A stretch of DNA of 64,000 bases from Diphasiastrum complanatum. Lineage: Eukaryota > Streptophyta > Lycopodiopsida > Lycopodiales > Lycopodiaceae. How positions within the stretch are numbered: position 1 is the stretch's first letter; every line of letters begins with the position of its first letter. The notes beneath the pieces were generated by a model. That model did not search any database. It was given only the letters and a program-made list of their open reading frames with translations, and was not told the DNA's origin. The stretch is from NCBI GenBank assembly GCA_029204225.1, contig MU831832.1, positions 38,141 through 102,140 of the forward strand, read 5' to 3'. Below are positions 1 through 64,000 of the stretch, piece by piece. The translations under genes were made by a program, and so were the position numbers.

Positions 1-1121
1 ATTGGCCCTCCTGTACTCTTTCAAGAAGAAAACAATCTGCCTAGCATCTCCGCTCATAGGCAATATCATCCCGTCATAAACCACAGATTTCCGTTTGTGG
101 AAAACACAGAGGTTTTCTCTCAAAACTTTTGCAAATTTACCCCGTTCTCCTACTCTGCGCCTTACTGCGATCTTAAACCAGACCCCCCTTCAAGCCAACC
201 TTCCGAATCTGCTGATAGTGCATGCACACCTAACTCTTCAGTAACAAGTCCGTTGATAGCTTACTCCCTATATGGCAAGCTGCACTTAGACTCTCCAAAT
301 GCTTTTTACGAGTCAAGGCACAACAATCTGATTGAAGCGTTACTGAAAGACGCACAGATGATTGGAGGAATCGATCAAGTTGGATCCGAATCTACGGATC
401 AGCTTGTTCTGCCTAATCCATCTACAATATCTTCACAAGATACTTGTATGATGAAACTGAGTCCATCACTGAACAAATGGAACGATGGATTTTCTGCGAC
501 TCCATTAGGTCGGGCACGTTCTGTACCGATCGATCAGTCATCACCAAGCCATGCTGTGAACTGGGGACATTCGTCCAATTTTCAAAGCTTTCCTGCATCG
601 CCAATGAGTACGTCACCTCCGGACTAATTACGTGTGCAATCTTGAGGTTTTCAATGTGATTAGTTTCTTTTGGTTATGTTCTTGTTTGCTTTGGAGGCCT
701 CATTAAGCTGGCGTGCCATGGATGTGTAGGGTCGAAGATCAAGTTGGAAGAGAGCTCAACAGGTGCTGAGCTTCCATGTGCGTACACTGATGAAGAAATC
801 GCCACGTTACTCGACTTTGCAAGACCTGACGCTTCAGCAATACCAGAGTGGTATAGTACATTATCTGCATATTCACCAGACGCCTTCCAGACGGGTCCTG
901 AGGGTGATTCTTTTGATGCAGTGTTTGGCAATGATATTGCCGTGGATCTTGATAATTCAGGAGCTATCAATTGCATTCCTAACCATGTGTGGGAGCTTCG
1001 CTCTTGCCCTTGGAATAACATGCCAGGAGCCTACCAGATGAGTGAACGTCCGATTGATTGCAGACATCCCAATGCTAGTGTGCCAGATCAGCAGTTAAAC
1101 GATGCATGTGTAATTTATTGA
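1..1121 (+). CDS. GAMYB-like R2R3-MYB transcription factor, C-terminal part (5' end outside window)
   Basis: The reading frame is already open at base 1, so the DNA-binding MYB repeats lie upstream of the window. Exon A runs 1-607 and ends at a strong donor (ATGA|GTACGT). Exon B starts at 730 after a TAG acceptor and stays in frame to a TGA at 1119-1121. The join restores SPMRSKIKLEESS. Two short blocks look like conserved C-terminal boxes of GAMYB-class regulators: LIEALLKDAQ (about 327-356) and AELPCAYTDEEIATLLDFAR (about 768-827). The rest is Ser/Pro/Asn-rich and probably disordered, as expected of a transactivation region. GAMYB proteins are nuclear activators in gibberellin-linked reproductive development. 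That role is family knowledge, not something shown here. I did not see a convincing miR159 target in this part. Another MYB subgroup remains possible because the MYB domain itself is absent. Confidence 0.6.
608..729 (+). other. Intron in the MYB-like gene
   Basis: This 122-bp intron has GTACGT at its 5' end and GTGTAG at its 3' end, with a T-rich stretch before the acceptor. Removing it joins codon phase 1 to phase 1 and keeps the downstream frame open for 130 codons. Read without splicing, the first frame stops at 627. Confidence 0.65.
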
Positions 1122-4100
1122 AGGTATCAGATGTCCTACAACAACATTATCAAATCAGCAGATGCTGCAATGTGTTGCAGATACAGCTGGGGCGATGTAC
1201 ATACCACGTTGGTTCTGTAGCGACGAACATCTATATATTCTTCAAATCGTTACGTTTTAGCTTTCTTTTTCCTATTAACGTCCTATCGTTCCAGATCTAC
1301 ACTGGAACTTTTGCTGGAAGGTAGACATATATAAACACGTAAGTAACCATTACGCCTATATGAATCAAAACAGTTCAGAAGCAGTCATACTTTCAATAGT
1401 CCATCACAAAAGATATTGTTTCAAGTTTACGGGAAAAAATTGAATGTAAAACGTTTGTACACTTTGCCATTTTGAGCTTTTTCAGAAGGCAACTGTATAA
1501 GTGTTCTACGGTAACTTGGTATGACATAACACCGGAACTGTTTCTCTTTATTTGTGGAGATTTGCATTTTGAGCTTTGCATGAGCCGTGTCAATTTTTTC
1601 GTACAAAAGCTTCGGTCGAATGAATCTCAGGAATATGTAAGTTGTAAAGAAGTTAGAAATGAGGCCTTAATACTGAAACAGATATGAGCTTCTCAATTTG
1701 AAGGCTTAACAGTTTGTGCCAACTGGAAGGTTGAAATTTATTACTACAGAATGATTCGATAGACTACTGGTAATAATGAATAATTTGGATAAATGTTGAC
1801 TGGTAGTAGAGTCCTGGCATGCGGGTACATAAGGCAAAACGGTGCAAGGTATAAGACTTAAGTGGCTTGGTTACTGTAAATGATTATCGCATCTTATGAT
1901 TTGACTCAGTTACTTTTGGAATTTCATCATGAAACAAAAGCCATTACTCTTTTTCACCATTTTGAATATACTACGTAGATAATCATGCACTACAGGTAGC
2001 CGATCAACATATATACTTTCGAACCTTGCTGATCAGCAGTTGAGTTGGTATTTCCTACAATAATTCATCTAATGTGGATGCTTAATTGAAGAAGCATCGT
2101 TACATTAGATCTTCGTTAAGCTGTTTGCGGCGGCGTAAGAATAGGTCTATCTCTTGTAAGTTTACATCTACGTAACGAGCATTTCAGACAAGCTAATCGA
2201 ACAGATATATGAAAATATGAATCTCCAGAAAATAAGATAGGAAACTCCGAAGTAAAAATGAAATTGATTCTTAATGTGTTGCGATAACTGTTTTGGGAAC
2301 TCGTCATATAATATAGATGTGTTTAGACTAAAAGCTGATCATCAAAGCTTATTATGAATAATCAGACGCATTGAAAGGATTGTTGATATTAAAATTTCTA
2401 AGCATCATTCGGAATTCGAGTCACGACCGGAGAAAAAAAGCTCAGATAGGAAGGATCCCGAGTACGGGTGCCTGCCCACTGCTCACAGAAGAACCAAATC
2501 TGGCTCATGTCCAAAATCGGGACGGTGCTCAGTCTGCTCCAGCCTGCATTCAGCCGTTCTTTCACTTTTTTTCGTCTCTCCTTTGGGGTGCAGGATTGTG
2601 CATAGACTCTAGGTAATCTGCGTCTTGCCGAGTCCTGCAGACCCTTGAGAGTGGAGAGAGTCCGAGAGAGTCACGCAAGGCTTGGAGGCTCGATTCTCTT
2701 CTTCTGTATGCTCAGGTGAATGATGGTACTATCTGTTGAGCTGTGATATGCAGTCTGAGCGTTCAATGTCTATCAAGAAACGCGAAAAGAAGAAAGAAGC
2801 AAAGCAAATCCAGATATTATGTCAGAGCTTCAAAGTACAAACATGATTGGGAATATTCCAGAGCTCCGCCTAACCGTCCGAATGTGATGCGCCTCGATGC
2901 ACTATTTTATCATACATCATACATACCCATAGATGCTACACCACCCTAGCACCTACAAACTCCAAAATCCATATGTGCACCATTATATTTTCCTATTATG
3001 TTAGAACTTGGGATCCTTGGAGGAATTACTTTGTATTTTGACCCTCCCTCGGTGTTCTAGAAAGCCGGCGGCATTCTTAAGGAGTGGAACCGGCATCTTT
3101 TTCCAAAAACCAACAACAACAAAATTTTGCAGGATTTTTTACGTGATAAATTTCAGATTGTTAGGGGAAAATCGGCAAGTAAAAGCATATCCCCTGTTAG
3201 TAGCCGAAAAATTCCTTAAGATATCAGATTTTTGAGGGAAACCTCAAAAAAGTTTCCCGAACACTGCGGGCCTCCCTTGCTATTTTGCTTTCCATTTTAG
3301 GAATTTATGTGCATGGCATGACGTTGCTATATTTGAAATAAATTACCGATTTTTCAAAGGGTTGTCCTAGGTTTTTTTTTATGGCATTGCCAAAAAGGCA
3401 ATAGTATGTATTCAAGTTGGTCAATAGAGTTTTTGCAAAAGTATACATTAAAGTCAATGCCCTAAGGGGTATGTGCACACAAAAAACTTTCTCACATTGC
3501 TAAGGACTTTATTGCAAGAACTAGATCCTTTAGATGCAACTCATGAGTTTATTGCAAGAACTTGATGCTTTAGACGCAAGTCATTAATAGCCAAAGATTC
3601 ATGTTCCTCTCTTTTTCTTGCATGCATGCCCATGCTCTAGATGCACCCTTATACACAAATCATAAGTAGCAAAAAATCCATGTCCAACACATGCAAAGGC
3701 TCTGAACCTGCATAACATACCAAGTTCATCATCACCAACAATTTATCATTAAACAAATATTATTTATTTATGTTCACAAAATCACTTTGTATATGTTTTT
3801 TTGTTGGCATATGAGACTGTACACATTTCGAATCAAAGTTTAATCGTTGAAAAAAGAAAAGAAAATGCTAACTGTTAGATCACAATTTCAAGACAACTCG
3901 GATTTAAAAATAGCTAATTACCTTCATTAGAGGTGTTTCAAACTATAAAATGACCCTTTGTAGATATACTTTCAATTTTTTTCTTTGATTTCATTCATCA
4001 TTTGGTCCAATCAAATGCACGGATTTGAAATCTACATAAAGTAGCTCACATAAATTGAATAATCAAAGTATTTTTTAAGAAGCTTTGAAATTGTCATCAA

Positions 4101-4290
4101 GCAGCATGGAAGCATTCCATTGGTTCACTCTGCTTGTCCTGAACATGCTAAATCTACTCGACAAGGATATCTCATGTTAAAATGCTAAATAATATTGGTT
4201 AATATAATGGAATACTAATAACTACATTGGTTAAGGTCATAGATTGACAATAAGCGCAGTAACTAGATGTTGTTACAATGATTATGTCAT
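1122..4290. other. No gene seen; 3' flank of MYB-like gene and unannotated sequence
   Basis: After the TGA at 1121 comes AT-rich sequence that probably holds the 3' UTR of the MYB-like gene. The remainder has only short unrelated ORFs in all frames. I recognise no protein domain, RNA gene or LTR end here. Confidence 0.5.
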
Positions 4291-4304
4291 GTGGTTACAA
4301 GTGA

Positions 4305-4770
4305 TCAGGTTCCAATTGATGTGACAATATTGGGGAGATTTTGGCACTCAACTTTTTCAATAGCAATGGCAAGGACTAGACCAAGATCTAGAATTAAATC
4401 AGTAAGGCAACCATCTTTGACAAATTCAACCTTCAAGCATTGATTCGCCATAATTCCCATGGAATGCAAGATGTTCTTTAAACTAGGCACGTAAGCACAT
4501 TGCTAATATTCTTTTACCTTTCCATCAGAAAACTATATCGAAATATTGCCAACAACTTGAATCATGCATTTTTCTCCATTGGCCAGCATAACTTTTTCAC
4601 AATGATTGATTAATGAAAAGTTTTAGAATGAGTCTCTTTTCCTGATCATGTGCCTAGTGGCACCAAAATCAATTAACCACCTTGTGTGATCATCAATCTG
4701 TGAAGCTAATGCTGATGAACATGCATTGGTTTCATCTTCCTCCACTTCTTCCTCGACTAAATTCCCCTGG
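4305..4770 (-). pseudogene. Ty1/Copia protease and GAG-pre-integrase remnant
   Basis: On the minus strand, a protease segment WLIDFGATRHM (about 4645-4680; the active-site D-S-G has become D-F-G) is followed by conceptual KVMLANGEKCMIQVVG and then VPSLKNILHSMGIMANQ (about 4440-4490). These are in the order protease, then GAG-pre-integrase region, as in Copia polyproteins. At least two in-frame stops and a frame change separate the blocks. The upstream (higher coordinate) end runs into a (TG)n tract, so the gag side is lost or interrupted there. Confidence 0.7.
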
Positions 4771-4784
4771 TACTTTACTTTCTC

Positions 4785-4887
<103 letters not shown>

Positions 4888-5070
4888 CTAATGTGTATGC
4901 TCGTCATTGGTGACTATCTGGGTTATGGTTGTGGTCGAGACGTGTGAATGAAGCTCAGAGCGGGTGATTGATAATCGAAGGCGAACATAATTAGATGTGG
5001 TGGCCAATAATTTGGGGGGATGTTTTGGATGGTTTTGACATGCATTGACATGAAGCTTTGACATCTTGAC

Positions 5071-5240
5071 GTGTGTGTGTGTGTGTGTGTGCTTTTAGGT
5101 GTGCATGTGTGTGTGCATGTGTATGTTTGTGTATGTGTGTGCGTATGTATGTGTGCATGTGTTTGCAAATGTATGTTTATGTTTGTGTGCATGCAGATGT
5201 ATTTGTGTATGTGTGTGTGTACGTGTGTGCATCTATGTTA
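5071..5240. repeat. Imperfect (TG)n-rich tract
   Basis: A perfect TG run at 5071-5091 is followed by about 150 bp of degenerate TG with TA, GCATG and TTTG interruptions. It looks like an older microsatellite. Confidence 0.85.
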
Positions 5241-5436
5241 AAATATTGGATAAAGAATAGATTCTGCAAAATTATAAAATACATCATACACAAAAAAATC
5301 CAAATGTACTCTTGTATACATTATGAAATTCAATTGTACTCTAAATAAAATTTGCAAACATTTCATGAAAGTCAATCTATGAAAACTTGATAAATCCAAA
5401 AGGGTATGCATTTCAATAGGACGTAGAGTCTAAATG

Positions 5437-5715
5437 CTACAAAATTTCATCGGTAAATTCATGCATAAGGTGAATTTGCTCCACCATAGTATCCAGCATT
5501 TGTCTTGAATGGTTAAGTCTCACAAATGAGACACTACTCATATGTTGTCTAATATTACACATAAACTCTTCCACATCTATTATTAAGCATCTATTTTGTG
5601 GAAGAAAATGTCCATTGAGCTGTTGTAAGTACAAAAAGTACGTAAACTGATCAATGACCCATACGACACTACAACTTTTGACAACATCTCCAAAGCAGCA
5701 GCTCCAAAACATCAT
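5437..5715 (-). other. Unrecognised 92-codon ORF
   Basis: An open minus-strand frame with ordinary amino-acid composition. I recognise no domain. It has no obvious splice partner nearby and lies between microsatellites, so it may be a TE scrap or chance. Confidence 0.15.
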
Positions 5716-6229
5716 GTACCAATGTTTGATACCTTATAACAATTTGGACCATCTACAAAAAAAACAAAAAGGTATTAGCTGATATACAAAATTTAATCTA
5801 CAAAGAACAAAGGACACAATATACACAAAACATGACTCAAATGTAATTAAAATTATGTTTATCTAAAATATATGTTATATATTTGAATATCATGTTTTGT
5901 AAGTAAACAATGGAATTTGTGGAAATTGCATATAAACATAAAGATATATATTTATAAAACATGACAAACCATTAATTTGATATACAAAGTGAAGCAAATA
6001 CCTTTTTCACAAAAAGTTGTTTGCTTCGCAGTGAATAATGAGCTCATCCAAACTGCATTTGTGCTTTGTTACATCTTCCACCAACTTCACGGAATTAAAA
6101 CTCACCGACATTACTAACATGCTTGCTGACTGGATTCAATATTCAAAGTTTGTCATCAAATAAGGTGCAAATATAAATCCCAATAACCCTTCTTTGCAGA
6201 CCGCTCCCAAACTACATCTATTTGTTGTG

Positions 6230-6476
6230 TGACACAGGCTATGCTACAACTTCCACCTAGGAGAATGCAGAACCTTTAAGTTGGGATAGGCTCTAATTGA
6301 TTAAGGGTTTTGACTACAGGCCTCTACAGTTGTACACAGATTTTCAACTTTGGCATTCACCAAAGTGATCGTGTACAGTTGCAGATGCCTACATCTAAAT
6401 ACTTGCAAGAATAAGAGCCTCTCCAAACTTGAAGGTACATTCTCCTAGGTGGAAGGTGTAGCAAAGCTTATGTCAA
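6230..6476. repeat. Inverted repeat with about 50-bp arms
   Basis: The arm at about 6230-6282 (around CTTCCACCTAGGAGAATG) is repeated in reverse complement at about 6424-6476 (around CATTCTCCTAGGTGGAAGG). The arms match at roughly 80 percent by eye, with about 140 bp between them. No coding sequence is recognised here. Confidence 0.6.
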
Positions 6477-6584
6477 ACAAACATTAATATTCACCAACTG
6501 GCAAAAAAAACATTTATGTTTATTGGAATGTACATACATACACATACATATACACACCCATACATATATACAGGATACACATGC

Positions 6585-6704
<120 letters not shown>

Positions 6705-6829
6705 TCACATACATACAGATACACATATACACAAATATACATAGACATACATATACATAGAAAAGCACATTTATACATACATATACACATACATATATGA
6801 AGGCACGCTCTAAAACTCCAAACATAATC

Positions 6830-7060
6830 TCCAACACTAATCCTAAAATCTACAGACTAACCTAACATTCACTCTTATCCTACCATACTTAACCCTCACT
6901 CAAACCCCAATCTTAATCTTCCCTAACATCTAGCCATAAACCTATTGCATGTCAACAATCCATAAATCTTAATCTAAAATCTTAACTCATAATTCTAAAA
7001 TCTAAATTCTTAACTTTAACCCTTACCTTTACTCCAAACAAACTACTAAAGCACTTCCAA
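6830..7060. repeat. C-rich, degenerate CCTAA/CTTAA-type low-complexity stretch
   Basis: Strand-biased sequence with many variants of CCTAA, CTTAA and TCTAAA on the plus strand. It may be a very degenerate telomere-like array or simple low complexity. It lies just downstream (minus-strand sense) of a helicase C-terminus. Confidence 0.4.
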
Positions 7061-7064
7061 ATAT

Positions 7065-7205
7065 ACAATGTTTTGAGTGCACCTGGCCACTCCTACCACA
7101 TCAATAAATTGGTCGTCATTGTCACTAATCAACACTCATACACTTGCTACATTTCACACTCTTGATAGTGCCACATATAGTTGACCATGACTAAATACAG
7201 TGTCG
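7065..7205 (-). pseudogene. PIF1/Helitron-type helicase, C-terminal fragment
   Basis: The minus strand encodes VFSHGQLYVALSRV (about 7160-7201), then a stop, then VLISDNDD and NIVYLEVL. The block FSHGQLYVALSRV is the characteristic final helicase motif of PIF1-family proteins, including the helicase of plant Helitron transposons. The spacing to a terminal NxVYxEVL is also typical. The upstream part is missing: the sequence gives way to a Copia LTR at 7242. It is non-functional. Confidence 0.7.
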
Positions 7206-7230
7206 AAAATGGTTGGTTATCATAAATGAG

Positions 7231-7241
7231 TTCTGATATTA
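7231..7241 (-). other. Degenerate Copia primer-binding site
   Basis: On the minus strand this reads TAATATCAGAA directly after the LTR end, against the usual TGGTATCAGAGC complementary to initiator tRNA-Met. The flanking bases TGAG and TGTCGTA also fit the common Copia boundary. Two or three substitutions have accumulated. Confidence 0.55.
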
Positions 7242-7566
7242 TGTCGTAAAAACGATGGAAATGCGGAAGGATCGACTGATATCGGATCAGTAGAAATCTA
7301 ATAGAAACCGAAAGTCTGATATCAAATCAGAAATGTGTAATATCAACGTAAGTTTTAGCAATAGATGGTTGCGGATCGGAAGCGCATTAGTTACCAGCAA
7401 CAATAATCAAGATGAATGAACAATAGGAAATGCACAATAGAACAAAACAGTAGTGTAGACAAAATTTGCACTCTGATTGAAAGAATGAGTACAATAGCTT
7501 GAAGCAACAGAGCTTTCAAGATGCTCATTACCGAATGGATTTTGGCTTGAGCATTGAAACCCAACA
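7242..7566 (-). repeat. Copia LTR (325 bp), minus orientation
   Basis: On the minus strand it begins TGTTGGGTTTC right after a purine tract (AAGGGAGAG, 7567-7575) and ends TACGACA just before a primer-site-like sequence. It therefore has a 3'-LTR boundary on one side and a 5'-LTR boundary on the other. The internal region at 7567-9214 enters it from the right. Confidence 0.65.
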
Positions 7567-9214
7567 CTCTCCCTTAATGTGAATCCTGAAAAACTTCGAT
7601 CTTCAGATTTAGCATATTGCTAAATCTAAGATGGTGCTCCTTGGATAGTGCTATCGTGAAGTAATTTGCTGCCATAAAATCTGTCCTGCAGTAAACCAAT
7701 GACAATTCCTTGATTTGCACTTTCTCTCTAAGGTTTTGATATGCTTGCTCTGAGAATGAAATCTCGGATTTAGAGATAGTGCGATTGTGCTTTGATTATC
7801 ACAATAGATAGTCGTTGGATGTGGCTGAGCAAGGTCGATATCTGCAAGTAGGTTTCTTAGCCAATTGCCTCCTTGGTAGCATTTGTGACAGCTATGTATT
7901 CCAATTCTGTTGATGATAATGCTACTAATGTCTGTTTTCGGCTGTACCATGAGATTGGTCCTTGATTGAACAAGAACACAAATCCAGAAGTCGATCTTCT
8001 GGTGTCGATATATCCTACCCAATCTGCATCTGTGTAACCTTTGAGCCAATGATGGCGAAAATGGATACTGCTTCATTTTCTCCTTTTATGCCTTGGTTTG
8101 AGGACATTGCTCCTTTGACAGCTTCAAACCAAGGTCGAGTGGGAAGTAGCTCGATTTCCAGTTGGCCATTCTATATTTGTCCACGTTGGTGAGATATCGT
8201 TGTTGACTGAAGAAAAGTTGTTTGCTGGATTGAATTCATTGAATCTGAATTTCGAGACAGTAATGGGCTGGATCCATATCAGTCATCATGTATTCCTATG
8301 ATAGCATGCATTTGGTGTCCTTCAACAAATTCAAATTTTTACTAAATAGTAATGTATCATCTACATAAAGAGTGATGATTATGAAGAAATCTGATACAGA
8401 CTTGAAATAGACATTCGAGTCTGTCGAGTTTGGAATGAAACCATTCTCGATTAGAAATGCATTAATTTTCTGGAACGAGGCTCTTGGTGACTGTTTCAGA
8501 CCATATAGAGTCTTGTAGATTTTGCACACTAGGTGCTCCTTATCCTTCAGTTCGTATCCCTATGGCCGCAACATATAAATCTACTCTTTGATCGTCTCGT
8601 TGAGGAAAGTGGTATGGACATCCATTTGGTGGACTTCAAGATCTGCTAGAGCTGCATAGGAGAGTAGTAATCGAATCAAAGCATGCTTCACAACAGGGCT
8701 GAAGGTCTCGGAATAATCCAGATCTAGAATCTGGGAGAAGCCTTTGGTGACCAGCATGGCCTTGTATCGATTTAATCTTTCTTCAACATCATACTTCGCT
8801 TTATATATCCATTTGCATGGAATTGGATTTCGATCCTTTGGCAACACTATTACATTCCACGTTTGATTCTCGATCACAGAATCAAATTTTGTATCCATTC
8901 CAGCCTTCCACTGATCAGCATTAGGTGTTGACATTGCCTCTGAAATAGTGTTTGGTTCATGCACAAAGTAGCAGACTAGATCACTCATAAATCGGGATGG
9001 AGTTGTCTGGATCAGTTCGATCTTCTAGGCTGAATTTTGATCCTCTGATTGATTCAATCCGTTGGTCCTGACTCATCTTTCGAGTCAGTATATAGTCATG
9101 ACACAAGGTGCTAAACAATGTAACCCAACTAAGCAATTGTGCTAATTGATAATAAAGTCTTTTGAAGTCCTTATGTGACTTGGAATCTCCAAAATATATA
9201 TTTTTGCCATACAT
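7567..9214 (-). pseudogene. Ty1/Copia reverse transcriptase-RNase H remnant
   Basis: Reading leftwards on the minus strand, the RT N-terminus lies at 8581-8988 (WKAGMDTKF, PCKWIYKAKYDVEERLNRYKA, HQMDVHTTFLN). The RT core follows at 8296-8529 (YGLKQSPRASF, ITLYVDDTLLFSKN, the YVDD catalytic motif intact). A linker follows at 8080-8290 (QQRYLTNVDKYRMANWK), then RNase H at 7651-8076 (WLRNLLADI, TTIYCDNQSTIALS). Several frameshifts and stops separate the pieces. No integrase is seen, so the element is truncated on its 5' side near 9.2 kb. It ends at the purine tract and LTR at 7242-7566. Confidence 0.85.
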
Positions 9215-9575
9215 TTAGAAGCATGAGATGTGACAAACTACTCTCTCTCATAGGTCATGTGCTAAAAAGCACCTGAGTGAAATGATCAATGACGAGACTC
9301 AAGTACTTATGGTGAATAGCATGAAAAGCTTTTCAGCTTTGCATGCTCTTGAGAATTTTGAGTTTTGATAATATTGTTCTGTTGCTACTTCTTTTTTGAT
9401 TTATTGTTAATCCTAATCTTGAAGCCTTTAATGTCATGGTTAATTTATTTGTAATATTTTTTATACTAGCTTACAATTATTGGAGAGCTGATCACAAATG
9501 TGTAATTGTGCACACCACAATGAGCAACATAATAGGAAGCTTGTGAATGTTTGTAAGTGGCATTGCATCAAGGGA
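9215..9575. other. Unassigned sequence left of the Copia insertion
   Basis: No gene recognised. It is the left flank of the 9581-15605 Copia. The right flank encodes a helicase fragment, so part of this stretch may belong to the same disrupted element. Confidence 0.4.
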
Positions 9576-9580
9576 GAGAC
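9576..9580. repeat. Target-site duplication GAGAC (left)
   Basis: GAGAC occurs directly before the left LTR and again at 15606-15610 directly after the right LTR. This is the 5-bp duplication expected from LTR-retrotransposon integration. Confidence 0.9.
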
Positions 9581-10230
9581 TGTGAAAGATTTCAGATCCT
9601 TAAGATCCAATCTACTTGAATGATCTTTGGTTAGAAAGAGAAATACACTACCAATTTCACCAATGTAGAAAAAATCAGCATCTACACACAATTTGAGATG
9701 CAAACACTAATAGAACTTGATCAAACTTGAATGAAATGATTATGTACTGTTGTTGTCCGTACAAAACCAGCAAGCTACTGTATTTCACACGTGTGGATCC
9801 AAAAATAACAAATATAGATCATTCTACACATAGAATTGCAAGCAATCACCAAGATAGTCACCAATGGATAGTAGAACCCAAGAGAACCATGTATAAGCAT
9901 GAAATGAGATAGAGAAGAGAGAAGATGACTCTCTCCACGAGTTACATCCTTTTATAGCAGGTCCAAACCCTATTTGGCCACTTGGCTTTCCCACCAAAAT
10001 GCTAACCCTACCAATTTTGGGTCTAGATTCAATGTACCCAACTTATTCAAATTGAATCTACTCAAACTCGCATTCTATCTTCCCCACACTTTCAAAAAGT
10101 GTTTATTCAAATGAAATTTAGACTAATGAACTTTGAAAAGTCAACCTCTAAGTCTAAAACAAGTTTTGGCCTAAATATGCCAAATATGGAAATATTGCAA
10201 AATGTAATGAAACTAGTTGAATCTTTCACA
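9581..10230 (-). repeat. 3' LTR of the Copia element
   Basis: Begins TGTGAAAGATTTC and ends GAATCTTTCACA in plus-strand text, giving short terminal inverted repeats and TG..CA ends. It aligns over its whole length with 14955-15605. Confidence 0.95.
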
Positions 10231-10812
10231 CTCCCTCTTCAACTAGTTTTAGCATAGACTTTGATAATACTCCAAGTGAAGTCCTATGCTTCATGAACAA
10301 GTCTTTTCTCAATGCTTTGGTGAAGATATCAGCTACACATTCCCTTGAAGACACATGTTGAAGCTCCACCTCCTTTGCAATGACTCGCTCCCTCACAAAA
10401 TGATATTGTATCCCAATATGCTTGCTCCTAGCATGAAAGATAGGATTTGATGCCATTCTTTGGGCTGATTGATTGTCAAAAAAGATGATTGGGCTCTCTG
10501 AAAAATCCAGCAAGTGAAGATCCTTGATCATCCTTTTGATCCATACCATCTCCTTTGTGCAATGTGTAAGAGCTTTGTACTCGGCCTCACTAGATGACAA
10601 TGAGATAGTGGCTTGTTTCTTTGACATCCATGATATAGCTCCATCACCTATGAAAATACAATAAGCACTAATGGATTTCCTATCCATTACATCTCCAGCA
10701 TAGTCCGAATCTGAAAATCCAAAAAGATTAGGTGATGATCCCTCATACAATATGCCAAAATCTCGAGTTCCAATGATGTACCTCAAAACTCGCTTTCCTA
10801 GCTTCCAATGCT
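10226..10812 (-). CDS. Copia RNase H domain (separate frame)
   Basis: The open frame starts at HWKLGKRVLRYIIGT (from about 10812), the normal junction between RT and RNase H in Copia, and runs to LVEEGV with its TGA formed inside the LTR. All RNase H landmarks are present: GFSDSDYAGD, SLSSSEAEY, IFFDNQSA and the C-terminal ECVADIFTK. The frame differs from the upstream module: a TAG lies just before EHWKLG. Reverse transcriptase, normally joined directly upstream, is absent. Confidence 0.88.
10231..10243 (-). other. Polypurine tract of the Copia element
   Basis: Minus-strand GTTGAAGAGGGAG immediately precedes the 3' LTR. It is the usual place for plus-strand priming. The RNase H reading frame ends within it and into the first bases of the LTR. 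Confidence 0.7.
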
Positions 10813-10814
10813 CC

Positions 10815-11880
10815 TAGCATAGTTTTTGCCAATAGAACTTTGATCCATCATAAGAATGATCTTCTTCCTAAGAATAGATCTCCTTTCAATGATCATGTAA
10901 TGCTCAAAATAGAAACAACCATAATTGATATAGAGAATAGTGTCCACTTGGGATGCTTCACTATTTCTTACATCAATTTTACATGTAAAAATGTGACTAG
11001 AACATGAAGAATCAAATAGAATGTAAATGAAATGATTCCACCATGCTTCCAACTCTGAACTCTCTGGAAAAATACAGCAAACAAACAATAAATGTGAGTG
11101 ATCAACTTTTGCTTGCATGTCTCCTCCTTCTTTGTCCTTTGTTGCCATGTATCCACCATGATACTCCATGAATGAGCCTCCATCTTCATCTTGCCACAAG
11201 ATACCATCAAACCTTAGAAATCCATGAGTAGGTGAGTACATTAATGATGAAAATCCAGCACCACATGACTCCATAAACCAGGTAGGTTGCACTAGTCCAT
11301 CTTCAAGATCTACTTGACACAAGAAAATGACCATGAATTCACCAAAAATTGACAATCTCCAAGTATTGGCACCAAGTAGCTCAACACTTGCGAACTTAGC
11401 CATGGATGAGTGACATAATGAACCTCCAATAGCTTCATTTCCATCAGCAAAATCAGCCAAGAATGCTAGTACAAATCCAACATCAAAACAATGCTCACCA
11501 ATGTAGCTAGTTTTACCATATCTTGACAATTTGCACACATCCACATGAAATTGCTCAAACATGAGATAGAAAAAGTAAAGTAAACTTGAACAACACTTCC
11601 TTGATGCTCCTTTGACCTTACTTGAGTCTTCAATATTCTGCAAAAATAGATCCATAACACCTTTGCCAATTAGCTCTCCTTTGATACTCTTGACTAGCTC
11701 CAAATTGCCACCTTCCCTTTTGACTAGTTGAAGCGCTTTGAGATCAACCTCTTGATCTTCAACTTGACCATCAAAGTCATTGAACAAACTTTGTTTTCCA
11801 GATCCATTACTTGATTTTACAGCAAGATAACATCCGTCCACTTGCATAGCTCCATGTACACAAGAAGATCCTCCAAAAGA
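10815..11880 (-). other. Unrecognised module in the position of Copia reverse transcriptase
   Basis: Between the RT N-terminal stub (EEEWIQAMDLEYQALMKSET) and RNase H (HWKLGKRVL) lie about 1.07 kb that stay open in the integrase frame for about 360 codons. It has no RT motif: no QMDV, YGLKQ or YVDD. Landmarks are GGSSCVHGAMQVDG, NGSGKQSLFNDF, GGNLELVKSI, HCFDVGFVLAFL, GILWQDEDGGSF and KIDVRNSEASQVD. I cannot assign it to a family. A related copy is at 48340-49127. With stops at 3 in 64 codons, 360 open codons are improbable by chance, though this does not prove the module encodes a protein in this frame. A captured host-gene fragment is the simplest inference. Confidence 0.75.
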
Positions 11881-13491
11881 TGTTTCACTCTTCATAAGAG
11901 CTTGATACTCAAGATCCATTGCTTGGATCCACTCCTCTTCTTTCCTTGCCTGATCTACACCTGTAGGCTCATCCAAAGAGGTTAGAAAAGCAACATAATT
12001 TCCAAAAACTACTTGCTTACCCTTTTGATCATATGTGAGCCTTGAAGGTACTTGTATTTCTCTTGATGTTCTCCTTGGCTTTTGACTTGATGAAGGTCCA
12101 TCATCACCACCATCCAAAGTAGGATCCTTCTCATCAACATCAAGAATGTTAGATCCATCTACTTTACCATCAATCATGCTTGAAGACACCTTTGGAATGT
12201 TTCCCTCATCAAAAATGACATCTCTACCAACAATCACTTTGTTAGTAGAAGGAATGTAAACCTTGTAGGCTTTACTCACCTCACTATATCCAACAAAAAT
12301 ACCTCTTCTTGAAGATGGATCCTCCTTGGTCCTATCATCAAGAGTAATGCTGACATAGCATGTGCATCCAAAGGTTCTTAGAAAGTTGACACTCGGCCTC
12401 CTCGTGAATAGCATCTCAAAAGGTGTCCTTCCATCCAAAATAGCACTCGACCACCTATTGCACAAGAAATTGGCACACAACAAAGCTTGATCCCAAAATA
12501 GTTTGTCAAGATTGGCACTTAACCTCATAGCTTTAGCCCTTTCACATAAAGTTCTATTCTTCCTTTCAGCCACTCCATTTTGTTGTGGGGTCCTTGATAT
12601 TGTATACTCCCTCTTGATCCCATGCTCATCACAAAAGGCCTTGAACTTGTTAGATATGTACTCACCACCATTGTTTCCTCTCAAGCACTTGATCTTTGTG
12701 GAAAATTGGTTCTCCCTTGCATTCTTGAACTTGACAAAGACATCATACACTTCATCCTTGCTCTTTAGTAGATAGATCCAACAAAATCTACTAAAATCAT
12801 CAATGAATGTTACATACATCTTAGCTCTACTATTGCTAATTGTAGTAAATCCATGAATATCCGAATGTACAAGTTGAAAAGGCTTTGTACATCTAGAAAT
12901 AGATCTAGTATAAGGTAGTCTATGTGACTTAGACAAAGCACAAGACTCACAAACATGCTTGTCATTACTTAAGGAACTTGGAAGACCAATCACAACCTTC
13001 TTCCTTGCCGTTACCTCCAATGACTTGAAGTTGAGGTGCCCCATCCTTTTGTGCCAAACCTCTTGAATAGAAATTTGCTCCCTTGCAACACATCCACTTT
13101 GGTTAGCAATAACACAAGCATCAAGTTTGAACAACTTCCCTTGCCTTTTACCTTTTCCAATCAAGACATCCTTCCTTTTGATCAAACAAGCATCTCCATC
13201 AAACTCCACCTTGAGGCCCTTACTTAGCATTTGACTCACACTAAGCAAATTCTTGGTAATAGATGGAATAAACAAGACATCCTCCAAATGAAGATTCCTA
13301 TCTGTAGAGAGAGAAATACGAATTGTGCCAATCCCTTTGATTGCACACTCACCATCATTGGCCATGTAGATCACCCTCTTGTCATCTCCATATGCCAACA
13401 AAGAAGTGAAGTATTCTTTGTGAAAGGTCATGTGTGAACTTGCTCCACTATCAATCCACCAAGGATCTAGATCTCCATCATTAGCAAGCAT
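11880..13491 (-). pseudogene. Copia protease-integrase region and RT stub
   Basis: Domains in order: protease WWIDSGASSHM (residues 11-21), GAG-pre-integrase VWHKRMGHLNF (145-155) with a CESC pair (181-184), integrase core from VHSDIHG (D211), and the C-terminal GKQ region. The second catalytic position reads RGNNGGEY instead of the usual R-S-D-N-G-G-E-Y, so Asp is Asn (residue 273). Glu309 in PQQNGVAER is kept. Only about 20 residues of RT remain (to residue 537) before the foreign module begins. The frame starts at 13491 after two small shifts relative to gag, so a single polyprotein is not made. Confidence 0.9.
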
Positions 13492-13494
13492 ACA

Positions 13495-14355
13495 TCACAA
13501 AAGCATCATCATTTGCATCTTGCACATCCAAACCATCTTCATCAAGAGTAAGATTACCTTGCTTGTCTCTTGATCTCTCTTCTTCTTGTAGCACTCACTT
13601 GCAAAGTGTCCTTTGATGCCACAATAGAAGCACTTGAGCTTTGATCTATCCTTCTTTTTGCCACTTGAAGAAGCATCCACTTGATCTTGCCCTTTAGACC
13701 ACTTGCTTTTGGTTTTTCCCTTGAATTTGCCCTTTGTGAACATAGCATCCTCTTGAAGTGTCGATGTAGATCCACCTCTTGCTTGAAGCCTATATTCCTC
13801 ATTGATCAAGATCTCTTGAAGATCCATCAAACTTGGCAAAGTCTTTTGAATAGCAATACTTTGAACAATGTTAGCATGAGCATCCAACAAGCCATTAAGA
13901 ATCACTTGAATAAGCCCTCCTTCCTTAATGCTTTCATCTATGCAAGCTAACTCATCATTCAATGCTTTCATTCTCAAAACAAAAGTACTTGGACTTTCTT
14001 CATTCTTTTGCAAACAAGAAAAGATTTGCCTTCTTAGAGTCAACACTCTAGAAGTAGACTTGGATTCATAAAGCTTCTTCAATGAATTCCAAGCTTCCAA
14101 AGATGATGTGCACTTACCAACTTCCTTGAGAAGTTCATTGGTAACATTCATCTTTATCATGTGTAGAGCCTTCTTGGCCCTCTTGTCATACCTCAATTGA
14201 TCTTGTTGTGTTGCTGGTCTCTCCTCCAAACCTACAACAATATCCAAAACATCATTCATCTCAAGAAGTGACTCCATCCTCACTTTCCATAATGAATAGT
14301 TACTTGAGGTAAGCCTATCATTGGCTTCCAACATGACTCCAATTGAGGTTGCCAT
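13495..14355 (-). CDS. Copia gag (UBN2-type) with zinc knuckle
   Basis: A 286-residue frame starting MATSIGVMLEANDRLTSSNY, with the typical Copia gag opening (SNYSLWKVRMESLL) and the central SLKKLYESKSTSRVLTLRR block. A CX2CX4HX4C knuckle (CFYCGIKGHFASEC) lies near the C-terminus. Its last 25 or so residues are out of frame: one frame over, the expected linker (QGNLTLDEDGLDVQDAN) leads towards protease. Gag packages element RNA into virus-like particles. This copy could still do so. Confidence 0.88.
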   Translation of the reverse strand: MATSIGVMLEANDRLTSSNYSLWKVRMESLLEMNDVLDIVVGLEERPATQQDQLRYDKRAKKALHMIKMNVTNELLKEVGKCTSSLEAWNSLKKLYESKSTSRVLTLRRQIFSCLQKNEESPSTFVLRMKALNDELACIDESIKEGGLIQVILNGLLDAHANIVQSIAIQKTLPSLMDLQEILINEEYRLQARGGSTSTLQEDAMFTKGKFKGKTKSKWSKGQDQVDASSSGKKKDRSKLKCFYCGIKGHFASECYKKKRDQETSKVILLLMKMVWMCKMQMMMLL

Positions 14356-14941
14356 GTAGCAATGACCTGATCTTATCTTTCAACCTACTTCAATGCACAA
14401 AGCACTCCTTTGAACAACAACAAATGCTTTCAAAAAAAATCACCAAGATTTGAAACTATCTCACAAATTCTCTTCTAGCACTTATCCAAGCAAATCAACA
14501 CATAGAATCATGGAATCTTGATCAACCTATGATCTATCCTCAATCTAATGACTTTTGCCACTTCCTAAGATTGAAACACACTCAAATGAAGTCCAGCAAC
14601 CTCACTATCTAGAGATCCAATCAAAATTAGGGTTTTGACAAAATCAAAAAAATTGACTATTCCAAATCTACATGCAAATGCTGAAAATTTGATATGCAAT
14701 CTATAAGCAACCACTTAGGTTGAACCAATGATCCAAAAATCAGCCAAATCCAGCATGTGAATTCAAAAATCGGAATTAAACAAGTATATTGACCTATTTA
14801 GTGTTTTGATCTACAAAAGATCCAATCTACAAAAGCAAAAAATCCGATTTTGGTGTAGAATCCTCTCTAGCATGCTCTAGACTTGATATCTTCACCAAAT
14901 CATTGATAGATCTGATTTCCTCCTTCATAACCTGAAACACA
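14356..14941 (-). other. Copia 5' leader
   Basis: About 590 bp between the primer site and the gag ATG. AT-rich, no ORF of note. Such untranslated leaders usually carry the packaging signal. Nothing specific is visible here. Confidence 0.6.
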
Positions 14942-14954
14942 AGCTCTGATACCA
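14942..14954 (-). other. Copia primer-binding site (initiator tRNA-Met)
   Basis: Minus-strand TGGTATCAGAGCT starts at the base next to the 5' LTR. It is the classic plant Copia site complementary to the 3' end of initiator tRNA-Met. Confidence 0.95.
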
Positions 14955-15605
14955 TGTGAAAGATTTCAGATCCTTTAGATCCAATGTACTTGAATGATCT
15001 TTGGTTAGAAAGAGAAATACACTACCAATTTCACCAATGTAGAAAAAACCAGCATCTACACACAATTTGAGATGCAAACACTAATAGAACTTGATCAAAC
15101 TTGAATGAAATGATTATGTACTATTATTGTCCGTACAAAACCAGCAAGCTACTGTATTTCACACGTGTGGATCCAAAAATAACAAATATAGATCATTCTA
15201 CACATAGAATTGCAAGCAATCACCAAGATAGTGCACCAATGGATAGTAGAACCCAAGAGAACCATGTATAAGCATGAAATGAGATAGAGAAGAGAGAAGA
15301 TGAATCTCTCCACGAGTTACATCCTTTTATAGCAGGTCCAAACCCTATTTGGCCACTTGGCTTTCCCACCAAAATGCTAACCCTACCTATTTTGGGTCTA
15401 GATTCAATGTACCCAACTTATTCAAATTGAATCTACTCAAACTCACATTCTATCTTTCCCACACTTTCAAAAAGTGTTTATTCAAATGAAATGTAGACTA
15501 ATGAACTTTGGAAAGTCAACCTCTAAGTCTAAAACAAGTTTTGGCCTCAATATGCCAAATATGGAAATATTGCAAAATGTGATGAAACTAGTTGAATCTT
15601 TCACA
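14955..15605 (-). repeat. 5' LTR of the Copia element
   Basis: Full-length partner of 9581-10230, one base longer, with about 14 substitutions by eye. It is followed by the GAGAC duplication at 15606-15610. Confidence 0.95.
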
Positions 15606-15870
15606 GAGACTTCCAACCTTTGAAAATCTACACAAGATCTTGTTACAGGAGGAACAATGGTGAGAAGTGATGAGGCTTCCATGGTACATAAGTATGCCAT
15701 CGAGTGTGTGGATCGGTCACTACGTGACATATTGGGTATTGAAATTCCATTTGGAGGGAGTTCCGATCATTTTTTTTGGTGATTTCTGTCAGGTGCTCCT
15801 GGTTGTACGACAAGGCAATCGTGCACATATTGTGAGACCTTCATTGAAGTGCTCGCATTTGTGAAAATAT
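15606..15870 (+). pseudogene. PIF1/Helitron-type helicase fragment
   Basis: Plus-strand conceptual translation gives SDEASMVHKYAIECVDRSLRDILGIEIPFGG (about 15667-15760), then, after a one-base shift, VPIIFFGDFCQVLLVVRQGNRAHIV. This matches the Walker-B region (DEAPM..) and the following GGDFRQVLPVV motif of PIF1-like helicases as found in plant Helitrons. The Walker-B Pro is Ser, and GGDFRQ is FGDFCQ. The Copia element sits immediately upstream. The fragment is non-functional. Confidence 0.75.
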
Positions 15871-15939
15871 ATGGAGATGCACAAGCTGCCATTGAACATG
15901 CACGTTATGGGTGTGAGAAATTGTCAGCTAGTTTGATCT

Positions 15940-16160
15940 TTTCTGTTTGGCAATTGAGGCCAATTTGCATTTTTAGACTTAGAGATATATATTTCAAAGT
16001 TATATTAGTCTAAACGTTTTTGAATTACCACTTTTGGAAAGTGAGGAAAAGTAAGTAGGCGAGTTTGGACCCATTCAAATTTGAATGATTGGTACATTGA
16101 ATCTAGTCCATATTATGAGTAGGGTTTCGGATCTAGAAGTTTCTATAGAGGGAAGCCACA
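15940..16160 (+). repeat. Degenerate LTR piece related to the 9.6-15.6 kb Copia, opposite orientation
   Basis: Plus-strand blocks TTTTTAGACTTAGAGATATA, ATTAGTCTAAA, CACTTTTGGAAAGTG, GCGAGTTTGGA, GGTACATTGAATCTAG and GTAGGGTTTCGG occur in the same order as in the reverse complement of the Copia LTR. Identity is low to moderate, so this is an older relative. Confidence 0.55.
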
Positions 16161-16419
16161 TTGTAGAAGTTCATTTGTTGATGGAATTGCTCAATCAATT
16201 GAGTACAGAGTAAGGTGACTCTCAGTCAGTGATGGCCAACCAGTAGTCGCTATCAGATAGCGATGGTCAGTCAAAAAAGAGTTTCATTAATGGCTTGCTA
16301 ATTTGAAGAAACATGCACTCATGTTTGTCATAGAATAAGTACACATATCTTGCATAGGAGTGCGATGAAGTGTCCTATAGAAATGCGCTTGAGTTTCCTT
16401 GGATGGTAGTTAGAAATCA

Positions 16420-16859
16420 GAGTTAATCTAATATACATTTTATGTAAGCTCTAAATGTGATATTGTAATTAGTGTACAGTTAATTAGATTTGTTGTATTC
16501 AGGTGTATTCGGGATGTGACCCGTTAGGATATATTGATCGAGCACTGATCCCGTAGATGGCTACTTGGGTTAGCCGGGTAGCCACACATAGGAAGAATTA
16601 GCTTGTACATAATTTTATACAGTGTATGCTATACTCGAGGGCATGTCTCGAGTTTGTCGGTCGAATGTGGCCATATCAGGCCCGACCTTAGTTTGACAAG
16701 TGGTAGGCCAATTTTAGGACACCTACCTTTTCATGCAGTTTGTGAATACTCTATATGTACAATGTTTTTTTGTAATCTATTAACTTTTGTTGATAAGGAG
16801 TGGCTATGGTGATTGTGTGATGTGATCTGCATACTGCACTAGATTCTATCGGAATTTCA
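16420..16859 (+). repeat. Copia-type 5' LTR (left limit approximate)
   Basis: It ends GGAATTTCA at 16859, four bases before a perfect primer site. Its last ~155 bp (from about 16705) recur at about 18746-18920. Blocks such as GTGAATACTCTATATGTACA also resemble the LTR at 43617-43890. I cannot fix the left edge by eye. Confidence 0.55.
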
Positions 16860-16862
16860 ACT

Positions 16863-16874
16863 TGGTATCAGAGC
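16863..16874 (+). other. Copia primer-binding site
   Basis: TGGTATCAGAGC, complementary to initiator tRNA-Met, lies just after the LTR end in the context AACTTGGTATCAGAGC. Confidence 0.85.
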
Positions 16875-18740
16875 GTCAGGGTGTTGCAGGTATGCAGGAT
16901 CCGGTGGAGCTATGGGATAGCATCTTTCACCAGGAGAAATAGCACTCAGAGCGTCTTAGGAGAGAGGACTCCATACAAGGTATCGGCAATCCGGATGGCT
17001 AGAGAAAGCAAAGTTCCCTCGATCGAAGCTTTGAGGAAGATCAGAACGATCGTCGTAGGTGGATTTCGGGGAGAATTCACGGAAAAACTTGTAGTTTTGG
17101 TGGTTTCGAGGAAGTCATTGATGGTGGCTTCATAATTCATTGTGTGGATAGTCGTTTGGTGCAACGGGGCTTGCATGAGAATGCAAAGAGCGGTGATGGA
17201 GAGCCATAGAAATTTACAAGAGCAGATTGGGTGGAAATCTGAGAAAATTGCAAAATTTTCAGATTCTATGAGCTATTGAAGACTTTCTCAGAAAAGCGGA
17301 TCTTTAGCGGACAATTGGACACCAATCGAATAGCTGTAAATTTGATCACTGAGCTAAAGGAAGGGCGACTCAGTCAGATGATGATCTGCAAGAGAAACCA
17401 TAGGAAATTGTGGTGTAAAAAGCCCAAAGGTCCTCTCTTTCTCACAGCTAGGGTTTAAAGATGAAAAATCATGGATCTCTCTCTCCACATAACTATTTCT
17501 GGAACTATAAAAGTCCAGTGGAGGGCGCCCTGATGAGAGGATGGACATTGGCGGCCGTGGAGCAGACATAAAGAGGTCGTGAGAGAACCAAGTGGGTTTT
17601 CAAACCCCATTCAAGCAACCATACTTGGAAAACCTGGAGGAGGAAGTAGAGGTGAAGGAAGGAGAGCCGTGGAGGAGGCGCAGGCCTCGCGCGCATCCTA
17701 CGAGAGGGAGGCCATAGCGTCTTGAGGAGCACAACGGCCGAAAGAGTTTGGATAAGTGCACAGATGGGTGTAGGGCCATTGGATCTGGATCCATGGAGAT
17801 CCACGGTCAGGATGTGATGCTTGGGGAGCAATATGGACTGCAGGATCAAGAGCCACCATTGGGATGCAAGTAAAGGGCCATGAAGGGCCAGAATGAAGTT
17901 TCTTCATTAAAAATTCTCAATGAGAAAGGCATTGAAGGGACTCAAAGTCCAGAATGGACTTCACTTCCTTAAAAATCTTCATTATGAAGAATCAGTTCAA
18001 TTTTGCAAGGCATATTGGTTTTGGGCCTAACCTTGGCTAGAGGGCACCTTTTTTGGCCATCCTTGGGCCAAAATAAACCCTGAAACTAGCTGCTCAGAGC
18101 CAGCGGATAGAGCAACGTCACAGAGCAGGGAAAAACATGTTTTGAGGTGTTTTCATCACCATTCTACTGAGCAGAGTGCTGGTGACCTAGTGATGGGCTA
18201 CATTCGCTATTTGGGTACCGTAGGGCCAAATTTGGGGCAATCTTTTGGCTTGTGAAACCTGCTACAAGGTGGTACAATGAGGCATTATTACTTCAAAATC
18301 ATTATTACTTACTCTTGATAGGGTAACAGGGTGTTTGGAAGCGGTAAATGTAGTATGGGGGCAAATGGTAGCAGAATTGTGTGGAGAAAGCTAGTTTTGG
18401 CGATGAAAGTGCAGTTTGGCGGCGTGACTACTCATCATTGGCGACAATTTTGAGAGGGCAAGCATCACAGGTGAGAGGTAGGCATGGTATGCTGGTTACA
18501 AGTGAAAAATTCTTGTGATCAGGTTCAACTCTTGGGGTTAGAACCGACCAACGTCAGGTGGCATTTTGGGGGAACGCTCTCACAGGCATGATCGACAATA
18601 GTATTGTCGAATCAAGTGATAGCTTCATTGACGCACGCATCTGTAGCTTGGAAATTTTTTGTTCAGAGGGAAATATGGGCTAGCTTGGAGGTACACACAT
18701 TTTGGCAGTGACGGGTGATGGAAGTGCGAGGTGGTGCCTA
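16875..18740 (+). mobile_element. Internal region of a coding-less Copia derivative
   Basis: About 1.9 kb between two LTR copies with no gag or pol motif. Stretches (GCTAGGGTTT, GTGGGCGCCCTG/GAGGGCGCCCTG, GGCGGCCG, CACCATTC) recur in the same order in the 40.4-41.46 kb leader of the Copia on the same strand. It therefore looks like a family with a long GC-richer leader that has lost its whole coding region, a LARD- or TRIM-like non-autonomous derivative. This is inference; the element boundaries are approximate. Confidence 0.5.
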
Positions 18741-18920
18741 TTGGAGGCCAGTTTTAAGACACCTGCCTTTTCATGCAATTTGTGAATACTCTATATGTAC
18801 AGTGTTTCTTTGTAATTTATTAACTTTTGTTGTGCCATCTTTGAGAGCTTATGAGGAGTGGCTACAATGATTGTTTGATGTGATCTTTATATTGCACTAG
18901 ATTCTATCGGAATTTCAACT
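18741..18920 (+). repeat. Second LTR copy of the coding-less element
   Basis: Repeats the block from GGCCAGTTTTAAGACACCTG to TCTATCGGAATTTCA with about 85-90 percent match to 16705-16859. It carries a ~24-bp insertion (around TGCCATCTTTGAGAGC). Upstream LTR sequence is missing or too divergent. Confidence 0.6.
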
Positions 18921-21217
18921 ATGGTTGCAGGATTTTTGATTCAAAAATGCGACGGATCTCTGCTACAACATCGGCTCCCTAATTGGTAGTAGAAAGCGCG
19001 ATAAGATCTATTATGGAAATGCGCTAAGGTCTCATCTGGAAATGTGCTCGAGTCTCTTCTGAAAGTGCGCCCAGATCTCTTCTAAAAAATGCGCTCAAGT
19101 CTTTTCTCAACCATTTTCCTTATTCCACCACCTCAGTCGGGCCATTAAAGTGCCATTTTCATCTCGCGCTTCAAAACGAGTGATAAGAATTCAAGATCAG
19201 CCGAAGTTCCTGAGACTTAGGAGTAGTCTTTGATGGAAGTGCATGCAAACTTTTAGTCCAAGAGAAATAAGGCTCACTTTGTAGTGTGTGAGGTGGGTTA
19301 GATTAGGTGAAGGTAGGTGGCTTAAGATTTTTAGATTTGGCCTTTAATCTTAATTTTTATTGTCTCAAGCTAGGATTACATCCCAAGTGCAAAACATTCT
19401 AGGGTAGAGAGTTATATGCCCATCTTATCTTGTGTAATTTTCTTCAATTCCTAGGCTCTCTTTTTTTTTTCTAGAGGTTGCCCATCCTCAGTCATAGTGG
19501 AATGTGACCAAAAGGGTGATCAGTCCTTCGGTCTCTTCTTCAATTTTTTAGAGACTCGATTGAGCCTTCTTTATAGACTCGATTGAGCCTTCTTTATAGA
19601 CTTCGTAAAAAGCCTTCTTGGTTACTATCTTTAAGCTTAGAAAGCTTCTAGTTTTGATTCTTGCTCTTCGGGCACTTTCTCGAGTACCTGCACATACCCT
19701 TCAATGAAAGGTTAGTCCTTAAGCCCAGAGGGCTTCTTATTCTTATTTTTGATTCTTCAGGTACATTTGTGAGTAGTTGCACATCCCTTCAAAGAAAAGT
19801 TAGTGTTCATAATACCATCAAATATGATTTTCTTAGTTCTACAGATATCAATGCTTGTTACTCAATTCATAAACTCCTGCAATATTGCAAAAGAATATAA
19901 TTTCATATTATCAAAGTCTATAAGGAGTTTAAAGCTGGGAAACTCTTTATTTCTTTGGGGCAATTTGTATCTGCAAATTACAATTGGTCAAACTTTTGAT
20001 GTTTAGAAAGATGGGTCCCTATTTTCACATGATGCAAGTGAGATTCTAAACTCCTTTACTCATAAAATGAACAACTCCTCAAAAGAATGGATTCACAAAA
20101 TACTTTGTCTTTTTCTAGTAGTTTGAAAATTTCTTTTGCCATGATGTAAGTGTGCTAGAGGATCTCCAAAAGTATATCTTATGCATATATTAGAATCATA
20201 CTTTAGTTGAAGGCTACCCACTCATAAAATCAATTGTACAAGACATTTAGGCTCCCTTCAATATTGTTGTCCACACTGAAAAAAAAGAAATTTCTTGAAT
20301 TTGAATTCTTTTCCTTCTCAAACAATGCACTTAAATTTTGAGGCTAGGACAACAACTCTTCAAGTTTATATGCACATCCCCTTCATGATTATCAAACTTG
20401 AATAGTTCATGTCATTGCAGTCGTGCTTCCTTCATGACTTTAATGGTGGTGGAGAGCCAGAGCTTTAGTGGACTTACTAGAGGTAGAGCTTCTATTTCAG
20501 CCATTGTAATGACACTACATTCTTTACATGGAAAGCTCTAGTCCATGGCACAAATATCTTGAGTCGACCCTTCCCATGCCCTATGCCTAGAAGTTTAGAT
20601 GCACGATCTCTTATGATCTCTTGAAAAATATGAGCAACATGGGGGACATAAAGAGATTATGTAGCTTCTCTCATTCCATTAAGTAGCTCCATAGAGAGAA
20701 CATTCACTCTTTCCTACAATCACATGCTTCTTGTTTGTTGTTTATAAATATTGTAAAGCACTGACCCAAATGTGACTTATTTTCATTGCAACAAATATAA
20801 AAGGTTTAGTGTAAACCAATTCATATATGGCCCCCTAGAGATGGTGCAATTTACAGCCTAGGTTGTTATTCCCTACATAAGTCTACAAAAGCTTGCATCC
20901 AAAGGAGCTATTCCTAGGAGCGTGGTTTATAGAAGAGAGATCCAACATGATCAAGTTGTAGCCCACAAGATCTATAGCCCACATAAGCTTGTAGCCCTAT
21001 AAAAAATAATAAATATTATTATCATTTCTTCTTTCGTGAGATAGAGATGTAAACACCCTAAATTTGAAAAACTACTAAAATGATGGCTAAAATTAAAAAT
21101 GAATGTAATGCCTACTTTATCAAATGTAAACAAGAAGATTTAGCTTGGAAGACTAAACATAGTCACACTCAAAATAGTATGAAAGCTATTCAAGGGGAGC
21201 AGCCCACATGATAATCC
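18921..21217. other. No gene seen
   Basis: Short unrelated ORFs only. A 23-26-bp tandem duplication (GACTCGATTGAGCCTTCTTT) is visible around 19555-19605. No domain, LTR end or RNA gene recognised. Confidence 0.5.
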
Positions 21218-22885
<1,668 letters not shown>

Positions 22886-22889
22886 AGAT

Positions 22890-22970
22890 AGAACCACCAG
22901 TTGGCAAGAAACCCATTGGTTGCAAATGGGTATATAGAACTAAGTACCATGCAGATGGAAGCATAGCAAA
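22890..22970 (+). pseudogene. 81-bp patch of Copia reverse transcriptase
   Basis: Encodes EPPVGKKPIGCKWVYRTKYH and continues ADGSIAK. It differs from 42134-42214, inside the Copia RT on the same strand, at only three bases. Similarity stops sharply on both sides. Confidence 0.85.
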
Positions 22971-23360
22971 AATACCATTTATGCAAAGACTCATCGAAGT
23001 AGTATTTTGTGTACAACATAGCTTTTCTTGATTACTCCATTGGAATAACAACTTGCCCCTTACAAATTGTGAGGACCAAAAGACAATGTACAGAGAAATC
23101 AACTACGTATAAAACCTTGATGGAAACCCATAAATTATGATGCCAAAATCATAAATCATTAATTAAAAATCATAACTCTATGAGTGCATACTTAAAAGAA
23201 GAGTATTAGCTTGTGCTTGGGCAATGATGGAACCTCGGAAAGATGTAGAGTAGGGTGGCACCATTTAATGCCCAAAACTAATTTTCGAAACGATAGCAAT
23301 GAAATCATGGACTACGATGGTTGCATTGGAAAGCAATGCATCCATTGTCTTTTCACATCA

Positions 23361-23484
23361 AATGATTTGGAAAAATATGAGTAAAATCAACTACAACAAA
23401 GATGAGTTGCTTTGGCTTTTTGTTGTAGTTGGTTGCTTCGACTCTTTCTTGTAGTTGATTCTACTCATATCTTTCCAAATCATT
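23361..23484. repeat. Foldback with 39-bp arms
   Basis: Left arm 23361-23399 pairs with right arm 23446-23484 at about 36 of 39 positions, leaving a 46-bp loop. The loop contains TTGTTGTAGTTG, which can also pair with CAACTACAACAA of the left arm. A transcript would form a stable hairpin. Confidence 0.75.
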
Positions 23485-23489
23485 GACTA

Positions 23490-23735
23490 TCATAGAGTTG
23501 ATATTTGAACTTGATGCAATATCATGGGCTGATTCAGCATCTATAACTTTCCATTTTTCCTTCTTCAAAATAAAAAACTTTTCTACTTTCAACAATCCTT
23601 TTGGTCAATGGATTATGAAGCCTATAAGCTTTCTAATTAGAGAAATAACCAGCAAAAAGTGACTTAGTGCCAGTTTCATCTAGCTCTTGTCCGAGCTCTG
23701 TTGGCAATTTGTGCAAATACGATACATGGCCCATT
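23490..23735 (-). pseudogene. Copia integrase C-terminal remnant
   Basis: Minus-strand translation gives LPTELGQELDETGTKSLFAG, YFSN, stop, KAYRLHNPLTKRIVESRKVF. It corresponds to the G-Y-S-x-x-x-K-A-Y-R...V...R-D-V-x-F region after the Copia integrase core. Several stops are present. Confidence 0.7.
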
Positions 23736-23759
23736 AAAGCATAGATCTCATTCTATTTC

Positions 23760-24105
23760 TCGTGCCATCGGCTTACGAGTACAGTGCACCTTCTAAGGGT
23801 GCGTGACGTTATTTTTACAATTAGATCTGAGTCTTTTTGCCGACTCGGCCATGCTTTTATTCCCATCGTCGTAAGATATGTTGGAGAGATGATGGGCTTT
23901 GGTTCTGCTCATTGGTCGATCTGTGACTTGTTGTCGACCTTCTGATCTTGGCATTCCTGGTAAATCTAGATTCTGGAACTCCTTCTTGGTTAATTCTTGA
24001 TGCTCCATAGTGCAGTTTGGTGGCTCGATTCCTTCACTTAATATCCATTGGGCACTTTTGGCATTTGGAATCCATTAGAAGAATCTTCACCAGAATCTTC
24101 TAACA
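23760..24105 (-). repeat. Possible LTR, minus orientation (left limit uncertain)
   Basis: At 24105/24106 minus-strand sequence TATAGTGGGGGCA (purine-rich) is followed by TGTTAGAAGATTCTGG, the look of a polypurine tract and LTR start. The flank to the right resembles 57438-57480, next to another such boundary. No second LTR of this element was found. Confidence 0.35.
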
Positions 24106-24507
24106 TGCCCCCACTATAATTTTGGTGGCAGTCCCTTGGCACCTGCATATGTCTTTGGTGTTGGCGTGTGTGGCGATGTGAGACCGTTGCGAAAGAGGGT
24201 GAAAAAGGGGCATAGACAAGATGGGGAGGAAACTCGGCCTAAAAATGTGAGAAAAAATTTTGGCAACAAAATTGAGCGGTAGAGGGGGGAAAACAGAGAA
24301 GGTGTATATACAAATAGATAAGGGAAAAAATAAATAAATGGAGAAAAGAACATATGAAAGTAAGAAAGAGAAAATGAATTAACTTGAAAAACAAGAAAAA
24401 GAAGATGAGTCCATTGGTACTTTTTCTAGACTTCTAGTTTTTTTTGCTTTTTCTTTTTCTTTTTTCTTTTTCTTTTTTTTTATAAAAGAGAAACCAAGTG
24501 TGGAGAT

Positions 24508-24816
24508 ATGCTTCAGGGAGTCTATTCTAGGTGTTTGCCCTTCAGAGAGTCAAATTTCATATTTGTTCCTCCATCTCTTTGGGATCATCCGACTTTGTAC
24601 ATATTCGACAACATAGAATCTTTGAGTTCGAGCAATATCGCGTCAATGGTCCGGCACTGCTTGACAACTCTAATGACACAAGACAAATTATGTGTCATTG
24701 TATTATTCTTGGAGCAAATCATCAAAGGAGGAGTCAAAGGGAGCCTAATGGCAATGCATGACGGAGGATGCTTAGTTTTTGAAGGATATTACGAGAATGG
24801 CACCCACTTGAGATAG
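24508..24816 (+). other. Unrecognised ORF (102 codons)
   Basis: Two overlapping plus-strand frames are open here. Neither shows a domain I know. It follows a T-rich stretch. Could be a TE scrap. Confidence 0.15.
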
Positions 24817-25189
24817 GGCAATGTTTCACTTTAAAATTTGCAGCCCGTACTATTTGTTCTATATAATATAGAGGAGCTAAACGATATAAGTGCATGTGTG
24901 TACAACAAATTTAAGTTCTTGAAATTGTGTTTTGGCAACAGTGGAAAGCACTCAGAAAATCATGTGAGGTGCAAGCCATCTTACAAAAAAAGAGCAAAGC
25001 ATTGGAAAGGCATGAACAGCATTGTTGAGTCCTTCTCTGCTCTGGACTAGTCGGTGTGTTTATATCGATTGTCTTATATGGTAGCCCCATTGCTAAATGC
25101 CGGTGGAGAAAAACATTGTATCGATCGACACTCCATAAAATACAAATCTTACTCAAGCCTATATGGAGAGCTGCTTTGATCTCGGCCCC

Positions 25190-25850
25190 ATCCAAATTGA
25201 GCTTTTGATCTTCATGAAAGATCACATTACTACTTACAACAACTTTGTTAGTAGAGGGTACAAAGATTCTATATGATTTCTTTGTAGATGAATATCCAAC
25301 CATCACACCTTTGACAGAACTAGGATCATCTTTCTCCCAAGTATCTAAAGGCACATGCACAAAGCAAATACATTCAAAGATTATAAGGTGATATTCCTTA
25401 GGCTTCTCCTTATACAACATTTTAGATGGTGATTTTCCTCCTAGGGCAAGATTTAGAAGTCTATTACAAAGATAATTGGCACATGAGATTGCTTCTCCCC
25501 AAAAGAAGAGGTGCTTCAATTCTAAGTGCTTTGGCACATTCACAAAGAGTTCTATTTTTTCCTTTCGGCAACCCATTTTGTTGAGGTGAATAAGCACAAA
25601 TAAACTCTCTTCTTCCTCCCTCTTGCTCACAAAAGTCATTAAATTTGTTGGAGATGTACTCTCCTCTACCATCACATCTCAAAGCTATCTCAAAGCTTTT
25701 AACTTGAAAGAGAATTGCTTTTCAATTAGTGCTTTGAACTTGAGGAAAAACATCAAACACCATAGACTTGGAAGATAAGAGATACAACCATGAAAATCTT
25801 GCATAATCTTCATAATTTGCATGAAACTATGTGGCTATGGCTTCAAAAAC
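25190..25850 (-). pseudogene. Ty1/Copia integrase remnant
   Basis: Minus strand: MRCDGRGEYISNKFNDFCEQ with catalytic Asp, then YSPQQNGLPKGKNRTLCE (usual Glu-Arg altered), CANYLCNRLLN, GKSPSKMLY, DDPSSVKGVMVGYSSTKKSY and VVVSSNVIFHED, in normal integrase order. At least one frameshift occurs near 25570. RT and RNase H are missing on the left. Confidence 0.85.
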
Positions 25851-26291
25851 ACCTCGATCTTGCCTAGACAAGATTGGAAAGCACTACCTTGAGTTTTTGG
25901 ATGAAACAAGCTAGATATGGGTCAAACTTGATGTTTCCAACCAAGTTGGGTTCCCTACCCACCTCACTTCAAAATTTATAAGTTCATCAAGACACATCCA
26001 ATTGACATGAAATCATTTGCCAAGAAACTAAACTTCACTAGCTTTTCAACAAGCTATCAAGCTCTAGATTTGGATCCACTTGGGAGAAAAACTAACCATT
26101 CAAATTTTGGTGATCTAACACGTGCCTGAGCAATGCAGTCTGTATAGTACACAACATGGATCAATTAAATGTGTTTTTTATCCGATTTGATCCAAAAATC
26201 CCCTTGATAGATACTGAGATTCAACTACACTCACAAAATCATGATTCCAAAAAACACAACACACTTGATGCATGCAATTAATTCTTAGGTA
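25851..26291 (-). other. Probable leader/gag-side sequence between integrase remnant and primer site
   Basis: Lies between the integrase remnant and a Copia primer site. No gag motif is visible, so gag and protease appear deleted. Confidence 0.35.
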
Positions 26292-26304
26292 GGCTCTGAT
26301 ACCA
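26292..26304 (-). other. Copia primer-binding site
   Basis: Minus-strand TGGTATCAGAGCC, perfect for initiator tRNA-Met, adjoining the LTR that starts at 26305. Confidence 0.9.
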
Positions 26305-27063
26305 TGTGTACTTTTCACACATGTGAGGACATCTCAGACAATGTGAATGATCTCCTAATGTGTGTGTGATTGCACATAGATCTAGCACCAATATGGCAGA
26401 ATCAATCTAGCTTGGCAATTCTAAAGCAAGAGCACATTAGACATGCATCAAACATTCACCATTCATTAGACATTAGAGATTAGACATGCATCAAACATTC
26501 ACCATTCATCAAACACATTCAAAGACAACTTTTGGTGAAAAAAAACTAAGTGTGGACTTGGCCTACTCTCGAGTAGAGAAACAAAAAGTACATAGGCTCT
26601 CAAGTAGAGAGAGAAGGTACAAAGAACTCTACGTGTAGAATCTCTCAATTTCTCCAAAAAAAAAACTTCATGTAGAATGACTCTCTCCCTCCCCTATAGT
26701 GACTCGAGCTCAAGAGGTGTTGTCATCAAGCAATATGATTGGAAGTCTTGCATAGCACCTCCAAATATGATTGGACCTCTTGCATAGCACCTCTAAATAT
26801 GATTGGACCTCTTACATAGCACCTCTAAATATGATTGGACCAATTCTATGCATCTCTCTCTTTTGATTGGTCACATGACACCATGACAACTCATGTTAGA
26901 TGTCACTAGCTCTCTACCTTCAAGACAAGTGTCTAAGGCCTACACTACATCTATCTAGAACAAGATATGTTTTTGGCCTAATCACCTGCTTACATATGTG
27001 AAAGGGGTAGAAAAGTCAAAGGACTCCCAAAACTCATGATAGACAGCTTTTACAATTTTCACA
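26305..27063 (-). repeat. Copia 5' LTR, 759 bp
   Basis: Plus-strand text begins TGTGTACTTTTCACAC and ends CAATTTTCACA, giving TG..CA ends. It includes about three copies of a 32-bp unit (ATATGATTGGACCTCTTGCA...) at about 26736-26840. Confidence 0.75.
26736..26840. repeat. 32-bp tandem repeat within the LTR
   Basis: Three successive copies starting ATATGATTGGA, with one or a few changes each, plus a partial fourth. LTR promoter regions often carry such arrays. A regulatory role is only possible. Confidence 0.8.
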
Positions 27064-27545
27064 CTAGTGACATCTCTTTTGATGTTGTAATGTTGTCATG
27101 TGACCAATCAAAAGAGAGAGAGATGCACAAAAACGGTCCAATCATATGTAAGGAGTGACAACTCAATGGACCAATCAAATTTAGAATGCTAGGGTATTGA
27201 AATGAAGATATGTACATGTGGAGCAAACTTGAATTGGCCCCTAAGAGATCCAAGCATATTACATGATGACATCTCCTCTTGGAACTCGAGCTACTATTAG
27301 AGAGTGGAAGAGAGCTCATTTACACTTAGTTTTTTGAAGAGATGATAGCTTATACACCTAGTTTTGTCTTCATCTTCTCTCTTTACCTGAGTACCTCATG
27401 TACATTCTCTCTCTACCCGAGAGCAAGCTAATTCCACACTTGGTTTTTCTTCAAAGGTGGTTTCTCATAATGAATGATACATGTTGAATGATTGATGCAT
27501 GTTTTGTGTGCTCTTGCCTTAGAATTGTCAATCTAGATTGTGTGA
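27064..27545 (+). repeat. Related Copia LTR in inverted orientation
   Basis: Its start (CTAGTGACATCT...GTGACCAATCAAAAGAGAGA) is the reverse complement of 26840-26912. Later blocks (ACACTTAGTTTTTTGAAGA, CCCGAGAGCAAG, GAATGATTGATGCATG, GCTCTTGCC) mirror 26400-26600. It thus abuts the 26305-27063 LTR head to head, apparently lacking its first ~150 bp. Confidence 0.65.
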
Positions 27546-28059
27546 ATTCCAGAAATTACGCTTCTAGAACGATTAGACCAAGCTACTCTCCAAAGTTCTT
27601 TATGTTCCAAATCTTTCTACGAATATACTTTTGATCAGTAGAATTCCATATTTAGGACATAAACTAGAGTTTACAACTGATTAATATAAATTTGTCAAAA
27701 GGACAAACAAGATCTTTGCACTCAAAAAGAGGCATGGAAACTTGTATAGACTAAGTCATTGTTCTTGCTAAGAATCAAGCCTTGAATACTATTGTTCAGA
27801 TAAATAAAGAATTAGTTGTGCACTATAGGCTAGAAGGTCCTCAAGGACAAAGGCCGAGTCATCAAAGTTCATGCAATCTCTTCACTCAAGTGTGCAATTT
27901 GCAAGGGTGAGAAGCAATGGAGATGCTACTATCTTTGAATTTTTCATACATACTGTTAGAATATTTGAAGTGACTTATATCTTATCTTCAACATTCGTGA
28001 TGTTTAGTACATTATGTGGATATGACAAGACAATGAAGTTGAATGCTTTCCAATCTACA

Positions 28060-28430
28060 TTTCTTGTTGATAAACCAATTTCATTGGATAACTATTTTTG
28101 TAATAGTTTGAAAAATGGTGCCATAAAAGTCAAAACACCATTTAAAGTAATGTACTTGAAATTATTTGAGTCCACATGCTCTGTGCATGATCATTTCAAT
28201 GTAAGGACCAAAGATTATCCTACTTCAATGAAAGGAATAATGGTAGTTTTTTGCTCTTTAAGTAGAGATTGTAGAATCTACATTTATTCCACCAAAGAAG
28301 TTGTCAATGGTAGAAATATGATCTTTCATGAGTGGAATACTTGCAAACTTGAAGGAAGCGCCTTTTGGATGAGCACCTTATTCAAATCATTGATGGAGAG
28401 AAGCCAAGTAAAGTGCAAGGAAAAGATAGG
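28060..28430 (+). pseudogene. Copia integrase C-terminal remnant, plus strand
   Basis: Within the open frame 27871-28542 the segment KTPFKVMYLKLFESTCSVHD, then YPTSMKGIMVVFCSLSRDCR and EVVNGRNMIFHEWN follow the order of the 25.2-25.85 kb integrase on the other strand. Catalytic core residues are not present. The frame is open but strongly diverged. Confidence 0.7.
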
Positions 28431-28559
28431 GCCGAGAACTCCAACGAGACCTTCAAAGTCCAAGATGGAGGCATCAATTTCAACACAGAGTAGATACATT
28501 TACAAAAGCTTCCCTTCTACAAAGGGGGAATCTCTTAAATAAGCAAGAGAGCTCCTTAG

Positions 28560-31190
28560 GTGGCATCCTAGTGGCATTCCCACATTACACAAATTACAAG
28601 TGGAATTATGCTCTCCACTAGATTTCACCATCAAAAGGTGGCTCACTCTACTTTTCTAAGAGGGGCCTACCTGCATTTACTACATTGCCTAGAAATACTA
28701 CTTCCTACATGGTCATTCCATCTTTCGGGATTCACCATGAAGCTTACACAGTTTCTACTTGACAATATTAACTAGTACTCCTCGGCTTTCATACTGGACT
28801 CTCAGTCTTCGCTCATCTCGTCTTCTCAAAGACCTCCTCGATCTAAGGTGAGAGGTGCTAGCTCTGGCCGAGTATCTTGGGGATTCGTCAGAATCAGCCA
28901 ACAATAGCTTAGGGTACATATTGTAATCCACACATGTGAGAGCATGTTCACACGTGTGAGAATAGGCCTAGGGTAGTTAGGACCTAATCATAGGAGTTAG
29001 ATAGGATGTTTGGTCAAGTTTTCTAGAATTTAGGAGCAAACTCCACAAATCACAAAAGTTGGTGATTGATCTAACTACCAAAGTTGGTAGACATAATGCT
29101 TAGGTCAATTTGACAAGAGTAGGCAAACCTAATGCTAATTAGGTCCCTAAACACGTGCTGGACCTGCTCAACCAGCCATGTAAAGCATCTCCTTTGTACT
29201 ATCAATTATTCATTCCATTGTGGGAGAGCATGATATTGGACCAATTGACAATAATGTGTTGGAATTTTTTTATGTGAATGCAATCTAAACTTAGTGAAGT
29301 TTATTCTCTATTAGTAGGTCGTACACTACAGACTGTACTTCACACATGTGAGGTTGTTCAATAGTGTTTTGATCAATAATTGATTGTTTTTGCTGCCAAT
29401 CTAGATCAAGATTTGAGTGCTAGTTTTGCAATAGATTGATTCACCAAGTCACTCTTGAGGATCTTTTGTAGATCCATTTAGGGTCCTGAACACTGTACTT
29501 TCAACAACAACAAGGCCATGGGCTTTTTGGTCATGAGGAAACCAAAAAAATTATAGCTTGAAATGCTTTACAAAATAAATTAAAAGTTCAGTCAAGTTCT
29601 TACACTGCAATCAACATAATTAGCATAGAAACATGCAAGGTACAATACATGGAAATCTCATTTTCAAACCATTGGAACCATTCATGACATACAACATTCC
29701 TCAAAAGTACATAAAATTGAGTTAAGCATGAATACTAGCACACTTAATATACAACCCAAAAAAAAATCATCATCGCACCTTCTGGAAAAAGGAAAAGAAT
29801 GACCAACATCTAATTACATTGTTGTTTATATAAAAAAGCATGACATCTCACAAGATCAATACTTGATGAGAATGATTAGTTCAATATAAGTTGAAAGTAC
29901 ATGAAATTCATTAAAACATAGTCCCTTGCAAGTATCATATTAGCCATTATGCTCTTTCCTCTTCATATCCTCCAACTTCAATCTACCCTTCTCATGTGGC
30001 ACAACAGCCATCAAGTTCTTTCCTCTTCATGATCTCTGCATGTGAACATCTCATTGGCACCCTTCCAATTTTTAAACTTCACCCATATAGCTTCAACCAT
30101 GTTGTCAAGCTTTGGCTCCATATCATAATCGCCTTGGCACTCGTACATCAAACTAAATCAACTTAAAAGGTATGATTAGCTTTTCTATTTAAAAAATGTA
30201 GAAAAGGTATGATTAGCTTTTCTATTTTAAAAAATGATTTCTTCATAGATAAATACATATTGAACTTTATATCACATACAGCTAGCATATATTTTCCATC
30301 AATTGTTATGTTAAAGACGCATAGAAAGTCGTGAGAATTTCTATGCCATCATGATGTACCACCTACAGATTGCAGATATTCCAAGAATTCACTAACAAGC
30401 ATGCAGTTGCTTGACTGTAGTTTCTACTTAACAAAAGTGAGCACATGTTGCAAAGCATAAAATTGAAAGGGAGACATTCTACTATTGATTACAGAGAAAA
30501 CTGTTTGAAGCATAAAGTGGCAGGAAACACTGCAGGATTTTGACATACTATCAGAATCTATGACACAACTTTTAAAGAACAGACTGTTTATAATACCATA
30601 CCAAAATTCTCATCCATCTTAAATACAAGTCAACTTTTCACGGCAAATTTTTGCACTTACCCTTACAAGATGGAGATGACACAAGATATGTTCCTGAATT
30701 TCAAATTTTGTTCGTGTCCATATTCAATGGTAAAACTTGATAAATCACATATGTAGGATCTTAAATCGTCAAAATTCGTGTCAATATCCATTTGTAAAAA
30801 TTGTTAAATCATCAAAGAACCTATACATTCTAATCATCTATTTGATGATGTTCGTTGCCCATGCAAAGCATTCCTTTATAATTGGCATTGATTTGCATCA
30901 TGGTTGACATTCAGGATCAACAACCTTTAGTATTAAGGAAAATGCTCATGTGAAGCCATGAGAACAAGGACATAGTCGATTGTTTCCATGTAACAACATA
31001 AAATGACTCGTATCTAGTGCATCCATATTAAAATCTCTCTGTAGGGTGATCCAAATTCCTGGAAACCCTTAAAGCCAGATTATGCCGTTTTCTGGTTAAC
31101 GAATCTCTTTAAAAGCATTAACAGCACTCTCTCTCCAAGCAACTGCACGGCACCAATCTGATTCTATCACAGCTCAGTTGAAATTATGCA
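28560..31190. other. No intact gene seen; LTR-like stretch at about 28915-29370
   Basis: CACACATGTGAG occurs near 28932 and again near 29342, with GTTGGTGATTGATC and ACCAAAGTTGGTAG between, suggesting a decayed LTR. 29900-30180 has a minus-strand frame with KLDNMVEAIWVKFKNWKGAN that I do not recognise. A 38-bp duplication (AAAGGTATGATTAGC...) lies at 30160-30240. The last part is the 3' flank of PWP1. Confidence 0.4.
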
Positions 31191-31198
31191 CTTGGTGT

Positions 31199-34100
31199 TC
31201 AATGTTTTTGTAAACGTCTTCCATATCTCTCTACAACACCAGTCACAGTAAGGATATCCCACACCTGAAGGCAATGTATAAAGGTGCAATCAGTATGTCA
31301 AAAATGAAACAAAATTTTGAAGAAAACTTGAAAGGACAAATATGCAAACAGGAAACTGCATATTTGAAACAAACTAACTCAACATTTATGGTCATTCAAA
31401 TATTCATATGCTCTTTTTGTCAAAGAAAAATGGCACAAACGATAACACACTCCTAGAAATGCATGCAAACATATTGATTAACCTCCAGGTTGCCTTTAGA
31501 ACCACCGACAGCTAACAAGTTTGGTGAATCTTTACAAAATGATGACGAAAATACTGCTCCCTGCCAAAAGACTGATGTCAGCAACTCCGGTGCTTTATTC
31601 TGGTATTAATAAAAAATACAGAATTGGCAATTCACAGCGCATGGTTATAATAACTATATGTTAATAAGAAAAAGAAATTCCTCCAATACTCTCAAGATCT
31701 CAACCTTGATAGGATGATAATGTCTATACACAAATTTCCCAATTGCAGAAAAATATAAGATATTTACCACTTTTGGATTGATTGATGCAATGCAAGAGGG
31801 CTGGTTATTTGTTATGTCCCAAAGCTTCACCTGTGAACACAAGCATATTGACTAATTAAGTAAAAACAAGTAGGGTAACATGAAGTGGCCAGCATTCCCA
31901 TGAAGCACAACAGATTCTTTCTTGCAATTTGTAATGCTGGATAGCAGAACAGATAGATCCAGCACAATCGAAACAACAAATAACATAAGCAAAAGTTCCG
32001 ATGAAAATATACACAAGTTATAAGAAAAAGTCAAACCATCTTATCCGTTGACGCTGTCGCAAGAAGCTGAAACAAAACCATTATCACCCGTTCAACTTGT
32101 GTTGATTAATGTTACAAACAATAAGTACCATGATTTACTACTGCACCACTTTCTTACAATCTAACCTTTTCCTTGGAAAAATTCCTTGTCTTCACCCCAT
32201 TCCTCTAGTCTACCAAAAGATACCCACAAACAGAACTGTGACACTTACATTACGTGCCGACGGATTGTATGAAATACTGCACACAGCCTTCTCGTGTGAA
32301 TGAAGTGTGAACAAGGTCTTCTGGCCAGAGCCTGTTGAGCTCCGTATGTCATGTGCCCGGACTGTGCCATCTTCCAAGCTCACCTGGCATGTCCAACAGC
32401 TGTAGGCAGAAACTAACACATCCTCCAATAACACAAACTTCATAACTGTAAACATGAAGTAACGACTTAACCCACCAATGAGATACTTACTATAAAGTAC
32501 TGAGAAAAGTGAGGGTCCCATGCAAGACTCTCAACATCCGCTGGAACATTCCATCTTATACCATCATGTGCTGGAGCTCTCATGTCCATCTGCCATAGTC
32601 ATTATAACTCAATCACATGCTGGGCATTGAATTGTCTCTCAGAAACAAGAACCCACTAGACAAGTCTGGTGTACTTTAAACTTCATAATAATTCCCTTAA
32701 ATCTCTGTTGCAATCTCAAGAGGGGTAAAAAAGAACTACTCATACAAATATCCATGCGTTTACTTTTCAACCTACAAGATGGCAAGTGAATCTCTCAGAT
32801 GAAAAGGCAAATGCTAGGGTTTTAATACTGGAAACCTACACGTTGCATTTTTACAGCACCCTTCAAACAATTTAAGAAAGTAAGAAGACAGTCACATCAC
32901 CGAAAAATTGCCAGGTCTAAATGTCTAATCTAAATTCAGGACAATTTCAGAAAATACTTACAACAAACGAAATACTTTATGGAAACTTATGTCCCTTCCA
33001 TAATTTCATGATGTGAAGATGGGGCACATTTTAACAAGTTCATTCTTTTCTTTTGTTTGCAGCCTTAAAATGATCAAGAGCAAGAAGATGGACATGTTGA
33101 AAATTGCAATGAAGGATGCTGACAAGTAGAAGATAGAGACAGGGAGATGGACAAGCTGAAAGTAGGGTGTCAAAAGACCTTCAAGTAGGGAAAAAGAATA
33201 AGCTTTTCAAAATACAAACGAATTACAGTGGGTCGGGGTTGAGAGGGAAGATGTAAGAGTCGAACAAATATGAAGGTGGTGAAATGCATCCAGTGAGTCA
33301 AGTAGGAAGAAATAAGATTTGGACAAATATGAAGGTGGGAAATGAGGCAGCTATCTCTATTGCTAATGTTGCCTACCTTTGTTTTACACCTTAAAACAAT
33401 TCCATCACTAATTTTTACTAAATATGCGTAATTTTGACAAATTCAGACCAAACACTGTAAAAAGAAATTGAAGTGCTCCAGAACACTATGCAACTGGATA
33501 CATTATCCATGCACTTACAATCCTACCAATGTCATCAAAGCATCCATAAAGCAAATTTACCTACAATTCATGCATTGAAAGCGAATACCAAAGTCAACTC
33601 AAAGATAAAATCAAAGAGAACACAGTACATGTGTAATCATTCTCTTTATGAAATATGTTCAGGGGGTCTTAAACCTATCATCATTCATCTTAAAATGTGA
33701 CTACTCACATCCTCAACGCCCAAAAGTGGGTGCAAATCATGTGCCTAACAATCGAAATAACAATTTCCAAACACATATATCAAGTTTCTGTCACTTATCT
33801 AAACACAAAAGCCAAGGTAGGAACCCAAAAGTGAAGATTCAATAAATGCACTATTGAATCAGTAGCACATCAGCTTCAACTTTCAGTTAAGTTTTTGCTT
33901 CAACTTTCACTTTCCCATGTCAATGGTTGTAACTTCAAGCTTCTATTTGCATTGAACAATCATTTACTCACGCACAACATAACAGTTGGAGTGCTTTATT
34001 TATTGCAAATCAGGTTTGTTGTATACTACACTTATGAGACTTCCAAGCACTTTACCAGACCTTTTCCTTAAAAAAAAAAAATACCCTAAATGATATAATT

Positions 34101-34662
34101 GGATAAAACACCATAAAACTGTCATCATGACAACATAAGCCACAACAACTTACCACTACAAGTGTGCGGTCAAAGGATCCACTCAACAATGTTGTTGGTT
34201 CTTGTGGATTCCACACAATAGCTTGTACCTGAAAACTTATCATACATTTCAAAGGGTATAACCTTATATATCAAAATATAGATATAAAGAAACAAATAAG
34301 TAAAAACATGCTAGGACATGGCAACTTGGCCACCTTATCTGAGTGACGATGTAATGTTTGCTCACACTTTTGTGTTGTGACATCCCAAATTTTTACTAGA
34401 CAATCAGCACTAGCACTTGCTAAGACATTCCTGCACAAATTAACCAACCAAGCAAAGAGAGAATTATTGGCTAGCTACACTTATTGCAATTGTATTATTG
34501 TGAGTGGTCATCAACATATTTGACATCACAAAAAACATTGTTAATCTTAAGACTAATAAATTCTTAGGTACAAAATATAGGACCAACAACCTAAGTAAAA
34601 GATGGCACTCATCTAGATGCAACCATTATAAAGGTTGAAAGTAGAATATATATAGATGTGTT

Positions 34663-34695
<33 letters not shown>

Positions 34696-37600
34696 TAATG
34701 CCAGAACTAACAAAATAGATATGTAATGTTTAACTCTGTGTTTTAGTGAAGATAATGCCAGAACTAACAAAACAGAAATGTATTGTTTAACTCTGAGGGT
34801 TCAACCCCACAAAGTCTTAGACCATCAACTCCATGCATAGCACAGACTACATACTACAGCCCGACTCACAATATCAGTTTCCAAGAGTCGGGGATGGTCA
34901 CACGCATAGAATGTAAGTCCATGCTAAGCAAATACAGAGAGCAGTACATTTGATTGCTAGCACTTCTCCAAAAGAAGGGTGCCTTGATGAGGCTGCCACT
35001 GTTTGCCCACCATAGAAGTTGCAACCTCCAATAAGTTGAACCTTTTATGCATGCATCTGATTTATGTACGTAAGTCGTAGACTAGAATTCTAGCCCATCT
35101 AATGCAATATGCATGAAGCTTGCAAGCATAACATCTTATACTATACAAGCATGTTATGGACACGCATTATAGTCCATACTTTCTACTTTTTACAGTATTA
35201 GTGGCCACGCACTTTATATTACACATGACGGGCCTAGAAATACTATTTTACATGGTTTTATATTTTTGGCCCTAATTTTTTAATTTCACTTTCACTCCAA
35301 ATCAATATGAAGAGAGGTAGGGTTTCTCCACCATAAATAGCCACTAAGGCTAGTCATTTGTCAGTTTTGATCATTTGAGTCTTGGGCTTCTTGTAAGGGA
35401 GTTGAACTATTTTGGAGATCTGCCTGAGCTATCGGTGGCCATTGATATTCATACGGTTTCTTAGTTGGAGAATGCCATGTGAATGCCTTTCGCTGTTTTT
35501 TATGCATCATTGATACAAATACCTGTGAATCTGTTCATAACAAAACAGAATAGGTAATCGAAACTTGACAATCTTAGCTTCACATACCGATACTCAAAAT
35601 TCCAAGCTAATCCTAGAACTGCATCCGAATGACTTCCTTCTTTTAACTTCACGTCCTGGAACCATCGATAAGAAGGCCCATAAAAACCCATAGTTAGTAT
35701 CCCATGTTCAGTTAACCAAACTTCAAAAGCAATGTCTCCAAATGGACAAATCTAAAAAATCAATCTGAATTGTATATATTGACAAAAATAGTTTCTTGTA
35801 ACAAGAATTGAACACACTTCAAACCAACCTTCTTTTTCTTTTTCTTCCTCTTTTTCTCTTCGGATACTTCTGCTTTACGTGATTGTTTAACATGTCCTCC
35901 TAACACCACAGCAGGCTCAACCTCATCGAGCTGCAAATGTTAATTTTTGACAAAAATGCATAGCGAGGTCAACTCTTACCAAGTGTGACTTTAAGTTGGT
36001 AATTAAAACATAGCCTGCAACAAATACTCATTCAAACTGATGACTACTATTAACAAGGAAGAACAGCTGATTGGACTAGAGAGAAACCATAGAATTATGG
36101 CCATAGTCCTCCTACATAATAAAGGTGACCACAAAATCAAGTCAAAAGCCAATGATCGTACAACATCAAGGTCCCAAATCTCAATCTCTGGCTGCATCGT
36201 GCCAACAGCCACATAATTCCCTACACAGGCGATTCACATGTCATTTTCACACTTATTTGCATGCTTTATGATAAAATAACACACACAAGAATTTGTGAGA
36301 CACAATATTGCAGTCAAAGTTTTCAATTGTTTTCTAGATCGCCACTCCTGAAGAGGTGAATCACGATTCCAATCAATCTAAACCCGTATGTTCAAGTTTG
36401 AACTGGAAAGAAAGGCCATGTTATAAAAAAAAAAAGGGGCGGTTTACAGATAATAGTTCAGAGTTGTTTATGGCTGGAATTAATGCCAGCATAACCAAAA
36501 GTGGCTTTAGCCTAAAGTCACATAAAGGCTTCCAAATTCTTCAAGCGCAATCACATAATGCATAGTTCAAGACTTTGCACGATTTGCAATGTTACTGAAC
36601 CCATGCAGCCAGTCCTTTCCCATTAGAACTGGTCCCTGGATTAAAATCAATTCAAGCCACAAATCGTGGTTCGGAAATCTTAGGAAGGAATTTAGGACGC
36701 CATTTTTTTCCAATTTCAACTGGATGAACAATTCAAGCCACAAACCTCAGTTCCAAAATCTTAAAATCACCATTTGGGATATTAAGATACATGCAGACAA
36801 GTTCTAACATTATTTTGTAGCACACAGATAAAAAAAATCATGTTGTCACAACCTACCCTTCTCGCCACCCTTCAGGTCACAATCCAACCAAGCGAGGGAA
36901 AGTGGGAAAGCTGGTAGCATGATATCATGATGTACATACATGTTGCTCTCCTCGTCTTTGGCTTCTTCATAGACCCAGACCTGCCAACCCCACAACTCAA
37001 TCAAGTAATGGTTCACCATGGGAGGAGACTTTGAATCCTTTCAATAGCACAAGCAATTTCTTTCAAATACCTCAAGGTGGCTGACATCATCCTCGTTGCG
37101 TGCAGTCACAATGAGCAAATCAGATTCTTTTATTGTCATGTCCTCAATCTCCTCGTCATCTTCATCCTGTGAAATCTTTGAATTCAAATCTAAGAAGCAA
37201 CCTACAGTTCTGTAGTCTGAAGACTCAGCCTTACTAATCCACAAAGTCGCAAAATTGAATACTCCGTTCAAAACAAATGAATGAAAGAGATGCTACGCAC
37301 ATCTTTGTTTGCAAGGTAGGGGTCATCGTCGTTGCTGCCATAATAAGCAGCACCCAATCCTCCATTCCCAAATATCTTAGCACCTTAAGCACCGTGAGAG
37401 GTCCATGTGAGCGTTTAATGAATACAAAGCTTCAACGTAGCTGATTTACTAAAGCACAAATTTCAGTTGATTACTAAAATAAACAAGTTAAGCTTATTTA
37501 TGAACATTAAATGCACATAAATCTTGCATTGTTCCTGAAGAGAAAATGCCAGTAGCGCTTCCAGGTGGGAATTTCAAAATTTGATTTGAAAGAGTTACAG

Positions 37601-38255
37601 GGCCCCTACCTTCATCTTCATCATCGTAATTATCCATGTCAAGTTCGGCAAGACTATCTGCCAAATTGTCCAACTTTTTCTGATGCCCCATACCAAGTGC
37701 ACTCGCTGCTGCCAAAGCTGTTGCAACTGCACCATCAAGGTTTCCGCTTGATCCATTTGCAGCATTTTCCATAACATCCACACTGTCCTCATCTTCATTT
37801 CCTGAGCTGAATAACAAGTAAATACGTGTTCAATATCAATAAACACGGAAGGATCTCATCCCCCGATGCACAGTGACATAAAACAACTGAGCCAAACAGT
37901 GAAGTAGCCTGCAAAAACCCTATTCGCTCACTTCAAAGAGATCCCGATCCTTGGCAAACCATTTGTTGGCCTAGTAAGATTTCTACTGGTGAAAGCTTGA
38001 AAACTAATTATTAAGAACAATTGCGCGTGTACGTGCTGGGGAGCTGATTGAAATAACAACTTTTAGAGAAAAGAAATGAAAAGAAATTCAATGCAGAATG
38101 AAGAAGAAAAGTTTTAGAAACCTTTCCGCAGCATCAGGTCCCTCTAATTGATGAGTTTGCAACAGAGCCTGGATCTCATCCTGCGAGGGCGGCTCCGCTG
38201 CATCTGGAATGGGCTTCGCGGCACCTCTCGGCACCCAGCACACTGCAGCGATCAT
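31199..38255 (-). CDS. PWP1: PWP1: periodic tryptophan protein 1, WD40, ribosome biogenesis (complete, 16 exons)
   Basis: Exons (minus order): 38255-38122, 37806-37610, 37383-37301, 37166-37071, 36980-36857, 36220-36162, 35930-35829, 35655-35588, 34430-34334, 34228-34154, 32589-32491, 32383-32249, 32066-32037, 31830-31768, 31560-31483, 31264-31199. All introns are GT-AG, all joins keep frame, and the product is 501 residues, the usual PWP1 length. It starts MIAAVCWVPRGAAKPIP, the PWP1 signature. Next come acidic stretches (LAELDMDNYDDEDEG; DEDDEEIEDMTIKESD), IEIWDLDV (about 224-231), a Lys-rich run (about 255-265) and WD blades ending VKIWDVTT, VKLWDITNN and VWDIL. Family knowledge: a nucleolar/chromatin WD40 protein acting in rRNA synthesis and early ribosome assembly. 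Nothing suggests decay. Introns 8 and 10 exceed 1 kb. Confidence 0.96.
34664..34695. repeat. Short (TG)n(AG)n tract in PWP1 intron 8
   Basis: About ten TG followed by about five AG repeats. Same compound type as at 21.2 kb. Confidence 0.8.
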
Positions 38256-39330
38256 AGCAAAGAACACTGATGATTCCTTCTTCCGAACCTTGTTGCCTTT
38301 CGTATCTCTTTTTATCTTTCAAAGCAAACCCTAAAATAGTACACACGATAGAGGGATATCTCCAGGACGAGAGGAGAGGGGGCTAGTAACCAACTAACTT
38401 GACTAGGGTTTATGCTTTTAGGGCAAGTTTTGTACAGGGTTTTAGTTCTCAAATCACTCTATATTGAATGTCTTTTGGAATGGGTTTTTTGGGGTGTTTT
38501 CACACACTCCTCAAGGGTATGTCTAGGTGTGTGAATACTAGCATAGGAGTGGTTCAAACATAGCCTTGGCCCTTTTTCACACACATCTCACCACCCAGCG
38601 AGGAAGTCTCAGTTGATTGGTTCGATATGCATCCAAAGTTTCTTTGGTCTCGATTCAAACCTTTCCCTTGGAAACCAAGAAGCATTTCCGCACACATCTC
38701 ATGTTATTTTCAAGTGGTAGTTGAGTTGGCGTTTAAATGTTGCCATGTTTGGCAGCATGAGATTTTGGAATTGCCATGGACTAATCCCATGACAACTCCT
38801 CCTTCTATAGGCGCCTATTTTGACGAGATGATTTGTTATGGCCATATTCGGTTAAGGACCTAGAATAGTCCTAATATGGTAGACCGGCCCTCCAATACTC
38901 CAGATTATTGGTCATGCCATGAATTAATTCCATGTCAAGGCTAGTTTGTGACTAATTACCTTGAGAGGACCCAGACACTCTTATTGAGACATTTGGAGCA
39001 TTGCATGTCTGTGTGACGGATATAGGCAGGAGGACTGCATGAAGAGATGTGATCTATTTATAGTTGACCTGCATGGAGATTGCATGGTTTTCATGCACAG
39101 TACTCTACTCTCTATATAATGAGGTGGCAATTCTCTCATCGACATATTGGATTGAGGTTACCAGTTTCTCTTGCTTGCTTTCTGATTCAGCCGACAATTC
39201 CCTGTCTCTGAATCTTTTTTACAATTACGAGCCGTTCCACAAATCTCCATAGACTCGGTTTTGTGCTTCCTAGCCAACAAACCGTCGTGAATTCGCAGCT
39301 CTCTGTTCTTGTCCGGTGATTGTAGCCACC
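38256..39330. other. PWP1 5' flank and Copia-like internal sequence
   Basis: 38256-38420 is the likely PWP1 5' UTR/promoter, with no TATA box I would defend. From about 38.48 kb the sequence is TE-like: it leads, in minus orientation, from the primer site at 39335-39346. No coding motif seen. Confidence 0.4.
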
Positions 39331-39334
39331 AAGG

Positions 39335-39346
39335 GCTCTGATACCA
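39335..39346 (-). other. Copia primer-binding site, minus orientation
   Basis: Minus-strand TGGTATCAGAGC in the context TTAACTTGGTATCAGAGCCC. This places an LTR at higher coordinates (from about 39349) and internal sequence at lower ones. Confidence 0.8.
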
Positions 39347-39348
39347 AG

Positions 39349-39940
39349 TTAAGAAAATAGTTTAAAAACCCGACCAGATCAATCACCATAGCACAACATC
39401 AAGTGCAATAAGACAAGACAACAGAATTACTCTCCACAAACTATATATATCAACTAATAAGCAAGTACAAAGATAAAGTTGTTTAAAAGCACTCAAAGGG
39501 ATCGTAAAAGAAAGACGGCCCGATAATTCTAGAACTGAGCACACGTGGTGCCATCGAAATAAGAAAGCATTGTATAAGTTGATCATTGCTATTTTAACTA
39601 ATTCTCCTCTTGATGATTGTCCTCCTTAGCGATATCTGCCACTACCTTGTCGAGGAGGAGGCTATAATCCTATGGGTGATTCTTCTTGAGAAAATTTGCC
39701 ATTGTCCCTAAGGCACTGAGGATGTGAATCCTCCTCCTCTCTATTCTTCTCCTCGGCGATATATTTCTCTGTTTCACGAGCCTTCTTCTAGATGCACAAT
39801 AATAATGGATGGATCGATAAACACATGACACATGGCTGTTGCAGATTTCAGGCAAGAGGAAATCATGTGTAGTGCCCGCCAAGTATATATTCTAATTTTG
39901 ACAAATTTTTCGGGCACAAGTGACTTAGCTTCTTCCACGG
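39349..39940 (-). repeat. Probable Copia LTR, limits uncertain
   Basis: Inferred only from its place next to the primer site. I found no partner LTR. Confidence 0.35.
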
Positions 39941-39947
39941 GCCTACA

Positions 39948-40070
39948 CAACCACACTCGTGCACCATAAGAAGGTGAAATGTTTTTTGCTCATATATAAA
40001 GGAGATCTGCTAAAGTCTAAAATGATTATGGGATAAAATCATATATGTACACGTTTGGACATAGGCAACA
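39948..40070. repeat. 123-bp dispersed repeat, copy 1
   Basis: The stretch around GTTTTTTGCTCATATATAAA through TTTGGACATAGGCAAC recurs at 48207-48326 at roughly 90 percent by eye. No coding capacity recognised. Confidence 0.8.
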
Positions 40071-40359
40071 AAAATGGCATGAAAACACATGGCGCCAAGG
40101 CAACTCCACTACTGGTTATCAGTATCATGTGACATGCCACCAAGAGAGATGATGCATCTACATGTGAATTGAATTTCAGACACGCTTCCTTCTCAACAAT
40201 GCTTCTAGAAAAGTTTCAAACTAAAATTATAAAACGTCCACAAAACTACTATGAAATCGATAAGAGGTTAAAATAAAACCTTAAAATGTAGAATCTTTAA
40301 CTAAAATCAACTGATTTTGAACCACGTAAAATACCTATAAATCTAAAATGAAGTAGTAA

Positions 40360-41466
40360 AACATGAATTTCAACGATTGGGCTGTTTGTATTTGTCGATT
40401 TTTGGCGAGCACTGCTTCTCAAATACAAGCTGAAAATTCTTCTAGAGAGTTGCTTGGCATTTGTGATTGGTTTGAATCCAATCGAACATCGTTTGAAGAG
40501 CGATTTGGTGCAGAAGATTGCTTGTTGTTGGGCGACCTCAGAGGGATAGGTAGCTGCTCAAAAAAAATCTCAAAAAGATGCGACAAAGTCCAAAAAATAG
40601 CTTTTCTTCACTCAGCTAGGGTTTTGAGCAAAACAATGGTGAATCTCTCTTGTTTCTGAATCTTTTTCGGTTCTGTAAACGCATGATGGTGGGCGCCCTG
40701 CTATTGTTGTGAACTTGTGGAGAGGCCATGGGCGGCCGCGGACTATGTAGAGAGGTAGCTTGAAATCTGCCAGGTTGCCATAGCCATAGTTTGTTGAAAG
40801 GAAGCCTGAAAAGCTTGGAGATGGTGTGAGGGAGGTCGTGGGCCTGAACGCGCGGTCAATCGCACAAATCCTATAGCGTGAGGAAGGGAGTAGCAATCCC
40901 AAGAAGGAAACTTGATGCGCCTAGATGATTGTGATCATTGGATCCAGAGCTATTGTGATCTACGGTTGAAGTCGACTGGCCAAGAAGTGATCTAGGCAGT
41001 TTGATCTTAGATAACCATTGGATTTGTTGGATTCCAACTTGAACTTTATAAGAAGGAGTCTGAAGTGCAAAGTGAATTGCAACTTCATTAAAAAATTTCA
41101 AACTGAAATAATTGCTGGTTCCCAAGTTTTTGAAGGGTGAAGTTTCTTCACACTAAAGAAACGGTTCAAAAACTCAAAGTGCCCTTATTTTCACCTCCTT
41201 TAGCATGCCAAAACAGAGTGATTGCCACAGAGAAAGTGTTCGGAGCGCGCCAAAAGTGATCTCACCATTCCACTGGGCACGTAGTTGGGAGTTGGTGACG
41301 AGAAGCATTTTGGAAAGCGACACCAGTTTGGCTTCCAATTTGGCGAAAGTGCGGCGGGTGGCCTGGTAAGCCAAAAATTGCAGGTCATTATTCTTTATTT
41401 TTGACATCACAGTTGGCTTCGGCATACACCTTTTAGCCTATAGGTGAAGTTTCAAGCACTTTGGAA
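40360..41466 (+). mobile_element. Long 5' leader of a Copia element
   Basis: GC-richer than its surroundings and leading into gag at 41467. Blocks are shared with the coding-less element at 16.9-18.5 kb. No primer site or 5' LTR precedes it, so the element is truncated at its 5' end. Confidence 0.55.
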
Positions 41467-42027
41467 ATGGCAAACATCAATGGGGCAATTTTGGGCGATG
41501 CAAGCAAACTTGATGGGGCTTCTAACTACGACATCTGGAGATTCAAAATGAAGAGCATTTTGATGGAGAAAGATTTATGGGAGATCGTGGCAGGTACTGA
41601 AGTCCGGACAAATACCACTCCATGTGACATGAGGGCCTTTGATAAAAAGGCGCAGAGAGCATTGTCCTTGATCAATCTTTCAGTGAAAGATCGTGTGATC
41701 ACCCATATAAGTGATGCCACGACAGCTAGGGGAGCTTTGGAAGCTCTTAGAATGCAATTTCAAACTTGCAATCCAGCTCGAGCCATGTTCTTTAAGTCGA
41801 GATTGAACGCAGTCAGGATGGAAGAAAGCGAATCGATGGGATCTTTCTTCACCAGGATAAAGGAGCTGAGAGATCAACTTGTGGCAATTGGAGAACCAAT
41901 TAGGGACGTTGAATTGGTACATACCATAATGAGCGGTTATCAGTTGGCCTCGCCACAAGGCAAGTCGACGAGACACGCGTCCCGCCAACGGCAACCTGGG
42001 TCATGCATGGGTTGCATGAGTGAATAA
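41467..42027 (+). pseudogene. Copia gag, truncated and fused to an LTR fragment
   Basis: From ATG 41467 the frame begins MANINGAILGDASKLDGASN and YDIWRFKMKSIL, a typical UBN2 gag start, and continues to ELVHTIMSGYQ (about 41943). The rest of gag, with its zinc knuckle, is missing. The next 27 codons (LASPQGKSTRHASRQ...) come from LTR sequence and end at a stop at 42025-42027. Protease and integrase are absent, so gag is followed directly by RT. Confidence 0.85.
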
Positions 42028-42050
42028 CTATATGTGCAGTGTAATTTCAT
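41941..42050 (+). repeat. Internal copy of an LTR segment between gag and RT
   Basis: 110 bp (AGTTGGCCTCGCCACAAGGC through GCAGTGTAATTTCAT) match 43680-43790 in the 3' LTR at over 90 percent by eye. It sits exactly where the rest of gag, protease and integrase should be. Confidence 0.85.
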
Positions 42051-43562
42051 GAAGCGAAGGATGATGACATTTGGGTCAAGGCCATGGGAGAGGAAATGGA
42101 GTCAATTGCTAAGCATAGCACATGGGACTTAGTAGAACCACCAGTTGGCAAGAAACCCATTAGTTGCAAATGGGTATATAGGACTAAGTACCATGCAGAT
42201 GGAAGTATAGCAAAGCACAAGGCAAGATTGGTGATCAAAAGGTATGCACAAAGTAAAGGCACCGACTATGAGGAGACCTTTGCGCCAGTATATAAGTGGA
42301 ATACTCTACGCCTACTTGTTGCTTTAGCTTCACATTTTGGTTGGCCTTTGCATCAGATGGATGTGAAATCTGCTTTCCTAAATGGTGAGTTAGAAGAAGA
42401 GGTGTTCATGGATCAACCTAAAGGCTTTGTAGCAAAGGGACAGGAAAATAAAGTATGTCGCTTGAAGAAAGCACTTTATGGTCTTAAACAGGCACCACGT
42501 GCGTGGTATAGCAAGATTGATGCCTACTTTCATTCAAAGGGGATGGTGAGAACACATTCTGATCCAAATCTATATGTCTTATGCTTTGATGGTATGGTTG
42601 TTTTGATTGCTCTTTATGTTGATGACTTAATTATTACGGGAAATAATCAAGAGATGATAGATATGATCAAGAAAGACCTCATGGAACAATTCGAGATGAC
42701 AGATCTCAGCCTGATGCATTATTGCCTTGGAGTAGAGGTGTGGCAAAAAGGACACGAAGTGGGTTTAACACAAGTGAAGTATGTCAAAGAGTTGTTGCAC
42801 AGGTTTAGGTTGCAGGATTGCAAACCAGTGAATACTCCTATTGAACCAGGTAAAAAGCTTTCTAAGCTTGATGAGTCACAGTCATTTGATGCTACGCTGT
42901 ATAAGCAGTTAGTAGGGAGCTTGATTTACCTTACCACGACTAGACCAGATATATGCTATGTTGTTGGCATTGTAAGTCAATTTATGGCAGCACCTACGGA
43001 AACGCATTGGAAGGTAGCTAAATGCATTTTGCGTTATGTGAAAGGCACTTCAGATTATGGCTTGATTTACAGGAAGCATGATGGTTTACCTGAGTTGTGT
43101 GGCTATGTGGATGCAGATTGGGGAGGTGACTATGATGATCGTAGATCCACCACAGGGTATGTATTCCAGTTTTGTGGTAGTTGCTTTTCCTGGTCTAGTA
43201 AGAAGCAAAGTACAATTGCTCTATCCACCACAGAAGCAGAGTATAAGGCAATGTGTAGTGCAGCACAGGAAGCTATATGGTTGAGACAAATCTTGGAAGA
43301 AGTTGGCATGAAGCAAAAAAATCCCACGACATTATATAGCGACAGTCAGAGTGGCATTCAGCTAGCAAAGAATCCAGTGTTCCATGCGAGAACTAAACAC
43401 ATTGAGATTTAGTCACTGTATACGTGAGAGGCTGCTGAGTCGTGAAATTCATGTTATTCATTGTAGCACAGAAGAACAACTAGCTGATATTTTCACTAAG
43501 CCACTTGTTGGAGAAAAGTTTGATAAGTTTAGATCAAAGCTTTTTGTACTTAAAGTTTGTTG
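42051..43562 (+). pseudogene. Copia reverse transcriptase-RNase H, nearly intact
   Basis: The frame opens at EAKDDDIWVKAMGEEMESI, the usual start of Copia RT, and includes CKWVYRTKYHADGS, HQMDVKSAFLNGELEEE, YGLKQAPRAWY and ALYVDDLIITG (catalytic YVDD). RNase H follows with GYVDADWGGDYDDRRSTTGY, ALSTTEAEY and LYSDSQSG. One single-base shift near 43410 (HIEI then a stop) separates the end, after which ADIFTKPLVGEKF runs to TGA at 43560-43562. There is no start codon context of its own because the upstream domains are deleted. Of all RT remnants here this is the best preserved. Confidence 0.9.
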
Positions 43563-43604
43563 ACTTTAAAGCTATGTATATGACTGTATAAAAAGTAGAC
43601 TCTA

Positions 43605-43616
43605 CTTTAAGGGAGA
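43605..43616 (+). other. Polypurine tract
   Basis: A run around AAGGGAGAGAG precedes the LTR-like sequence TTAGAATTAAAGTAG, at the expected place after the RNase H stop. Confidence 0.7.
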
Positions 43617-43890
43617 GAGTTAGAATTAAAGTAGAATCATTGTGTTATTGTACTGTGGGTCCTATCAGTTGATAAGGATTAGTTGGCCTCGCCACGAGGC
43701 AAGTCGACGGGACACGCGTCCCGCCAATGGCAACCTGGGTCATGCATGGGTTGCCTGAGTGAACAACTATATGTACAGTGTAATTTCATTTTGAGAAATA
43801 CAGTTGCTATGCTAGCTTGTTGTGGAGAGTGTTTTATGTCTGTGTTACTGTGTAGCATGATCTGTGTTCCTGTTCGAAGCAAATTCTAAG
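43617..43890 (+). repeat. 3' LTR of the rearranged Copia (right limit approximate)
   Basis: Starts after the purine tract and includes the 110-bp block also found at 41941-42050. The canonical TG at its start seems mutated. The right end is taken where the 112-bp tandem array begins. Confidence 0.6.
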
Positions 43891-43894
43891 TAAA

Positions 43895-44157
43895 ATGAGG
43901 TTCATAAAGAGTCCATAGAACTTGTAGGACATTAGTAGAGCATATCACAACTTTTGAAAGCAACATTTTGACACACACTGATTCTTCAAGTCCTTAGATA
44001 GGAAAGATGAGGTTCATAAAGAGTCCATAGAACTTGTAGGACATTAGTAGAGCATATCACAACTTTTGAAAGCAACATGTTGACACACACTGAATCTTCG
44101 AGTCCTTAGATAGGAAAAATGAGGTTCATAAAGAGTCCATAGAACTTGTAGGATATT
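43895..44157. repeat. 112-bp tandem repeat, 2.3 copies
   Basis: Units beginning ATGAGGTTCATAAAGAGTCC start at 43895 or 43896, 44007 and 44119/44120. Copies one and two differ at only a few bases. No coding potential recognised. Confidence 0.9.
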
Positions 44158-45267
44158 GCACCTAATACAAAATTCAAAAAGAGTGTTCCCATCCATAGAA
44201 TAAAATGCCTTGCCATAGTTTTCATGTTTGTTCTATTGAGTAGGAGTGGAGAGGGGATAAATAAATCCAATAGTGATGCCTTGTGCTCTTTTTCTCTATG
44301 TATTTTAGAGCCGTATTTAAAAACACAACTTTCATGTGCTTCCCAATCATTTGCACATTCCACTCAAAAAAAAAAAAACTAGTTCTATTTACCCAAGGTA
44401 AGAAGAAGAAGACCCTGCCTTCATTAAATAAGGATGGGAAAACCTAGGATTGGCATATTTTGCACCGAAGCACTGACAAGTCAATGATGGTGCAGACACC
44501 ATCCAAGGTGGGTGGACCGTGGTGGGAGCTCGAGTGCTCCACCACGACCCCATTCTTCTCCCCATCTCTCCGTGCCCAACATGGATGGAAGGGCCCCAAC
44601 ACTGAGTGCAAAATACACTGATTTGAAAACCGTCACTACACAAAGGGACGAAACATTAAACATTGCCGAGCAAAGCATCATCATTGGCCCTGCCCTTAGG
44701 CTACTAACCAATGACTAGTCACAATGGCACCTATGCCCACTAGAGTCTATGGCAGAGGCAAATCAGTCAGTCTCAGTCAGAGTCAATCTTCAATCAGTCC
44801 ATGGAGAAGAGATGCGCATTTTCTGTTTCTTCCAAAGCAGTGTTCTAGTGGCCGACCTTTTCAGCTTTCCCAACATTGACGTCTTCTTATCTATTTCCTC
44901 CTCCTTTCCTATTCTCTTCTCTGCGGTGGATCTAGGCCCGTGGCAGCTGGTGTGAGCTGACCAGAATTCTTATGATGACTGCTTTCTTTTGATCAGTTCT
45001 TATGGCAATTCCATAAAATTGCAGCTAACTAGTGGTCAAATTGTCTTGTTTTTTCAGTGAATTAGCTAGCAGCTTTGAATTGTGGTGCTTGAACCAACCC
45101 ATCAGCTCTTTCGGGTTTCTTTTGATCAGATCAGATACACGCTTGGCTGTCCTTTCAGCCTTAGAGAATTCAGTTTCCATTGAGCTGAGAATTAGAAGCT
45201 CTGAGGCTCTGTGTTGGAAGTTTGATCGGCAGATTTGGCCTGAAGGGAGTGCAGTTGATTGCTGTTT
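44158..45267. other. No gene recognised; 5' flank of the 45.27 kb ORF
   Basis: Contains short ORFs on both strands with no known domain. The last part may be the 5' UTR of the following gene. Confidence 0.4.
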
Positions 45268-46008
45268 ATGGAAAAAGTAGTTGTGGCCAGGAGGCCCAGA
45301 AACAATTCCGTTTGGATGGCCTTCGGACATGCGCAAGATACATTTGGAAGTATGAAGCTAATCGGAAGATCCATGTCTGAGCTCAGATTGGGCGGGGGCG
45401 GTCCTAATGTGCCCTCTGACTCTCATCGACGCACATCATCATGGGTCGACCTAACCGATCACCATCCCGCGACGATATCCTCCTCAAAAGACCAAACTGT
45501 GAAGCAAAAAAAAGGAGCAAGCAAAGATGACAAGCTCAACACCGCAGCTATTTCTGAATCGAAAAGGCTGGGCAGGTGGTGGGAGGATCTGAGACATCGG
45601 CGTGATAGGAAAAAGATTGATGAATCAACAACAGGGCAGGAAAATCCAGTGCAAACTAAAGAATCCAGGAATGTTAGCGCTAAGGCCTCGATATGGAAGA
45701 GGCTGTTAGCAAAACTCAAAGGCCAAGCACAGAAAATCCGTCCTGCTAGATCAGACAGCATCACTCCACCGGAATCACAGCAAGCATATCCTTTGCCAAG
45801 GCCAGAAAGTTTTCGGATGCCCAGAACACAAGAAGCTGTGAATTTGAGAAGATTCAGCAGCTTACACTCTCATATAATGCATTCACAACTACTTCAAGTC
45901 CAGGAGGCTGCCCCTTTATGGCAGAGGAGGAAAGTACGACAACCAGCACCTCTTGATTCCCGTGCAACTAAGTTGAACAGAAACCGAAGATCCTCTCAGA
46001 AATTATGA
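45268..46008 (+). CDS. Uncharacterised basic protein, 246 residues
   Basis: Single open frame from ATG 45268 (MEKVVVARRPRNNSVWMAFG) to TGA at 46006-46008. It is rich in Arg, Lys, Ser and Gln, with no membrane segment or signal peptide. Visible features are SMSELRLGGGGP (about 31-42), a Ser/Asp-rich part with SSWVDLTDHHP, a basic cluster RRDRKK, WKRLLAKLKGQAQKIRPAR and a basic tail. I cannot assign a family. Its mostly disordered, basic character would suit a nuclear or nucleic-acid-associated protein, but this is inference. The start was chosen as the first ATG in frame. A spliced upstream exon cannot be excluded. Confidence 0.5.
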   Translation: MEKVVVARRPRNNSVWMAFGHAQDTFGSMKLIGRSMSELRLGGGGPNVPSDSHRRTSSWVDLTDHHPATISSSKDQTVKQKKGASKDDKLNTAAISESKRLGRWWEDLRHRRDRKKIDESTTGQENPVQTKESRNVSAKASIWKRLLAKLKGQAQKIRPARSDSITPPESQQAYPLPRPESFRMPRTQEAVNLRRFSSLHSHIMHSQLLQVQEAAPLWQRRKVRQPAPLDSRATKLNRNRRSSQKL

Positions 46009-46042
46009 GCAAGATGAATGCTTTTCTCTAAGTGACAAATTG

Positions 46043-46137
46043 AATCCATTTTTGGAGGTTGAATGCTTTTCAGTCTAAAGACAATCCATTTTTGGAGGTT
46101 GAATGCTTTTTTTGTCTAAAGACAATCCATTTTTGGA
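46043..46137. repeat. 40-bp tandem repeat just after the ORF
   Basis: AATCCATTTTTGGAGGTTGA is present at 46043 and 46083 and, altered at its end, at 46124, with AGTCTAAAGAC or TGTCTAAAGAC between. It falls in the likely 3' UTR of the 45.27 kb gene. Confidence 0.85.
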
Positions 46138-47639
46138 GATAAGGGGTGAAGACCAAGGAATAGGGCTGCCCACTTTTGATGAAGATTAGCTTGGATGGAA
46201 GCAGATTTAAAGATGTTATCTTGTGGACCTTTTATTGGGAACAATGAATATTCTATCAAGTCGAAAAGCACAAGGGTATCGCCAAACAAGATAAGCTGCA
46301 GCGTAGTTACAATGCATTCTCGAGACGTTGCATTCTTGGCTTAGTTAGAGAGTGGAGTGCATATTACTTTCCATTATTTTAAAATTATTGGTGGAATTTG
46401 TTTGAGGACATACACTTGAATATAGCAATTGAAAACTGGTGTATAATATTTCCTCAGGTGTGAAATGAGAGCATTAATACAAATGCCACTCATTTATATC
46501 TATTACATATAGAAGATGTCAAACTTGAATATTGAAATTTGACTTGCATAATCTAGCAATTAAGTGTGTGATTATGAGATTGAGCATCTTATTGGCGTCC
46601 ATGTACAATGCGTACACTTAAAAAAGCTTGCGATGTCTTGCATGAGGAAGCCAATACAATTGGATGTAGATGGAGCCCAAAATATGCTAGGAAACTCCTG
46701 CATTTTCAAATTCATGGGTCTACAACTTGTCAAACATTTTTCATGACAACATGCACCACAAATGGCTATGTCTACATCTTGAGTTGCTACTTGGATGTGC
46801 TCATTAATAAACTATATCCACTATGAGATGCGTCAACCATGCTAAGGAAAAGGGTGCTCATGCGAGAAGATGCTAAAATGTTGATGATGGCTCTTCTCCT
46901 TCATACGTCTTTCCACCTATCTGCTATGATGAAACACACATATGTAGCACAAGGAGCAATGACTCTGTGATTTAAATAGATTATACAAATAAAATACCGA
47001 CCTCTAAAGCATCACACATGTTGATATAGCTAGCTAAAAGTCGATGATAATTACAATAAGTTAAGTTGAGATTTGAAGTTTTTATATAGATAGCCTATTG
47101 ACAACATAGAATAGATCATTTGCGAGTATGAACCATAGATATTTCCAATGCTAGATGTCATGTGTTGTATCCACATGAATTATGATTGTTCGTACTCCTA
47201 TTTGTTGAGATTCAATAGAAATCAATGATTGTTGGATTTTCTCTTGCTTGTATTGTGCCATCAATATAGATGTTGTTGTATCTTCTTGTTTATTGAGCTT
47301 GCCAATTCATATCAACGATAATAAGATTCAATGGATGTCATGGATTTATTTTGGGGTATTCAATTTCTAGATCTATTCCTTGCCTTGGAATATAAATCAA
47401 GTTGCACTAATTTGTTTGAGAAATGACAAAGATTTTTAATTTCAATGACATATTGTCTTTTCTAGCTATTCTCTTAATCCGGTATTTTTTTAAAACATTT
47501 TCAAATCAAGAAACTAAATATAGGAAACTATTTAGATTATAAATCACATCACTCATCTTTTTTTCTCATGCATGCAACCTATGTAATGTTAAAAAAACAG
47601 ATAACAAAGATCCATTTATGCCCTTTGATCTTTGGCTAA
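46138..47639. other. No gene recognised
   Basis: One plus-strand frame at 46608-46826 (KKACDVLHEEANTIGCRWSP, YARKLLHFQIHG) has protein-like composition but no family I know. The rest is AT-rich with nothing supported. Confidence 0.35.
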
Positions 47640-48206
47640 TACGAAGAGCACATCTAGCTTCATTAAGAATGTAGAAATCTTGCATCTACTACACATAGAG
47701 GATATAAACTCAATAAGAACTTGTCAAAAACACTTATGTAAGTTAATTTACTATTCCAATCCATACAACAATCATACTCACCTGTGGGAACTCATACACA
47801 TAAGAAAATTAGCATTCTATACATAAGAATTTACTATATCACCACATATATGCAAAAAATGGATGTAGAACCCAATGAGATATCTTCAATAAGAATGAAT
47901 GAGAGAAGAATGAGAGGGATAAATTCCTCCCACGCTTGTAGCCTATTTATAACAGCCTCTGGCCCTATTTGGATCATCTTGCCCAAGCTTATCCACTTAT
48001 GAAAGTTTCTAGACACTTCTCTAAAAAACTAGATAACTTGACTAGATTCAATGTACTTCTTCTAACCAATTAGATTAGGTCTAAATTCGACCTTATCAAC
48101 TTGCATAAGTTTCCAAAAATAGTAAATCCACTATTCTTAGGCCTTATTAACTTTATAAAGTTTATTTCAAAGATAAAAAATGCATATTGGTCGGGCTTAC
48201 ACAACC
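47640..48206 (-). repeat. Probable LTR of the truncated RT-less Copia (copy B)
   Basis: Follows the layout of the 9581-10230 LTR: a GAGAGAAGAATGAG-type stretch, a TTTATAACAG promoter-like box, CCCTATTTGGATCA, TAGATTCAATGTAC, then AAATTC blocks. Similarity is modest and the edges are unclear. Confidence 0.45.
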
Positions 48207-48326
48207 ACACTTACACACCCACTTACGAAAGTGATCTGTTTTTTGCTCATATATAAAGGAGATCTACTAAAGTCTAAAATGATTATGGGATAAAACCATA
48301 TACGTACATGTTTGGACAAAGGCAAC
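48207..48326. repeat. Dispersed repeat, copy 2
   Basis: Matches 39948-40070, including the block CTCATATATAAAGGAGATCT. It separates the possible LTR from the module copy. Confidence 0.8.
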
Positions 48327-48339
48327 TATGGTTTTATAA

Positions 48340-49127
48340 TAGCTTTCATAACTAATATAGAGAGTAGTGTCCACATTGGATGCTTCACTATTTCTTACAT
48401 CAATTTTACTTATCAAGATGTAACTAGAGCATGAAGAACCAAATAGAATGTAAATGCAATGATTCCTCCATGCTTCCAACTTTGAACTCTCTGGAAACTA
48501 ACAACAAACAAACAATAAATGTGAGTAATCAACCAATGCTTGCATGTCTCCTCAATCTTTGTCCTTCCTTGATATGTCTCCACCATAAAAAGCCATGAAT
48601 GAGCCTCCATCTCCATCTTGCCATAAGATATCATCATCAATTGATGACTTGATCATGAATGAGTGATATAATGAGCCTCCCTTATCTTCATTTCCATCAA
48701 CAAAACCATCCAAGAATACTAGTACAAATCCAACATCAAAATGATGCAAAACAATGTAAGTGGTTTCACCATATCTTGACAAGTTGCACACATTCGCATG
48801 AAATTGCTCAAACTTTAGAACAAGTAAAGTAAACTTGAACAAAACTTCCTTGTTGCTCCCTTGACCTTGATTGAGTCTTCAAACACCTGCAAAAGTAGAT
48901 CCAAAGTATCTTTGCCATTTAACTTCCCTTCAATGCTCTTGACTAGCTCCAAATTGCCACCTTTCCTTTTGTGTTGTTGAAGCTCTTCAAGATCAATCTC
49001 TTCATCTTCCTCTTCAAAGTCATTGAACAAAATTTGTTTTCCAGATCCATTAGTTGCTTCCAATCCTTGAAAACCACCACCCATTTGCATATCATCATCT
49101 ACACAAGAAGATGAACCAAGACATGTG
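48340..49127 (-). pseudogene. Second copy of the RT-replacing module
   Basis: Matches the module at 10815-11880 in the same orientation: LGSSSCVDDDMQMGG, TNGSGKQILFNDF, GGNLELVKSIEGKL, FEQFHANVCNLSRYG, HHFDVGFVLVFLDGF, DILWQDGDGGSF and SKIDVRNSEASNVD. It has a frameshift near 48840, others later, and lacks an internal ~60-codon stretch present in the first copy. Its left end stops near 48340, with no RNase H beyond. Confidence 0.85.
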
Positions 49128-49741
49128 AGTAAAGCAAAGTTTGTGCTTTCAACTTGCTTACCCTTCTCATCGTATGGAAGCCTAGATGGCTTTTTCATTT
49201 GCTTTTAGGATATTCTTAGAATTTGAATTGGAGAGGCATCTCCACCATCACCATCCAAAGAACCATCTTCATCACCATAAAAAATGTTAGATTGATCAAC
49301 ATCAACAACATCAAGCTTATCCACATTCCCCTCTTCAAAGACGACATCCTTAGAAATGTGAACTTTCTTTGACTTAGGAATGTAAACCCTATATGCTTTT
49401 CTTACTTCACTATAGCCCACCAAGATTTCTTGCAAGTCCTCCATACTTGAAAATGCCTTTTGAATAGCAAAACTTTGAACAAGATTAGCATGATCATCCA
49501 ACAAGCCATTAAGAACTACTTGAACAAGTTCTATTTCCTTACTGCTTTGATCAATACATGCTAACTCACCATTGAATGCTTTAACCCTCAAAACAAAAGC
49601 ATGAGCACTTTCATCCTTCTTTTGCAAAATTTGAAAGATTTTCTTCCCAAGAATTAGAACCCTTGATGTAGACGTGGACTCATAAAACTTCTTTAGAGCT
49701 TCCCAAGGCTTCACTAGATGTAGTGCACTTACCAACTTCCA
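49128..49741 (-). pseudogene. Copia gag fused directly to integrase C-terminus
   Basis: The frame 49205-49735 begins as gag (ALKKFYESTSTSRVL...LVQSFAIQKAFSSMEDLQEIL) and switches within one codon to the integrase C-terminal region (VGYSEVRKAYRVYIPKSKKV). The rest of gag, protease and the integrase core are missing. A second frame (49198 downward) carries the linker KPSRLPYDEKGKQV into the module. Similarity to the 9.6-15.6 kb element ends at about 49741. Confidence 0.85.
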
Positions 49742-49995
49742 ACGTCTCTATGCCTCTTGTATATGTATTGACATACATGTACATTTCAATCTGATGAAGC
49801 TGATGAGATGATGATGATAATCGATTTATTTATTCATAGACAAACACAATATATGTTTTTACATCGATTAGTTTAAGACAGAGAATTAGAATAAGTTAGC
49901 AAAAGATCTTCGAATCATGATAGCTATTACAAAACTAAGATAGTTTTGAGCACACAGTTTTCTAACGCAATTGTCTTGTGTTGTCCACATATCAC
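49742..49995. other. Unassigned junction sequence
   Basis: No motif recognised between two Copia remnants. Confidence 0.4.
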
Positions 49996-50268
49996 CTAAT
50001 TTGTATCTTTATACTTTCTCAATCGATTGAATTTTGTTGAGATGTATTCTCCACCATTGTCTGATCTCAAGGCTTTGATTTGTCTACCAGTCTCTTTACT
50101 AATAAGCTCAATTGCAAATATAAAATAGAAAGTAAACAAATCTATGAAATCACTACAAAAGGTGAAGCACTCCTTTATATCATGTCCTTTCTTCTTGCAA
50201 TACTTGTAGAAGGATTTGGCATGTTGATATTTTGACTTTTCTTGTTTTATTGGATGTGTATCTTCCAC
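49996..50268 (-). pseudogene. Copia zinc-knuckle/integrase remnant of another family
   Basis: An open minus-strand frame with SFYKYCKKKGHDIKEC (a Copia gag knuckle in which the first Cys is Tyr), then a hydrophobic linker, then KETGRQIKALRSDNGGEYIS, the integrase core with its second catalytic Asp. Protease and the first part of integrase are missing between the two. Confidence 0.75.
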
Positions 50269-50276
50269 CTTTTCAC

Positions 50277-51852
50277 ATGGTGGAGCCCGAGGAACCGCGC
50301 ACTAAAAGGCTCACACTTTTGCTGTCAAGCCATGTTAGTTTACCACTCGGAGAACTACTGCGGATTGCACTACAAGCGAAAAGCCTTCCAGCTGAATGGG
50401 CCAAAGCGGATGAGAAGCCAGTAGTGCCTAAGCCCATATATTGTGCGGGCTATGATGAAACAAGTAACGTCCTCCACATCGGAGCAGCATGGGAAAGTGA
50501 GGAACACAACATCACTTTGTCAATCAAACACAAGAGATACGAGGACGAGGCGGCAGTGGTAGATGGAGGATCGGGTGTCAATCTGATCCACTACTTTGTA
50601 CGAAAAATGGGGTCTACAAGGATTGAAGCCAGCAAGATTCACCATCAAGCTAGCAGATCAATCCTGTGTGAAACCAAAAGTTGTAGTTGCTGATATTCCC
50701 GTAAAGATAGCAGGCATGCAGTTTCTGATTACTTTTGTGGCCATGGATATACCTGAATCTCCATCTGCATACCGTGTTTTATTGGGAAGGCCATGGTTGA
50801 GGACTGCGCAAGTAGTACACAACTGGAGTACATGAAAACTCACCTTCGAGAATAGAGAACAGGTTGTAAAGGTAGATCCAACCACATGGGCGGTGAAACC
50901 TATTGCACCCAAAGCTAATGACGGATCATCCACGACAGATCATACGATTGATCGCCCAAGGCCAGCCAAGGGAGGTCACTATCATTCAGAGACGGATGTC
51001 ATGAGATGGACAGATGCATTAGCAACTATTGACTTCCAGGCATGTCAATATGAATCAGATCCAGAACCGAGTACATCTTCATCCAAATGTTACACTATGG
51101 ACACGCCAATCACATTTGGGGTGAATATGATAAACGTAGCATGGTTGTCAGCGGAGCCGATTGAGAACCCAGTGGACAATGATCTAGTCCCTTGGCAACA
51201 TGCTCTAACTTATAATAAGGAGATTGAGCTGACTGATGAACAAGTCCTACACCACATGGACCCAGATCGTTACGGAACCAAGAAGGTACCAGCTCAACCA
51301 CCACAAAGGTCTGCTATGGCGAAAGTCTCAAGGATCGATCCACCCAAGGCACTTGCGAATAAGAAGAATCAGTTGAAGCAACGCTACAACTAGGTGATCC
51401 GATGGAGTGACCTGTCCGAAGAGGCAATAGCTACAGTAGACGTTGATATTCGCAACCATGAGGCGAATGTCACAGCAGTCCCGAAGAAAGACAACAAGGA
51501 TGAACCCACCGAAATGACAAAAAAGAACAAAAGGAAGGTGTTGGATTCCTTGAAGTCAGTCAAGTTGGACTCAGATATAGCGTCATCTTCTACACAGGTG
51601 ACAGAAAATAAAAAATGGCCAGTCGGGCCAAGATCAATATGCTCTAATACTTTCAAGAATTATACATTGGACGACGTGGTAATCATGATGCCGCAAGCCC
51701 AACGAGAACCTAATCAAAGTCAGGCACCAGCGGAACAAGTCTTAGAGGGACCTGCGCGTACACAACCGATGAATCTTGTAGAACCAGGAGAAGAAGGAAG
51801 GATAGTACATGTGGGAGAGCAGCTAACACCCACGCAGTTCAAGAGACTATGA
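50277..51852 (+). pseudogene. Gypsy protease and linker region
   Basis: The first frame runs MVEPEEPRTKRLTLLLSSHV to AAVVDGGSGVNLIHYFVRKM, which contains the retropepsin active-site region (D-G-G-S-G). A frame change near 50600 leads to YRVLLGRPWLRTAQVVHNW, the conserved G-R-P-W-L of Gypsy proteases. Stops at 50833 (TGA), 51391 (TAG) and 51850 (TGA) interrupt an otherwise continuous frame. Confidence 0.85.
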
Positions 51853-51855
51853 TCC

Positions 51856-52720
51856 TTGTTGGTGGAATATAAAGACTGTTTTGCTTGGAGCTATAGTGAT
51901 CTAAAGGGCATTCCGCCAACAGTAGTCCAACACACCATACCTTTGGTGGACGGAGCAGTCCCCAAGGTAAGCCGTTACTACCGCTGCAACCCGAATTATA
52001 CAAAACTGATCAAGCAAGAGTTGCAAAAGCTTATGGATGTAGATTTCATTTACGAAATCGAGCACACGGAATGGGTATCGCCGATAGTTATAGTACCCAA
52101 GAAGAATGGCAAAATGCGGATCTGTGTTAATCTGAAGGCGCTTAATGCAGTCACCAAAAAGGACCATTTCCCTTTACCATTTACGGAAAGTGTCCTCGAT
52201 AGAGTAGCTGGCGACGAAGCCTACAGTTTTTTGGACGGCTACAACCAAGTGAAAATAGCCCCCCGGGACCAGCACAAGACAGCATTCGCCATGGAATGGG
52301 GAACTTATGCCTATAAAGTGATGCCATTCGGACTTTGCAATGCCCCAAGCACTTTCCAGTGAGTCATGCAAGCGGCATTCAAAGATTAATCATTATTGAT
52401 CTACCATTACCGGGGACGATCCGTGAGGTCTACATTTTCATGGGTCATGCTAACTATTATAGGATCTTCATTCTTGATTTTGCGGAATAACCAGACCAAT
52501 TTACAAGCTAACAACGGATCCACATTGGAATGAGGAAGCTCTAAAGGCTTTCCAGAAGATTAAGGATGCATTGGTCTCAACACCAATCTTACGACCACCC
52601 AATTGGTCCATTAAGTTCCACGTGCATACGGACGCATCAAAGTATGCAGTTGGAGCAGTCTTAACCCAGCCAGGTGAACACAACAAGGATTTTCCAATCC
52701 GATTTGCAAGCCGATAGCTC
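51856..52720 (+). pseudogene. Gypsy reverse transcriptase with the YVDD segment deleted
   Basis: The N-terminal half is clear: SPIVIVPKKNGKMRICVNLK, DHFPLPFTESVLDRVAG, MPFGLCNAPSTFQ, then a TGA and VMQAAFKD. At about 52389 the sequence jumps to LPLPGTIREVYIFMGHANYY, which normally lies about 80-100 residues later, so the catalytic Y-x-D-D strand is gone. After a one-base shift, TRPIYKLTTDPHWNEEALKA continues to RNase H. Confidence 0.88.
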
Positions 52721-53085
52721 AGTGATACCGAAATGAATTATTCAACCACAGAGCGGGAAGCATTGGCAATGATCTATGCGGTTAATAAGTTTCGACACTA
52801 TTTAATGGCCACACATTTTGCTTTTTATACGGACCATCAACCCTTGCTATATCTCGTTAATAAAACTTGCAACACCGGGAGAATCACCAGATGGCTCCTT
52901 CTGTTGTTGGAATTTGATTTTCAAATAGTAGTTTACAAGGGAAACAACACTACATGGCAGATCATGTGCCACGAATCAAGGGAAACGAGATTGCAACCCA
53001 ACCCGACGATGAGCTGGCAGATGCTACCTTATTTTACGTGGACACAGTACCAGAATGGACTGCCGACATTGTTGAATATCTAATG
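52600..53085 (+). pseudogene. Gypsy RNase H
   Basis: FHVHTDASKYAVGAVLTQPG carries the first catalytic Asp, NYSTTEREALAMIYAVNKFR the Glu, and FYTDHQPLLYL the second Asp. A TAG at 52717-52719 interrupts FASR-x-LSDTEMNY. The frame is lost near 52980. Confidence 0.88.
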
Positions 53086-53130
53086 TGGGGCCAACCAGAC
53101 AAATCACTACCAAAGACAGAACAGTGAAAA

Positions 53131-54305
53131 TTGGTCTTGAAGGCTAGACCTTATCAGCTGATTGCCGACCAGTTGTACCAAAGAGGTCCAAACGGAATTC
53201 TTCAGCGATGTATTCTTCCTCATGAGACCACCCAGATCATTTTGCTTTCACATGAAGGCACGGGTGGAGGTCATTTTGCATCTGACATTACAGTTCGCAA
53301 GATCCTGCAATCAGGATATTGGTGGGCAACGATTCATAAAGATACGGAGGAATACTTGAAAAAGTGCGATGTGTGCCAAAGGGCAAGGAGACCAACAAGA
53401 TTGAACTATGATCTACTGCACCCAGTCTTAGCCCAAGCACCGTTCGAAAAATGGGGATTGAATTATATTAGTCCAATTCACCCTGCAGTAAGGAGTTCCC
53501 AGGCACAATACATAATCGTAGCCATACACTACCTCACCAAATGGGTTGAAGCCAAGGCAGTAAGAGTAGCTGATGCTAGGACCACTGCCAAGTTCCTTTA
53601 TGAAAATATCATTGTGCACTTCGGATGCCCGATGGAACTAGTCAGTGATCACGGAAGCCATTTCATCAATGAGACCATCAAGGTCCTGTTGGAGGAATTC
53701 TTTATGATCCACAGAACTAGTACGCCTTATTATCCTCGTGGAAATGGGCAAGCAGAATCATCCAATAAGATTCTGTGTAGCGAGCTCACAAAAACAGTTG
53801 AAGCTAGCAGATCAGATTGGGAACACAAGTTGCATGCTGCACTGTGGGCATTCAGGACATCATATAAAGAGAGCACTGATCAAACACCCTTTCAATTGGT
53901 ATATGGTCAGGATGCTATGATGCCAGTAGAGTTTTTAGTTCCTTCATTAAGGATTGCCACCGCGCAACGTCTTAATGAGTCCAAATCTCTACAGCTACGT
54001 CTCAAAGCTTTGCATAAGCTCTGTGAAACACACTTACTAGTTGTGCATGCACTGGTAGCTGAAAAGGAAAGACGCAAAGCTTGGCATGATCGCAGATTAC
54101 AAAAGAAGGATTTTCGTTTAGGAGATCTGGTCCTGATGTATAAACCAAGGCGATCAAGGGGAAGTTGAAATTCACGAGTGAAGGTCCTTATAGGATCAAG
54201 GAAATTCTTAATCATGGGGCCATGAACTTAGAAAAGCTAGATGGGATGCCATTCGACACACCCATCAACGGTAGCCGGTTGCACAAGTACTGGCCACCAC
54301 AGTGA
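53131..54305 (+). pseudogene. Gypsy integrase
   Basis: Open for 345 codons. The zinc-binding part (HEGTGGGH, later CDVCQRARRP) is followed by the core. The first catalytic position is WGLNYISPIHP, where Asp is usual, so it reads Asn. VSDHGSHF keeps the second Asp and GQAESSNKIL the Glu. RLGDLVLMYKPRRSRGS ends the frame. A shift leads to GPYRIKEILNHGAMNLEKLD and ends SRLHKYWPPQ at 54303. Confidence 0.9.
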
Positions 54306-55400
54306 GACAGATCCAGATTGGGGATGGCATGTTACAAAAAGCAAATATGCTCATCCATCACCGCTAGATCTAAGGAGATCAAGCCAAATCAATCTAAATC
54401 CATCAGGATTCAGCCAGATCTGACAAGATCGGAGAAATCCATCAGCATCCAAGGAGGATCCAGATCCTGATAGGATAAAAAAAAGAAGTAGATCACCAGA
54501 TTGACTGATGGATCTACTACCAAGAATCCATCAAAACTTCCAGAGCACTACCAACAGTCAGATCAAGCTTGGATGAAGCTGATTACCAGTTTACAAAAGT
54601 TAAAAATCAGAAAATCTCGAGATCTCGTCAAAAAACACTCTAAAAGAGCACTTTTTCATGATTTTTTGAGATCCCCTGGGAGATAGCTCTTGAAAATTGG
54701 ACAGTCACCATATCTGACCTAGATGCATCCATGAAGATCTCTGCGAGAGTTTCTGATGGAAGAATCATCATTTTTTAGTATATGCGAGAGTTCCCAGAAG
54801 CAAAATTTTCAGAACCCTCGTAGAGCATCAAGATGATCTTACCAGCTCTCGCAAGGTGTCTAAATGGAATCAGAGCAGTGAAATTAGCCTGCCTACATGG
54901 TCTGATCTTGAAAATCCAATCATAGGAACAAGTTGTGCGAGAGATCACTTCCTGCAAGAGTTGAACCCTCGCAGATAGCCTGAACCCTTGCAGAACCTTC
55001 GCATAGCAGTCAAATCACCTTCTGAACTCTCGCAAACTTCCTTGAGGTTTTCAGAATTTTGTGAAGAAGGTGCCTGCCAAAATTTGGGTAGAACCGAACA
55101 AGGGAAATGGATTTCACCGAATACGCACTCTAAATTTCACTATATAAGGGCTGAATTCGAGTCATTTGTCACCTTGCTAGCGAAGCTCTGCCGAAATTTC
55201 CACTGAAAATACCAAGTTTTTTGTTTTCAACCAAACTTCCTACCAACTGTCATCTGCTCATATTAAACACCGATCTGCGCTCTGAACTACAATCATTGTC
55301 ATCCAACACTCATTATTCTCAGTTTTCTACTGTTTCCACATCTTTTTTCCATTTTCCACCGTTTTTTCTACTTTTCTGACTTTTTCAACCACTAACCATC
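54306..55400 (+). other. Gypsy 3' untranslated region (probable)
   Basis: No ORF of note. Phrases built on CTCTCGCA / CTCGCAGA recur many times between 54730 and 55040, and similar CTTCGC/CTTTGCC phrases occur at 60.25-60.62 kb in the other Gypsy element. Functions unknown. Confidence 0.5.
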
Positions 55401-55409
55401 ATTGCTAAC

Positions 55410-55870
55410 ATGGCCTCCTCATCCTCTGAAGACTTTGGCGCCAAATAGGTGATCCAGCGTGACATCCCCGAGGCCACGCAGATTTGGCCTCTACCCTCTA
55501 ACACTTTGATCTAACCATGGCTGCAGACAGCCGGTCCACTCCTTGAAGCAGTGGGTTTTTTACCCGGTGCTCTTCCATTCTGAGATTAACATGGGCCTCG
55601 ACCTTCACGCTTACACCACCTGGGACAAGGACAAAGCTCCTTTCCACTTCCTATACCAAGGTACCACGTACAAGGTCAGGATTAACGCTGACTCGATGGT
55701 CACCGTTGGCATTATGTCCGGTGATCGTCAACCCATCTCCCATCGCCACGCCAAAGCTCTAATCAAACCATTTGTCACCCAAACCACACCATAAATCCCT
55801 ATCCAGACTAATAATGGTTACCTGATAGAAGCTATCACGGAACCCGTCATTCAGGCGGTTGCGCATCTGT
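55410..55870 (+). pseudogene. Possible extra ORF downstream of Gypsy pol
   Basis: From ATG 55410 (MASSSSEDFGAK, then TAG) and, one or more frame changes on, 55543-55794 encodes QWVFYPVLFHSEINMGLDLH, AYTTWDKDKAPFHFLYQG and TTYKVRINADSMVTVGIMSG. I recognise no domain. Some plant Gypsy lineages (Tat, Athila) carry extra ORFs after pol. That placement fits, but homology is not shown. Confidence 0.4.
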
Positions 55871-56719
<849 letters not shown>

Positions 56720-56859
56720 CTAATCAATCTACCATCAAGGAGATGAAGTTAGTTGTCACGCGTAGGTTCGTTCCCATGAGAGCGATAACACATTATTTTT
56801 TCAGCATGAATGAGGGATTCACATCTAAGTCTAGCATCCATTAACACTAAGCATTAACA

Positions 56860-57437
56860 TTACAATCATTAACACTAAGATCCTTAATGAAGATAACTTA
56901 CTCTTTCTCTCTCTCCCTTTCTCTCTCATAAAAAGTATAAAAACATGCAAACCCAACAACAATCAGATCCAACAATTGATAAATCCAAAGAAAGCATGAG
57001 AGATGGAGGAAAAGTGATAGAGAGCAAGGACATTCATAAATCCATTTCAAAAGAGAACGAATCTGCTTTATTGAAATGAAAATATGTGCATGTGTAGGAA
57101 ACTCAAGTTGGTCCCTTTTTAAAGTAAAGAGGAGGATTCTGGCCTCTGAATCCTATTGATCCATTTCTGCCTCCCTAACTATTCAAATTTAAAAAAGAGT
57201 GAGAACCATCCAAATTGGAGAAAAAACCCAACTTTATTCACTAACTTGACATTTAGGCCTTACGACATCAAAAGTCCCCGCAAAAAGGCCTAAAGTCCTT
57301 TTATTGACTTTCTAACTAATCAAATAACTATGTGATCATCGGGTTGGACTTACACACACAGGGTGCCAAATCCCTCTCACTTATTAACTAGAGTTAGGGT
57401 TGCCTTGGGATCTGCAAACCCTCCAACAGTATCCCCC
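56860..57437 (-). repeat. Probable LTR, minus orientation (left limit uncertain)
   Basis: At its right end minus-strand GGTGGGGGATAC is followed by TGTTGGAGGGTTTGC, a polypurine tract and LTR start. A 50-bp stretch (ATTGAAATGAAAATATGTGC...) at 57072-57122 resembles 27195-27246 in another LTR. It may be the 3' LTR of the Gypsy on its right. Confidence 0.45.
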
Positions 57438-57559
57438 ACCAAAACTGGTGGCGGTCCCACGACACTTGCGAGATGCAGTTACCGTGGGCTTTTATTTGCA
57501 TTACGTCGAATCTTTACTAAATGACACTACACCTTCTCCATGAAATCGAGTCGGGCAAT

Positions 57560-59985
57560 GTTGAGATCTAAGTTGTGCGGCAAAAAACAAGATCCATTGT
57601 TGATGAATCATCATCCTCTTTTTGAACCACTAGTTTGATAGTCCATGTTACAGGATCAACCTTGACTGCACGTTCACGATTTTCAAAAGTGATTTTCCTG
57701 GTATCCCAATTATGAATTACTTGCGCAACTTGTAACCATGGGCGTCCCAATAGGACTCAGTGGACATCTGGTGCTTCAGGTAAGTCCCATTACTATGAAA
57801 GTAATGACGAACTGTACTCCAACAATTCTGACAAGTATATCTTCAACCATTTCTCACAGACGAACTATAGTTTGATCAGCCAGCTTAATGGCAAAAGTCG
57901 TAGGCTTTATCTTTGTAAGGCCCCACTTTGCACATAGCTTTGTAGAAATCAGGTTAACGCAAAAACCGCCATCTATCATGGCTGCTTCGTTAGGAAATTG
58001 TCTATGCTGTATCGGCAAGGTGATATTTTTTTGTTCACTTTCCCAAGCTGCTTCGACATGGAGTACTTCATTAGATTCTTTGAATCTGGCACAAAAAAGT
58101 GACTCTTGATGGAGTTCTGGTTCAACTTGAGTTAACTTTTATGCTAATACTTCTTTTGCTTTTGGCACCAACTTCAAGAACTCTCCCAACGAAATATTGA
58201 TCTTACTAGACAAAATATTCATGAGCAGTTCTATTTGCGATGCTTCCGGGTTCAGTCATCTTGAAGGGTTCTTCATGATGATGCAACTAAGCATTCATAT
58301 CTGTACGTGGACTATTCGGTGGTTGCACTGGTGAAGAACGAACTTCGACTGTTGCTTTAGCAGCTTCAAACTCCTCTTCCTCTTGCAAATATTTAATCCA
58401 TTGCCTCATATCTTGATATCTTCTCTTTTTTGCATGAAGATTTGGATAGACTCCAGATGTTGTTGGTATATCAGTTAATGGTATAGGAATCAACAGTAAC
58501 TGGATCTGCTACAGGTTCTTTCTACTTTCTATGCTCTGGTAACCACCATCAAGGGTACACTTGGTTTATTTTGAGCTACTGGTCTTTGCTTGATTGTTAT
58601 CAAATTTACAAGAGCTGTGATCGGTGGCGGCTTTGGTCTTGCTAGACACTCCTTGTAGCAATGCCCATAACCATAGGTCACGACAGAATGGTACAATTTG
58701 TCTTTATTTGGACATTCTGCAACTCTGTGATTTTCTCCACATGCAAAGCATCCAAGTGGTGCTCTGGTCCAATTTCTAGATGTTTGTTGTTGCGTGATAG
58801 GCATAAATAACATACTGTTTTGAAGATCCACCTTCATAATCATTACTATAATTCCATTGCTCGGCTACTTCTATAAGGTTTTTGGTTCCGTAAAATCAAC
58901 AGGAGGAGCGGGGTGCTTTGGTGGGGCAGGTAAGGCTAATCGTTCTGGGTATCCAAGAGCAGATTGATGAGGTCTAGCTGCTGGATTTTCTCCTTAAAAG
59001 TGGTTCTCGATATCCCATCTGGGCATATTGTTGTTGAATTATTCGAGGATTGAAGTTGCAAAAAACAGTCTCATGACCAGGCGAATTACACAAATGGCAT
59101 ATACTGATTTCCATTCATTTTTTCAATTGAGGGACACTCATTCACTATGTGATTTTCCATACGAATGGAACACCAAACATATTTCCTGGTAGAAAAAAGT
59201 CTTGGAAAAACTTCTCAGGTTCCTTGTTCGCTTGTCCATGGAAATCTTCGAATGCTTTGATCTTCTCATCAAATTGCAAATGCAACTTTTCCATCTATTT
59301 TTGCAGGTTTTTTTCAATTTCTCGAACTCATTGAGCATCATCTCTGTAGTAGCATTGACATCATTGATGCAATAGTTGTGGATGTCATAGTGGTCTGCCC
59401 TGATGTATAAGGCAACATACTGATATTCAGCTCATCATCTGAATCTTCATCTTCTCTTGTACTACATCATCGATAGCATTTTGCAAAGTTGCATACTCAT
59501 TGTGGCATTTCAACTCACATCTGATCCTTTTAGGAAGGTCTGCCAAGAACCCACATAATTATAGCATCTTCAATAATCAATTCAGGCATGCACTCAGATC
59601 TGAGGCATTTTACTCATTCTATGTAATCTCGAACCATTTCCCGCTTTCCCATTTTAACTTTACTTAGAAGTAGAAAAGGGTCTTTCATAAACTTTCGAGG
59701 TTTGAACCGTGTGATGAGGGCTCGTTTGACAGTCTCCCAATCTGTCGCCAGTTTCATCTTTATTATAGTACCAATCTTGTGCTATGCCTGTTAAGGCCAT
59801 AGGAAAAAGCTTAAGTTTATCTTGGGAGAAAACTTTGCCATTAACTTCACAATATTTAGAATAGATATGAAAAAATCGAACTGGATCTGTTAATCCATTG
59901 TATTTGGGTAGATCTAAATGAGATGCTCTCCTAACAATAATTGGATTGACTTCTTGAGAAGCACCTCCAGGAGCAGCCATTATTA
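57560..59985 (-). pseudogene. Ty3/Gypsy gag-protease, decayed
   Basis: Minus strand: gag starts MAAPGGASQEVNPIIVRRAS at 59980 and continues LDLPKYNGLTDPVRFFHIYS, with FPMALTGIAQDWYYNKDETG, the conserved L-x-G-x-A-x-x-W-Y/F gag block. Zinc knuckle CFACGENHRVAEC (about 58720-58760) and a second Cys-rich stretch follow. The protease C-terminus GRPWLQVAQVIHNWDTRKIT lies at 57568-57750. Frameshifts and stops break the frame at least five times. It ends at protease: RT, RNase H and integrase are missing. The protease resembles that of the 50.3 kb Gypsy. Confidence 0.85.
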
Positions 59986-60775
59986 TAGATCAAATCCAAC
60001 AAACAATGAGATTGGATTCAAATTTTCAATCAAAACTATCTCAGATCAGATTTGCTAGATCTCTTCCACTTGACAAGAATCAGATTCCTATATCGTGAAA
60101 AAGATTCCTAAGATAAATCGATCGATACTTCTCAAAATCAAAATCAGACTGAATTAGATTTGACCCAAAATTTGACAAAGAAGAATAATATCGGAAATAG
60201 AAGAGTTTTTAGAGGATCAGTTGTCATATTGTTATATTTCTATCAAAAAAGTCTCTTTTTCGCAAAAATACCAATATTACTCTTGATTCTTTGCCAAAAC
60301 CTTTGCCGAATTACCGTATTATTTTATTTATAGTAATTTATTATTTTTGAGTTCGACGACCATTCATTCTATCTGGTTATAGAAAATCTCGATTTTTACC
60401 CTCGCCAAACTACAAAAACTGTGCTTTTATGTGTCAGGAACCTTCGCTAGTTCTATCCTAGCTTTGTTTGTGTCAGATTCTCAGTATGAGAGTTCAACGA
60501 AGGTTATTTCCATAGAATTTGTCAGAAAAAACTGATTTGAGAGTTTTTAGCAAAAATAGCACTATTGAACCTTTGCCGAGTTAATCTTTGCCTAAGGAAC
60601 CTTCGCCAATTCTATTTTTAGGTTCATATTTTAACAGATAACAGAGGAATGGAATAGACAGGCTATGGAAACTAGCTCTCTTCTCTCTATTGATAGCTCA
60701 ATCTCTGCGTATGTACAATGGCTCTGAGTGTCGCCCTTATAGGAACGAACATCGGCTTGAACGTCGATCACCAAC
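59986..60775 (-). other. Gypsy leader between LTR and gag
   Basis: No ORF. Repeated CTTCGCC/CTTTGCC phrases. A minus-strand TTGGTGATCGACG (60762-60774) directly next to the LTR end could be the primer site. I did not match it to a tRNA. Confidence 0.4.
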
Positions 60776-60819
60776 TGTTAAGATGTCAGGGATCGCCAAA
60801 TGTTAAGATGTCAGGGATC
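60776..60819. repeat. Duplicated 19-bp LTR terminus
   Basis: TGTTAAGATGTCAGGGATC occurs at 60776-60794 and 60801-60819, separated by six bases. On the minus strand this is the CTTAACA end expected of an LTR, present twice in tandem. The LTR would extend rightwards from here. Its far end was not found. Confidence 0.7.
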
Positions 60820-61099
60820 CGCTAATGTGTCGCTATAAAACGTTGCACAAAACGTCACGAGTTCTTACTTAAGATGAATTTACAAAATGCAAATACGCCT
60901 TTACATGAATTTAGGCACTATAGCATATTTCTATGTACAAAAATTGAAAAATTTTATAATATAAAACATTGAATAATGTGGGATCATAGGACTCCACAAG
61001 CGTCCCACGATATCAATTCATTTTTAAGTCACGATTTATCGACAAACTAAATTCCAGATGGATTCTTAAAGTAAGCTAGTCTCATCGCATAAAGATGAA

Positions 61100-61910
61100 T
61101 GGATCCAATTACTATTTGTGAAAATTTAACATGAAGACTTTGTTGATTGCTAGTCAGTTGTGGGATGTTGTCACATGTATCAAATTGAATCTTGAAGATG
61201 ACACAATTGACTCTAAATGGAAATCCAAGGATGGTAAAGCTTTCACACTCATCATTCTCAATATATCAGACACTTAGATTGGCCATATATCAGAAGCTCA
61301 AACCACAAAATGTGGGACATCTTGAGTGCACTATATGATGTGAGAGACGTGACTTCCAAGTTGCATCTCAGAAGGAAATTTTTCTTACTCAAGATGTCGA
61401 ATGATGATTCTCTTCAAAATCATGTTAAAAAGTTCAAGAATCTCTTGCAGCAGATGATAGCTGTCGGATCAACTATTGACAATCAAGATGCAATTATGAC
61501 ATTGCTATCGAAGTTGTCTTCTACATATGAAAATTGGGTGATGATCATTAAGATGCACTCATATTTAACTCTCACCAAAGTTATCACTATGTTGTTGTAG
61601 GAAGACAATTGAAGAAGTCAAGACACATTTTTGACTTTATCATCTCACGCTCTATATGTCAACAAAAGCTCAAAATGGCAGAATAAGGAAAGTTCTAAAT
61701 AGCCCACATGGAATCAAAAGCTGACACAAAGTCAAGAACAGTTATCGAATCCACAGTCGAAGAAGAAAATGTTTCGTAAGTATTGGAAGCGCACTAATCA
61801 TGAGATCCATAATTGCAAGATAGCAAAAAATGCCTCCAACAAGCAATCAGATCAACATGTGAATGCAGTCGTAGTATCATCTCAATTTCCCATATTCGAC
61901 CATTAGAGAA
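61100..61910 (+). pseudogene. Ty1/Copia gag remnant
   Basis: Plus strand: QLWDVVTCIKLN, then after a stop MWDILSALYDVRDVTSKLHL (61310 onwards), RRKFFLLKMSNDDSLQNHVK, FKNLLQQMIAVGSTIDNQDA and LLSKLSSTYENWV, the UBN2-type gag core. A remnant of the zinc knuckle (FRKYWKRTNHEIHNCK; two Cys altered) follows at about 61770-61820. There are several stops. It ends before protease. Confidence 0.8.
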
Positions 61911-62289
61911 AATATGGGCCTAAAGAGGGCCCTATAAGAAATGCCATGTAGGAGAGATAAAAATAACACTAAAAAATTAAAATATCATTTTTCAGCTTCT
62001 TTATGCATCTGCCCGCACGTCTTTAAATGCGCATGTCATGTACCTTATGAGTGTCACATCAAACGTCACTGGTGCTTATGATTTTTGAGAAGTCAAAATA
62101 TTCCCTCCCAATAGTTGGGACATTCAAAGATTCAAAAAATACATGGGTTGTGGCATTTTATAAATACGGGAGTCTACCATCTCCATCTCTAGGGTCGAAC
62201 AAGTGTATAGCGCCATCTCCAGCTCCGTTATTGTTATTGTGCTCTTTGGTACTATTTTTTTTGCTGTTTTAGCTTGTCTTTATCATCTT
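61911..62289. other. No gene recognised
   Basis: Between the gag remnant and the right-end coding region. One plus-strand frame (62051-62272) lacks any known feature. Confidence 0.3.
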
Positions 62290-63976
62290 CATGTGCATCT
62301 TTCACCAGAGTATGCTCCGCTTAGAACAAGAAATTCAAAAAAAATTTAAATTATCAACTTCTGATATGATCCATTACAAGGAGGAAAAGCTAAAGCATTT
62401 AGATTTATGGTCATCAGGAACATTGTATCCTATTGACCTAGATTCAATGCAACATCTTGATTTTAATTCAGTAACTCAATTGATAATGTATATGTGTCAT
62501 GGAAAAAAACGGTCTTTTAGGTAATTGTGAGAATTTGAAAGCCTATGGTAATACGAATTCATCGCAGAGAATACATTTTTTAGAAGAGAAATATAATAAA
62601 ATATCAAGGGAAAGTCAAGAAAAAACTATAAAGTTGAAAACTTGTTTGGTGGAAAATGAGATCCTCAAGAAGGAGATTCAAATGTTACAATCTTCTTTAT
62701 GTGTGATGAGATTATGGCATTTCAATCCATGCATATCTTGTATTTGTCTCTGTAAAAGACATGGATTTGCTAAATAAAAAGGCAAAAAATAAACGAAAGA
62801 GATTGGTAACAAGGGATATTTGTGATCTTTCATCCAAAGGAGGTTATCGGAAAAGTAGAATCCATGCATTCAAGTAAGTTTTAGCTTATTTGTATTAATA
62901 ATGTTTCAGCTTATTGATTTAATGCAATCCATAGTTCATTATTTGCTACCACTTCTTTGAATTTTAGCAATGATTGAGACTGTATGTCCAAATCTTTATT
63001 AGCTATTTTCGAAACATGATATTTGCTATGCATATCTACATTGGTTGTTGAAGACCATTTGGCTGATGAGATTTTCATTGGAAAATCATTAGGTTCTATT
63101 TTGACTACTAAGTCTCTGAAGTCAATGTTAAGCAAAAATAAAATGAGAAAAATTAAGGCTTCATTTACTAATAGCATTATGTATGAAGTTGGGAAAATAC
63201 TAGACATTACATTAGTTCAAGGAGCATGTGATTTTTCTAGTATCAATAGAGAAGCATATGCAACAATCTTCAAGATGATTAAAGAAGCATTTGGACAAGT
63301 TAGCGTAAAAAAGTTTTCGATCCCATGACATCTTTAAAAAAAAAGACATGTTAAACCAGAGCATGCCAAAACTAGTGGGTATTCCATTTCATATCAATGA
63401 AGTGTATTGCTCAAAAGGAGACTGTCTAGCTTTTGAAAATTCCAACAATATGTTTATTGATATTAATCAATTGCTAGCATTCATAAGAAGATGCTATAGT
63501 ATTACAAATGAGTGTGTGAATAACAAACTGGCAGTTGTCCTTAATTTAGATGAGTGTAAAATTATAAAGGGACAAAAAATGGAGAGACTTAGTCTTACAG
63601 TCATGAATGGAGCACTTTCAAATTCAGAACACCCGCAAGGACTCAACTTCAGTGTTCAATCAGATAATAATATTTGGTGGTTGGTAGCTTTTTAGGTATA
63701 GTTACTCTATTGCAGTTTCTATATGGATAATCATTTTTATGTTGATATTATGATACAACAATTTCGTCTCTCTTATAGGTGAAGACCATGGTATTCTCTT
63801 GTGGGTATTTAGTAGAACATTATATCCTACCATCATCAGGATATGATGATGGTTCTAAAGCTCAAAGACTCTTATCTAACTACTTTGGAAAAGAATCTAG
63901 AATTCAATACTCAGTTTGGAAAGAGATAATAGCCACAACTCAAGAGTTTGAGAAACGAGGTTCAACTCTATTATGA
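62290..63976 (+). pseudogene. Decayed intron-bearing coding region of unrecognised family
   Basis: Segments in order: 62291-62524 (LEQEIQKKFKLSTSDMIHYK); 62499-62777, a coiled-coil-like Glu/Lys-rich part; 62757-62875 (KNKRKRLVTRDICDLSSKGG), ending at a donor (TTCAA|GTAAGT); an exon from an acceptor near 62959 carrying two TGA stops, then VVEDHLADEIFIGKSLGSIL, MYEVGKILDITLVQGACDFS; after a shift near 63314, PKLVGIPFHINEVYCSKGDC, AVVLNLDECKIIKGQKMERL and SVQSDNNIWWL. A donor at about 63679 and acceptor at 63778 join WWL to VKTMVFSCGYLVEHYILPSS, stop at 63976. I cannot name the family. The mix of conserved-looking blocks, canonical splice sites and stops suggests a pseudogene or TE-borne host-like gene. 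Confidence 0.45.
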
Positions 63977-64000
63977 TCACTTTTGCAATCATTTCATTGG

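Follow-up and report, generated by a model that had tools for sequence, protein, structure and literature searches.

A young, high-copy Copia family of Diphasiastrum complanatum with an open module in place of reverse transcriptase

Autonomous-nonautonomous pairs of LTR retrotransposons include Dasheng/RIRE2 in rice and SNRE/SARE in soybean. Elements known as LARDs, TRIMs, or TR-GAGs have either no coding internal region or gag only, in some cases with protease. Dasheng and SNRE are named as non-autonomous LTR elements in PMC3701649, and TR-GAGs are presented in PMC4608283 as elements that keep gag. Tos17, a Copia element of rice, cleanly lacks one essential part and, in the account of PMC3977881, is thought to use the product of another element. 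The maize LTR element Bs1 carries foreign coding sequence, with pieces that PMC13317346 attributes to named host genes, and the wheat and barley elements Veju and BARE-2 are chimaeras ascribed to switching between co-packaged RNAs (PMC13317346; PMC1950507). Plant LTR elements with additional ORFs, as treated in PMC7264820, have, in many copies, extra open frames whose source is not known.

Here we describe a locus that shares features with each of these systems and departs from each of them. The window, by which we mean the whole analyzed stretch of 64,000 nt of Diphasiastrum complanatum DNA (GCA_029204225.1, contig MU831832.1, positions 38,141-102,140, forward strand), contains an insertion, element A. 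Compared by description, A is like Dasheng/RIRE2 and SNRE/SARE in being a high-copy non-autonomous element beside potential enzyme suppliers, but unlike Dasheng and SNRE it retains gag, protease, integrase, and RNase H sequence, and reverse transcriptase (RT) alone has given way to an open module in the integrase frame. In Tos17, by contrast, gag is missing and RT is kept, and that account describes nothing in the place of gag. Bs1 resembles A in carrying foreign coding sequence, but its parents are named in that source, whereas no convincing Pfam or PDB relative of A's module was found. Veju and BARE-2 are summarized as having gained unknown sequence or part of an LTR, whereas A's family appears to have exchanged the RT domain. 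The additional ORFs, as outlined in their source, lie mostly between pol and the 3' LTR, while the module replaces RT inside pol. Among the titles and abstract openings listed for open-licence PMC papers, none described a family of plant Copia elements in which an open module had taken the place of RT.

Element A is a complete Copia-type LTR insertion without RT, located at window positions 15605-9581 on the minus strand (Table 1). Its primer-binding site is presumably a match to initiator tRNA-Met, and the Pol_BBD segment with the DSGA motif is taken to be the protease region. Tos17 and Lullaby are given an identical 12-letter primer-binding site (PMC3977881). LTRs with inverted ends, a 5-bp target site duplication, a primer-binding site, a polypurine tract, a Copia gag, and integrase upstream of RNase H mark A as a Copia element; the one such mark that is absent, RVT_2, is found at the equivalent place in an RT-bearing relative. 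The open reading frame (ORF) at 13494-10801 matched Pol_BBD, GAG-pre-integrase, integrase core, and SH3-like domains in Pfam (E <= 1), and no match to RVT_2 or any other RT family was among them at that threshold. The RNase H ORF, likewise without a Pfam family at E <= 1, was identified through its DNA identity of 98% to the piece that follows RT in the relative. A was considered as a LARD, TRIM, or TR-GAG and ruled out, since gag, protease, integrase, and RNase H sequence are all retained. The integrase motif reads RGNNGGEY in A and RGDNGGEY in the RT-bearing relative, the changed residue being, we assume, at the position of the second catalytic Asp. In addition, a stop separates gag and pol in A (window 13495-13560, minus strand). 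Gag and pol form a single frame without a stop there in 10 of the 12 fetched module copies that cover this place, the exceptions being L009 and L019; the other 8 of the 20 fetched copies do not span it.

Table 1. Window positions of the parts of element A and of copy B, a second element with the module
Feature	Position	Strand	Basis
Element A
Target site duplication GAGAC, right copy	15606..15610	+	flank sequence
5' LTR, TGTGAAAGATT...AATCTTTCACA	14955..15605	-	97.85% identity to 3' LTR; ends read
Primer-binding site TGGTATCAGAGC, adjoins 5' LTR	14943..14954	-	sequence read
gag: Retrotran_gag_2 (E 2.1e-25) and zinc knuckle	13498..14379	-	Pfam
Pol_BBD (E 4.4e-26) with DSGA motif	13216..13461	-	Pfam and motif
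Integrase core, rve (E 4.4e-10)	12586..12885	-	Pfam
SH3-like domain, retroviral-type pol (E 2.2e-26)	12193..12405	-	Pfam
Start of RT region, stub EEEWIQAMDLEYQALMKSET	11881..11940	-	RVT_2 of RT-bearing relative starts directly past here
Module, 1070 nt in place of RT, integrase frame	10814..11883	-	same two junctions in 20 copies, apart from substitutions
Module part missing from B-type copies	11210..11400	-	missing length is a net 174 nt (8 of 10 older copies) or 182 nt (L042, L043)
RNase H ORF	10229..10813	-	frame differs from module; 98% identity to RNase H of RT-bearing relative
Polypurine tract TTGAAGAGGGAG, precedes 3' LTR	10231..10242	-	sequence read
3' LTR	9581..10230	-	comparison with 5' LTR; inverted ends TGTGAAAGATT/AATCTTTCACA
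Target site duplication GAGAC, left copy	9576..9580	+	flank sequence; 5-bp duplication of A
Copy B
gag remnant	49421..49740	-	sequence comparison with A
Integrase tail, in frame with gag (one stop later)	49152..49426	-	sequence read
Module, older and shorter; two stops by A's frame, one 4-nt frameshift	48347..49126	-	
LTR, weakly similar to A's	47620..48162	-	E 2.3e-13

The original prediction for this DNA described integrase running into an RT stub that ends at ALMKSET and then, in the same frame, about 360 open codons without RT, a length of openness beyond chance. ORF and Pfam analyses agree with this description. The frame from 13494 to 10801 comprises 898 codons without a stop and runs through both integrase and module; 360 open codons follow ALMKSET, up to a stop at 10800-10798. 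Pfam detected no RT motif or family in the module stretch and placed these 360 residues in no family at either E <= 1 or E <= 10. Among 2,000 dinucleotide shuffles of the module, the longest open run in any of the six frames was 188 codons, and none reached the module's open length. Two details had to be amended. RNase H does not simply follow the module, because the stop at 10800-10798 ends the module and RNase H (10813-10229) is read in another frame, a difference that no indel common to the 20 module copies removes; and the RT that had been expected to be of similar or larger size is represented in the nearest RT-bearing relative read by 887 nt, against 1,070 nt of module. Protein searches with the module or the integrase against viral and genome contig collections without plant genomes yielded no relative. 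We considered the module as an ordinary nested insertion, with ends and a target duplication of its own, and it does not look like one: the direct repeat (27 nt, 74%) and the inverted repeat (26 nt, 73%) at its two ends are too weak, no convincing ends or duplication were seen, and it begins and stops where the RT region does.

Several other sequences lie near A in the window. Next to A's 3' LTR (7651-9024, minus strand) are pieces of RT (RVT_2, E 2.3e-28) and of RNase H from another Copia element, and a related LTR fragment in opposite orientation lies just outside A (15922-16126, plus strand; E 6.6e-15). A long (TA)n tract at 6500-6800 gives open frames on both strands. Farther along, at 41437-43560 on the plus strand, is a reduced Copia element with the opposite loss, in which a gag piece is followed, after at most about 20 nt, by an RT-RNase H frame, without integrase; its RT measures 885 nt from TW to THW.

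A is one member of a Copia family that is young, non-autonomous, and present in high copy number. In the 1.74-Gb host genome, a 34-letter pattern spanning the module/RNase H junction had 1,053 matches with at most two mismatches, located on at least four chromosomes among the matches listed, and the reversed pattern, used as a control, had 0; the count may be inflated because unplaced contigs may repeat chromosomes, copy B itself having two identical counterparts. The module query returned 4,071 first-look candidates, and the best 40, which were scored, all cover almost its full length; the window's own match is at 100% identity and the others are at 98-99%. In all 20 module copies fetched with flanks, integrase, module, and RNase H (at least parts of integrase and RNase H) stand in a row, with both module junctions alike apart from substitutions. 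Since they were picked from the best module matches, these copies lean to young, unbroken ones. At a rate of 1.3e-8 per site and year, eight copies with two LTRs were dated to 0.66-1.22 My, and A's own insertion to 0.78 My; five of the eight have matching 5-bp duplications and three do not. An essential enzyme is missing, copies are many, insertions are recent, and an RT-bearing relative has near-identical remaining parts, all of which characterize a non-autonomous derivative. That a chance open frame, an assembly error, or a local duplication accounts for the module is exceedingly improbable, being refuted by the shuffles and by more than 1,000 junction matches, on at least four chromosomes among those listed.

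Among the best 40 of the 4,071 candidates, A's module has no second match at 100%, whereas B has its two identical counterparts; A may have inserted recently or be specific to one haplotype. We looked for an empty A site on contig C19, which carries a B-identical copy, but the stretch fetched there was not collinear, and megablast matched none of it to window 5001-25000.

The RT-bearing relatives indicate where the module entered. A degenerate pattern for the start of RT, EYQALMK..TW, had 1,732 genome matches, from any element with the motif, and 20 of these RT-motif loci were read. The nearest relative among them shares 97% identity with A over integrase and 98% over RNase H; the 887 nt between its stub and RNase H encode RVT_2 (E 8.1e-79) from residue 2, which implies that the exchange took away the RT domain from its beginning up to where RNase H starts. 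At two of the 20 loci, L042 and L043, a module stands instead of a whole RT. When copies were chosen by RNase H, the 20 best after A and L009 included 14 with the module and 6 with RT upstream; in one of the 14, L066, no more than the final 136 nt of the module are seen, and L050 and L055 are also without roughly the 174-nt stretch that most older copies lack (Table 1).

An integrase tree was built from 35 rows, comprising 18 module, 16 RT-motif, and 1 B-type sequence, with rows of less than 700-800 nt of integrase left out. Seventeen of the 18 module rows, together with one RT-bearing row, make up one group, which sits at the end of a ladder of RT-bearing rows; branching over much of this tip is poorly resolved. 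L014, the remaining module row, lies outside a group (98/90) holding four RT-bearing rows, a placement that hints at a second origin or a later exchange. Module copies are thus nested among RT-bearing ones on the integrase tree, and by this comparison of sequences the change is read as a swap of RT for module inside one family.

The module is also present in elements of another kind. Copy B (49740-47620, minus strand) has a gag remnant, an integrase tail, the module, and an LTR in that order, and its LTR is 55% identical to A's over 618 sites in a forced alignment that extends somewhat past the LTR. Searching with B's module gave 6,475 first-look candidates; among the best 40, three are identical (B and copies on contigs C962 and C19) and the other 37 are 86-89% identical. 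Short flanks were read for six further B-type copies, and in all six the last 33-38 nt of RNase H come after the module, which at its 5' end continues the upstream Copia frame (6 of 6). In L070, L073, and L075 the last part of the module leads in frame to the C-terminal end of RNase H, with intervening stops or shifts. L025, a further B-type copy, continues into the RNase H end, a polypurine tract, and an LTR, and L042 and L043 represent a third arrangement, in which about a dozen RT codons lead to the module and then to an LTR. The occurrence of the module in B-type elements and in this third arrangement implies that it is older than A's family and was joined to Copia sequence at at least three different points.

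We dropped the idea that copy B is a patch derived from A, given that the further B-type copies show it to be a regular representative of an older type that carries the module. Nor is B, the copy at 48.3 kb, a duplicate of the A locus, as had been allowed for at the outset: the LTRs are weakly alike and the gag sequences differ at dS 0.57. Eight of ten older copies lack the net 174 nt present in A, and L042 and L043 lack 182. The exact donor module was not found among the B-type copies read, six of which have modules 79-85% identical to A's over the first half and are without its 174 nt. At 1570-2396 of L025, a B-type module copy meets a truncated gag of the A-type in head-to-head orientation, so that two related elements are joined in inverted sense. 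Further diverged fragments of the module occur at L012 4-94 (76%) and L037 214-511 (79%); all module copies with surroundings worked out, a set apart from these two, lie in Copia sequence.

Divergence between A and B is not uniform along the elements. For gag, dS is 0.57 and dN/dS is 0.35; for the integrase tail the values are 0.76 and 0.42; and for two parts of the module dS is only 0.19 and 0.15, with dN/dS of 1.01 and 0.82. The low module dS means that A and B have had the module in common for less time than the genes around it. Within the first of these parts, 32% of sites differ in the first 75 nt and 14% in the remainder, a change-point reached by 9 of 1,000 permutations. Recent exchange of the module between older lineages best explains this A-B divergence. 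The same low divergence might be expected if the module were kept for its RNA, for packaging or structure, but we regard this as very improbable: folding energies of 200-nt segments were not clearly below those of shuffles for 10 module pieces of A and B (z -1.9 to +2.5), while two gag pieces reached z -2.8 and -3.1, and recent exchange already accounts for the lower divergence.

The original prediction held that a fragment of a host gene had been captured and fixed in an RT-less, trans-mobilised Copia family. The RT-less family stands, on the junction count, the uniform arrangement of the fetched copies, the insertion ages, and the RT-bearing relatives. The capture from a host gene is possible, though no convincing Pfam or PDB relative was found and the module copies with surroundings worked out lie in Copia sequence. 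In its strongest form, this reading has A's family itself capturing the fragment from a transcript and the fragment still making a useful protein. The 360 open codons in the integrase frame favor it, as does codon usage above a first-order null (z 5.1), though other frames, above all one reverse frame of the first half, score as well. An AlphaFold2 model from the single sequence had a pLDDT of 33, which is weak evidence against it. The variants weigh more heavily. Across 33 of 34 module copies (L066 was excluded as too short), the 102 shared variants fall 33/36/33 over the codon positions, and 24 of them are synonymous, against a neutral expectation of 20.2%. In the integrase of 16 RT-motif loci, shared variants are distributed 47/41/112 (p 8e-11). 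(The RT-motif loci L029-L048 numbered 18 after the module-bearing L042 and L043 were dropped, and 16 were long enough for integrase and 9 for RNase H.) The even distribution in one and the third-position excess in the other indicate that the module has no visible amino acid constraint, whereas the integrase of RT-motif loci is constrained. In the 20 module copies, integrase leans synonymous (12/10/14; 13 of 36 synonymous versus 20.6% expected), and there are few sites in gag (3/1/2) and RNase H (6/8/2). Comparison of A with five older modules gave dN/dS near 1 (B, 0.94; L025, 1.23; L042, 0.77; L043, 1.19; L037, 1.13). With the module already present in older B-type elements, these results make a useful protein from a host fragment captured by A's family decidedly unlikely. 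Direct capture of the module by A's family is in any case unlikely, and the comparisons suggest instead that this family acquired the module by way of another reduced Copia type and had no gene as its immediate source.

The frame itself may be a different matter. A reading that we think less likely than not, but that is compatible with the preferred one set out below, is that an ancestor of the B-type captured the module long ago and that only its openness matters, not its amino acids. In A and ten older copies, stop-making changes account for 2 of 170 shared variants, versus 9.0 expected (p 0.005, in a test chosen after the data were seen), and for 12 of 298 singletons, versus 18.6 expected (p 0.065), while shared module variants are spread evenly over codon positions (55/58/52). 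The integrase of RT-motif loci, for which the stop test took 16 of the 20, gave 1 of 250 versus 8.3, with positions 59/49/142; the corresponding figures were 0 of 36 versus 1.7 in the integrase of module copies and 2 of 16 versus 1.0 in their out-of-frame RNase H. Also consistent with a role of the frame are the divisibility by three of the 174 nt by which 8 of the 10 older copies differ from A, the continuation of the upstream frame in all six B-type copies, and the frame shared with the RNase H C-terminus in L070, L073, and L075, interrupted as it is. Against this, A and B alone gave 2 stops versus 5.0 expected (p 0.11), the young A-type modules do not avoid stops (5 of 104 versus 5.8), the 182-nt difference in L042 and L043 is not a multiple of three, and the six B-type copies, taken by themselves, have a slight surplus of synonymous changes (17 of 51, p 0.034). 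A slowly decaying frame from a coding ancestor could give part of the signal. Taken together, the shared-stop deficit, from a test selected post hoc, and the even codon positions suggest an open frame without amino acid constraint in the older type only.

The observations support the model, which we consider very probable, that the young, high-copy A family arose within an extant RT-bearing family when RT was swapped for the module, and that it presumably spreads in trans. Under this model, a particle of the RT-bearing family would have packaged one of its own RNAs together with one B-type RNA that already held the module between the integrase tail and the last RNase H codons. Two template switches during reverse transcription would then have produced an element whose LTRs, gag, integrase, and RNase H came from the parent but whose RT had been replaced by the module. 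The A family probably took its module from the B-type by such template switching, and frequent recombination of this kind has been reported for Onsen of Arabidopsis (PMC5668417). Ectopic DNA exchange is a possible alternative, since the junctions share just short letters (AACAT; CTAG/GAG). Keeping its LTRs, primer-binding site, polypurine tract, and gag, the new form would multiply on the enzymes of its RT-bearing relatives. That RT is borrowed from these relatives is probable because so many RT-less copies exist beside close RT-bearing ones, and it is from copy number and ages that we draw this. Element A, in which the integrase motif is altered and RNase H is out of frame, is probably supplied with all of its enzymes in trans.

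A more far-reaching reading, which we think unlikely, makes the module a frame-keeping filler, passed between at least two reduced Copia types, with amino acids free to drift and the frame kept open in the older type. The frame would there extend open from the integrase tail to the last RNase H codons, and a broken long frame would perhaps expose the RNA to decay or hinder packaging; the A-type would have taken up the filler in place of RT and then outnumbered its RT-bearing parent among the copies nearest A.

The preferred reading, the swap of RT for module within one family, leaves a pair of elements. The RT domain alone has been exchanged and its neighbors kept, and the module form exceeds the RT parent by 14 to 6 among the 20 copies nearest by RNase H. 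Having the same integrase and the same RNase H, with either RT or the module between them, the two forms provide a clean pair for asking, “what must a retrotransposon parasite keep?” The pair would serve equally for the question of whether an open frame is itself selected.
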